NCBI RefSeq assembly: GCF_037975245.1
Contig: NC_092577.1
Span: 24,859,398-24,923,397 of the forward strand
DNA: 64,000 nucleotides
Source of the DNA: Apostichopus japonicus
Taxonomy: Eukaryota > Echinodermata > Holothuroidea > Aspidochirotida > Stichopodidae
Direction of reading: 5' to 3'
Position 1 is the stretch's first letter. Each line of letters begins with the position of its first letter. The position numbers and the translations under genes are program-made. Below the pieces are notes generated by a model. The model saw only the letters and a list, made by a program, of their open reading frames with translations. It ran no database searches and had not been told where the DNA came from. This document shows positions 1 through 64,000 of the stretch, one piece after another.

Positions 1-820
1 AATCACGGTCTGCCACCATCTCATGGCGACGTGGCTAACTGCACATCTTCAAGGTTCTTGTGAACTTTTGCGTGGAAGTGACAGGCCCTCCTTTTGTCAC
101 ATTTTTATAACTTTTGTACACGATGGGTTAATATTGTGAAATCATATTTAGTGCTACAGTTCGGAATATTAGTGATGCAGATTCTTTCTCTGGGAAGTTT
201 TGCAAGAAACAGAAAACATTGAAAATACGTTCGTACAAAATGTCCTTCCTCTGAGACATTATGGAGATTTGAGGTAACGAATGAGGCAAAATGTTATACT
301 TTTCTGTTGTATTTGTTATTTTTTTCTTGGGGGAGGGGGTTAAGGGGGAAACCACAAATTTCGGGGGGGGGGCGTGGTTAGGGAGTGGCCGCCCCTGGAA
401 ATGTGTTGCACAGATGTAACATCGCCACTTATTTACTGGCCCAGATTAAAACACATGGCCATATGTAAGACTGGTGTTTTAATGATAATAAGAATGTAAG
501 CACAGTTACAGGTATTCATTTAAAGGTTCCAATAAAGTTGTAATAAACTATTTCCTTCTTATTTTCGATTTTTGAAAATTTACTCTGTTTTACCCACAGT
601 CTAAATGTGACTACAGAAAAAAAGCTAAAATTCCTTACTTATATATATAATGGTCATTTGTACATGATTCATGTGGAAGCATTTCATTTTTCACGTAGCT
701 CAAAGGTCATTTGCGAAGGTCACATTGTATGCCATTCATCGAGTAAATATTGTATCGCTAACCAACTGGTGAAATACCACTGCCATGGAAATAGGACATG
801 TTAATATTCCAAATTTGTTG
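1..820. other. Intergenic, no gene recognised
   Basis: Only short open frames occur and none resembles a known protein. The stretch near 360-400 is G-rich and resembles a fragment of a dispersed repeat also glimpsed near 40.0 kb. I see no promoter, RNA gene or clear repeat boundary. Confidence 0.4.
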
Positions 821-859
821 TGACCCTGCAGACAATCAATTGTGAATATTACATTTTTG

Positions 860-1280
860 GGTAAATTCATCTTCAATTTGTTGTTTATTTCGCAGTTTGA
901 AACTGTGAATATTACATATCTTTGTAAATTTATTTACAATAAATTGTCAATTTAACAGTTTTAATATGTACATTTTACATTTTTTGGTATATTCATTTAC
1001 AATTTATTGTTAATTTCACAGTTTTCATCTGTATATATTACATATTGTTGTAAATTAATTTACAAGAAATGGTTAATTTTACATTTTTCAACTGTAAATA
1101 TTGCAGTTTTCGGTAAATATCTTTACATTAATTTGTAATTTGAATTACCAAAAATGGTAAAGTTGACAGTTTTTAACTGTTTTTTCATTTACAAGTGATT
1201 GTAAAATTTACAAATTCTTTTTGGCATTTTAGCTGACAGCCATTTCACTGTAAAATTTACAATTTTTTTTTACAGTGTAC
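860..1280. repeat. AT-rich imperfect tandem repeat with TGTAAA/TTTACA palindromes
   Basis: A unit of roughly 60-65 bp recurs about six times. Each carries an ACAGTTTT or AACTGT box, a TTACAT or TGTAAAT box, and the pair TGTAAAT..ATTTACA, so each unit can fold on itself. The array ends in a T-run followed by TTTACAGTGTAC. Copies are diverged. It could be the body or sub-terminal array of a non-autonomous DNA transposon; no outer inverted ends or target duplication were identified. Confidence 0.55.
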
Positions 1281-2015
1281 CTAGCTGAATTTATCTACCG
1301 ATATAAGCACAAGAATGGTGACATCTTTTCAGCTTTCATTATGGACGTTGCAAAGCTGTATAATCCTGATCTTTAGGTAAGTCTATTTTTTTTTTAATAT
1401 TCCTTACTATGATACGATGATAACATAAAAACATTATGAAATAATTCATCATTAAATGAATATCATTCGTCATTCAAAATCATCAGAATATCCCACATTG
1501 CCGACAATATTTCGAACTTACTTTCAACGAATTGAGTTACAGCATATACAGGTTTACTTGGGTAATCACATTTTCATTCAGACCTTTAGTATAGCCAACA
1601 TACAAAACTAAGTCAGTACAATCTATTCCTCAGTTCAAGCGATATAAGCCGCTACTTAAAGAGGAAAGAAGCAAGTGTATTTACAACCGCACACAACATA
1701 AAGGAGAAGAAGTCAGACATTACTTGTATAATTATAAGCGTGGTTCTCTTCTCAAATTAACGCTCATTTTAGTTTACAACATCTTCGACATCAGAGCAAG
1801 CTAAACCTAAGGAAAATATAATCTATGACATATTAGTCAATATGCCTTTAACGAAAGCTTTGAAAATTTCACGACAAAATCATAGGACGTGGTCCATGTT
1901 GCACCGACGCCTGACAGAGGTTCAATTTGATTTTAAGACAACTTTTTTTCCAACCGATGGATTTTTTTTTTCAATTCCGTCCGTAAGCACTTCAGTATGA
2001 TACGTTGTGACGTCA
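1281..2015. other. Intergenic, no gene recognised
   Basis: AT-rich sequence with homopolymer T tracts and no convincing reading frame. It lies just upstream of the DUF3987-like pseudogene and may hold its lost 5' exons, but nothing in it can be called. Confidence 0.3.
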
Positions 2016-2019
2016 TTGG

Positions 2020-4137
2020 TAGTTGCAACGGCTTGTACCCTTAGCTCCGGTCGCGTCGTTGGTGATTAATCGGAACCAAAACGTCCAACCCAACTTCTAT
2101 GCGATTTTTATTGAACCGCCGTCGACCGGAAAATCACAAGCCCTGAAATTGGCCGGAAAATGCCCCCTACAGGAACTGAAAACCTCACGTAAATTAGAGT
2201 ACAGTTTGTTGGAAAAGACTACCTCGGCAGGATTGCGAAAACGTTTGTCAGATGGAAATGGGGCCATTATTATTTCGCCAGAAGTTAGTGAAGTACTAAT
2301 GCAGTTAATAAAAGGCGACAAGGATAACCACACAGACACCTCCTTATTATGTGAATTATTCAGCGGAGAGTCATCTTGAATGACATTAGCCACAACTCAA
2401 CAAAGGGAAATCCTCGATTATCAAATGTTGCCAATGGTTTAACTTTTAGCAGCGATGGACATGGGGCAGGGATTACTAGACCGTTTCATTTTATTAGTGC
2501 CAGTTTGTTTACGACCGTCTCCCGAAGAAACCATTGCGGCAATTCATACTCTGTCGGATATGACACTTAAAGATATAAGCAAAGTTCTTGAAACAATCTT
2601 TGATAATCACTTAAACGAAAAGGAATATCAGTTTTCCGGTGAAACAAAGGGACTATACAATGAATTGACTAAATCATTCATAAATTAACTAAATGAAGCT
2701 TTAATTACAGGAAATGTACCACCAAAATCAAAGAAAATGGACATTATTAGCCGTATGGCCCTCGTTCTACATGTATTGGACCACACTGTTTTAGAACTTT
2801 TAGCGGGAACGGAAAACCCATCTTGTCCCCCTGCATAAATTTCACCTGAGACTTTTAAGAGAGCTGTAAAAGTTACGGAGTATAGAATCTCAAAGATGCA
2901 TTATGATGAATGTAAGTATATATTTAAGATCTTTATAAATATTAGTCTTTATAAATCATCACTTCAATTAATACATAACAGTTCTCTTCAATACTGATAT
3001 TTCTGTCGTTTTTTGGCCCCCCATAGGAAAACGAGACATCTTTTCGCCCCCAAATTCATACAACGTTTAGAGGGTACATACGAATTTGATCACAACCTCC
3101 CTCACCGGGCTAATTCCTTTATTTTATAGGAGCACGGAGCTCGTCAAGCAAGTAAACTTTGGCGATTTTTCACCCATTGACTTAGCACGTATAACTAAGT
3201 TCTCTTCAAATTCAAAGAAACATAAATCAACGAAATTACTAAACAGGAAACGGCTCTAGTTCTAAGATTGCTCAAATTGGAGGGATTATCGCAGGTGTGA
3301 ATACATGTTTAAGACGTTCATTTTTGTTAAAGCGGAAATGACATGAACAACCTCGACTGTCATGATACCATCCTAGTTAATGTACAGTAGGTGTGAATAA
3401 ATCTTAGATGTAACCATTTCAATGACTTTTAATAATGACTATTAATGCGCGTGTTGAAATATACTGGATATTTTACTACATGTGTTGTATTCTGCAATTG
3501 TACCAGTTGCAACAAGTGATGACTTAATCGGCATTTTTTTAATAATTACTCGTCAAGAATGTCACAAAATTAATCAAAATTAACTCTTTTGCAGATACAT
3601 CTTGCCCCCCCCCCCCAGAAAAAAATACGACAGTTAACATTATTTGTGCTAAATATTTCCATGTATTACATCAAAAGTTGTAATTAATTACGTACAACTT
3701 GGGAAAACTTTTAATAAATGGTAATAATAATGGTAAAAAAAATATCCATTAAATAAAAATTTCAACTTTTTAACACCCCAAACCTAAACATATTTGCATA
3801 TGGCCAAATTTTAAATCTTGCAGTGAATCAAGAAGCATTATTTATCACTTTCAATCCTTTTTTTTTTACTACAGGTTATCGATGAAATTGTTGTCACCAA
3901 AGCCCAGGACCATATTGCACCGCACGCTCATTTAAGCAAGTAGGCCCAAAACGACTTCGCTCCGTTACACCTGCCGAGTTTAAAAACACTATTCAGACCC
4001 TCGCAGCCTTTGGAAATATGGTGCAAATAAGAGTACCTCGCTCAGCAAATAAGGTCTCTGTCTTTTGCAACCAATCCGCGACACCTGGCCCATTTGATCA
4101 GTACAATGAAGCCTACCAAAAACCTTCTCCAGCAGCT
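2020..4137 (+). pseudogene. DUF3987-like P-loop ATPase/helicase, decayed
   Basis: One frame (2023-2910) reads as a P-loop protein. It has a Walker A-like EPPSTGKSQAL about 30 residues in, then ISPEVSEVLMQL and SLLCELFSGES, and downstream MDMGQGLLDRFILLVP. This order resembles bacterial/viral-type DUF3987 primase-helicases that also occur in animal repeat families. The frame is interrupted by stops near 2377, 2437, 2686 and 2836, which are isolated nonsense changes because homology resumes in the same frame. A donor-like GTAAGTAT follows at about 2911. A second part follows an acceptor-like CTACAG near 3873 (3930-4137, RSVTPAEFKNTIQTLAAFGN), in a shifted frame. No function is expected now. The family call rests on motif memory only. 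Confidence 0.5.
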
Positions 4138-4254
4138 TGAACTGAAAACATCCAAAATAGATTAGCAGAAGAGGGATACTAACAATTTGTAACTCAAGCA
4201 ACTTTTACGATTTTCATAAAAGCTTGAAATCTTTTTTTCCATTTTTTTTTTACT

Positions 4255-4468
4255 AACGTTTGTAACTTTTTACATTTCTTAATTTTCTATTGTGGTAGTG
4301 CGTCGCTGCCTTAAATGTAGAATTCCAAAATTGTTTAATAAGCTTTGTGACTTTTTACATCCCACACTTTTCTATTGTGGTAGTGCTTCGCTGCCTTAAA
4401 TCTAGCATTCAAAAATTGTTTAATAACCATTGTAACTTTTTACTATGCTATTGTGGTAGTGCTTAGAC
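4255..4468. repeat. Tandem repeat, ~86-bp unit, about 2.4 copies
   Basis: The phrase CTATTGTGGTAGTGC recurs three times (near 4287, 4370 and 4443). The surrounding TGTAACTTTTTACA and AAATTGTTTAATAA blocks repeat with it at 84-86 bp spacing. The third copy is truncated. It lies directly after the DUF3987-like pseudogene and may be that element's 3' region. Confidence 0.7.
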
Positions 4469-6190
4469 ATTCGGCATTATTTACTGTACAAAGTTAGTTT
4501 TCAGAATTTTTCCAAACATGATAAAGTGAGTTTGGTATATTTTCTTTCATTAATACAACATATACTTCTTATGTTATACGATTACTTACGGAGACAAAAA
4601 CAATAAAGATTTTGAGGCATAGCCCATTGCTTGTCCCCCATACCCGCCCAACTATAATTGCTTTAGTATTTCAATAATTACTTTGTAGCCCGTTGGGTGT
4701 CGCCCCAAACTCTCAGGTTCTTGTATGCCTCTGACTCTGTTATCTCTTGTCATTACTTAAAACCAAGGCTACACGGTGCAGTCCGTTGGATATCCTTTAC
4801 AACCAAAGGTTTCTACTTCACTTTAAAGATTACATCAGAAAGTCATTCAAGCCCCCATTCCACCGCTTCTGACTTTGTAGCTCGTCGGCTTTACTACCCC
4901 GTAGGCCTTTGGATATCGCCACACATCCTTAGGTTCTTTAGGCCACGAGAATGAAAAGCTACCGCACGAAAAATTTCATTACCAAAAAATTAAACAAATC
5001 CAAATCGCGCACAGCGGAAACACGATCTATTTATCGCGTATATGCAGCTATGAAAACAGTATCATCGCTTTGCCAGTGTTGCGGCGTCGTCGGGGTCACA
5101 GGTCAAATCGCTCCAACCGCACCGACCAATGGGCACATCGGATTCTCGCAATGTCTCCACGCGCGCGCGCGCGCGCGTTGATACCATGAATTGTTCTCGT
5201 GGAACGAAACCTAAGTATTCCTTTCAATCTTTTATACATACCTATAGTTTCAAGACTCGAATTGTTGAAATAAAAGGGCTAAACTATAACAAAGTTTATT
5301 GACATTGCATACGATATACAAATATTGATGGATGGCATGATCACAATGTGAAATTTTACGATTCACTGGTCGATGTTCGGCGGTGTTTTTGATCGTCTCC
5401 ATTGTAATGCTAAAGCATAGGATAACAAGCAGTCGATCTAGGAATAGTCTACGTACGTACGGAGTCAGACTGTTCCAGGTCAATGCACTGTAGTGACCAA
5501 GTCATGTAGGCTGTCATTGTCACTGTGTGTACATCATGTTGCAGACAGGAGCCCGGTTCTATTTTAACATTTTTATAAATTCTATGCATCCCCATCCAGC
5601 TAGCCTAGTACTAGTAGCAGTTGTGTTTGAAAGCCAGGGTTTTATTCTCCCCTACCGTGATAGCAAACATGGCATTTTGAAGTCGTTTATATACCACTTG
5701 TGTGAATGGTTTATGTAGATAGCTACGCATGCGCAGTTGTGTTTGAAAGCCTGGGTTTTATTCTCCTTACTGTGAATAAAAAGCAGCGATTTTAAAGCGT
5801 TGGTTGTTGTGCATGAATTTTTTGCCCCGGCCCACTTTTAGGAAAGGTGTGGAAATTTTTCGTCATGATACGTATCGCGATACGAATCGTATCGTGACCA
5901 AGTATCGCGATACGTATCGTATCGCAAGAATGTCGTATCGTGACACCCCTAGCTGTATCCTCCCTTTATTTATTTTTTGTTTCCTTTTGCACATGACTTC
6001 TCATCGCTTTTGGTATTAAAAAAGATGGATGATCACAATAAATTATATTTTGATCATCCATCCTTTTCACTAAATATAAACAAATCCACAATTATTTTTT
6101 ATCTTAAAATAAATCAGCAATTATTGCCATAACAAATATTATCTACTGGATGTACAGTAATTGAACCCCCTGTAATATTTTCACATTTTA
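4469..6190. other. Intergenic with small repeats
   Basis: No supported gene. It contains a (CG)n microsatellite at about 5160-5178. A 44-bp direct repeat occurs at about 5619-5662 and 5732-5776 (shared GCAGTTGTGTTTGAAAGCC). A palindromic cluster at 5868-5947 is listed separately. Open frames here have no recognisable motif. Confidence 0.45.
5866..5947. repeat. Palindromic GTATCGCGATAC cluster
   Basis: The perfect palindrome GTATCGCGATAC occurs twice, interleaved with CGTATCGTATCG words and ending in GTATCGTGACACCCC. Such dense self-complementary GATAC words can form alternative hairpins. They may be one end of an old DNA transposon, but no partner end was found in this window. Confidence 0.6.
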
Positions 6191-6193
6191 CAG

Positions 6194-6780
6194 ATGGCAG
6201 GACAGGTTGCTATATGCATAAGTCTTCAGGAAAGGAAAATTGTTTGCCCTTGGAAGTTTGTAAGGTTGTCCCATATCAGTTACACCTATGGTCAACTCTG
6301 GCATGACATACTCGATGGTCCGTTGGCAACTACGTTCGAATTGGACCTTCCTTGCCAAAAATTTTTGTTCAAGGAAGCAACTGCCACTCTCGCCTTGGAA
6401 TCAACTAATAAGATCACAGGGAATGCAGAGACCGATCTTATAGAGGTCGTCACCATGCGTTTCTTCTCTATAATCATTCAGCACTCGACACCGTGTGCCA
6501 CATGCCTCCCCACTCCAGAGCGGGCACTCTCTCAGTGGATGCAACAGCCAACAGAGCCATTCCTGAGCCTGTACAGGAACCTAAGAGCAACTTCACCAGG
6601 CTAAGAAACAAGGTTCTCGCCCACTTCAAAGAGAAGGGTTGCAGCTTCCCCCAAAATGCAGGGAAAGGAGCGTTTACATTTGTATGGAGGCTCTGTAACA
6701 TGATATTTTATATGGATGGTCAATATAGCAAATTAGAGACTGTAATTTCGAAGGAGAAGATTGTTCCCCCAGTGGGTTGA
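6194..6780 (+). pseudogene. Unrecognised coding remnant
   Basis: Two overlapping open frames (6194-6604 and 6493-6780) together look like one protein with a frameshift near 6500-6600. The first has a Trp- and Leu-rich segment (YTYGQLWHDIL), the second a basic helical stretch (FTRLRNKVLAHFKEKG). I do not recognise the family. It sits between repeats, has no clear start context or splice sites, and may be a fragment of a mobile element. Confidence 0.25.
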
Positions 6781-7055
6781 TGTGCTCATGTGTTAACTTT
6801 TACACAAAGCGGAGACCTGGTGATGGAGCATTTAGTTGTTGGTCTCATTCTTGCAGGGCCATCAGGTGTGACCAGCGGATATCTTTCCCCTGAAACTAAA
6901 CGTAGAACAAGAAGCAATGGAATGTAAGAGCTTTTACTCATCTACGAAAGCATGACTTTAGGAATCAATGATAAACACTATGGAAGCACTGAGGTTCAGT
7001 CTTTGAATTTGGTTGAAAAATGATAAACTGCCAATAGTCCTTTAGCAAGACAATT

Positions 7056-8950
7056 TATGCGGGATATAAACGGCACTGCCACGGCCAAACGGCACTACCG
7101 AACCATCCCATTCTGAAAAGCGAAACTCAGGTCAAGCGAGTCAATAAAACATACGCAGAGACAAAACGCCCAACCCCCCACTCAAACATTCAAAAAACCA
7201 CAAAAGGACGACCAGCACGGAGCGAAACGAAAAACCCCTCCCCAGCACACCACCGTCCAAAAAAGGCAGCCAATCGCCTTCAATCTGAAGGCGAATGTCA
7301 GACTTCACCGCCTCCAGGACTGCCTGCCAACTGGCAAATTTCCCCCTAAAAACCACAATAGAGCAAACAAAAAGAATGCTATGCAAAACAGCAACCGAAC
7401 AAACTGGAGGGTCTACCCCATATAAAATAAAGCCCTGCCCTACCGACCATGAACGGTCTCCCGTAACACGGTCGGTCCAGGTCTGGAACCACTCCCATAA
7501 GTTAATTACAAAGCAACAATGCCAAAAAACATGAGCGGTACTCTCTAAGCTGTCACAGCCGGTCCTTGGGCACAGTCCATCACCCAATCGCCAATGATAT
7601 CTTTTTAGGTTGGTCACCAAGGCACCGTGTGAAATTCTCCATGTAAGATCACGGAGCCTGCAACCCTTCAGCCTTGAATGCACCGAACGCCATACTTCGG
7701 CAGAATGACGTCCCTGGACAATAATTGCATTCAAGGCCCTATCCCGCAACGAACTGTGAACGAGGGCCGGCCGTGACAGGTCAACAGGGGGCAACTCAAT
7801 CAGAGCGGAGCAGATGACACGCACCACCCTGTTTGGAGTACTACTGTGCGGTTCTCTGTTGCTAAACAGCGCCGGGACCCATCGACGCAGGTGCAAACCG
7901 CCCCAAAAACGGACAAAATATGAACAAGGCAACCCTGGGTCAGTCACCGCTACAAACAATTGTTTAAATAACAAAGAGGTTAATTTACTTCCCAGATGAA
8001 CCACCCCTAGTGCCCCCTTCTCAGTTTTTGGTACAATACCGCCCTCTTGACCAGCTCTGTACCACCCGACCAAATGAATGAAAATATCGCTCTCTCCAAC
8101 CGCACCAGGACGCGACGCGGAATTGGGTACACCGCGCCCGGGTACCACAAGATTGGCGAAACGAAACGATTAATAACGGTGACTTTCCCCAAGATCGAAA
8201 GCCAGCGGGTGCAAAAGTTTCGAGCCTGCTCTCAAAAACCTCAGCCCTCTCGTTCCAGGTGACATCACAAGGTGCATCGTAGCCGAACCATATACCATTA
8301 ATTTTGATATTCTGATCCGACCACGCCGCACCGAATGGTAAATCTCTGTATCTCCAGCTACCAAGACGAAGGCCCTTTGTCTTTCCCGGATTCAACTTCG
8401 CCCCGGTAGCTCTGTCAAAGATAGATAAATCCTGCGAGAGGGCACGAAAGGAGCCCAGACTCGAAACTACACACGTGACGTCATTAGCATATTTAATACA
8501 TTTTACTTTGGCACCCCTGGCACAACGAATGGGGCAAGTCTGAAGTCCCTTTCCAAAAGACGAGAGAGCGACTCGCTAAACAAAACATAAAGTAATGGAG
8601 ACAGAGGGCACCCTTGGCGCACCCCCCTCTCTACGTCAAAAACCTCCGAACAAAACCCATTTACGATTACAGAACTGACACTTTCCTGATACAAAACAGA
8701 AATCCATTTACGAAAATTTGGATGCATCTTAAACGTCTCCAAAACCTTCATTAAAAAACCGCGATCCACCATGTGAAAGGCCTTCTGCTGGTCAAGAGAC
8801 ACCAATGCACATGGCAGATCACGCTCAATAACAAATTCGGTGAAGTCGCGCATCAACCACAAGTTCTGCTGGATGCAATGACCCTTCACTACACAAGTCT
8901 GGAGGTCACCCACAAGATGCGGCATAGCCAGTGCAAGGCGGTTGCACAAA
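7056..8950 (-). mobile_element. Tx1-like non-LTR retrotransposon, 5'-truncated dead copy
   Basis: The minus strand encodes the RT and C-terminal part of the same ORF2 found intact in the 28.7-33.6 kb copy. Homology begins at the CNRLALAMPHLV segment and continues to the 3' end near 7056. Reading needs at least two frame changes (9009-8503, 8395-8021, 8148-7141). The RT catalytic YADD box is changed to YAND (near 8490), so even an unbroken protein would be inactive. Compared with the other copy there are small deletions near 7270 and 7350. The C-terminal CPRTGC..H.FWHC zinc-like motif remains. Homology stops abruptly at about 8950, typical of incomplete reverse transcription. No convincing target duplication is visible. 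Confidence 0.85.
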
Positions 8951-9009
8951 GTTCTGCCTTTGCAGAAGAATAACGTCGGGATACCTTTAGAGCCTACCTC
9001 TTTGTTCAA

Positions 9010-9560
9010 CTCGCTATTGTGTTCTAAACGGCTTAGTAAAAGCTTGACCGCGGCTTGTGAATATTACTGTATAGCGTGGAGGAAAGTTTGGGGACAGTGT
9101 GCACTCAAGTGTGACTCATTATCTGCTTGTAGCTGTGCTCATTATAGCCGCGGAAAAATCAACCGGCCCGGACATGGCGGTTAGATTTGCGTGGCTTCCC
9201 TAACTCTTCTCTGGAAATCATTCAGCATGTTGTGGAGCTTTGTGGAGCTTTATTGTTTTGGTTCTGTTAGCCTTTGGGTCCGTGTCCTTTTCACGTCACG
9301 TTAAACGCTATATTTTTATACATTTGTGGGTTAGTGAGAGATTTCTGTTTGTGGGTTTTCAGTTGGGTTTTTGGTGTTTGTTAAACAGACTGGCATTGTT
9401 TTTGGTTTTGTTGACCTTTGGTCCGTGTCCGTTTCTTTGCACGTAAAAAGCACAGCATGTTGTTTACTGATCCTGTATCTGTAAACCCTACCAGTCTGTC
9501 AGAAGATCCCGAAAAGACTAAACCACATTTCATTTTCATTTCGTGTAATACTAGTGTCAC
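9010..9560. other. Spacer with an imperfect direct repeat
   Basis: The phrases TTTGGTCCGTGTCCGTTTC and a close variant occur near 9270 and 9415, each preceded by TTGTTTTGGTT and followed by CACGT. This gives a ~145-bp diverged direct repeat. AGCATGTTGT is also repeated at its edges. No coding signal is convincing. Confidence 0.45.
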
Positions 9561-9566
9561 ATTTTC

Positions 9567-10640
9567 TTAAATATCTGCTGATGGGGCAGCGTTCTCTTCT
9601 GCAACATGCTTCATAATTTCTGGTGTGAATCCAACACCAGCTTTGCAGAAATGAACATACTTATGAATGAAACTTCGAAGAGGCAATAGGCCGCTCTGTC
9701 GCAATAAATTATATTTAGCAGGTGACTTGGCATGAATGGCTACACACACCATTTCAAAATGTCTGGATGCCATCTCCATCGATTTTACGGTTTTTTCATT
9801 TTTAATTTTTTTTTGGGCTGTTCGGGTTCTGTCATGAATATTTTCTTTATGATGGTGCTCTCTTCGTCTCCTAGGACCACTCCTTCCTGACTGAACAGTT
9901 TTGCACATTTCTCTTCCAAACGAGATATGTCCCTTAAGGTGCTTTTGTTTATGTGCCATTTTAGCTTAAGCTTTACATCTTTTTCAGCACTGGTCAAGAA
10001 ATCACTTCGAGTACTACAACTGAGAATCACATATCATTTGGTTTCCCGCGCATTCAACTCCGTTTTAAAAAGAAGTCACTTTTGTACTGTGTGCACACGC
10101 TACAACGCTTCCCTGAAGTACAAACATGCTTGCAACTATTGTGTGTTATTGTCTTAACTGTAGACGAACCGAAATAAATGAAGTTTTCAATGATGAGATT
10201 CTTCTGCAGCTGATCATATTCTTCATCTGTGAAGATGCCATGATTTCTGTCGCAGATGGAAACGTGGCAAACACATGCCAAGAGTTTGTCTCCATTGACT
10301 TCTTTGGTTTACAAACATGCGCTTCCTGGGGCATGTTCCATAGGTATCTACCTGAATACTGAAGCATGTACTGCCAACCATCCAAGAACCAGCCAAACAA
10401 CCAGCCAAACTGCTTACCGTTGGTCAAGATGATAGTGGATTTCTCTGTGCTCCCACTTTGTTCTCCAGCAGACGATACATTATTTTCCGTGCACAAAGTA
10501 CAATTCTCTGAATGAGCCTTATAATCCTTTAAAGTAATGTTAAGATCTGCCTTTTGACTTTTATTGTCTTTCTTCTTCCATCTTTGAAGTTTAAAGGCAC
10601 AGCATTGGCAAACAAATTCTGGATGCACTCCTTTTGTATC
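9567..10640 (-). pseudogene. Decayed Cys-rich transposase-like gene
   Basis: Several minus-strand frames appear to be parts of one decayed protein. From N to C terminus: a possible zinc module (HPEFVCQCC...HSENCTLC, 10628 down to ~10480); a second cysteine segment (CKHVCTSGKRCSVCTQYKS, ~10100); a coiled-coil-like stretch (10030-9785); and a segment ending LPLRSFIHKYVHF..GVGFTPEIMKHV (~9640), which resembles the region after the THAP domain in P-element-type transposases. Frames shift at least three times. I cannot place the family firmly and no catalytic core is seen. It is probably a remnant of a DNA transposon. Confidence 0.4.
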
Positions 10641-10884
10641 CTGGCTTAAATCTACAGATCAAAAGTTCGAAGTGGGCACTAGCTATAACTACAGAAAGGG
10701 AAAAGATAACACAGAAGAGGGGCAGTGCAGGAATGCCATAATTCATTCTAACTTTATGCCATCTGTAATCCTTTATTTATTCTAGCACCATTCATTTTTA
10801 GAATTCTGGAACAATTGACTCATAATGTCAAATGACCTGTTAAACCTCCAAAAACAAATAAACACAACAACTCATTCATTGGCC

Positions 10885-12690
10885 TCCGTCCGTCTCAGAA
10901 GACGATGGGTTGCGCCTTGCTGCTAAAGAACACGATCAATAGATGACTGTAAAGGCCAATCCTGGAGTGGCAGTCTTTCGTGCAGGTGTTGCAGATGAAA
11001 GTAGTGTCAGGTGGTGAGACTAATGCCTTCATCTTCTCTCGCTTAGATGTCCGTTTCTTGCAACGGTCTTCCTCAGCTCTGTTTATTCCTGATTTAAGGC
11101 CAAAACGCCAGGCTGAGCGCTTTGATGCTATGTCGTCCCAGCTGTTGATGTCGATGTTTGCTGACTGAAGATCCCTCTTACACGAGTAAGACACCTGTAA
11201 TGTAGATGGGGGCGGCCTCTGGGACGGGCGCCACATTCCAGCTGTCCATACAAGAGGTCCTTTGGGATACGACCCTCCTCCATTCGATGGACATGGCCAA
11301 GCCATCTTGGTGTTAAGTGTCAATTTTTCCCCTACACTCTCTTCTGAAGCTTGGACATCACTGCAGCTGCATTACCAATGCCAGCATTAATCTCAGCGTC
11401 CAGACTCACATTACTTGATATTATAGAGCCCAGGTATCTGAAGTTGTCAACTGTCTCAAGCCTGAAATCGTTGACTGAAATGATGGGAGGTATGGGCGCA
11501 TCCTGTGTCATGACCTCTGTTTTCTATATACAGATGGTCAATGCAAATTCTTTGCAAGCATGGCCGAATTGATCCATGAGTCGCTGAAGGCCATCATTGG
11601 TGTGACTGACGAGGGCTGCGTCATCGGCGAACAGCATTTCCCTTATCAAGACACGGGTTATTTTGGTATTTGCACGCAATCGGGGCAAATTATACAGCTT
11701 GCCACCATGCCGAGTGTGGATGTAAACACCATCAGAGGAGGACTGGAATGCGTAGGTCAGCAGGAGGGAGATAAAGATGCCGAAGAGTGTCGGAGCGCAC
11801 AGTGCCCTTCATGTTGTTGTGGAATAACATAATGATGCTGAGAAGTATTGGTGGACAGCCGATCCTCTGTAACAATTTCAAGAGTCCGCTGCGGCTGACG
11901 AGATCAAAGGTCTTGGTCAGGTCAACAAAAGCTACGTACAATGGTTGACGTTGCACCCTGCATTTTTCTTCTAACTGTCTGACGCAAAAGATCATGTCGG
12001 TGGTGGATCTGCCGGAACGGAAGCCACACTGTGATTCTGGGTAGACACGATCCGCTAATGTCTGTAGTCGGTTCAGGGCAACTCTGGCGAACAGCTTGCC
12101 AACAATGCTCAGGAGGGAGATTCCGCGATAGTTGTTACAATCGCTCCGATCACCTTTATTGTTGAAAAGAGTTACGATCCTGGCATCTCTTATGTCTTGC
12201 GGCACCTCACCTTCCTTCCAACAGAGACAGAGGAGTTCGTAAAGATGGGGCAAGAGCTGGTTTCCCTTTCTTGGTGATCTCGGGAGGGATGGCATCATTT
12301 CCTGGGGCTTGACCACTCGCCAAGCCATTGATGGCCTTTTCTAGTTCTGATGCGGTGGGCTCTTTGTCGAGTTCGTCCAGGGTTGGTAGGGCTGGAATGT
12401 TGTTGATGACTTCCTCTGAAACGGTGTTCTCTGTAGAGTAGAGCTCATAGTAATGCTCCACCCATCTTTCCAACTGTTTTCTGCGGTCTGTAATGACCTG
12501 ACCTGATTTAGCTTTCAGCGGGGCTGTTTTCTTCACAGCTGGGCCAGCGGCTTTCTTAATGCCCTCATACATAACTCTGATGTTACCCGTGTCAGATGCC
12601 TGTTCAATGGATGAGCATAGCTGAAGCCAATAGTCGTTTGCACATTTTCTAGCGATCGCTTGGCTTTCACATGTTGGCTTACCTCATGTA
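10885..12690 (-). mobile_element. Non-LTR retrotransposon RT, 5'-truncated and frameshifted
   Basis: The minus strand carries a LINE ORF2 from the linker through the RT to the C-terminal zinc finger; the endonuclease is absent. Recognisable in order: a linker (12572-12207, ATELEKA-like and GLASGQAPGNDAIPPEI), the RT fingers (CNNYRGISLLSIVGK, ~12150), ESQCGFRSGRSTTDM, the palm FVDLTKTFD (~11920), and the catalytic FADDAALV at ~11615. A C-terminal ICNTCTKDCHSRIGLYSH finger lies near 10960. Frames change near 12250, 11750 and 11340. The clade is unassigned; it resembles RTE/Jockey-group elements common in marine invertebrates. It is a different lineage from the two Tx1-like copies here. Confidence 0.8.
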
Positions 12691-14898
12691 AAAAAGTTAA
12701 ATAGGCCTATGTACATTTACAAAAATGTAACGGTTTGTGCCAATATGTTTTTGATCACAATCACTACAATGTTTAAAAATGTCAATTCACAATTTTCTTA
12801 AATTACCCCTTTCTCTGAAATGTACTTTAAATTAATTGTGTTCTGATTTCCCTCAAGTCCATTAAAACCGAGGTTACAACCTAGAGGTTAAATATGATGA
12901 ATTAATTGGGATGATGGGACTTCATGTATCCTTCTAATGTTAGCAAATGTATCATAACGTTACAGCTTCTGAAGCTCAATGATGAATCATAATATTGATC
13001 ATAATAAAAACTAAAAATTTCAAAGCATAGGCCTATGACTTGAGGTACTACACTATGGCCATGGAGCTAGCCTATACTCACGAAAGTCGTTCTTCGTAGA
13101 CCTCTAATCATAAATATTAGTTTCTAATCTCCATCAAATTAAAAAAATCGCAACTAGTACGATCAAGGAGTAAATATTGGAGTTAGCAACCACACATAGT
13201 CGTACTTTTGCGTAGGCAACCCCGCCCCCCCCCCAAAAAAAAAAAAAGATTCAGCACACCGAAGTTCAGCAACAAATTAAGAAAACGTACATACCCGGAC
13301 ACTGTTGTAACGTTGTTTACCAGGAAGTTTAGGCCTTGAAAGGCCTTGAAGAAAGGGTTTAGGTCATGAGCGATCCTGGTCGTCGAAAAAGTAAGCAAAA
13401 ATTAGCGTAATATTTCCCCACAACTTATGATACGCTAAATTACGTGTAATGTAACTCCACGTAACTCGACAAAATCGCCTCGTATTGAATTGCGGTTTAT
13501 TTCATGTCAAAGTGACAAATAATATCTGAAACTGCACATCAACTTCAACGATGTTTACTGACGTTATAAGAACTGCACATGAACTTTGAACTTCCCGCAA
13601 GCATATTCATAAGGTTTTAATTCTTTCGCGCATGTGATGTACCAATTTCTCGCGGTTAAAGGGCGGAACCGATGATAGTAGATCAAAGACGATTCAAGGC
13701 CGTGTTTTACAGGCAGATAACTTAAAATCAACAGCGATTGGGTAAAGCTAGCAGTGCGAGCTACGGCGGGATAATTTAATTTTGTCTTTGCTTGGAGGTA
13801 TTAGGGGAGAGTGGTTTCTCTCTTTTCGGTGCATGCTCAAACTGTCTCTGTAGCTGGAATAAGATTAAAAAGTATAATAAAATTGAACAAGGTGGCGCGC
13901 ACACAAAAAAAAACAAAAAAAACAAGAGCCCAAGGGCACTACGGTTTCTTGCTAAGTAGAATATTGATGTTGCATTTGAGGTACAACTAAAATTTTTACC
14001 CACTGAACCCAAATACGGCCGACAAAATTAGCTCCAAACTTACCACCAATTAACAAAAACTGTATTCCAAATTTGGATACAATCGGATTTAACGTTGTGG
14101 AACTGTCGCGATTTTTGTTCGCCGATCCCCAAAAAATCGGCCTACATAAAATATGTGGCCCAAAGAAACTGGTTCATAAATATCTTGGCCCCCCCACAAA
14201 AAAAAATTTTTAAGAGGGAGGGCCAAATGGTCCCAATAATGTTGGTCTCAATTTCAAGCTCAAAGAATGTATCCCAAAGTGCATTGGAGGTGGCAATGCA
14301 AGTTGGGACCAACCAGCCCAAACATGGGCCATACATTTCTTGGGCCCAGGTGGTCGAAAGAAAATGTAGGCTTACCATTTACCACCTATCAACTCCATGC
14401 CAAGTTTACCTTCAATATTCTCAGTTGCATACATGTACACTGCCAGTATGACAAATATCGAATACTCAATTGTTGCCAACCTGAATGTTCCTTTACTTCC
14501 AGCAAGGAACCTAAAAGATTTTTCAGGGCTGAGAACTAAAAGAAATGTTGCAGTGAGTACTACATTATTCATTACGATATATTTCTGCTTTTAACATTTT
14601 AAACAGGGAATCAACAAGGATCTGGGATTCCTTTGCCTTGAATGTGCTGTCACTCACATGTGAACACTATCAAATGTCCCAGAGGAACTTAAAATGATTG
14701 ATTTTGGCTATGAATACCCCCAATTACAAGCAACATTTGATACTTTTTACCTAAACTGACTTTCGATTTTCTGCTCCAACCAAGCGTGTAATATACTCAA
14801 TGTAGAACAGCGTCTAATAGGATGTTCATGACAGTTATATAGGATGTCAGTGTTTGACTTCTGATCAACTCAGACTCAAATCGCAGGCTAGTGCAGTA
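12691..14898. other. Intergenic, low-complexity and unclassified repeats
   Basis: No gene is supported. Poly-C/poly-A runs occur near 13224-13246 and 13905-13922. The 13920-14400 stretch (GAGCCCAAGGGCAC, many CCAAA words) looks like a dispersed repeat. The last bases before 14899 are the pre-insertion flank of the large transposon. Confidence 0.35.
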
Positions 14899-14904
14899 GG
14901 CAAG
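14899..14904. repeat. 6-bp target site duplication, left
   Basis: GGCAAG lies immediately before the left inverted repeat and recurs at 38054-38059 immediately after the right one. This is the signature of a single transposition of the whole 14905-38053 block. Confidence 0.85.
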
Positions 14905-15482
14905 TATGGCGCGAGAAAGCGGAATATATTACGTACAAATATATATATGCTGTACTTGCGAAATACATACATTGTTAACTTCAAAAATACATTTTAGACA
15001 TATTAATATATATGTATACACATATATATTCCCTGAAAATTATATTTATTCCCTTAAAGTATATATTTATATATTTTCCAGGTATACAGATATATTTTCT
15101 TAACCACGAATATATATTTTCTGCAAAACAATGTATTCTATCACTGTAAATATTCTGTACAAAATATATATTCTCTATCACAAAAATATATATATTCTCT
15201 AAGAGAAAAATATATATTTCTTACAATAAATATATATCTTGTTAAAAAAATATATATATATTCTCTGACAGAAAAATATTTTTCTCTAACAAAATATATA
15301 TTCTATGACAGAAAATATATTCTGTACAAAAAATTATATTCTGTGCAAAAATATATTTGTATCATGTGTAAGGAAAAATATATATATTCTCTAACAACAA
15401 AGTTCTATTCTGTACGAAAAATATATATATGCAATACCAAGTACGGAGCTCTGTAAGTGCCAACTAAGATGTTTTGTTGTTC
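14905..15482 (+). repeat. Left terminal inverted repeat
   Basis: The outer ~65 bp (TATGGCGCGAG through CTTGCGAAATACATACAT) match the reverse complement of 38053-37989 with about one difference. The middle is extremely AT-rich and carries many variants of TATATTCTSTRACARAAA (for example near 15169, 15256, 15318, 15337, 15383 and 15405). The inner edge AGTACGGAGCTCTGTAAGTGC (~15439-15459) also matches the right end. The repeated boxes look like a sub-terminal array for transposase binding. The HECT gene start codon lies 83 bp beyond the inner edge, so the promoter may lie within this repeat. Confidence 0.9.
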
Positions 15483-15564
15483 GGACTAGTTCGTGCCGCG
15501 GAAGTCCAGTGTCCAGCGCACACTACTGGACCAACAGTATAGTACTCAGTAGACAGTAGACATC

Positions 15565-15938
15565 ATGTCCGATCACTCAGAATTCAGAGACATGAGGCAG
15601 CAGTTCGAACGGCTCTCAAGTCTAATAGAGCAGGTGGTGGCAAACTCGTCGGTGAACCAATTGACACAGAACCCACCACCAGCATCCACATCCCATCGTT
15701 TAACTTCAAGTGAAGGGCAGCAAGTCCGGCCCGTACCTAGGACTAACGTTAGTAATACCATTCTAACTAGGCCAAACGTCAGTGCTCGGCCAAGGCACGG
15801 CACCAGTACACAACAGGAGTTGACAGAGCTCTTTCGACCTTCAAGGAGATCAGGGTCAAGACAGACGCCCCAAGACAGAACCGGGGTAGCATTGAGGCGG
15901 GTCAGGGTCACGGAGATTCGAACCTTATCAAAGAAATG
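15565..15938 (+). CDS. Putative first exon of the HECT ligase gene
   Basis: This open frame starts with ATG 83 bp inside the left inverted repeat and ends at a donor-like ATG|GTATGT (15938/15939). The peptide is hydrophilic and low-complexity. Residues 1-25 can form a helix (FRDMRQQFERLSSLIEQV); the rest is rich in Ser, Thr, Pro, Gln and Arg and looks disordered. It precedes conserved exon 2 (16700-16895) in position and strand. However, the phase (2 bases carried) does not join either likely exon-2 acceptor without a stop or shift. So a small exon may be missing, or this exon may belong to another transcript. Confidence 0.5.
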
Positions 15939-16699
15939 GTATGTGGGACTAGGCTTATGCTAATTACATACATGTAGCCTTTACATCAATCTTGAGGAAC
16001 AGCTAGGTCTACTTAACTCAGGTCTATAGCCTAGGCGTACATTGGTCTACTGTAGGCTAGTAGTAGTAGGCCTATTAATACTAAAACAGGATCAATCACA
16101 AATCATGAAATGGGTCGTAGGAACTATATAAATACCCACCAACGAACGTATGACCCAAGTGAGGGATAGAAAAAAAAATATATGGAAACCATATTCACTC
16201 ATTGACCCATAAACAGTCTAACAGTTACACCTTTTATTCCCGGGGTGGGGGGATTGGGTAATGAGTCTGTGGGGGGCACCATCATCCTGTTTGGTGAAGG
16301 GTATTGCTGTAGTGAGTTTGTGAGTTTTGGATGGAGTAATTACAATCAAGTTAAGCTTTGTGTATGGGAGCAAATATTCAGCTAGACAATCATTAAACTG
16401 TTTTTGGTGCGTTGATACTAAAAATGAATTGTATATACTTACATAAGGCACATGTACTGTACCTGACCAGTAAAGCACTAGGCGGTAATACACATAAGAG
16501 GCAAGAACTTTTGGTTAAATCAGTCATTATTTTCTTACAGATTATGAAACCTCATCATGCTAGTACAAGAATTAATTTCACATATACTCAGAAAATTATT
16601 TTAGCACAATGCTGCTGTGTTAGTTCATCAACATGTATGATTGTGCAACTGAGATGATGTTCATGTCCATAATATATCCTACATGCATATTCTTTACAG

Positions 16700-19600
16700 G
16701 CAGAGGAATGTTCGTAAAGGATGTTTACCTGTTTGGTGCAGATGAGACCAAGAGGCCCAGAAACCTAATTTTTATGCATGAAGAAGGGCGTATTGTGACG
16801 GCAGTAGAGTTTTTTCGCTCTATGACGGAAGCGGACATAACATCCCTTATTGAGGACATTTTCTACTCTCATCTCTCAGGACTGGAACAGCCAAGGTATT
16901 CAAAAAAAGGAAAATGTGATGACTCATGGTAAATTAGCAATGACCAGTAAGATCAAACCAATGAGGAAATGTTTCCAAGTACATGCGTACAAAGAGAACA
17001 CTCAGTTTAATCAGTTTAATCAGTTTTTAATGATCACAGAAACACAACTGGTGGTTGTTTTGATCTTGTTCTGTTAACTTGCTCATATATATATTTTGCA
17101 AATAGCCAATATATTTAGAAAGTAAACACAACATATAGGCTATATAATTATATGAAATAGATGATTTTAGTATTTTGCTGGTTAGAACCATTGTTATGGC
17201 AGTGTAATAATACTGTTTGTTAGTTCTTTTATGAAGGAGCTTATAATTAGTCTAACATTAAGTCTCTATAAATCAAAAGTCATTGTGAGCAAAGACAGGT
17301 AATACAGCAGAATCATGAAAAAGGCAACTCACATGTAGGGGTCATATAATAATGTGTAAACGTATTCTACAAGCTGGTCAAAGGTCATTAAAGGTCATCG
17401 GAGGTCAAATATTTAAAATCTGGAAGACAATATTTCAAGAATCATATTTGAAATGAGCAACAGTCTACGTTGAAAATCTCTGTCTCAATCAACCACGATG
17501 ATACAACAGACTTCATAACATGTGGCTTCACCACTATTAGACTAACTGCAAGAATACTATTATATTTGGTCAATGTTTTACGGTTCTAACGGTTCTTATT
17601 GGATCAAAAGATTGTTCTCTAAGAATCAATGATTTGTTGCTTAACTGCTACACAGCAACAGCATTCAATGCCTGCAATCTGGTTTCTTGTGTGTGTTGTG
17701 TACACCTTGTCAACATATTTTTTGGTTGGGTATGCCTGATCCAGGTTGTAATATCTTTTGCAGTAACAATCAATGTGGATGAGTTTTTTGCTTTGCCTAC
17801 ATGCAAATGCAGCACTTGGGATACACTGTTGTTTTTGTCAATAGACACTGATGGAGTAGTGACATAATGTAGGCTGTTCCTTCAATGGTTTAGTTTGATT
17901 GCAATAAAGTGTTACACAAGGTCATAGTTTATGAACTGTGTGATAGATGTCATAGATCTATGTGGCTCATCATACCTTATTCACTACTATCAGTACCTCA
18001 TTTGTCCATCTATACGCTTAGATTTCAGTTTGTTCGAGTGGTTCGTGGGGACATCATCACCCCAAACACACATAATCAACATGGATGGACCGGGGTTGCA
18101 GTTAAACACCCAGCTGGACAGGGAGCAGTATACGTTAGGTCAACCATTCCACTGACTTCAAAGAAAGTAGAGAATCAGACTGATGTGATAAGTGACGTAA
18201 GTTGATGAATTTCCATAGGGATACATGTTCCAATCAGTTTTCAAACACTATCGAATGTTGCTTCATGACCTCTCACTGCTGATAAGTATTAAACAGATGA
18301 ATACATGTTTCCTTGTTCATTAGATATGGTGCCATTACCACATATTTAATTAAATACCAACACTCATTCAATTTGAGAAAAATTTGCTTTAAAGTATTGG
18401 TGCCTGATGATGAAATGTTGCCAGTAACCACATCAAATTCATATTTAACTTCCTAGTAATGAATCTTACATTGAATTGTTGTAAGGTCTTAAAGTTCTGA
18501 TAATGAATTAAACTTGACATTGGAAAACTCATAATAAATGGACAGTCATGTACAATCCATTACAGTTTACAGAAAAAGTCTTCACCACATTTGTTTTTGA
18601 GTTGCAAAGAATGAAAGCAAACAGTACTACAATTTAGGATAGTTTTACACATGGTTAAGGTTTGTTTCAGAGCAATGCAACTGCCTGTGCTCACAATAAC
18701 AGCCATTCTACTTCATCTGCAATTCGTCAGTGTGTAAATTTAAAAAAAAATCTGAAATAGTTATAGCCCTTCATACACACATTATTAACACATTTGTGAA
18801 AGTATACTGTACATAGCAAATACTTTACACAATGAACAATTGAAGATGCAATTGTCAAAACAGCAGCTATTTTAGACATGAAAAGAAGGTACCACTTGTC
18901 CGAATCTCAAATTCTAATGAAACATAAATTATTTGTCTCTTTCCTCTGTATGATTCAATTATTTTTTTGGCTGCACATGACCCTTTCTGATCACGTCTGG
19001 TCAACAATGATAAAAATCTCTTTTACTTTGCTGTTTGTTGTTGTTTTTTCTTACGGCGAAGAACTTCCTGATCCATTCATTAAGTGCACCAGTCGTCAAT
19101 GTGAGTTATTCTTTTACTGTCAAGCATATTTTTTGTAATGTATGGCCTTCAAGTCAATTGCTATACATGCATTTCACCACAGACACAAAGAATGATGTCA
19201 TTACCTTGATTTTATATTAATGTTGTAATGCATTCCATGTTAGTATTTATGGTAATACAACTTTAATTCCTTGCAATGAGAATATATGCAGTTAAGTCCT
19301 GTATGAGTGTGTCTCTGTGATGCTGCTTGTAAACATGATATTTCAAAAATTGCTGATTTACCTTCAAACTTGGCATGTTGGTAGCCTTTGGTGAGTAAAT
19401 AAAGTAAAATTTTTAATGGAGGTTCAAGTTCATCTGAGGTCAAAGTTTAAACCTTGTAAACATATGTTCTCTCAAATTGCAAAATGTCCTACAACTTCTA
19501 ACTTAATATGTAGGTAGTCCTAGGGAGTACAGATCACTTTTGTTTTTCATGTATTGTTTTTCATGGATGTTAAAGGGAATTTGAGGTCAACAGAGGTAAT

Positions 19601-22600
19601 ATTCATAAAACCTTGTGATTAAACATGCTATCTCAATTTGCAATAGTTGCTATAACTTCAAGTTAGTAATTAGCAAGCCCTTGGTAAGAAAATGGGCCAA
19701 AAAAATAATTCATTGAGGTCAAAGGTCATTTTATATCAACAAAGATCAAATGTGAAAAAGCTTGTATACATGACATCTGAAGAAGTCAAAGTTGCTTGAA
19801 GTTCAACTTGAAGTACCAAATTGTCACAGCGGTATGTGAACAAGAAATAAAGGCACAAACAAGTAGTTGAATTTAACAATTTAACAAAGTATATATTGTT
19901 TCTTCACTTGGCTGGATATATGCTACTGAAAACAAATGGTGAAAGTTGCTACACTCTTTTACCATGGATTACAAGGGGATGGGACAGGATGTAATACTCT
20001 GTCAACATGTTTACTTAACTACATAAACAGTGGTTAAGCTACTGAGAAGCTCACCACACATCCTGCTGAAGATTACATAATAATAGGTGCACAAACCGGT
20101 GAAGGGTTTTGGTTGTAGAAAGTTACACTGGAGGCCACAGTGTGGATGATCTCCTGGAACTAAGAAGTTGGAGGTTTCTGGGAGGTGTGATGTAAGAACT
20201 TCCTGTCTGTGCTACTAGGTAAGATATTGTAAATATGTCCCTAGGGTAAGGAGAAGGTGAGATAACAGTAAAATACTCTCTGTTATAATTGCCTGTCCCT
20301 TAAAAAGTTAATATGTTATCTCAAGAAGCAACCGTTGTTACGACTTAAGACTTGGTTTAGTTTGTCGTCAGTAAATAACTTTGAGATTGTCTTTTCAGTC
20401 AAAGGTCATTTCATATCAGGGAGTATCACTCTAAAAGCCTTGTGTAACAGGTCAAGTTTTATGTATCCTTAAATAACTGGGCTCCATTGTGAATATGCAT
20501 ACGGTATGTGCAAAGTTCTGGGTAGTGTCATCCGTCCACCGTTTGCGTGATGGCTTTTCATGTGGTTAAATGGTGTCATGCAGTGCTATAGTACTGCTGA
20601 AAGTCTGTGAAGGAGTTATACAAATCATCCGTTGTGATATGTGTTGGGTCCTACATGGTTGATATTCATTGAGTCATGAGTTTTGTTATTATTAGAAGAA
20701 TGCCCAAAGTTGTTATTCATGTTTGGCTGTTCTGTTACAAGTTGCTCAGTATGAAAGCCTTTAGGTCTGTTTGGGCAGGGTTGCTGAGTTAGGTGGAATC
20801 ATTAGTATTGTCAAGGGTTGTTTAGGTGAAGCCTGGCAATCTGTTTGTGTAGTTAACACAGGAAGGGTGTATTGTAAGTTGTTACTCAGATGTACTGTGA
20901 ATCTAATTTCCAATTTCACAGTCACCTTTGTTCCATTGAATTCTCTTTTGTAGTAACTTGTATTTACCAAAAGTTCTCACTACCAACCACAAGAGCTCTG
21001 TTTACCATCTCTTTTTAGTTACAATTATGATCGTAACCTTTGCACTCATGATGGCAAGTGTGTGTATGTATGTGTGCAAAGAAACCTAATGTTGTGGGCG
21101 GAGGTCAATGGTTGTTGTAGTTCACCAGGGGTCAAATTGTAAAGACCATGTTTTACACAATATTTCACCAAGGATGGATGTCACATTTAGTACAAGAAGC
21201 CTGTGGTTGTGGTGAATGGTCATTTCAGGAAAGCCTGTGTCATTTTTAATTTATTGTTTGTCAAATCACAAGTGTTGCTTTTCACTGTACTACTAAGATG
21301 AAGTATGTTGTACACCCTCACTATACATTACATCGGATTCAAGAAGAAAACTGCTCATGTTACACCATCGAAAGCACAATGCATTTTTGCATGCTAGTTT
21401 ATTAAGATCTTTTATTAAGAATTGAATCAGGCTCCAATGCCAGTATCTCTGGTGTCTGTGGATTCCTGTGCCCCACATTTTGGCGTAATTGGATTGATGG
21501 AATGTTACATTTGTATCCGTAATATCTGAACCCTGAATCAATCAATTCAAGTCATTCGCACATCTGTTCAATCTTATTGATGCTATAGGTACTTCCTATT
21601 ACACATTCTTCAATTCATAATTTCCTTTCATTGTTTTAGAATTCTCATCATCCGCTTGCAGCAGATAAACCCTCAACCTCAAACACTGTTTTGCAGATCG
21701 CTAGCAGGTACTTGTTTTGGTTTCCATAACAATCATAACCTTTGCATTCATGATGGAGTGTGTGCGAGCGTGTGTATTTGTGTGCGTTTGTGACGCCCAA
21801 CTTCAGGATATCTGAATCCTGTGGTTGAGGTCAATGGTCATTTCAGGACAGCCTGTGTCAATGTGAATTAATTGTTTGTCAAATCACAGGTGCTGCATAT
21901 CACTGTATTACTAAGATCAAGTATGTTGTACACTGTCACTATACATCACTTCGGGTTCAAGAAGAAAGCTGATCGATCGTTATACTATCGAAACCACAAG
22001 GCATTTTTGCATTCTAGTTTCTTTATTGTTTGTTTGTTGTTTGTTTGTTTTTACATTTTTAATAATTAAGTGAACATGGTTATTACATTTGTCCCATCTA
22101 TAGATAAAGAGAGGTGGAAATAAGAAAATGTAAGCCTTCTTGACATTCATCTATTAACATGTAAGCTGTATCCTTTATTTTCAAAGGACTTTGATGGATA
22201 TATCAAACTCAGGAACAGAGGGAGACATTTTTGATGAAGAAGATGAAATTCCTCTTGCAAATGAAGACATTGGCAGGTCAGTGACAATAGTTCTGTTACT
22301 CATTGTTACATGTCTATGAAATATTTGAGGCATATGTACATGTGTGCGTGTGCATTCTCTTGTGATGTCTATGTTTTATTTGCAAATATATCATCCAGAG
22401 AGCCAGAAGGCACTATGATTATGTTATGTTCTTGTTCTTACAATATTTGAGTGTTGTTCAACACTTAGTTTTTTATCAATCCATCAGTGACCTACCTTTA
22501 CAAATTGTCCTTGATGAACACATTCAGAGAGTGATTAGAGAGGATGTACAGAATATAATCATTCGGAGGAGACATGCCTGGAATGACATTAACAAATGGC

Positions 22601-25600
22601 TGCAGAGGAAGAGCTTTTACATTCAAAACAAATGGAAGGTATGGAAATGTTCTCACTAATGATTCCTTGCTGAAGGCAGAAGGAATCTATGATGGTTATG
22701 TAGCTTGTCAGTATCTGTGTGTGGCACTTTCGCTTGTAAAGACAATATCCTCAACAGTTAAAGTTGCCGGAAGTTTAAACTTAGTTTTCTAGGTAGCTTT
22801 TCATGTGCAGACAATCTGAGTTGTGTTAATGGATGTGACAGGTTATTTGAGGTTGAAATCTGAGAACCTTCTTATTAACATGTACAGAGTAAAATTGTTC
22901 CAAAATTTAAAACTTGGAAGATGATCACTATATTTTTCATGGATGTGAAAGGTCTGTTTACCTAACAGCCTGAAACTGTCTTCACTCAAGAAATGAAGTT
23001 GTTTTGTACTTGAACAATCTGTACATAGGCACACATAAATCAATCAGCAATACTCTTGCACTCTCACATTTCTAATTGGCATCACAAATCTTGGAAGATC
23101 TTGTGTCTGTTCACATACACTAATTTAACACTGACTATGAAGACAGGATATTGAAAATGGGCTTATCAATGTTCTTCATTTATGGTTTCTATCAACAGGT
23201 ATGTGTGTATGTGTGGGTATATGTGATGCTCCAGGTTGTAGACACGCTATGTCATTGGGGGTCAGCAGAAGTAACAATGTGAGAATCTCATCACAAAAAG
23301 AACTATATATGCAACCAGATAATCAACGGAGATCATATTTGCATGGTAGATCATGTAGTGTTGTAACTTTAAAATATACCGGTGCTGTGGCTGAGTAGAT
23401 AAAGGCAGTTGCCTTTATATATCTAAAAAAAAATGGTGATTACCCAAACATTAATTACTACTGTAATTTTTGCCAGTAAAGTAGTAAGGAAAGTAAGGAA
23501 TAATAATTATTTGATTCGTTGTATGGCAAAGTAAATCACATTCAGGGTCTTTACTGTGGTCTTTTTTCTTTCTTTTTAATCATAAAACCTAAGTACTTCA
23601 ATATCTCTTATATCACAGCTAAAATTTCTTGGTGAAGATGGTGAGGACGGAGGTGGGTTAACACGGGAGCTATGCCAGTTGATAATCCATGGCATCCAAG
23701 AATCTGGGTTGTTCATTGGAGAAGCTGGTCACATGGTGCCAATAAACAGCATGCAGCACTTAGTTGACCGTGCATATTACTCAGCTGGTCAACTGGTAGC
23801 GTCAGTCATTTGCCAGGGAGGGCCTTCTTTTAACCTACTATCAGAGTATCTTATCGAGGATATTGTTCATGGAAAAACACCTCCAGTCTCTGAGATCCCA
23901 CTTGCTGCTCTGGAACTAGTGGTAAAAGCAACAATTTTCCATTCTAAATTGTAAGCTCTATCTCTTGAACTCCTGTAATAATGCCAGTATTGATAGTAAA
24001 CTGATTTTAGAGAGCTTGAAATATCAACAATTTTGATTAGCTTCTTGCAAATCAAAGGTGATGTTGACAAAAAAGACATATTTGGTTTGCATTTGGATGC
24101 CTGTTGGAAGATTTTCCTCAGTGTATAGTAGAACTTAGTGTAATAAAAGATGGTAAGCACGTGCTTCATTTTTGTATTACAGCACCATTTGCACAATTAA
24201 AACAATCAAAACAGAATATATGAAGATAGATAACTACAGCAGTTCTCGTATTTGCATGTGTGTGCAAGAACCCTATGTGTTTTTTTAGGTCAAAGCTCAT
24301 TTGGGATCAGAAGAAGTCAAAATGTGAAATCTGGAAGACCCTATTGCATGGTATAAGAGTGTAAATGTGTGTGAGATGTTGTAAACAATTTAGCATGTCA
24401 AATGTCGTTTATGGTTAGCAGAGGTCAAATCTGGAAAAACTTGTTAACACAGGCAACTGCGACAGATATTTACCTTGTAAGTTTCAATAATTTGTGTAGG
24501 TACATATTGGCAGAAGTCAAAGCTTATTGGCATTCGCAAAGGTCAAAACGTAATATCAGAAAAGCCTATATTTCCAAAACCATAACATCAACAGAGATCA
24601 TATTTGCATATGATATCAAGTAATCATTGACACTTTGCTTTCCTCTTTGTAGACACCAATTGGCAACACAGTCATTGAAGATCCCAGGGCCATGCTTAAA
24701 GTGAAGTTAATGGAGGTAACTGACACACACAGTATACATATCTCACTTCATAGCATAGAAAGTACATTACTATACTGGTACATAGTTCTGAGATATCACA
24801 ATTATTTTCTCATTAAATGTTCCCATCTGTCATAGTAACCAAGGCACTTATTGAAACATATATCATAACATTACTAGTAAGCTTGCCACATTGATACTCT
24901 GTCTGACTGTCTACTGTACATGATAGTTGACTTTTTCAGAGTCCAAGCAAAGTCCAAGCCGTACAATTTGTTAGTAGCACAGTATCAGTGTGATAAACAG
25001 AACACTTGTCACACATCTATGTGAACTACATCATTTGCTATAAACTTCATGTTTATTGCTGCATGATTTCATTCTTATCCCATCCCCACCCCAGCCAAAA
25101 AGGCTATTGTCACTTAAGAAGATGTAAAGTATAATAAAGAGATAAGTAGCATATTTGCAACAAGGTAAAGTTGTTATAAACAGAAGTGTTGAGGGGATGT
25201 TGCATTGAAGACCATCACACTCAGCATGACTTGACAAAATGATGATGGTTGCTTAATTATGTATTTTCTATGGGGGCAATAGCATATTTTGGTGACGAAA
25301 GTTTATCATAGGGCTTTCCTGTACAAGTTCCCTGTAAATGTAATCAATGAGAAGTAGCAGGGACTTTGGGATTTGCCATATAAGCAAAAGCTAATTGCAG
25401 TTGTTAAGATGTGTCTGCATGGGTCAGTATGACACCTGCTCCTGCTCGTAATTACAGTAACTATATCTGAAGAAGGGAATCTGGATAAATGTCATATTTG
25501 GTGTGGTTGTAGGCCTGCATTTTAGAGAACAAGAATTCTATTGTTTGTAGTGGAAGTCAAAGGTCTTTTAAGGTCAGCAGAGGTCAAATATCATTTGGGG

Positions 25601-26459
25601 TGAAATTAGGCAAATTAATGATAGCCTAAGACTAAAGGAAAGCCACAATGAAAATAAATAACGTTATGAAATGAAGAAAACATTTAAATACATACAAAAA
25701 CTCATAGAAAAAGAAGTGGACTGGGAAAGCAGAGCTTTAATGACCAATCCCCCTTTAAAAAGAAAAATATAAAGAAAGAAAAACAAAACAAGTTGTTTCT
25801 ACTTTCTACGCCCAATAATAGGCTTTAATCCAAAGACAATGAATCAAAACGTTATTGGCTTCTCATTTATATCTCAATTGAAAATTATTCAGATGTTATG
25901 AAACAAATTATGTGTGGTCCAGTACCAGAGGTAGATGCGGATCAGGTCTACAACCTATTTACAGTAGACTTTTCTCCAGAGGGAAGCAACGACAGAGAGG
26001 GGGAGGAAGCATCAAACTTCTCTTTCTTGATGTGGCTTCAGGAGATCAGTGAAGGAAGTGAGTGGTCCATTTTATACAATGCATGAAAGTGTCAATGTGA
26101 ATTCATGACATGTGCAAAACTTTGAAATCATTGTTTCAAGGATTTCATTTCTTTACTTGAACAAGGTAAATGATGTAATTGATGCATATTTAACTGTCTG
26201 TATTAATTTTGTTTATTTTTCTTTTCTGCCAGAGCACAACACAAGTTTGCCTGATTTCCTCCAATGGTTGTCTGGTGCAAGACGTTTACCACCAGGGGGG
26301 TTTTCCGTCGCACCAAGAATAAACTTCTGTGCATCGGATAGGCTACCTGTGGTTTCCACATGTGCCTTGATGTTGACATTGCCCCGTCACCTCAACCAGG
26401 AGGACTTTAGAGACATGATGTCTTTGGCAATGACAGCTGTTGACTTTGCTGTACTTTGA
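16700..26459 (+). CDS. HECT-domain E3 ubiquitin ligase, transposon-borne, multi-exon
   Basis: Exons supported by splice sites and phase: 16700 or 16704-16895, 18022-18196, 21640-21707, 22187-22276, 22488-22638, 23619-23921, 24653-24715, 25893-26057, 26233-26459. Junctions 2-3, 3-4, 4-5, 5-6, 6-7, 7-8 and 9-10 keep phase; the join 24715 to 25893 does not, so one exon is probably unseen there. N-terminal exons encode a conserved VKDVYLFG...FQFVRVVRGDI region and an acidic linker. The HECT N-lobe starts near 22490 (QIVLDEHIQRVIREDV), continues through GEDGEDGGGLTREL and ends near 24715. The C-lobe in the last exon has LPVVSTCALMLTLP, placing the catalytic cysteine codon at 26361-26363. HECT enzymes take ubiquitin from E2 onto this cysteine and pass it to substrate lysines. 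Closest resemblance is to the many G2E3-like HECT proteins of fish. The stop is TGA at 26457; substrates are unknown. Confidence 0.8.
21010..22025 (+). repeat. Duplicated intronic block flanking HECT exon 21640-21707
   Basis: Block A (~21010-21410) and block B (~21715-22025) share long stretches. Both have an ATAACCTTTGCA(C/T)TCATGATG start, a TGTGTG tract, GGTCATTTCAGGA.AGCCTGTGTCA, TTGTTTGTCAAATCACA, then AAGTATGTTGTACAC and CATTTTTGCAT.CTAGTTT. They are clearly homologous but diverged. The short coding exon lies between them. Confidence 0.75.
23378..23425 (+). repeat. tRNA-like SINE head fragment (A box)
   Basis: GGTGCTGTGGCTGAGTAGAT followed by AAAGGCAGTTGCC looks like a tRNA 5' half with an A-box, as in the head of tRNA-derived SINEs. 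It then runs into an A-rich tract. No matching B box or complete cloverleaf follows, so it is a fragment rather than a tRNA gene. Confidence 0.4.
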
Positions 26460-28420
26460 GTTATATCTCATGTTGATGTCTTTTCACTTATTAAGAGAAA
26501 ATTTGTACACATAGTTTACACTGTTCTTATCAATCATTCGCGTGCTACACTTGCCCATTGAATGTATGTTTCTATTTCTGTCTGTCTGTGTGTTAGTATG
26601 TGTGTTAGTAGGTGTGTATGCGTGGATGGGTGAGTGGATGTATGCGTGTATGTATGTATACACTGATGCATACAACATAAATGTGCAGAAAAGGCCACAC
26701 CTTGAAAGATGGAAACCTAATATCAAAGTTTTAAGTTATAGTTCGTCACTTTGCACACATTACCAGTGATATATGGGTCAATGGTAACTTAAATGTTGTC
26801 TCAAGTCTGATATTACATTGAAGTATGATGTGATGTTGACTTAATGTATGTTTTTGCCCCGTGCTTCTTTTCCATGCATATTTCAACATATGCCGATGCC
26901 ATTATTTATTTGGCCTTCGCAGTTGTGACTTTCAACTTTTAATATAGGCAACACACAAAACAAAGCCACCGTTGTGTCAGTTGATGCTCTTGATAGAATT
27001 ATCCGATATTAATATTCGAGTTAGTTTTGTGAAACTGCAGAAGATGCTTCTCCTGCAGTTTGTAATGGGTCATGATGAATATCGATAATAGTGTTACTTG
27101 AACAGTAGTCTATATAAGGGTTCATGAATCTGGGATCGCCTTCTGATTCGTTGTTTGAAAATACTGAGCTTTTAACTAAGCATTAAAAGTATTTGGGGGT
27201 TGTTATTGTATTTGGATATCACAGGTTATCTGGAGTGAGCTTATTTAACTACAGAACTTGTGACATGTGGCTTCCCCACACTTATTGCAAAATCTTGTTG
27301 CATTTGGTAGATAGTTCACATTATGTTAGTGGGCAACAGTTATTGCTGTATATGGCCACTGTATTTCTTACTGTCCAGTTTGCCAATTATTTGATTTGCT
27401 GCATGGCAAGTAACCACATTCAGGGTTTTCATTTTTTCATTATACACTTCCAACACAGAATCTAACACCATAAAACATGTTTTATTATCAAATATTTTGC
27501 ATGCTAGATTCTTTCTTACCATTTTGTCAGTATTTCATAATGTATACTTGCCAATACTTACCACTGTATTCAATATCAAAAAGAGTGCTGTTGTGCACAG
27601 TGGCACAATAAATCTTTGTCTTCTTACTTGGCAGTGAAAAGACACATACTTTGTTTCTTACAAATAAAGAACACAAGAAGCACCTTGACGATAACTTGCC
27701 AGTACAGAAATTATTTATTTCCTGTCAGTTGATTACATGTATTCTTTTCTTTTAATATTTGATGACCTATATTGCACATAAGAAAGTTTGTAACCATGGA
27801 GATGTCGAAATATCCCATTAAAGAACATTCCATTTTGTTTAAATCATTTTATAGTTATTTTCTTACTTTCTTATTTCCTTTATACTTACTTTCAGTTTTC
27901 ATTAACAATGTGATACTGGGGGTGGGTGGGGGCATATGTTGACCTGCCAATAAATTGTACAACGAAGAACACATTTTTGTTTTCAATTATTTAATAAATG
28001 TTGAAGCAGTGTCAAATAAGGCACATACATACCCCAAAATGAGTATTAATGTATAAAGTCTCCACCTTTTGGGGTTGAGATTAACATTTAAATCAATATG
28101 AGGTTACCAATAGAAAACTAGTACAAAAATAAAATAAAATAAAAACTTTAACATCGTTAACAGAATATTACAAAGTTTATATTGTCCACTAACCAGTATG
28201 CAGGTGCACATGGGGTCATATGTAGTAATGATGGTTGGCTTCATATGGCAAACATCCAGCATGCTGGTATGAGTTCAATTTAAAGGTATGAGTTCAATTT
28301 AAACATGTGAGTATAATGAAATTTGTTGAATTAAAATATAAAAAAAGGCTAGCCTAACAAGCTGCATTGAAGGTTAATTTAATTTTGAGCGTGTCTTTGG
28401 ACAAATTCACAACACTGACG
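26460..28420. other. Spacer between convergent HECT and transposase genes
   Basis: About 2 kb between the two stop codons, with no further gene. AATAAA signals on the plus strand near 27608 and 27663 could polyadenylate HECT transcripts. TTTGCCAATTATTTGATTTG with CATGGCAAGTAACCACATTCAGGG (27378-27425) repeats a segment at 23500-23550, showing intra-element duplication. Confidence 0.45.
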
Positions 28421-28693
28421 TTAAATGTGTACACCATTCTCACCATCATCCTCCAATACATCCAAATCCTCAACAAATTGAATTGCCTCATCATCTAGAT
28501 CAACCAGACACTCAGGGACATCAACATTGTTATTGGTTTGTAGTTGTGGAATAGGACCATCATCATCAATGCCGTATGCTGTGAAGTTGTGTGGAAAGGC
28601 ATTTCTTGAAAGAAAACCTTGTGTATATAGCTGAAGAGGTGTCAGACCTTCCGTCCTAAGGATATGGTTGTTCCACTGAGAGACAAAGAGCTG

Positions 28694-28708
28694 CAGAGAT
28701 CTATTAAT
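28694..28708. repeat. 15-bp LINE target duplication, left
   Basis: CAGAGATCTATTAAT occurs here and again at 33603-33617, exactly bounding the Tx1-like insertion. On the minus strand it encodes part of the transposase sequence Ile-Asn-Arg-Ser-Leu. That sequence is therefore read on both sides of the insertion. Confidence 0.92.
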
Positions 28709-28871
28709 GCTTTTTACGTGACCCGCCATGCGGGATACAAAACGTCACGGCCAAACGGCACTACCGAACCATCCCATTCTGACAAACGAAACTAAGGTCT
28801 AGCGAGCCAAAAAAACATACGCCCGCCGACCTGCAGAGACAAAACGCCCAACCCCCTCCCCACTCAAACAT

Positions 28872-31800
28872 TCAAAAACGTACACAAGGACGACCCGCAC
28901 GCAGCGAAACGAAAAACCCCTCCCCAGCACACCAGCGTCCAAAAAAGGCAGCCCCAGATAAACGGCGAAAATCGCCTTCAATCTGAAGGCGAATGTCAGA
29001 CTTCACCGCCTCCAGGACTGCCTGCCAACTGGCAAATTTCCCCCTAAAAACCAAATTACATCTATTCCGCCAAACATGTTTTTTTACAATAGAGCAAACA
29101 AAAATGATGCGGTGCAACACAGCTACCGAACAAACTGGAGGGTCTACCCCATATAAAATAAAGCCCTGCCCTACCGACCATGAACGGTCTCCCGTAACAC
29201 GGTCGGCCCAGGTCTGGAACCACTCCCATAAGTTGACTACAAAGTAACAATGCCAAAAAACATGAGCAGTACTCTCTAAGCTGTCACAGCCGGTCCTAGG
29301 GCACAGTCCATCACCCAATCGCCAATGATATCTTTTTAGGTTGGTCACCAAGGCACCGTGTGCAACTCTCCATGCAAGATCACGGAGCCTGCAACCATTC
29401 AGCCTTCAATGCACCGAACGCCATACTTCTGCAGAATGACGTCCCTGGACAAAAGTTGCATTCAAGGCCTTATCCCTCAACGAACTGTGAACGAGGGCCG
29501 GCTGTGACAGGTCAACAGGGGGCAACTCAATCAGCGCGGAGCAGATGACACGCACCGCCCTGTTTGGAGTACTACTATGCGGTTCTCTGTTGCTAAACAG
29601 CGCCGGGACCCATCGACGCAGGTGCAAACCGCCCCAAAAACGTACAAAATATGAACAAGGCAACCCTGGGTCAGTTACCGCTACAAACAACTGCTTAAAT
29701 AACAAAAAGGTCAATTTACTTCCCAGATGAACCACCCCTAGTCCCCCCTTCTCCAGTTTTTGGTACAATACCGCCCTCTTGACAAGCTCTGTACCACCGG
29801 ACCATATGAATGAAAAAATCGCCCTCTCCAACCGTACCAGGACGCGACGCGGAATAGGATACACCGCGCCAGGGTACCACAAGATGGGCGAAACGAAACG
29901 ATTAATAACAGTGACTTTCCCCAAGATCGAAAGCCAGCGGGTGCCAAAGGTTTCGAGTCTGCTCTGAAATACCTCAGCCCTCTCGTTCCAGGTGACATCA
30001 CAAGGTGCATCGTAGCCGAACCATATACCATTAATTTTGATATTCTGATCCGACCACGACGCACCGAATGGTAAGTTTCTGTATCTCCAGCTACCAAGAC
30101 GAAGGCCCTTTGTCTTTTCTGGATTCAACTTCGCCCCGGTAGCTCTCTCAAAAATAGATAGATCCTGCGAGAGTGCGCGAAAGGAGCCGAGACTCGAAAC
30201 AATACATGTCACGTCATCTGCATATTGAGCGCATTTCACTTTGGCACCCCCTGGCACAACGAATGGAACAAGTTTGGAGTCCCTTTCCAAAAGACGAGAG
30301 AGGGACTCGCTAAACAAAACATAAAGTAATGGAGACAGAGGGCACCCCTGGCGCACCCCCCTCTCTACGTTAAAAACCTCCGAACAAAACCCATTTACGA
30401 TAACAGAACTGAAACTTTGTTCATACAAAACAGAAATCCATTTACGAAAATTTGGGTGCAACTGAAACGTCTCCAATACATTCATTAAAAAACCGCGATC
30501 CACCATGTCAAAGGCCTTCTGCTGGTCCAGAGACACCAATGCACATGGCAGATCACGCTCAATAACAAAGTCGGTCAAGTCGCGCATCAACCACAAGTTC
30601 TGCTGGATGCAATGACCCTTCACTGCACAAGTCTGGAGATCACCAACAAGATGCGGCATAGCCAGTGCAAGGCGGTTGCACAAGGCCTTAGCCAGCAACT
30701 TGTAGTCCACATTTAACAAGGTGATCGGACGCTTGGTATGGGGATCCAAGGGGTCCCCAGACTTTGGCAGCAAAGTAATCATGCCCAGACGTTGACTTTC
30801 GTTTAACAGTCCGTTTTGGAAGGCGTCTTCGAAGACGGCTCTGATGTCGGGTCCTATTATTGCCCAGAAGGTTCGGTAGAACTCCCTCGGAAGCCCGTCC
30901 GAACCCGGGGACTTGCCATTCATCATCTTCGAAAGCGCCTTCCAAAGCTCAACAGTGGTTATTTCGCCCCCCAAAATATCATTGACATCGTGGGGAACGG
31001 TTTTTGAGATTCCCCTCAATAAATCGGCCTGTGCCGACAAGTCGACATTGCCACGCGTAAATAAACTCGAATAGTACTCTTTATATACGCGGACAATGCC
31101 GTGAGGGTCACTAACCACGGTCCCATCAGTAGCGCGTACAGACGGGACGCGTCTGGCACCTGCCGATGAGCTAACGGACTGGTAAAACCTCAGTGAAGGG
31201 CGCTCCTCGGCTTCCACCGCTTCGACACGGGCCCTGACGCGGGCACCGTGGTACTTTTCATCGAGATAAGTCTGCAAAGCGATGACAGCCAAAGGGTCGC
31301 CAAACTTCACCTCCGCGCACAGCTTCGAGAATTTTTCTCTTCGACGCCGTGCGCGGGTCACGCAATACTGAATTGCGTAGCGTTTGATGCGCAACTTGAC
31401 CTCATCCCACCATTGGGATGTAGAAGCAAAGGCCGGCTTCAATGTTTGCCATCCTTTGTACCTGGTCTCGAAACCCTGGCGGAACTCTGCCTCGCCAAGA
31501 ATCCGACAGTTAAGCTTCCATAGGCCCCGCCCGATGGGGAAAATGGAAGGCAAAACAAAACGTGCTACTACAGTGTCATGGTCAGAGAGCGGACAGCTGA
31601 GCGTCTCGCAACCCGAAAATGTAAAACTTACGGGCGCATACACTCGATCTATCCTGGAGGCATCTTCTCCGTTAGGCCTCACCCACGTATACACCGTACT
31701 ACACGGGTGCATATGCCTCCAGACATCGGCTAAAAGGTGTGCCGAAGTGAATCTGTCCAATTCTGTGATCCCAGCGTCGGAACTTGCAGACACAGAAGTT

Positions 31801-32264
31801 CCGAGTCTGTCAAGACCCGAGTCTGGGACACAGTTAAAGTCTCCGACCATGACACACGGCGCACTACCAGGAACAAAGGAAGGCAGCGTGTTAAAAAAAT
31901 CTCGTCTAGCAGAAGGCCGATTGGGAGCATACACATTGCAAATGGCGATGTTACCCTGTGGATACTTGAATAGAATGCAAACCAATCGGCCCTCGTGATC
32001 CGTCTCCACCCTAGTGGCACAACCCGCCTGACGAGCTGACAGAAGGATGACAGTGCCACAGGATGAAGACGAACCAAACGAAGCATGCAGCTCACCACCC
32101 CACTCATAAGCCCATAGAGGGACATCTTCTTCCAAAATATGTGTTTCTTGCAGGCAAACGCAGTCGACCTCCATTGATTTACAATATTGGAAAATGCGAC
32201 TGCGCTTGCGATGATCCCTCATGCCATTCACGTTCAAAGTGGCAACTGAGAATGTATGGGCCAT
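28872..32264 (-). pseudogene. LINE ORF2: APE endonuclease + reverse transcriptase, one nonsense codon
   Basis: Starting at ATG 32264, the endonuclease motifs appear in order: TLNVNGMR, CLQETH, NVYAPN, MVGDFNCVPD, SRIDRVYAP and LSDHDTV. The RT follows with KSPGSDGLPREFY, RPITLLNVDYKLLAK, SLDQQKAFDMVD, GVRQGCPLSPLLYVL and the catalytic QYADDVT (near 30225). The long frame ends at 29406-29408 with TGA after WRSVH. The truncated copy reads Ser (TCA) at this codon, so TGA is a single-base nonsense change. The C-terminal part continues in the same frame (29351-28872) with a CPRTGC..H.FWHC zinc-like motif. The product would nick target DNA and copy the element RNA. Loss of the C-terminal ~180 residues probably inactivates it. 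Confidence 0.88.
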
Positions 32265-32284
32265 GAGAGGGCAATGGGGCAAAA

Positions 32285-33332
32285 CTACGCCGACGACGAT
32301 TCTGTAAGCTTCAAGCGCGCTCTAGACGACATATCGTCGTCCGAGTCGTCACTTGAGGCCGACCTTTTTAGAGAGGGTTCCCCCATCTCGTCGTACCAGC
32401 TCGTCCCAGTGGCACGTTTTGGCTCGACGATCACCGAGCCCCCGGAGTCGCTGTCAGACAGAGCCTCCGGAGACCCGATGACCACCGAGTCCCCGGAGTC
32501 GCCGTCGGACAGAGTCTCCAGATCTGGCGACACCGGCGGCGGGCTGGGGACGGAACTGGACGAGTTGATAGGGGAAGCTGGTGGAGACTTTCTCGGTGCG
32601 GGCACGGGGTTGGGGTCTGCAACTTCAAGGGAGGGTGAACTAGGTGCATCCGGCCCCCCGTCTTTGCGTGGAGCTTCCTCCGAGGCAGTAGGTGCGCCAG
32701 AACTTGGCGCCTTTGATTGACCCCCACTCTTTGTCATAAAGACATAAGAGGAGGGACAAGCGCGAAAAACATGCCCCTCCTTCCCACAGAGTGAGCACAC
32801 AACTTCGCTTGGGTAAGCAGAGGTATCATGCCCAAGACGAAGGCAGCGCCCACACTTTTTGTTTGGGCAGCCCTTGGCTTCGTGCCCGGTCTCCCCAGGT
32901 ACGGGGCTGACCGGGGTATCGCACGTGAGCTTTATGTCCGGCAATAAAAAGGAAGGAGGGAATGTCCTGCTTGAGGTCGATCCGAACCTGTCGGTGCCCG
33001 TTCAACACCCCAGGGGCCTGTGCGTACGAGCACATTTTGATGCCCTTGACAGCCCCAAACCGACCTAAAACAGTTGCGACAAGTTCCTGACGCACCTCTA
33101 GTCCTACGTGGATGACAGTTACCCATACGGAACGCTCGTACGGAGTAACTGTCAAACCTTCAACCCCACTCAGCAACGCGACACCCTTCTGCCGGGTCAC
33201 GTCACTTGTAAAACGTACATCATAAGTATTACGACCCTGGAGAGCTTGCAACGCATCAACCTCTCCAGGCACAACAACACCCTTACTCTTTAAAAAAACT
33301 AAAAACTTGCACCGGTGGAACCGCTTGTTCAC
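32285..33332 (-). pseudogene. LINE ORF1: nucleic-acid-binding protein with zinc knuckles, frameshifted
   Basis: The N-terminal frame (33332 to ~32890) has an RRM/gag-like fold signature (VTVIHVGLEVRQELV, RFGAVKGIKM, GHRQVRIDL). Reading then shifts to the 32944-32285 frame: GHEAKGCPNKKC, CGRCLRLGHDTSAYP and CSLCGKEGHVFRACP, a series of CCHC-type knuckles (the middle one imperfect), then an acidic, Ser/Pro-rich tail with repeated DSDSGGS-like units. Near 32890 the first two cysteines of knuckle 1 seem to have been lost in the same lesion that shifted the frame. The product would bind the element RNA. It ends just before ORF2. Confidence 0.78.
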
Positions 33333-33602
33333 CGGTGAAGGTTAACTTAACAATTTTGGAATCACGGCGCGATGCCATGATACCGAAGGTGGCTGGGCCA
33401 CAGAGGAGTAACAAAACAAACTAAAGATAGGTTGGATAAAATACAATATACGATGACTATATACGATAACGATATACGATATACGAACTGGCGCACACCC
33501 GCCTGGCGGGAAGTATAGCACAGTACAGTGAAAAAACAGTTATCAGATGTAGAGCGAGAGCGAAAAACACGTCTGCACTCCACGAAAGCCAACTGTCAAC
33601 TT

Positions 33603-33617
33603 CAGAGATCTATTAAT
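33603..33617. repeat. 15-bp LINE target duplication, right
   Basis: Second copy of CAGAGATCTATTAAT, matching 28694-28708 exactly. It marks the 5' boundary of the LINE insertion. Confidence 0.92.
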
Positions 33618-33679
33618 ACGAGGCAGAAACACAGTCTGAAGAGCTAGAATGCGGATAAACATATCAGTAAAGTTTGCAA

Positions 33680-34237
33680 GACTGGTTTCTATTATATTTT
33701 TAATTTAAAGAAGATTAGGACACATATGTCTTCTAGAACTATGAGTACATTGGTTCATTCATTCATTCAGAGCCATTTGGATTATTGCAATAGTTTGCTC
33801 CATGGTATCTGATTCAGAGACTGCAACGTCTGCAGAACAGCGCAGCCAGGCTTGTTGTAGACTGCTATGACTTCAACACACCATCGTTGAGTATCCTCCA
33901 TTCTTTGCACTGGTTGCCTGTTGAATTCAGAATTAAGTTCAAAGTACTGCTCCTGGTATATAAGTGCATTCATGGAATGGCACCCGCCTATTTGTCGGAC
34001 GATCTGTCCTTCCAGGTCAATACTCGTTATACCTTGCGTTCTAGCAATACACTCACTCTCACTGTTCCCAGAACTAAACTGAAAACCCCAAGCTCTGGAA
34101 TGGTGTACCCATATCTGTGCGGAGTTCTCCCACTCTCATTCAGTTTAAGTTGGCTTTCTATTAGGGTTGTACAGCGCTATTGAATACTTCGTAGATTTTA
34201 GCGCTTTATAAGTTCATTTTTTATTATTATTATTATT
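33680..34237 (+). mobile_element. L2/CR1-like LINE 3' fragment
   Basis: The plus strand encodes the RT tail: HLDYCNSLLHG, then a broken stretch, then SILHSLHWLPVEFRIKFKVL and HGMAPAYLSDDL, followed by TLRSSNTLTLTVPRTK. It ends with GCGCTTTATAAGTTCATTTT and an ATT microsatellite (34218-34237), the classic L2/CR1-type 3' terminus. It is 5'-truncated with frame breaks. It sits between MEDWF and FLPRINRSL of the transposase, in opposite orientation. No target duplication is visible, which is usual for this group. Confidence 0.85.
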
Positions 34238-35985
34238 TCGTTATCTCTGTTAAATAAACCAGTCTTCCATTTGAATGAAAAGTGCCCTAAATGACTGAAG
34301 GCATGTTATGTAAACATCCCTCCATAAACGTTCAATTCTTTGGTTGTGAACTGAGCGACCTGTTATAACACTGCCTTGTCCTGTACCTCTTCTTTCAAGC
34401 ATGGCCCTTGCTACCTCAAAATTTTCTGATCCGTAGTCACATCTAATTCTTAAAGGAAGACCATACTCTGCCACTGCTCTCTCAAATAACTGCAGCACTG
34501 TTGCAGCCCTATTGTCTGTGTTACACTGTAGAAACACGACTGTCCTAGAGAACCCATCTTTACAGCCGTGTATCACAAAGCGCCAGGGGTTTATTAATTT
34601 ATGGTTGCCGTCAATGTGCCTGCACAAATAAAAGAGAAAAGAAGTATGAATATAGAAGTATGAATAAGATACTGATGGTCTATACCATTTAATCTAGTAT
34701 GACAATTACATTTTAGCAAAGTTACTTGTCAACTTTCACAAGACTCCATGTTCCTCTGTTTGACTCAGGTATAACCATAATGACATCGATGTAGGCTATA
34801 TGAAAATGTTTAATGCTGAGCCACATTGGATTGGACTAGTCTAGGGCACTTAAATAGAGACTGAAACAGGAGTTGTTTTATCCATACTTCATTAAGAAGA
34901 GACTGTCCTGTGAACTAACGGGTAGCCCAATGCTACGTCTCAACATTAGAATTCCATTAATTTTGAGTACACATGCATAGGAGTTGTGAGGGACTTTTAA
35001 GATTTGACATATTACCAAAGATTTACAGTATTTACCAGACTTCACCCTGGTTACATAATACATACTGTGTGATTTAAGAGTATACCAATTTGCTTTACAA
35101 GATACCTAGAACTGCAGTCTGATAACCTGTATTGGATAAAACAGTTGGCTTTTACATACGTACAAAAAGGTTCACCACCCAACATAAGATAATGGAATAG
35201 AGTCTGGAATTTAGGACTTATTTCAAATACTATATTGTGCAATGACAGTATAACTATACTTTTATTGGAGAAACACATACTTGCCAACCTACAACATTCA
35301 AAAAGATTTGATGACTATATAGCATGAATGTTTTCTATTTGCATCATTCTTTATGTACTTACCAGAGAAAGTTTGGAGATGGAATATTATATGTTCGTCT
35401 AATAATAGAATGTCTCCTTCTCATTGCGACGCCAATAGGATGCACTCTCTGCAGACTTTCCCTAATCCTAAATACTTGGATGTTGTGGTGGTTTTAACCA
35501 ACTGGCATGCCTAATTCATGCCGTATGTTTCGTATGGAACGGGCTGAAACCCGTAGAAGTTGGGCTATCTTTTCCCAACTGAATCCTAAGTTTCATAAAT
35601 ATTCTAATTGCTGCAGAGTTACAAGTAGCTTTGGTCTGCCTGGACCTGGTCTGTTTTCAGTTGGACATACAAATGATGGTGGATTTAGCCTGGCTTGAAA
35701 GTGAAGTTGCAAGTGCTCTAGCCTAGCAAGGATTTGCTGTAAAATTTCCACCATTTCATAGAGAGCATTGCTTAGCTCAGCAAAGTCCCTGGAATGGACT
35801 AACCAGTCCTCGGCTTGCAGCGCTAGCATTTGCAGAGAATCCAAGAACTCGATGCCATGTCGATGATTCTGTTCAATTTCATTCAAGTTGGTTCCATTTC
35901 AATTCACTGCCTGCCCGTAAAAGCGCAGCAGGGAGTTCAGGAAGACATTTACATCTGGTTCGTTTCTTCGTACTGGAGGTGGCAT

Positions 35986-37565
35986 GCACTGAACAGTCCG
36001 TCCCCAGAAGCAGTAGAAAAGGCAACACTAAAAATGCTGTCTTACCAGTGATAAGCCATCTGTGTAAAGTGGGAACAAGAGTGAAATACAGTCAATGACT
36101 TTTCCACTTTACAAACAATTGATGACACCCTCTATACAGAACATAGATGATTTCCTTCTTCAATTTTCTCTTTTCTTTTGAGACACTGATGAGGGAGGAG
36201 TAACACTGTGAGCATGATTTGGCTCTCCATTTTCAGATGTAACAGCGTAGACTGACCTGAAGCACAAATCAGGCTTTATTTTAACCACATCACAATGCAT
36301 ACAGTGTGACAATGTTTATAAGATTGATCCGTAATATGTGCCACGCTTTGTTGTTGTTTTAAACACAGAAGGAAAAAGCACCCATTACTGTACGTCTAGC
36401 ATTGTGGGCTAATAATTGACGCACTTAAGAATTTGATTAGTGATGTCTATCATTGAAAAATCAAACTCACTTAACTGTATGCATTTTTCATAATATAATG
36501 AACTCCAAATATTTTTTATTTGTGCCTATGCAATGTACACTTGAGCAGAATTTGACCACAAAATGTCTGTCCAGTCGAGATCTTACATGTCATACAGTAC
36601 CCTAAATTGACACATTTGTAGTAAAGCGAACTTTGTGTAGACCTAAGTACACATTCGTTGACTTTGGATGCTGTTTGCTATGCTCTGAACATCCTAGCTA
36701 TGACTGGTCAGGTCCCAGAGAGTAATGGTATATTACTGTCGTCATTTTGGTTATTTGAAAATTAGGGAGTAAGATATCCAAATGCAATAAACCGTGCAAA
36801 ACTGGTGGGGAGGGTGATAAAAGCTTTACAAAAAAAAAAACAAATTGATGAGCACCTATCTCAAATGGATTAAAATTCATCAAATATGTAACTCTGCTTC
36901 ACTGTAAAATAGTTAAGGTTCCCTGCTGTACCCTTGCTAGTAATATCTGAAGGAGTGGGTGCGTCAATTATGAAGCCTTGGCTTTACTATACACTATGAT
37001 ACATGAAGGAAAACATATGAAAGTATAATTCTCAATCATGCTGAACTGTATGAAGGCCTATACTAATTCTTAGTCTAGTGTAAGTAGATTTTTTGAATGG
37101 TAGAAAATGTAAGTTTAAATAGTAGGTAGGCTAGGGCCTATGTTGTTTAGCCTTTTTTTTTTTTTTGGGAGTAGCCTGACGTTAATATAATGCTAGCAAC
37201 TGACGTAGGTAATGCAAGCCTAGCCTAATTTCGGTCACATTGTTAACAATGCATTGTAGAAAATCTGCAGTGGCTAGTCATATGCAACGAATCTTGTGAT
37301 AATTGTATCATACTCACGGGCCCGATCTGGACGCCATGGCTATATTGCTGCTGTTACTGTTAAGCCGGCTAGTTACGGTACAGAAGGCTTCGTTGTCGAT
37401 CGTATCGTCGTACAATCAGGGAGTTGTTATGGAATAATCCCTGGTACTATCATGTGCAATGTGATGTCGCAAACCCACTCACTGTGAACATTAAGATTCT
37501 GAGCAGAAATGTGCGTTTTATGAATGGCCAGTGTAATGAAGAAGCTGGTCACTGCTGAAGTTACT
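35986..37565. other. Transposase upstream region inside the right TIR
   Basis: About 1.6 kb between the transposase start and the right inverted repeat. Likely to hold its promoter or an upstream exon, but I see no clear exon. An A-run near 36831 and a T-run near 37150 are the only notable features. Confidence 0.35.
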
Positions 37566-38053
37566 GAACAACTTTAACAAACATCTTAGTCAGCACTTAC
37601 AGAGCTCCGTACTTTGTACAGCATATATATCTTTTCGCACAGAATATGTTTTTCGTACAGAATATATATTTTTCGCACAGAATAGAATTTTGTTGTTGGA
37701 GAATATACATATTTTCCATACACACAATAAAAATATATTTTTGCACAGAATACAATTTTTCCTGCAGAATAAATATGTCTGTCTCAGAATTTATATATTT
37801 TGTTAAAGACAAATATTTTTCTGTCAGAGAATATATATGTTTTTTAACAACATATATATATATATATATTTGAAAGAAAATATATTTTCTCGTAGAGAAT
37901 ATATTTATATAAATGTATTTGTGTTAGAGAATAGTTTTTTTCAGAATATATATAAATATTTCTAAATGTATTTTGGACGTAAACCATGTATGTATTTCGC
38001 AAGTGCAGCATATATATATTTGTACGTAATATATTCCGCTTTCTCGCGCCATA
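37566..38053 (-). repeat. Right terminal inverted repeat
   Basis: Reverse complement of the left repeat: outer ~65 bp nearly identical, the inner AGCACTTACAGAGCTCCGTACT edge at ~37599-37620, and the same AT-rich array of TTTTCGCACAGAATATATA boxes between. It is about 90 bp shorter than the left copy through loss of some array units. Confidence 0.9.
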
Positions 38054-38059
38054 GGCAAG
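38054..38059. repeat. 6-bp target site duplication, right
   Basis: GGCAAG directly follows the right inverted repeat (CTCGCGCCATA) and equals 14899-14904. Confidence 0.85.
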
Positions 38060-38239
38060 AGGCCCAAAATTTGTTATTTATTCTGCATAATGGATCTTTG
38101 GAGTCAGGAATTAGACCATGAAGGAAATTGATGAGCTATTGTGAGATAGCCAGATATAGTATCAACTGACAGTGGTTGTCACCTTCTGGGATAATATCAC
38201 CCAATATTATCAATAAAGCTCTCATGAAACAAGACATCT

Positions 38240-38990
38240 GTTTAATTACTATTATGCCAGTATTCCATGTTACTGGTACAGGTTTCACAACCAGAGAGAT
38301 TCAACCTCTGATTAAATTCTCTGGGAGTCACACCAGAAGTTACAAAGTAGGTCATTGCTTTGCTGCAGACAACTCGACAGTTTTTGCTTTTTCCTAAAAG
38401 TTCCAATTGGGTTAGATACTTCAAATTCATCATTATAAAGATAGATATGTAATGTCCGGTCTACAGAACTGAATGAACTGTTGGCCTGAAAATAGCTTCC
38501 ATCACAAATGACCTAGCACTCTTGAGTTGCATTGTTCCTGTGAACTCATTACCTCTGAGAAAACATCATGTTGCAATAAAGACATTCAATATATTCCTGT
38601 CAATGAGGTATTAAAGATTTCAACCTTTCCACTTTCATTATATCCAAGAAATTTCTCAACTGGCTCTATGAAGTTAAAGTTGTTTTTGAAATGCTGTGAA
38701 CACTATCAATGCTGACACCACTCAATTCCAAGCACGGGATTTTGGCATCTGATACATTTCGCGCCATTGTATGTAATATCATCATTTCTAGACTGTGCTG
38801 GCTGCAAATTTGCCTTTTATGTCGTGTTTCATTTTGTGGGGTTCAATCATCACAACTGTGTTTCTTCCTCCACATCAGGCAGTGTCTTGTTCATCAAGCT
38901 GTGCTGATACATTTTTATGCACTTCATCCAGGATTTGTTGATTGCTTTCCATTTTTGTCCGCTGTTTCAAAAGTTCGGCCACTCCATGGT
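38240..38990 (-). pseudogene. Decayed coding remnant of an unclassified repeat-family protein
   Basis: Minus-strand fragments read VAELLKQRTKMESNQQIL (~38975), FNFIEPVEKFLGYNESGKV (~38660) and LHIYLYNDEFEVSNPIG (~38435), with many intervening stops and shifts. The last resembles a segment (LY.DDFEVCNPLG) that I recall from unclassified repeat-derived proteins of fish and invertebrates. No catalytic core can be named. It lies just outside the large transposon and predates it or is independent. Confidence 0.35.
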
Positions 38991-39165
38991 TAAAATCACA
39001 AGGAAAACTGTTCGCGTCCCAACTGATCTTGATGTGTTATGGCCATTGCAGGGTCCTCCTCCAAGAATAACTGCGAATTTTATTTCCAGCTGCAGTTGGA
39101 AAATCCTGGTCGGGGAAGTTCGGGCTACAGTCCACTGAAAAAAACATATAATTTCGGTGATAACC

Positions 39166-39870
39166 CAGCTAACACACAACGTAATAATAACGTTATTTTT
39201 TGGTTGTATTTACGTTGGTGTCCGCCCAACGTAACGAAAACGTAAATAAAACGTAGCAAACATACATAATATCACAACGTTTTTAAACGTTTCCAAAAAA
39301 CGTTTTAATGACGTTAAATAAAGGTTACGTTTTTAAAAACGTTGTATTAACAGTTTCACGATTCGTTATATTTACGTTTAAATATTACGTCCCCACAACG
39401 TAAAATGTTACGTTGACATAACGTTGCAGTTTCGTTACCCCCTGACGTAACATACCTTACGTTGTATAAACGTTAGCATCTTCCGTTATATTTACGTTTA
39501 AATATTACGTCCACACAACGTAAAGTTTAACGTTGATATAACGTTGTAGTTTCGTTACATTATAACGTAACAGACTTTACGTTGTTAAAACGTTAGCATG
39601 TCACGTTTTATTAACGTTTGAATATTACGTCCACACAACGTAAAGTTTTACGTTGATATAACGTTGTAGTTTCGTTACATCACAACGTAACAGACTTTAC
39701 GTTGTAAAAACGCTAGCATGTTACGTTTTATTTACGTTTATATTATTCCTTGATACAACGTCATACTTTACGTTGTAAAAACGTTAGCAAGTTTCGTTGT
39801 AATTACGTATAAATTATACGTAAATACGACGTTGGTGTAATACTATATATTACGTTCTAACTTCGTGAAG
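39166..39870. repeat. ACGTT-rich minisatellite, 120-bp period
   Basis: Units starting with a GTTATATTTACGTTTAAATA-type phrase followed by TTACGTCC recur at about 39366, 39486, 39606 and 39726, giving a 120-bp period and about four diverged copies. Each unit contains many AACGT/ACGTT words. The 200 bp before the array is also ACGTT-rich and begins CCAGCTAACACACAACGT. It is probably the core of a non-autonomous element; no outer ends were fixed. Confidence 0.8.
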
Positions 39871-39984
39871 AAAATAACAAAACAAGATCATTAATTTTCA
39901 ATGTTACCTATTTATAGAGGCCAAATTCATATGTTTCTGTGGTTGTATAGTAAACGCAGTATTATTATACAACCAGTATTAGTA

Positions 39985-40500
39985 GGTATTAATGTTCAAG
40001 GGCGGCGGAAGCACTTTTTATCGGGGGGGGGGGCACCGACATCAAAGGGCACTTTGCAGAAATTCGATTGGACTGATGCAGCCTTATATTTAGTACCCTT
40101 TATAACTCTTACTGTATTATCTTATTTGCGTATACACATCACTCCGTCGACGCCCCCCCCCTCAAGGAAAATATGCATACTAGCACTGCAATATCCAATG
40201 TGCAAATTGGGAAACAAGGAACAAGTTTTCTTTTGAGACAAAATGAGGTGATCATGCTAGTTGCTAATGTAGGAATCTTCCGAATTAGAGTTTATTTCTT
40301 GTTAATATCTTAACAATTTTTTCCATTCGAAATAGCTTTGAGTTTGACCCACACAAATTCATTCAAAGTCAGGGGCGTAGCCAGGATTTGCAGAGTTGTA
40401 TGCAAGACTATCTGAGCGGAGCGCCACCATAGGTTGGCGCGGAGCGTACAAGAAAATTTTTGGTTTTACAAACCCCTCAGATGGCCGGAAACGGCCCTTC
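39985..40500. repeat. Dispersed-repeat fragments
   Basis: GGCGGCGGAAGCA followed by a G-run (39999-40033), and AGGGGCGTAGCCAGGA (~40371) followed by a GAGCGGAGCGCC...GGCGCGGAGCG stretch, look like ends of repeats found scattered in invertebrate genomes. They immediately precede the LTR element. No coding capacity. Confidence 0.4.
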
Positions 40501-40537
40501 CCGATTGTTCATTCTGGTTCCCTTGCCTCTTGCTAAC

Positions 40538-40541
40538 TTGA
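40538..40541. repeat. 4-bp LTR-element target duplication, left
   Basis: TTGA precedes the left LTR and recurs at 49052-49055 after the right LTR. Confidence 0.7.
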
Positions 40542-41535
40542 TGTTACCGTCCCCTGGAGGGGAGAGAGTAGACAGACAAATATTTCATATACTTTGAGAA
40601 ATGGCGTTGCTGTATTCTCCGTACACATAACAATTTAATATTAACCCTGAAACAACTTTAAGATGTAGCACTTCACCTACAGTAGAGTCTCTTGTATAAT
40701 TAATGTAGGTATTGACATGTCTGTTACTGAACAGTTGGACAAATAAGTGAATGAGTGTCCTTACTTCTTTACATAACAATATTTATACTCAATCAACAGC
40801 ACAATGATCAACTATATGATCACTATATGATAGTGATCTATCATAGAAACTATATGATCTATAGAAACTATAGTTCTATAGAAACTATATATAGTTCTAT
40901 AGAAACTATATGATCATGAGGTGAGGCTCCTTATACAATTTGTATGATTCAACCCTACTCATTTGCTTACCACGCTTCCCTATGCACTACGTACTGTTAC
41001 ACAAATGCATAAAACCCACAGCAACTGCTACCTAACACACATTATAATACAGACCATGCCTACGGCTGTCAAACCCACGCTAATAGACTCTATATTAACA
41101 GTACAGCCTTGCCAACATAATATACTATCACATGGACGTATGGTCAACGTAAGCCGACGGCCTGGCCGTAACTATGAAGAAAACTAACTCTATAATCATT
41201 GTAAATATGGCAACAAGCTTGCTTTAAGTAATCAAAGAATGACCGCTGAAGAGTCATTTATCGTTTTAATCATTTAAGGTAAAATTAATACATTATGTAC
41301 ATACCTGGAGGGGAGAGAGTAGACAGACAAATATTTCATATACTTTGAGAAATGGCGTTGCTGTATTCTCATCCAGCAGCGTGCCCAGACCCCGCAGTAA
41401 ACAAACTGACAGATTGGAATCTGCTAACTTCTGACAACCTGAATCGATGCGAACGCAGTCGTATAAATGACGGTAATACTGCCACTTGGAAAATGACAAG
41501 TTTTTTTGTAGGGGGCATAATTCATACCTGTCACA
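40542..41535 (-). repeat. 3' LTR (994 bp)
   Basis: Matches 48137-49051 almost throughout. It differs by an extra ~95-bp run of short CTATATGATC and ATAGAAACTATA repeats at ~40823-40915, and lacks a ~10-bp segment near 40685 (a GACTTGATGC stretch present in the other LTR). The extra repeats look like local slippage after insertion. Confidence 0.93.
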
Positions 41536-41550
41536 CTCTCCCCTCCTTAA
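41536..41550 (-). other. Polypurine tract
   Basis: On the minus strand the bases just before the 3' LTR read TTAAGGAGGGGAGAG, the expected plus-strand primer position of an LTR retrotransposon. Confidence 0.75.
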
Positions 41551-42169
41551 AAGAAGTCGTCCTCGACCTCGTAGAACTTTTGGGTACTGAACAGAAAAGA
41601 AAGTGATCAACAGAAAATGAAATACGAAATACGTTCAACAAAGTTGTATCTCCTCTTTTTTGTTTTTGAATACGTTCCTCTCTCACTTGACTACTGATTT
41701 ACCTTTTTTTTTTCTCTTTCTGCTTGCCTACAAATTCCACAATTCTGGACTATTAACACAGTGCCACCAACAGATTCTAGAAGGGAGATTCCCTATGTCT
41801 CACTACAAAACAGTGGCCACCTATTTTGCTGCGGTTAAAAGATTGTCCTTTAGCAACTGAACTCTGCTTGGATTAATTAAATTTCCATTATAAGATAGGC
41901 ACTTAGTTTGCACACCCCATTAAACTAGCTTGGGCATTGGTACTATCTCCTTTGTCTCTACTCACTCTTTTTACCAATCTAGTATAATCCAGTTAGAGTT
42001 TTGAACCCATCTTTCCTGTAGAGTCATTTGTAGTAAAATATTTTTATGCCGATAACAATCAATATCCCTCTGAATTCTCAGGTTTACTAAAATTTAAACA
42101 GAATGTCCTGTTTTAACCAAATTATAGGCAGTCTACTTGCAGTTTCAACCAGTTCCCCTCAACAGTCGA

Positions 42170-45100
42170 CTACCACACTGGTTGATATGTCTGTGGGTGG
42201 TACATCTCGTGCATCTGCGGTTGGCACAGCTGGGTAAAAATCGGACCACCTGATGCATTATATGGCGGGACGGGGGGCGGATACCACCCTGGTCCTTGAT
42301 ATATGGGTGGAGCGGGTTGCCACAGAATCCTGTCCTCTGGTTTGATATAATGCTCTATCTGTCCATTATATTCTGTTCGTGGTTCAACATCAGGTAATGT
42401 AGACATGTCCCCATTGTGGGCAATCCTTGTCTGCACGTGATTCACCTCTGGTTGATACTGACGTGGTACTCCGAGTTGGTCATAAGTGAACATCTGTTTC
42501 GGTCGTCTTTGTCTAGTTGGGTATCTCTCAGCTACCTGTTCCTGTTGAGCTGAGCCCTCTGGCATTAGGTCATCCTGTTGAGCTGAGCCCACTGGCATTA
42601 GGTCATCCTGATTAACCTCGCCATTAGGTCCCCCTGATTGGTTCATAGTATTTAGCGGTTCCCTAACCAGGTAAAAGTCATCATCCTCAGAGTCAGACCC
42701 TGAGTCTTTGCAATCCTCCACAAACCGTGCCCTTTGTCTTGGCTTTGGCCTGTGAGTTTGGGACCTCCTATCCTTCGCCGGTCTCTCGGGTGTAAACAGT
42801 TCACACGACAGGAGCATATTACGATGCACTGTTTTCTGTCTTCCAATGCCATCTTCTGGAGCAACATCATATACTGGTAGGTCTGGTGAGTGTCTTTTTA
42901 CCACACGATATACTTTGTCTTCCCAGAACGAGCCAAGTTTGTTGGGACCTTCAGACCTGCCAACATTCCGGACAAGAACTCTGTTGCCTGGTTCAAGAGG
43001 TGCGGGCAGCTTGCCTTTGTCATAGTACCTCTTACCTTTCTGTGAGTTCTTCACGGCAGCTCTTTTAGCCAGTTCATAAGCTTCCTTCATAGCGGTTTTC
43101 CAGTGTTGTGCAAACTTCACTGGGTCACCCTGAGAATCCTGTTGATTTCCCAGACCAAAGGCAAGGTCAATTGGAAGACGAGGATGTCGACCAAACATGA
43201 GGTACATCGGTGAAAACCCTGTTGCTTCACTTCTTGTGGCATTATAGGCATGTACCACCTTTTGCAAATTATCACTCCATCTACTCTTTTTGCTCTCTGC
43301 CAATGTCCTCAACATGCCCAACAGTGTCCTGTTAAACCTCTCAGCTTTCCCATTACATTCTGGGTGATATGGTGTTGTTTTCGAATCTTTCACCCCTGAA
43401 AGTTCCTGCAGACGATGGAAAAGTTTGTTTTGGAATTCTCCCCCCTGATCATGGAGAATTCGTTTAGGAAATCCAAACCTCATCACAAAGTTGTTGAAAA
43501 CACAATCTGCAACGGTCTTTGCCATCTTATTCCTAGTGGGGTAGGCCTGTGCAAACCTTGTAAAGTGGTCTACAATGACCAAAATGTATTCATAGCCTCC
43601 AGCACTCCTCTCAAGATGCAGAAAATCAATGGAGACTAATTCCAAGGGCTCTGATGTTACAATAGGCACTAATGGTGCTTTAAGGGGACGGGCTGGCTTT
43701 TTCTGACACAGACATCTGCACTTCTTCTTTATGAAGGTTTCCACGTCCCGTTCCATGTTTGGCCAATAGAACCGTTGTCTAGCAAGATCCATTACTCTGT
43801 CCATGCCTAAATGCCCCATTTCTATGTGAAGGTCATTGTACACTCTGTCTCTGAAAGTAGCAGGTAACACCAGTTGATGGCGAGTTGGTGTGTCTCGGTA
43901 CAACAAGCCATTGTCCCCTATACTGAGTCTGTTCCATTCTCTCAGCATTGCACGGGTGGAAACTGACTCCTTCTTCCAATCCACCGTATTTGGTCGTTGA
44001 CCCTTTCCTTTCAATTTTATGACCCTTCCAATGGCTTCATCAGCAAGTTGTGCCTCCAGTATTTCCTCTTTACTGATTTGGTACATTGTGCTCGGTGGTT
44101 GCTCAATATCTCCTGCTCCGTCTGGATCTCCTGTGACAGCCATCACCCAGGGACACTGTTCACCCTGAGCTTGAGCCTGCACAGCGGCTCCTATTGCCTG
44201 GACTGCACACAAGTTGACTTCTTCTGAGCACTCATCGATGAAATTCTCTATCTGTAGTGGCATTCTCGATAGTGTGTCTGCATCAGAATTATTTCGCCCA
44301 GGACGATATTTGATAGAGAAATGAAAATCTGCCAGCTCTGCAACCCATCTCTGGCCAGTAGCATTTAGTTTTGCTGATGACAGCACATAGGTCAGAGGAT
44401 TGTTGTCGGTGTAAACTTGGAATGATGGGGCATAGAACAGGTAGTCCCTGAACTTCTCAGTAATTGACCATTTCAATGCCAAGAATTCCAATTTTCCCGA
44501 ATGGAGGTGGTAGTTCTGCTCTGCTGGTGATAAGCACCTGGATGCATATGAGATAACCCTTAGTTTACCACTTTGTCTTTGGTAGAGAACTGCCCCGAGG
44601 CCTTCCTGGGAGGCGTCAGTGTGTACAACAAACGGTTGGTCATATTCAGGAAATGCCATGACTGGAGGTTGGGCTAGTTTATTTACCAACATCTCAATGA
44701 TCTCTTGATGTCTGGCTGTCCATTCTACTTGAGTCTTTGAAGGAAGTTGTCCCATTCCTCTTTTACCCTTGCCTTTCTTTCCTGGGGGAGATAAGAGATC
44801 ATATAAAGGTTTAGCCAGTCGTGAAAAATCCTGGATGTAGCGTCGGTAATATCCAATAAAGCCCATTAGTTTTCTCACATTACCAACAGTCCTTGGTGAA
44901 GTTTCCTTCAGAGCCTGTAGTGCTGCAGTGTCACTTGGATCAGCCATGTGCCCTTCTGAGGTAATTACACGCCCTAAGTAACGGACTTGCTGCTTGAACA
45001 GTTTGCATTTGGCAGCCTTTAATTTGATTCCATGTTCCTGCACTCTCTGAAGGACTTGTCTCAACCTTAATAGATGTTGAGTGAAGGTCTCCCCATAGAC

Positions 45101-46690
45101 CAAGATGTCATCTAAATAGGTAACGCATATCTCGTTGTTAAGATCTCCAAGGCATGCCTCCATACATCTCTGGAACGCTGCTGGTGCGTTCTTCAATCCA
45201 AATGGAATTCTAACCCATTCGTACAAACCCCAAGGGGTGATGAAGGCAGTAAGATGTTGGCTTGGTTCATCCACGAACCCTTGGTGGTATGCCTTACCCT
45301 GGTCCAGTGTAGAAAACCATCGGTTGCCACCCAAGGAATCTAATATATCCTGCACCCTTGGTATAGGTTGTCTGTCTGCAATCGTTTTCAAATTAAGTTG
45401 CCTAAAATCAATGCACAATCTAAGAGTTCCATCTTTCTTTCGAACACACACCATGGGGGAAGAATACGATGACTGTGATTTCTTCACCCATCCCCTACTG
45501 ATGAGGTCCTTCACATACTCCTTTACCTCTTTATAGAGTGGTGGAGGGACTGAAATGTATGATTTCTGGACTGGTACATCATCATCTAACTGTATTTTCA
45601 TCTTCAAAGTAGGTATGGTGCCAAGGTCATCATCATTTCTGGCAAAAGCATGGCATTCCTCAGTTAGCATTTGCTTGGCCAACCGCCTCTGTTCACTCGT
45701 CAGGTCGGACAGATCTACACTTGGTAGCCAATCTCCCCTTTCCCTAGTTGCCCCATTTTCTAAGATGACAGCTTTTACTCCTCTTACACCAGTTCTTGTG
45801 TTGACCCCTGATGACAGACCTTGTAGGAATTCTCCTGGGAGAACAGTTCTGATGCTGCATATGTATCCCACACAGAGTCGACCTGGCAAGACCACATCTC
45901 TTGAACTGTTGTTGGTAACTGGTATCTCTAAACGGCAACAGTTCCCACGATTCACAGTCACCAGCGTTGGGTGGCAAACAATGCCCTCTGGAAGATAGTG
46001 GTCTCCATCTGGTTCAAACAAGGCTGCAGATTCCTCCTTGGCATGAGCATGGGTCACGCACTGCATAAGAATTGTCTCTCCTGCCCTTATCTTGGTCACA
46101 CTTGTAATCGTTTTGACCACACTGACTTCCTCAGGGTCTGGACTCTGCAGAACTCCAATCAATTTGTTAAGCTGTACCTCATTCATTTGTGGCAACAAGG
46201 TGGAAAAATATTTCTGAGCAGTTCTTTCAGGCCTATCCTGTGCTATCTCCTCTATGACATTGTAACCGATGATTGGGTTGTCTAGGGATTCTCCCGTCAC
46301 CAACATTGATACGCTAATCCCATTGTCTCCCTCTACAGCTTCATGGGGGATACAGAAAGCTACCTCGATCCATCCCTGGTACCCGATTGGAGTGCCCGTG
46401 GCGGTGTTCAGGCATAGCCCCTCACTATCCAGCAGCTCCTCAGTTGGTCTCAATGGGACAGTGGGCATACACTGCTTTAGCCATTCCTCGGAGATCAAAG
46501 AAACCTGGGCTCCTGTGTCCCATAAGGCTGTAGTCGGCATACCATTCAGTGTACAATGAACTAAACATTTTTTTCCTACCAGTTGTGCCATTGTCTTTCT
46601 TTTCTTGGTACTCTCTAACCTCCAAGTGGCACTAACTGGCATGTTAGATCTCTTATCTGATGGCTGGGACTCTGATCTGGTACTGGTCAC
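42170..46690 (-). CDS. pol: Gypsy-type Pol polyprotein (protease, RT, RNase H, integrase)
   Basis: A single open frame of about 1500 codons. In order: an aspartic protease with [13 protein letters not shown] (about residue 55); RT with [43 protein letters not shown] and catalytic YLDDILVYG (about residue 530); RNase H with [13 protein letters not shown] and [10 protein letters not shown]; an HHCC-type integrase zinc region (GHLGMDRVM.. then CRCLCQ); and an integrase core with Asp in SIDFLHL, Asp in HDQGGEF and Glu in [12 protein letters not shown] proline- and glutamine-rich tail follows, with one repeated segment ([22 protein letters not shown]). All catalytic residues seen are present. The frame lies -1 relative to gag and meets the gag stop (GAGTGACC), suggesting frameshift expression. 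There is no env-like gene before the 3' LTR. Confidence 0.95.
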
Positions 46691-48015
46691 TCGATGTCCC
46701 GCTCGGGTGGCCTTCGCCCGTTTCCCAGATTTATGCCTTGTTTGCAGCCTCTCTGGAAGTGGTCATCACTACCACACTTAAAACAATGAGTGCACTCCCT
46801 TCCTTTACCACGATCAACACACCTTTTAGAACCCCATTCTCTGGTTGGCCTTTGTGACTTCTCACGAGGTGGAACCTGCTGAAGGGCACTGATTTCTGCC
46901 CTTATTATTTCCCTTACCCCTGCTTGAATATCCTCCAATGAGACTGGGTTTGTGTCCCTCTCAGTGGGTTTGTTCTTGTCAGTCCCTCTAGGTGGGGTGG
47001 CCTCTTCCTCAGTAGGTAAAGTCACTTGATTGATTTTCAGCTTCCGCATCTTATGATATCGTTCAGCCTCCTGGCCCACACATAGGGACAGACTCTCTAA
47101 CAGCTCTTCATCAGTGGTAGTTGGGTTTCTTAGGAGGGGTTGCATCTGTTGCCGAACATACTCGCTCTGGAGGCCTGTGAAAAGTGTGTGGAGGAACATT
47201 TGTTGAACCTGCTTGGGACCGTACACCACGCCTGTCCCTGCCTCCTGGGATGCGAACACTACCTTTTGCCTCAAATCCATGGCTCGAAGAACAAATGAGT
47301 GGGCTGTTTCTTTTGGTCCTTGAACTGCAGTTCATAGTTCATGGAACACAGTAGTTGCTTCCTTCTCCTGGAAGTGGGCCCGAAGGATTCTTCGTAGTTC
47401 AGGGAGGGTGATGTCTGCTCTACCTTCAAGGTAGTTACGAAGACGGGAACCTGGGACAACCGCCCTTAAAACTCCATCAATGATTTCGTCTGTGCTAAAA
47501 CCCTTCCTGGATCCACTCTCTATCTGCCGGGCCAAGCTGGCAAAGTTGAGCCTGTCTTTCTGCCCTGGCTCTCCTATCTGGCCAGATATCTTAAACTCCC
47601 TTTTCCAAGGTATGTTTCCTACTGTGCTCGGTATACGGTGGTTTGTACCTTCAACAGGAGGTAGGTGGCTAACCTCTGTAGAACTTGCAGGGCTCCCTTC
47701 CACGGGCACTTCTGTCTGCAACCTGAAGCTATCTAATTTGACCCTCAAGGTATTTAGCAGAAGCCTGTTATCCTCTGTTTGCTCATCAAAGGCCTCACTA
47801 TATAGGTAACGGTTGACTAATCTTAATAAGGATGGAAGGCCTTTACCGTCAAGCTTGGCTTTTCTGACTTCAGGAAGGTTAAGCAGTTCACCCACAATTA
47901 AGACTTGCTCCTCAGTGCACTGCTGTATGGCCAACTGGACTTCTTGGACCACTTCCTCAATCTCTGGAGTAGCCATTACTTGACTGGGTAACCTCTTCAC
48001 CAGCTGCCTTAACAC
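46687..48015 (-). pseudogene. gag: Gypsy-type Gag with one in-frame stop
   Basis: Two open stretches, 48015-47332 and 47280-46687, lie in the same frame and are separated only by a TGA codon at 47334-47332 (after VFHEL). The first part is helical and charged. The centre (FASLARQIESGSRKGF, VVPGSRLRNYL) resembles the capsid of Gypsy-type and PNMA-like Gag proteins. The end carries a CCHC zinc knuckle ([14 protein letters not shown]). Gag would form the capsid and package RNA. The single nonsense change is the only lesion seen; it may be a recent mutation or a sequencing difference. Confidence 0.88.
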
Positions 48016-48117
48016 GTCGTTTCTTTGTACATCTACTTTGGGCTTAGTTGCTGCCTGTTAGTTCTTTTCGATGATGCGCCCTCTAAATGGGATTGATGAA
48101 CCCATCTAGCACACCAT

Positions 48118-48133
48118 CCGGGTGGTGCCTCCA
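48118..48133 (-). other. Primer binding site
   Basis: Starting four bases inside the 5' LTR (minus strand), TGGAGGCACCACCCGG begins with TGG, as expected for pairing with the CCA end of a tRNA. I cannot name the tRNA with confidence. Confidence 0.6.
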
Positions 48134-48136
48134 AAA

Positions 48137-49051
48137 TGTTACCGTCCCCTAGAGGGGAGAGAGTAGACAGACAAATATTTCATATACTTTGAGAAATGGC
48201 GTTGCTGTATTCTCCGTACACATAACAATTTAACATTAACCCTGAAACAACTTTAAGATGTAGCACTTCACCTACAGTAGAGACTTGATGCCTCTCTTGT
48301 ATAATTAATGTAGGTATTGACATGTCTGTTACTGAACAGTTGGACAAATAAGTGAATGAGTGTCCTTACTTCTTTACATAACAATATTTATACTCAATCA
48401 ACAGCACAATGATCAACTATATGATCACTCCTTGAGGTGAGGCTCCTTATAAAATTTGTATGATTCAACCCTACTCATTTGCTCACCACGCTTCCCTATG
48501 CACTACGTACTGTTACACAAATGCATAAAACCCACAGCAACTGCTACCTAACACACATTATAATACAGACCATGCCTACGGCTGTCAAACCCACGCTAAT
48601 AGACTCTATATTAACAGTACAGCCTTGCCAACATAATATACTATCACATGGACGTATGGTCAACGTAAGCCGACGGCCTGGCCGTAACTATGAAGAAAAC
48701 TAACTCTATAGTCATTGTAAATATGGCAACAAGCTTGCTTTAAGTAATCAAAGAATGACCGCTGAAGAGTCATTTATCGTTTTAATCATTTAAGGTAAAA
48801 TTAATACATTATGTACATACCTGGAGGGGAGAGAGTAGACAGACAAATATTTCATATACTTTGAGAAATGGCGTTGCTGTATTCTCAGCCAGCAGCGTGC
48901 CCAGACCCCGCAGTAAACAAACTGACAGATTGGAATCTGCTAACTTCTGACAACCTGAATCGATGCGAACGCAGTCGTATAAATGACGGTAATACTGCCA
49001 CTTGGAAAATGACAAGTTTTTTTGTAGGGGGCATAATTCATACCTGTCACA
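48137..49051 (-). repeat. 5' LTR (915 bp)
   Basis: Partner of the 40542-41535 LTR. It starts TGTTACCGTCCCCTAGAGGG and ends ACCTGTCACA on the plus strand. It lacks the ~95-bp repeat expansion. Transcription of gag-pol would start in this LTR on the minus strand. Confidence 0.93.
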
Positions 49052-49055
49052 TTGA
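49052..49055. repeat. 4-bp LTR-element target duplication, right
   Basis: TTGA follows the 5' LTR and matches 40538-40541. Confidence 0.7.
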
Positions 49056-49517
49056 ATTTGTGAATGAATAATTCTTGATTATAATTATAATAGACTCCAA
49101 GGATATTAACCCTTTCTTCCCCAAATTCCCACCGAACCGTCCAGTTCTAACGCGGTTCTATGCATCCTCAGATCTTGAGTCCATCCCATATACAAAGTCG
49201 TTATAAAAACATATACATATAATACCTACATTTGTTAGTCTACTAATACTATGCCGACAATCCCAAGTTCACAACAAACCTATTCGCAGGCCACAAGCCT
49301 AAAAACATGCAATGCGTGCAGGCTTTATTATTTACTGTACGTCCTGCACGTTAATCTAAAAGAGCTTGATCGGCCTTGCATTACCCGTACGTGGGGTTGC
49401 TTTAAAAACCCGCTGAAAGCAAATTCCTGATACAACTGGGTTCGTACGACAACCCCGGTCCTGTCCGTGCAGCGTATGAAAGTGTTCATGTGAAGTGAAC
49501 GTGGTTCTATAAGGAAC

Positions 49518-49611
49518 TGAGCATGGGCAGTACGGTTTGGAACGAAAAAAAGGCGCCAAAGTAAGAAACTACCTAAAAGTGTCTTCATTCTTTCAACCAA
49601 AGAACTGGGAA
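49518..49611 (+). promoter_or_regulatory. Promoter/first-exon-like module, copy 1
   Basis: TGAGCATGGGCAGTAC (49518-49533), AAAGGCGCCA (49550-49559) and GAAACTAC (49565-49572), then a CA-rich stretch and a donor-like GTAAGC at 49612. The same ordered blocks recur at 49895-49985, which suggests conserved function. No ATG-led frame follows. Confidence 0.35.
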
Positions 49612-49894
49612 GTAAGCGCTTTTTTCTAAGCAAAAATCGCATATACTCGCATTCAAACAAATTTAGACGTAAACTCGCAGTGAATCAGATGGCTGTCTGT
49701 CGTAGGGCCGTTATTACATGCAGCAGGCGGCAAATTTAACAATAAAAAGGGTGCAGAAGAGCTTCACGCAGATAAACGAAGACTTAAGTACATGAATTTG
49801 TGCAAGGCCCAATCGCTGCGCTCAAAGGCGACCGCCTGCAGTAAGCACGCACATAATTGGTTCGAAGCTGACGGTGTGGGCGTGGTTATTAGGC

Positions 49895-49985
49895 TGAGCA
49901 TGGGCAGTACATAAATAGGCATAAAGGCGCCAGTTTTGGAAACTACTAAAAAGTTACTTATTCCAACAAGAAAACCAAGCAAGGT
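49895..49985 (+). promoter_or_regulatory. Promoter/first-exon-like module, copy 2
   Basis: TGAGCATGGGCAGTAC (49895-49910), a TATA-like ATAAATAGGCATAAAG, AAAGGCGCCA (49923-49932) and GAAACTAC (49939-49946), ending AAGCAAG|GTAAGTA with a strong donor at 49984. It could be the untranslated first exon of the transposase gene, whose coding exon follows an acceptor-like CTAACCTCAG at 53643. Confidence 0.4.
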
Positions 49986-52919
49986 AAGTACACAATTTTT
50001 TTTTAAGCAGAAAATCAGTATTATTTACAGCTTCAATGTAACGCAAACACTATTTAATGAATAATTTGGAAATACATATCAAATGTTGAAAGTTATTTGT
50101 ACTTCTTGTAATTATTTTCTTCTTCTTTTCATATAAAGTAATTATATTCCGAAAGTGACTCACTTAATTAAAAAATGTGAATAGGCCTAGGCTAGGCCTA
50201 TAATAAAGACTCAGTACACTGAGTAAAATAGTCAAACACATACACGGTAGCCTTGCTATAGTGCCGTTTTCAACAGTTCAGCTTAAGTCGTTAATATCTG
50301 GTCCGATATTATTTTATTTACTTAATATATAAAACAGCGTAGACTTTGGTAAACGTCCCAGTTTCTATCCTGTAATCAGTAACTGCCGTTAGGTAGCCTT
50401 GTATAACTTTGAGTTAAAAGGTAATTATAGCCTAGGCCTAACTGTTACAAATTAAAACATTAACTTATCTTGTGGAAGTTGTGGCGAATGGCTGTGTCAA
50501 TTAAAGAATAAACGGCCTATATTATAGAGTTTCAAAGTGTTCATCATGCCTTTTTTTATAGGCCTATATGCATTTGTTAAGATAGCAAATATGATCGAGG
50601 GCCCATACCCATAGCCTACGTACGTTAATTTATAATTATTTAGGCTAGGCTATTTTTTAAAAACTTAATTAATTGGCGGTAGCACGACAAGACATGGTTT
50701 GGTATCGGCTGATCCCCCCCCCCCAGCCTTCACTTTAAAGGCCTATCTAAATTAGACGACCGAGCTAGGTCAGTAGGCTATATCTCATAATCTATAAGTG
50801 GTAATTAACACCAAACGGACACCATCTCCCGCCCCTTCAGCTAAAACGAGTAAAAAACTAAAAAAAAACTATGTGCATATAGCTGTTGGTGTTAGAGCGG
50901 CAACTTTGAAGTAGTAGAACTTGAACAAGGTCTAGGCTACAGCGATACTGTAGGCACAGCGTAATTAATTTAGAGAATATGATACAGTGATGATTAAGCC
51001 TAACTTAATCTTAACAGGGCTTCAGTCTCTGCATACAACAATGATTCATGGCCGGGTGTTTACCGGCAGTTATACTATATATCCTCGATCTTCTTAAGTT
51101 GGCTAGCCTAGCTAGGCTAACCTGGCTATAACCTAGGGCTAGGCCTACACAGACTGGTAAAAGTATCGGACTAGTACTATTAGTAATACTAGGCAAACTG
51201 GGCATCATGCACGTAGCTAATTAGTCCTGATTGTAGCATAAATAAGGCGTAAGAGTAGGGCCTAGGATTTTAAGAAGGTTACCAGATACAGTTGCAATGG
51301 AGCCTGGTATTGGTAATTAAATCTGTCCGTCGACGAGCTTAGTCTTGCATTATACATGGCTGAGCTAAGTTGTAAATAATTAGGCCTATAATAATATTAC
51401 TAAGTAGGCTAAAACCATTTATCAATGAAATTCGACTAATATTACTACCAAGTATTATTAAGTCAAATAGCGGTGTCGGATCAACCTAAGAAACGAATTT
51501 CACATTGTTAGGCCAATTGGTCTAACTTTGTCAAAGTATAAGTTGTAACTTGCAGCTAGGCCTATTAATTTTCTAGTTGATAGAAGCCACATTGCCGACG
51601 GAGGCAGTCAAATCACGCGAAACACTATAAAATAACATGTCAATAGGCCGATACCTTTTTCTTGTGTTTAAGTCTGCGAGCATTCCTTTCTACAATAAAG
51701 TTAGCCTTTTATTTTTAACTGAGGGAATTTTCTATATCTTAAATATAGCTTAGGCTTACGTTAGACATACGGTCTATAGGCCTAGTACTAGCGCGCATCG
51801 CCATTGAGTACTAAGTTTTAGGCTAACTTTGTCCTCGCCAATAAGTATATGGGTTTAAAGCAATAGTTAAAATAACTAAAATAAATTAAGAAGCTAACCC
51901 GATGACCAATTAGGTACGAAAGTAACTTAAATTCCACTAAACTGTAACATATATATTATAACTTGTACAGTAGTACTACACTAGTACAGTACTATACAAC
52001 TATGTTCTTCTACAGTACAATACTGCTAGCTCGCGCACATCAGGCCGATGACTAATCGGAGAATCCAACTCTCATACGTACAGCTTCTTGTTGTCATGAC
52101 GACAATGACGACTACGTCATTGGGATTCCCAAACGGCTTGTCAGTTGTATATTACTAGTTAGTAAAATGATAGCACTCCCCCTTTGGATAAGTTCTCGGC
52201 TGATATTGTTCATAACTTGGAGCTTTGTGCGCCGAATTATAAGCTTTCGGCCTAGCTTACCGTTCTAATATTTTGACGACCAAATCTTTTGACATCAGGC
52301 TATGTGCAGTTTGAGAGGGTCAGGGGGCACGTCCTTTTTTTTGTTGCATCAATTGGAATCGTAAATGTATGATTTATTGGCCCCATATGCATGTCATATT
52401 TTCAAACATGGTCACCATTTGGTCAAAATTCTGAATGTCTGAGAACAATTGGAGAGTGTAGACCTCAAAGAAATAATGTTGGAAAACTTCTTGCAATTTT
52501 AACGTGCTATAATTTGGGGTCATTTAAGTCCTCTCCACATGTCCAGATATGCTACTTTTCATTTGTCAATCTTCGTAACCTAAATTTGTATTTGGTTTTT
52601 CACTGGGTCTGTGGCTATGTCGTGGGGAAGCAAGACCTCTGGGAAAGTAGGCCTAATTCTAACACGTTACCAATAACTTTGGTTCAATTTAGACACAATA
52701 ACCTTATCACACGTCACTTTCTATCCGTACCACGTAAGTTCGCCTTTTTTGAAGAAACTCGGTTTGACAATTATTAATGTCATGTCTGAGCTGCACAGCG
52801 AACACAATTTCTTTGAAAATTACTCAAATGACAACATATTTGAAGAGCAAGGGATATTGTCAAGTGAATTTGTATTATTCATTGCATGCATATATTTAAG
52901 AAAAACTTAATTACAGACT

Positions 52920-53605
52920 ACATACAAGTTTCAATAAAGGAAATCCACAAGAACAAGTAATGTTGCACCCTAAAGAGCCACACAAACAATTAAGTTGCAG
53001 ACTTAACAATTAAGAAATAATTTGAATCCTTAAAAAAAACAATTGAGTTTAATAGGAGTAAATATAAATAAATAACTTGTGAGCTTGTACTTAAGAATTA
53101 GGCACAGTTAACAAAGAGGGAAACTACATGATGTGTGACTATAAAAGCCCCCAAAAACTTTCAAGTGGAAACTAAAAAGAACAATTGATGAAAAACAACT
53201 TTATGAATACCTTTCGAAAGATAATTAACCTATAAACAAGGATTTTAGATAATGGAAACCAACAAGAACAATTGATGAATGTAATTAATGTAACCACCCG
53301 AACCCTGCCAACCCCTCCCCCTAACAAATGTTGAATCCATTTTTTACAAATGCCTTAAGAAAGATAATTAAATTATAGAGGATTTTAAATAATGGAAACC
53401 AAGAAGAACAAGTGATGAATTTAATTTTGTAACCTCTATAAACCCTCTCTCCCCCAACTCTAACAAATGTTGACTCAAAAACACTTTACAAATGGATGCT
53501 TAAATATAATTTAATTATAGACAATTTCCAATAATGGAAACCTACAAGAATTGATTCATACTGCCCCCCCTCCCCCACCATACAAATGATGACCCACAAC
53601 CTTTT
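52920..53605 (+). repeat. Diverged tandem repeat, ~140-bp unit
   Basis: AATGGAAACC followed by (A/T)ACAAGAA and (C/A)A.TTGATGAA recurs at 53251, 53391 and 53533 (spacing 140 and 142), each followed by a C-rich CCCCTCCCCC tract and ACAAATG(T/A)TGA. Weaker copies lie near 52933 and 53165. The array ends at the acceptor of the transposase coding exon. Confidence 0.7.
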
Positions 53606-53643
53606 GAAAAGATATTGCCTATTGTAATGATTTCTAACCTCAG

Positions 53644-55696
53644 GTGGTTAGAGATCCTGAAAATTCTTTATATCCCTGCAGCCATTTTACTATGGAAAAT
53701 GCTAAGGACAAACGCAGAAAATACAAACGCAAATCTATTTCTGCAGCTCGTTTGCTTAATACTGGAAGAAACTACCAAGCTCTCAGAGACGAGGATGATG
53801 GTGCTAGTTGTAGCTTGGGATCTACTGAAGAACTTCACAGTACTGCAAGTGCTGAAAAGCAACTCGAGAATAGGGCTACATATTCCATGTTTGATTGTGA
53901 TGGCACCCAATCATTACAAGCTGATGACATCAGTGAACATGATAATGAAAAGCCAACAGAGCCTGGTCCTGAACAGAGGTATGATGATGAATCCGAATCG
54001 GATGAATGTGACTCTGCCGAAGAGGGTCATTCAGTGGGAGATGGCCATTCTTATCACAGCACCAAATTGTGTACAATTGAAGCCGACCTTGCTAGTTGGG
54101 CAGTTGAATATCATGTTAAGCATAATGCAATTGATGGCCTGCTAAAAATACTACAAAAATCAGGACATAGTTGTCTCCCTACTACTGCTCGTACACTGTT
54201 AAATTCTCCAAGGAATGTTACCTCTACCATCAAATCTGGCATGGACTACATATACCTTGGATTAAAGAGTGAACTCCTTAAGATTGTCAAATGTTATGCT
54301 TTAACAAACTCTACTATTGACCATGTTGAAATCTCACTGAATATTGATGGTTTGCCATTGTTCAAAAGTGCCAACACATCCCTTTGGCCAATACTGTGTG
54401 GTGTAATGAACTTGCAACCAGTCAAAGTTTTTCCAGTAGCACTTTCCTTAGGAATTTCAAAACCCCAAAATTTGGACTTCTTGATTGATACCACAAATGA
54501 CTTACTCTGCCATGGTCTTTCAAATGACGGAAGAAACATAAAAGTCACCTTACGTTGTATTGTGTGTGATGCTCCTGCTAGAGCTTTTGTGAAATGTATG
54601 AAGTTATACTCTGGTTATTATGGCTGTGACAAATGCACCCAAAAAGGAGCCTGGAAGGGTAGAATGACATTTCCGGAAGTGGACGGCATAACTTTGCGGA
54701 CTGACGACTCTTTTCGATGCCAGACAAATATTGAACATCACAAGCAAGTGTCATCTCCATTCTGTGATGTCACCGATGATGTTCCCAATTGATTATATGC
54801 ATCAAGTTTGCCTTGGTGTCATGAGAAAATTACTAACATCATGGATAAGAGGCAAAAAAGAAGTAAGAATGTCAGCAGGACATGTCGAAGAAATCAGCAA
54901 TCGATTACTAGCTCTGAAGCCAAGTATTACCAATCAGTTTGCTAGAAAGCCAAGGAGCCTGTCAGACATCGATCGATGGAAAGCAACAGAGTTTCGTCAA
55001 TTCCTTCTTTACACAGGCAAGATTGTTTTGAAAGGAATTTTGAGGAAAGACCTGTATGACCATTTCCTATGTCTCAGCTTAGCTGTCTCAATATTGGTTT
55101 GTCCATCAACTACACACATTCACTACAAGTATGCAGACCAGTTATTGAAGTATGCGGTACACCAGTTCCGTACTTTGTATGGTAATGAGTTCCTTGTGTA
55201 CAATGTTCACTCGTTAGTTCATTTGGCAGATGAAGCTGTGTTACATGGCAGCTTGGACAGGTCTGCAGCTTTTCCATTTGAAAATTACATGCAGCACCTA
55301 AAGAGGCTAGTTAGATCTGGCAGGAACCCACTTATCCAGATAACCAAGAGATTATGTGAATATTCCGAGGCACACAGTTTTCCGCCAATCAGCAAATGCA
55401 GCATTTCTGTTAAGAGACCAAACAATCATTATATTATAAATAATTCATGTTGCTGTGAAATTTTACACAGCATCAGCTATACTGGAGATGAGAGGAATCT
55501 TTACTTGTGCAGAGCCTACGAAAAGACTCATCCAGTAACCAGCCATCCATGCGATTCCAGAATAATTGGTGCTCATTTAGTTTACAAGAGGGATGCTGTC
55601 ATAAAAGAAATAGTCTCTGATCAATTGACCACTAATGCTCTGGCATTTGAAAAATCAGATTCCATCATTTTTCTTGCAATATTACATCAAATTTAA
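53644..55696 (+). pseudogene. EnSpm/CACTA-like transposase, single frameshift
   Basis: The likely start is ATG 53692, after a CTAACCTCAG acceptor. N-terminus: a basic helix (KDKRRKYKRK), a long acidic disordered stretch (DDESESDECDSAEE), then the conserved LASWAVEYHVKHNAIDGLL and LPTTARTLLNSPR. Core: LNIDGLPLFKS (first Asp), LWPILC, LRCIVCDAPARAFV (second Asp) and a zinc-like YYGCDKCTQKG. After a +1-type shift between ~54768 and 54790 the reading continues as FPIDYMHQVCLGVMRKLL and on to the stop at 55694. The order matches the large family of animal DUF4218/Transposase_21-like transposases, which I place near EnSpm/CACTA by motif resemblance. It is followed 254 bp later on the same strand by a DUF4806-type gene, a pairing I recall in such elements. 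The frameshift disables this copy unless the assembly is wrong there. Confidence 0.72.
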
Positions 55697-55949
55697 AAAG
55701 CAGCACAAATGTACTTCCAAATTTATAATGATGATATCGCAATCACTACTGATGTGAAGAGGAAATATTCATAACTACATACAAGCTAATTCTTAGAATA
55801 ATTGACTGTAAAGATCACTTATCGAGACTTTCCAACAACATTCCATGCAGATCCTAGGAATTTTAAACATGTAAAAAAGAGTTCTTTAAATAAAACTACA
55901 TCAGCGTATCTGGTTGTCATAATTCTTGATCTGACTTTATTTCTTGCAG

Positions 55950-58900
55950 ATGAACCAATTTGCAGTTGTGGAGTTTGTGGCTGAGGGGTCTGTGGAAGTT
56001 GTGAGCAGAAAATGGATTGCAGGTAGTGGTGAAGTAAGTCATTTCCAAATATTTCTACAACCACTTGGAATCTTACATCACTCTTTAGTTTTAGCCAACC
56101 ACGAGTCACAAGTATAAAGACCCATTAATGTGTATTGCACACTTACCATTACAATGTGTCAGAGTATGTCAATATGTCAGTGAAAGTGGTACAAGTACAA
56201 TCACTTCAATACTGTCCCAACAATCATATTGCTTTGTATTTTCAGAATCTACACTGTTATTGGCCAAGAAGCAATGCCACTTTCAGGGCCAAAAAGGGGG
56301 AACTGCCTGATCCCGAAAGATGGTCCAAGCACAAAGTGCGTGTGTTTCGTTTCGTTGGTAGGCAATTCCAAATTTCTCCTTCCAAATTCCATCTATATGC
56401 TTGTTTGAATATTGACACAAACTTAGTGACATTAGTTCAAAAAACCAAATACTCTCTCGCAGAGCTGATAAGTAGCCTACAACCACAATTTTATATTGAT
56501 GTACTTCTTTTCTAGATTTTAGCTGTTTCATAATGCAGGCGCAAATTCAAGCCAAGTGGAAAGCAAATCAAAACAAGAAAACCAAGAGGTTTTGAGATTC
56601 CTTGGCATCTAAATATTACTGTAGGTTCATTGTGTACACTTGGTTCCGACCTTTTATGAATATCAATGTAGCATCAACACAAATGTTGTATCAGCTCAAG
56701 TTTGATGAACAAATTGATATTTTAAAGAATTTGCTTTGAGCTCTACCACTCATTAATATTCATGCCCCCCTCATTAATAGTATTGGGGTAGAATTCCGAC
56801 TTGCAGCTGGAAGGTTAGGGGTTCGACTCCTGGCCGGGTCATACTGAAGATTTCTTGAAAATCACTCTAAGCCCCGCCCACTCATTAATATTCATAAATT
56901 AGCACCAAAAAAATAGGGATCGTCTACTCATGATGGGTGACCTATGTACCAAAAATGAGATCAATCCACCTTGGGATTGCTCAGAAAACCTAATTTCAAG
57001 CTTTTTTGCAAAAAACAACTTAGCCCCGCCCCTCATGAATAATAATGAGATTGAACAAACTGTTACCATATTCATATAGAGGACTTTCCTCTTGTACCAC
57101 CAAACTAAGTTCCATGAAAATTGAACATACGGTTGCGAAGATATTAACATTTGTTGAAAATCACTCTAAGCCCCGCCCACTCATTAATATTCATGATATT
57201 AGCACCAAAATAAATAGGGATCGTCTACTCATGATGGGTAACCTATGTACCAAGAATGAGATCAATCCACCTTGGGATTGCTGAGAAAACCTAATTTCAA
57301 GCTTCTTTGCGAAAAACAACACTTAGCCCCGCCCCTCATGAATAATAATAAGATTGGACAAACTGTCACCATATTCATATAGAGAACTTTCCTCTTGTAC
57401 CACCAAACCAAGTTCCATGAAAATTTAACTTACGGTTGCGAAGATATTGTCATTTGTTGAAAATCACTCTTAGCCCCGCCCACTCATTAATATTCATGAT
57501 ATTAGCACCAAAATAACCTATGTACCAAGAATGAGATCAATCTACCTTGGGATTGCTGAGAAAACCTAATTTCAAGCTTGGCGTCACACACACACACAGA
57601 CACACGCAGTCATGACCGCATAGATTCCTTCGGCTACCGCCAAGGAATCAAAAAGGCATTCCCTTCAAAACGGATTCCGTATGACATTGATGGAACACTG
57701 GCTGAGTGAGCCTTCAGTTCAAACTGCAATTGTACCCCCTTTACAATGTATTAGTCAATAAAGTTGTTAATTGCTCTATGCTATGATGAAAATCCAAAAT
57801 AATCATACTTGAACACACTGGGAACTGTTAGTCTGTCATCATTTCCATACCACAGACAACTATAACAAGGCACAGAAACTGTCACGGCTGGCCGAGGAAA
57901 CTTCCAACATAGATTCTGAAGGGGAAAGCCTTCAGAACAGCTCAAGACAGAGAACGGCACCGGCAAGATTTGTCTCCAGTGGTTCTGAGAGTGATGGAGA
58001 CGGTAGGCATCTGAAGATGATGTTATTTTTTTTCCAGCAGTATCTAGTTCTTCCTCAGTTTTGTCAAGTCCTACCCCTGTTAAGAGGAGAAAACATTAAA
58101 ACATTTCTCTTAAATTATGTTACTAAAAATGCTACAGTATCAATATGAATCAACATGTCATGGAAGAAAACATTGGTTTTTCAAAGCCCTTTGTTGAAGA
58201 TTATGACATTTGACTTGCTAACAATTCATTTTTGCTGATTTAACGTTTTCATTTACAAGAGACAGCCTTTAATAATAGCCATATCAGAGAGTTATTGAAG
58301 AATAAGGTTTTAAGTAATTGTTGCTGCATATGTCATATTTCAACTTTAAGACATTTCGGCCTGATTGTATTGCCACGAGTACTATGATATGTACAATCAT
58401 TAAAGAAAGTTTTTTGTTGTTGTTGCTCACATGCCATTGCAGATGAAAATGAAGACAACACTGAAGAAGCCATATCTGCACCAGTTGCAGCCCTTCCAAA
58501 GCCTCCAGTTCTTTCAGGCATCCATCAAAAGAGGCCATTCATTACATCCATAGGTAAAGCAGATGCTTTTTCACAATTACTCTCCTAACGTTTCTCATGG
58601 ATTCATTCAATGCGGTTTAATGAAAGTCAGTAGGTTTACCAAGTAGGAAATGAATACAAGGTCCCCTTCTTCAGGTAATGTTCTTTCAAGGTTTTCACAT
58701 ATTGTCACTGGCAGCTGACCTCAATTGACCACCAATTATCTCAGTTCCATCAGAAACACAGTATGCATATTCCAAACATGAGAACTACCAGGCTTCTGAA
58801 AGGATAGGGGCTGAGAGGGCACGCTGATAGAGGCGGTAACAAAAGGGAAGGGCCCGTCTGCAGTTAAGTCACAGACTACGTAGGCAGAGAGGACCAAGAT

Positions 58901-61900
58901 CTGTTCTTGAGTTTCCTTATCTTTTCAACTCGAACCAACCAATAACGTTAACCAAAAATATAAGTAGTAAACAGCTCCTGAAAGTGATATGAAGAAACAA
59001 ACATTAAACAATATGGAAATATGAAATTATAACAGTACTCCTGCAAAAGTAAACTAAATCGCTCATACTACAATATGCACACGTTGGTACAATACTTCTT
59101 TCAAATAGCATAGTTACACCGAAAGCATTCCAAACATAAGAATTCATGTGAAATAATTGTAGAAATAGCAAACAGTCAATGACTGTGAAAAAAATGAGCA
59201 ACAAATCCTTACTGAACATATAAATTATAAAATCATGAAATTTAGAATATAAATATTGAATGAAGAAATGATAACAGATTTAACAATGGAAAAATGTCAA
59301 TCGATAAACCGCACTTCTACAGTTTAGTAGAAAATGAAAGAGAAAAATACAATCCTTCAGCACTTTAATTTAATTACCCTTAAAGAAACAACATTATATA
59401 CAGCACCGCTATTACTCACCAAACCAATTACGAAAACAATTTACAGGTGGCTACTGACATCAGTACTAGACCATCTTAGTTCCAGACTCTGCACATAGAC
59501 ATCTATGTCAACAAAAAAGATGAACCTTATAAAAAATATACGTGTACAAATTAACTTGGAATGCGCCCTGCAAACCCACAACATTTGCTCGGCTAAATTG
59601 TCACTAATCACGTATGGTAAATGAACATTGCAGAACAGTATAAATTATCTACATGCTAACTTTAAAACATATAAAATATATAATGAGATGATTGAACAGA
59701 AGAACAATAAAGCCATTACATTAATTTACTTTTCCTTGTAGCCTACACTACAGTTAACTGTATATATATATATATACTGCTGTACACAGTGGAACCATTG
59801 AACATGTGCCTAGGCCCAAATCCTTTGTTCTAAAGTAACACATATGGCCTGCAATATATTCAGTTCTTTACTGAGGATCAACATATTAACAGTAAAATAT
59901 TAACAACACAGAAAGAAACACTGCTGAAATTATCAGTGCATTGTTCAATACCATGCTCATATAACCAGTGTAACCAGTCTAGGTTTATACCTCTTTTCCT
60001 TGCCAAATAGTGCAACCTAGGCCCTCCAAAAATTGGTGAAATTATTACTTATACATACTGAATGTGTGACATGAAATATGAATAATTAAAATATAAAATT
60101 AAGCTGACATAGGATATCAATTGAATGTTACCATGCTGTAATATGAAGCTGAATAAATCACATCGAAATTTCATACAAATATACTCTTATCAGTTCTTAG
60201 TAACGTTAAATTTCGTGGAACTAATACCTACATACTATTTAAATGACCAATTTGCACTTACACAATATCGTGATTATACATAATTTTAATCAATATCTTA
60301 TAGCCTCATTCTACCCCAAAACAACAGCTAAAGAACCACGTGAGACAATATTAATGTTTACTCACCAAACAGAACCAAAATAACTCTTCATCATCGTTTG
60401 AAACTGCAAACGGACGAAATAATCTTCTCTCATTCTAATAGACACCTTGCTTCTTGAAATTCTCACATGCAACTAACCAGTGTTACCAGCGACAGTTGAC
60501 GAAAAAACGCTACATTTACGAAAATAAAACCCCAGAAAACGCTCAACGGTAGTTTCCCTAACTTTCGTGTTCTTTCGAGTCAATTTAGCACATATTCGTA
60601 GGATGAATGGTCACCGATCACAAAATAGATTTTGAATAGTTGATTTGTGATAGTTGTGTGATAGTCTGACCCAGAAAATAAGAAAAAATATGCAAATTTT
60701 CGCTAGGAAATTCCGAAGATTGGTCAAAAATACTCAAAATAAATTTGGATGGGTCTCCAAGTAAGAATTTGGTCTAAAAAATCGGAAAAATTGTCTATTA
60801 TTTGTAAATTTAACTAGTTTTAGGCAAAGAAAGCTAGAATTACCAAACTTAAAAAAAACCTACGCAAGAACCCCAGAAATGACTAAAAACGCTAGATCTA
60901 GTGTTAAAAACCCTAACGCTGGCAACACTGACTCTAACCCACGCCAAGCCAGGAGGGTGCATTTGCATAAACTCAGGGCTACAAGCGCAAGAATATTCTT
61001 CATCTTTAACATCCAATCCCTGTATTACTGCAGAGATTTGACTCTAGCACCAAAATATAAGTAATTATAAACATGTTTACATAAGAAAAGTAACAATCAA
61101 TAGTAAACCAGCAGCTCACTTTAGTTTAATAATGTACCTACATTACCAAAATAAGGAAAGCGAGGTTGTAGACAAAGGGGTTCTGTTGACCACATGCTGC
61201 CCATGTGGACCAAGCTATGAATAATTCACGCGCCAGTCAAATACAGAAGGACAATGACATTACTGTACTAGGGACCTATTTTCAACTCACTACACTCCCC
61301 TGCTCAAGATAGGAATATACGAACACACATAGAGACACTCAAGTATTACCGAAAGCAAAGGCTGCTAAGACGGTCATCTCTTATTATAAAATCAAAAGGA
61401 ATGGAATCTGACTCTTAAATTGTAACAGCACTTTTCTTCTGGATTGATTGATTTCAGTGTACAAGGAAAGCAGGCTTATGTCTACCCAATATCTTGTCCT
61501 TTCAGATGCTGTGTCACACAGATCTCTTGAAACCCGGAAAAAGAGGATTCCTGGGTCAAATTCACAACAACGTAAGTCAAAATATATTAAAAATCACAGA
61601 TTTAACAAAAAGTTCTCTAATACCCTAGCTGTAGAGCAAGGACAATTACAAAGATCAGATTCCATGATGCTACGTCATCTGTCTCCAAATCAAACAGCCA
61701 TGAGGGGATATGCTTTGCAAATTGTTAGGACCACTTGTGGAGAAGGCTGCTGATAAAAAGAATATGACAATATGAGATGTCAAAAAATGAAAACACTGTA
61801 TTCCATGTAATCAAGTACCGTGTTTATTTAAACTTAGTTTTAAGTTGTTTCTGCATGAACAATCAGAGTGGTGTGAAGCAAACTTGCTCATGGTGTGATT

Positions 61901-63825
61901 TGGGAAACTACAAGCAATCTGTTTTCTTTGAAGTGGATGCAACATTATTTCGTTGCCTCAATCACAACACAAAACTGTAATTAATTAAACCAACTGGTAC
62001 TTGCAATAATCTGAGCAAACATTGAGAATTTTACCTATGTCAACCAATTGGCAGCAGTAATCCATGTTTGTCATACTAACAAAGAAAAGTGCCATCTGAC
62101 AAAATTGTAAATCCAATCAAACTAATGCTCATTTGTGTTTAAAAACTTTTATCATCTCTTGATCTGCATGCTCATGTAACAGTTATGACTTGAACCTTCT
62201 TAATCTTTATTTTACCTATGGGATGAGTTTAATCACAAGAGTGGGAATGAGCACAAATCTTAAAATACAGGTGAACATTATCTCCATTGTATCAGGTTGA
62301 ATAAATGCAGTGGCTCTTTCTTTTCTTTTTACGTTGAGCAGATCCTGACATTTTTACGCCTCCAGCTGTGCCTACACCGCAAGAACCAGAACCACCAACC
62401 ACCCCCACAAATGCAGTCACTTTGGTTTCTCCTAGAAGGGCTTCACAAAGCAACACGCAAGAAAGTAGGTTTATAAGGCAACATCAGTTGCTCTCACGGT
62501 TTTCTAAGATGCTTATTCCAAAGAGTACAACGTTCAAAGCAGGATTGTGCTTAATTTGGAAACAATTTATGAAATGACAATCTGAAATTAAGCACAACTA
62601 ATAATCTTTTTTATCACAACCACCTTTTGTAGATGTACTTTATGTGGAAGTTTCTGGAATTTGTTCTGAAATGCTATGTTGAAACTACTCTACCTCTTAA
62701 ACAGATTTCCAGTTAACTGTACTCATGAAACTGGATACCATAATTGAAAACCAGAAGGAAGGGCTGTCACTGCTGCGGACCCTGGCTAGCAATCGGCATG
62801 TTGCTTCTGATGAAATAATGTCGGAGGACATATTTGAAGAAAAAATGACAACAGTTCAACAGATGAATGAACTGTCTGAAAAACTAAAAGAAGAAAACTA
62901 CAAGAAGAAATTGGTAACCTTAAACCTAAATTTATTACGAGTTACATTTAAAGAAATATTAGAAGAACTAATGAGCTACCAGAAAGTAAAATGAACCTGG
63001 TTATACAAACTTTTACCAGAAACAAACAGCTGGCTATGATAGTCCTGTGCCTACGTAAAAGGAGGAAACTAATTCATCAGTAATTTCTTCAATAATAAGA
63101 CTGACCTCACACACCATCATTTTCACCATGCACCGGAATAACAAGAAATGGAAATGAGTTAATTAAATTGTCAGAAGCTTGATGCATACTCTGAAAATTG
63201 TGTTTATATTGTTCTTGATGGATATAAGCATTTTCACGTTTGCTTGTTCTTGTATTTTGCGCTTTGCAACAGGTAAATTTCCTTAGTGCACTGGGAGGAT
63301 ACCGTGTTGGTGACACCGTGAGAATAATCATGAAAAATGTTGGGACTAATGCATTGTGGTCCAGGTACAGCATGAAGGGTAGACGGGGAAAGCTGCCTTT
63401 TCAGAGCCTTCAGCTGTTTAGAGTCATCATAAGTAAGTATTATCAAACTTCCTACAAAGATATAAATGTAAAGCATCCTCACCATGTATTGAGAGTCATG
63501 GTCAGTAATATAAGACAGATCAAAGTATAACGGATAATCAGTGTGTCAAATGTGAGGGCAATGTGTATTAACCTTTAAACTTTCCTTTCATACTTAGTTT
63601 AACCGCATTTTTGTTAGGTATGGAGCAAAAGGTTTACCCATATAATTGATACAAACAAAATCAAACAATGTAAATAATGATAATACGTACATATATTTCA
63701 TTGAATGATTTCTTGCAGAAGCCTGTCTACGGTCCCACAAAGGTACATCTGTGTCTCTTGTAGAGAGAGAAGTTGCAGAGACATTGAAGCATGCCCCCAA
63801 CAAACCTGGAGGTTCTAATTTCACG
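55950..63825 (+). CDS. DUF4806-type protein, nine exons in phase, 3' end outside the window
   Basis: Exons: 55950-56033, 56246-56357, 57856-58002, 58443-58553, 61506-61571, 62342-62464, 62705-62913, 63273-63432, 63719-63825. Every boundary has AG/GT and every junction keeps phase, giving 373 codons without a stop. Exon 1 starts ATG with FAVVEFVAEGSVEVV; exon 2 has HCYWPR..., PERWSKHKVRVFRFV; exon 3 has NKAQKLSRLAEETSNIDSEG. The middle is Ser/Pro-rich and likely disordered (PPAVPTPQEPEPPTTP). Exon 7 encodes a long coiled coil (KLDTIIENQKEGLSLLRTL ... MNELSEKLKEENYKKK). Exons 8-9 hold FLSALGGYRVGDTVRIIM and MKGRRGKLPFQSLQLF, matching my memory of DUF4806 in repeat-linked animal proteins. The function is unknown; it may help a transposase. 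Its last exon lies past 64000. Confidence 0.78.
56780..57655 (+). repeat. 300-bp tandem repeat with tRNA-like B box and hairpin end
   Basis: GCCCCGCCCACTCATTAATATTCAT recurs at 56871, 57170 and 57473 (period ~300), with GGGATCGTCTACTCATGATGGG, CTTTCCTCTTGTACCACC and the rest repeating in register. Before the array, GGTTAGGGGTTCGACTCC (56813-56830) resembles a Pol III B box as in tRNA-derived SINEs. After it come a CA microsatellite and GATTCCTT..11 nt..AAGGAATC (57624-57650), a perfect 8-bp hairpin. It lies in intron 2 of the DUF4806-type gene. Confidence 0.75.
58554..60477. other. Intron 4 of the DUF4806-type gene, left part
   Basis: AT-rich intronic sequence without further exons that I can support. 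Contains a TA microsatellite at 59760-59776. Confidence 0.4.
60478..60930. mobile_element. hAT-like MITE, 453 bp
   Basis: The ends CAGTGTTACCAGCG (60478) and CGCTGGCAACACTG (ending 60930) are inverted repeats with one mismatch. CAGTGTTGCCA-type ends are typical of hAT elements. The adjacent 8-mers CAACTAAC and ACTCTAAC agree at five positions, a weak target duplication. Internally, AAAACGCTA words occur near both ends. No coding capacity. It is in intron 4 of the DUF4806-type gene. Confidence 0.6.
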
Positions 63826-64000
63826 GTAATCTTTGGGTACAAACTTTAGAGAAGGGGGAATGTTTATATCCATGTCTGAAATGGCTTGGAAGTAATAATG
63901 CTCTATGACAAGTTCAACTACACTACAAAAGCAAATTATGTACAGGCAATTGGGTAAAGAAAAATTAGGGGTTCTTGTTGCAAACAACAAAAGAAAATCC

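Follow-up and report, generated by a model that had tools for sequence, protein, structure and literature searches.

The window, that is the whole stretch of 64,000 nucleotides of Apostichopus japonicus DNA analysed here, contains a DNA transposon of 23,149 bp (14905-38053), inside which a HECT E3 ubiquitin ligase gene on the forward strand faces a transposase gene on the reverse strand. An earlier note, made from the letters alone, had described a 23-kb transposon with exact terminal inverted repeats (TIRs), a 6-bp duplication and a HECT gene convergent with a transposase gene, and our analysis bears this out: the first 48 bp of both ends form a perfect TIR, GGCAAG lies on both sides, and the genes on the two strands give Pfam matches to HECT (7.9e-12, on the joined exons) and to rva_4 (PF24764, 1.4e-50). 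The TIR arms reach about 0.5 kb, being alignable over 488-578 bp with 94% identity in the first 90 bp, and 116 18-mers of the window have an exact reverse-complement partner, as compared with 0-1 in five mononucleotide shuffles. A second copy of the same family, hereafter copy 2, lies at C17:15825643-15833226, with both ends and the target-site duplication CATACC. The features of the window are the following (position, strand, description).

14899..14904, no strand: left target-site duplication GGCAAG, directly outside the left end
14905..15482, +: left TIR arm, perfect for 48 bp, AT-rich and imperfect beyond
15565..15938, +: HECT exon 1, N-terminal, from exon lengths and phases; out of frame with exon 2 in the window, in frame in copy 2
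16700..16895, +: HECT exon 2; copy 2 stops inside it, at 16776
18022..18196, +: HECT exon 3, in frame with exon 2
22187..22276, +: probable HECT exon 4, placed by its in-frame join to exon 5 alone, without homology support
22488..22638, +: HECT exon 5, start of the N-lobe
23619..23921, +: HECT exon 6, N-lobe, 74% identical to Holothuria leucospilota P0001 across 81 residues
25893..26057, +: next-to-last HECT exon found; one or more further exons are expected between 23.9 and 25.9 kb
26233..26459, +: last HECT exon, with the catalytic Cys (..VVSTCALML..) and the stop
28382..28708, -: C-terminal part of the transposase, one in-frame stop
28694..33617, -: LINE in the transposase gene, 15-bp duplication included, with endonuclease and reverse transcriptase; absent from copy 2
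33603..33665, -: transposase fragment on the far side of the LINE
33652..34233, no strand: second insertion in the transposase gene, about 0.58 kb; absent from copy 2
34253..34618, -: catalytic core exon of the transposase, rva_4 (PF24764), second D to E 34 residues
35362..35898, -: N-terminal exon of the transposase, interrupted by two in-frame stops and, compared with copy 2, by a gap of about 105 bp
37566..38053, -: right TIR arm, from the alignment of the element ends
38054..38059, no strand: right target-site duplication GGCAAG, directly outside the right end

The HECT exons found in the window are open, except for the frame break at exon 1, and the N-lobe, the C-lobe and the catalytic Cys of a HECT E3 ligase are all present; the catalytic TC motif occurs in each of the four families for which the C-lobe was read. 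By sequence, the best solved-structure match is HUWE1. For a relative, P0122, the predicted structure (mean pLDDT 71) reached a best TM score of about 0.46 by query length, all 50 matches listed being HECT domains and the solved HECT chains among them being 12-19% identical to it. The element gene has both lobes and the catalytic TC in common with the HECT E3 ligases HUWE1, NEDD4, E6AP and AREL1, but it is distant from them and is encoded inside a transposon.

In the transposase, the second D to E spacing of 34 residues agrees with the DD34E label that it had been given at the outset, and holds in 4/4 of the transposases read (the first catalytic D of the window transposase was placed by eye). 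The LINE is 4,894 bp long, with copies of the 15-bp duplication at 28694 and 33603. Neither the LINE nor the second insertion appears in the earlier note. Because both lie inside the transposase gene, the window copy is unable to make a whole transposase; without them the element would measure about 17.7 kb. No intact transposase of the window family was seen in the genome, copy 2 having a stop inside its match.

According to published descriptions, IS3EU elements begin and end with TA, the fungal members having TAYGG..CCRTA; they generate 6-bp duplications, encode an integrase-like DDE transposase and have a second gene in the opposite orientation, which in the fungal TET-bearing members is an alpha-kinase, accompanied there by a TET/JBP dioxygenase (PMC10045372, PMC12730594). 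In the same publications, the enzyme of TET/JBP-bearing fungal transposons, which also occur within IS3EU, is thought to counter host silencing (PMC10045372, PMC12730594). The ends TATGG..CCATA are found in the window element, in copy 2 and in an element on C1 considered below, with 6-bp duplications of GGCAAG, CATACC and CGGCCG, respectively, so that the fit to IS3EU that the earlier note had suggested for the window element's ends agrees with the published description. The integrase-like DDE transposase carries rva_4 (PF24764), which we take to be the IS3EU/GingerRoot transposase domain. The window element resembles IS3EU and GingerRoot in its TA..TA ends, 6-bp duplications, DDE transposase and oppositely oriented second gene, whereas it has a HECT gene where the fungal TET-bearing elements have the alpha-kinase and the dioxygenase; DNA demethylation in fungi would have as its counterpart here a predicted ubiquitin ligation in an animal. 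The window element is a degenerate (dead) copy of IS3EU, its transposase gene containing stops, the LINE and another insertion. With the transposase destroyed and the HECT frame broken, it would be mobile only if another copy supplied transposase.

In copy 2, HECT exon 1 is retained and so is the beginning of exon 2, after which 11.2 kb are missing. Since this deletion starts within a HECT exon, the HECT gene most simply preceded both insertions and was probably ancestral to the two copies. The first 200 bp of the element have at least 44 matches in its own genome (40 of 206 candidates scored). Six end copies were traced over 30 kb; copy 2 was the only transposase-bearing element with both ends, and the other five, which gave end or arm matches only, are probably short non-autonomous copies or fragments.

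To evaluate the pairing of the two genes over the whole genome, 83 transposase matches (101/101 candidates scored) were grouped into 64 loci and 96 Pfam HECT matches (122/122 candidates scored) into 58 loci. A HECT match lies within 20 kb at 32/64 transposase loci, and in all 32 pairs the genes are convergent, although several pairs are near-identical to each other and the independent families are accordingly fewer. Random placement gave a mean of 0.28 pairs (maximum 3 in 2000), and shifts within the same contig a mean of 1.6 (maximum 4 in 40). At the remaining 32 loci no HECT lies that near, so that in many elements it is missing or has been lost; this, like the want of another close copy of window exons 5-6 in the genome, tells against a simple reading. 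When six loci with both genes were read at length, both ends with a duplication were seen at two, one end at two and no end at two (C3 and C6, 10 kb each); further loci at C16:5.80M and C17:15.79M were read in part only. C17:15.79M (L030) and C20:23.13M (L031) contain HECT fragments, the latter without a paired transposase.

The element at C1:12260970-12283636 (22,667 bp) belongs to an IS3EU family distinct from that of the window and has an open HECT of 362 aa. The earlier note had held that ends which never bracket a HECT gene would speak against an element-encoded ligase; the exact ends of the C1 element, with CGGCCG on both sides, enclose both HECT and transposase. Together with the HECT exons of copy 2 and the convergent loci, they support the claim that the ligase is encoded by the element and is not a host gene. 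Between C1 and C16:5.80M the HECT differs by 6 synonymous changes and 1 non-synonymous change (dN/dS 0.047; Fisher p 7e-4), a value based on one pair of copies and seven changes; dN/dS of the transposase core in the same pair is 0.49 and not significant.

A HECT gene captured by chance from the host by one element, and travelling as a passenger, might be suspected since no other close copy of window exons 5-6 was found in the genome and plant GingerRoot elements are said to carry gene fragments. We consider such a capture extremely improbable and set it aside: HECT exons are also present in copy 2, which is inserted elsewhere, the same convergent layout is common to other families, and the HECT of the C1/C16 pair appears to be under selection. 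It is likewise very improbable that the two genes are a domesticated host pair spread by segmental duplication instead of transposition. Blocks of 10-15 kb at 98.8-99.7% identity are indeed shared between chromosomes, and no ends were found for the C3/C6 pair within 10 kb each, nor by the same scan on 10-kb stretches of C16/C17. Against this reading, C16:29.79M and C17:6.33M, with identical HECT, are 99.7% alike inward from an exact TATGG end and have unrelated flanks outside it. The pattern of this end has 1072 matches in the genome, against 2 for a control pattern, and the window element, copy 2 and the C1 element all have exact ends with 6-bp duplications. Paired TA ends were sought on 17-kb stretches of C16/C17, with only weak matches that are probably due to chance.

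We are therefore confident that the window element is a degenerate two-gene IS3EU whose HECT is a standing gene, inherited with the element and no chance passenger. Such an IS3EU consists of a DD34E transposase as its first gene and a HECT E3 ubiquitin ligase as its second, facing each other between the TIRs, and generates a 6-bp duplication upon insertion; the ligase would be produced from the element and act in trans. Its most likely target, which we put forward tentatively, may be a nuclear host protein that silences the element or repairs against it. Next comes a less probable role as self-regulator, in which HECT would ubiquitylate the transposase or its complex with DNA, setting its level or dismantling the complex after cutting, so that transposition is limited or resolved with no part in host silencing. 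The convergent genes within one element, and a HECT that looks more constrained than the transposase in one pair with few changes, are compatible with this role; half of the transposase loci show no HECT nearby, which weighs against it.

A transposon family with its own HECT ligase beside the transposase suggests that the element steers host protein turnover to help its own spread. To our knowledge, no ubiquitin ligase has yet been described as a standing gene of a eukaryotic DNA transposon, and none of the papers searched names both IS3EU and HECT. It is conceivable, if short of probable, that the animal IS3EU are two-gene 'ubiquitin-ligase transposons', in which the slot facing the transposase would typically hold a protein-modifying enzyme (a kinase in fungi, HECT in animals) needed to defeat silencing or finish transposition, and that much of the HECT expansion in marine animals and fish is their trace. 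Element-borne HECT could explain the multiplication of HECT genes in some animal genomes, and annotated "HECT genes" adjoining integrase genes would become mobile-element genes. G2E3-like HECT genes share the HECT domain with the element gene, and a study of Cottus fish mentions a G2E3 match among unclassified repeats (PMC5638112). The ligase and transposase pair, with open reading frames in several copies, offers a natural system for asking what a transposon gains from protein tagging.

Protein searches with HECT returned 1 and 6 proteins, two of them from named sea cucumbers and none of them G2E3 (the search with one protein scored only 7995 candidates sharing most words). A Pfam scan of 14 ORFs showed no protein-primed DNA polymerase B or virus-like genes of the Polinton/Maverick kind, and viral contigs yielded no relatives of HECT P0001 (0/1 pattern match confirmed) or of transposase alignment A1 (0/41). 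In prokaryote genomes, 3/48 transposase pattern matches were confirmed, on 3.4-4.2 kb, all in one Cycloclasticus MAG; these contigs have the transposase alone, a visual check of their ORFs having revealed no HECT, and since the MAG is described as a sponge symbiont the matches are probably host contamination. The search for transposase homologues gave 3756 among 6887 candidates.

The earlier note had described a 23-kb element with mirror-image ends, a 6-bp duplication and convergent HECT and transposase genes, and its coordinates, mirror-image ends, duplication and gene order are confirmed. The IS3EU-type transposon measures 23,149 bp, its termini are perfect inverted repeats over 48 bp with arms alignable to about 0.5 kb, and GGCAAG directly flanks either end. 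The DD34E label was also borne out, 34 residues separating the second D from the E. The features of the window are as follows:

7141-9063: remains of another LINE, now decayed, with protein fragments that by eye are very similar to the LINE in the transposase gene
14905-38053: the element, in which HECT is encoded by exons of the + strand and the rva_4 (PF24764) transposase by the - strand
42170-48057, - strand: long open retrotransposon polyprotein, with reverse transcriptase and integrase recognised by eye
53555-55696, + strand: overlapping long ORFs, by eye resembling another DNA transposase

The window transposase is dead: stops interrupt its frame, about 105 bp are missing by comparison with a second copy of the family (copy 2), and it holds two insertions, one a 4,894-bp LINE with a 15-bp duplication and the other of about 0.58 kb, close to which lies an apparent frame shift. 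The HECT domain exons that we found are open: GT/AG is present at all splice junctions used, and exons 2-3, exons 4-6 and the last two exons join in frame. Judging by exon lengths and phases, the join of exons 1 and 2 is out of frame in the window and in frame in copy 2, and our gene model leaves out the exon 3-4 junction and the 23.9-25.9 kb stretch, so the full gene may be impaired.

Copy 2 (C17:15825643-15833226; 7,584 bp) shares identical 18-bp ends with the window element, has its own duplication (CATACC), and contains neither the LINE nor the second insertion; one stop lies in its transposase match. Apart from roughly 0.56 kb of additional sequence at 16449, it aligns from the left end through window position 16776 and resumes at 27933. 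The break interrupts HECT exon 2, which up to that point has an open frame. Internal loss in copy 2 is a better explanation than gain in the window, since acquired sequence would need to have supplied the remainder of an exon whose start was in place beforehand. A genome search with the transposase relative P0002 (101 of 101 candidates scored) showed no intact transposase of this family; P0002 itself, from a public contig, is an open 231-aa protein with 98% identity over the core. A search with HECT exons 5-6 (16 of 16 candidates scored) found no further close copy in the genome, two of its four rows being the window itself and two standing at 33-34%, which argues against present amplification of a HECT-bearing family of this type.

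HECT genes lie within exact ends in two distinct families, the second being that of contig C1. There, an open 362-aa HECT ORF faces a transposase with an open core exon, and copies of the terminal sequence TATGGCAAGCCGTTTTA at C1:12260970 (+) and 12283636 (-) bound a 22,667-bp element with CGGCCG at either flank. Allowing at most one mismatch, this end has 530 + 542 matches genome-wide, against 0 + 2 for a reversed control pattern. Among the matches listed (C1 to C4 only) of these 1072, about 27 +/- pairs less than 3.2 kb apart were counted by eye, a pattern that points to numerous short non-autonomous elements. Between the C1 copy and that at C16:5.80M, HECT differs by six synonymous changes and one non-synonymous change (dN/dS 0.047, Fisher p 7e-4), a substitution pattern indicating constraint on HECT in this one pair; dN/dS for the transposase cores is 0.49 and not significant.

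Other pairs of copies are nearly identical. The 17-kb stretches at C16:29.79M and C17:6.33M share 99.7% identity beginning at an exact TATGGCAAGCCG end and are unlike before it, with the right ends beyond the stretches; no difference separates their HECT exons or their transposase core exons, and 10 of 3098 spacer sites differ. The loci at C3:14.23M and C6:9.74M are about 99% alike (98.8-99.0%), with HECT and the transposase core open in both; no element ends were found in the 10 kb read at each. In the stretches L034 (8236-8706) and L035 (8511-8963), a tandem coding-like repeat of TKTTI/L units lies upstream of the HECT ORF, and its length differs between the copies (open frames of 157 and 151 aa).

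The pairing is widespread in the one genome searched (671.6 Mb, 35 contigs). The P0002 search gave 83 rows (101/101 candidates scored), resolving into 64 transposase loci, and Pfam HECT gave 96 rows (122/122 scored), resolving into 58 HECT loci. A HECT locus lies within 20 kb of 32 of the 64 transposase loci (21 of 38 off C17, 11 of 26 on it), and all 32 pairs are convergent, several of them being recent copies of one another and hence not independent. Chance would yield a mean of 0.28 pairs under uniform placement (maximum 3, 2000 runs), or 1.6 when HECT loci are shifted along their own contigs (maximum 4, 40 shifts). Of six loci with both HECT and transposase that were read over long stretches, two showed both ends. 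The remaining 26 HECT loci have no transposase partner, and where one of these has several HECT rows it resembles an ordinary host gene. C17 represents 5.5% of the assembly yet holds 26 of the 64 transposase loci (binomial p 1.6e-16), 24 of them between about 15.4 and 25.6 Mb; this cluster is compatible with a refuge region, be it one of low recombination, sex-linked or pericentromeric.

The protein has the HECT fold and the catalytic Cys. Both lobes of the window HECT match HUWE1 (1.2e-9), the C-lobe matches Pfam HECT, and the catalytic TC was found in the window, C1, C16 and C3 families. A relative, P0122, whose structure was modelled with a mean pLDDT of 71, matched HECT domains in 50 of 50 rows among the matches listed (best E 3.6e-8); for these, TM by query length was 0.30-0.46 and rmsd about 12, and the low TM would fit a moderate model with its lobes placed differently. 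The nearest named relatives come from two sea cucumbers: P0001 of Holothuria leucospilota for the window HECT (43% over 64% of the query) and P0125 of Apostichopus japonicus for that of C1.

IS3EU entered Repbase in 2013; its members have TA..TA termini and, as a rule, 6-bp duplications (PMC10045372). According to PMC12730594, fungal TET-bearing IS3EU elements have TAYGG..CCRTA termini and an oppositely oriented transposase and alpha-kinase with TET between them. The second gene is an alpha-kinase in fungal and a HECT ligase in animal IS3EU, both protein-modifying enzymes. The ligase would act in trans on behalf of the element. By analogy with TET in the fungal elements, we tentatively and narrowly favour a host silencing or repair protein as its possible target over the transposase or the transposase complex, each of the two being less likely than not. 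Our literature search found no paper naming IS3EU that names HECT, Repbase and the GingerRoot paper, which may hold a HECT note, being outside its scope, and none combining HECT, transposase and 'DNA transposon'. An unclassified repeat with a G2E3 match appears for Cottus fish in PMC5638112. Three contigs deposited as part of a Cycloclasticus MAG, described as a sponge symbiont (LWTN01000118, 139 and 127; L001-L003), are probably sponge contamination, because they encode IS3EU-type transposases, one of which adjoins an apparent retroelement polyprotein.
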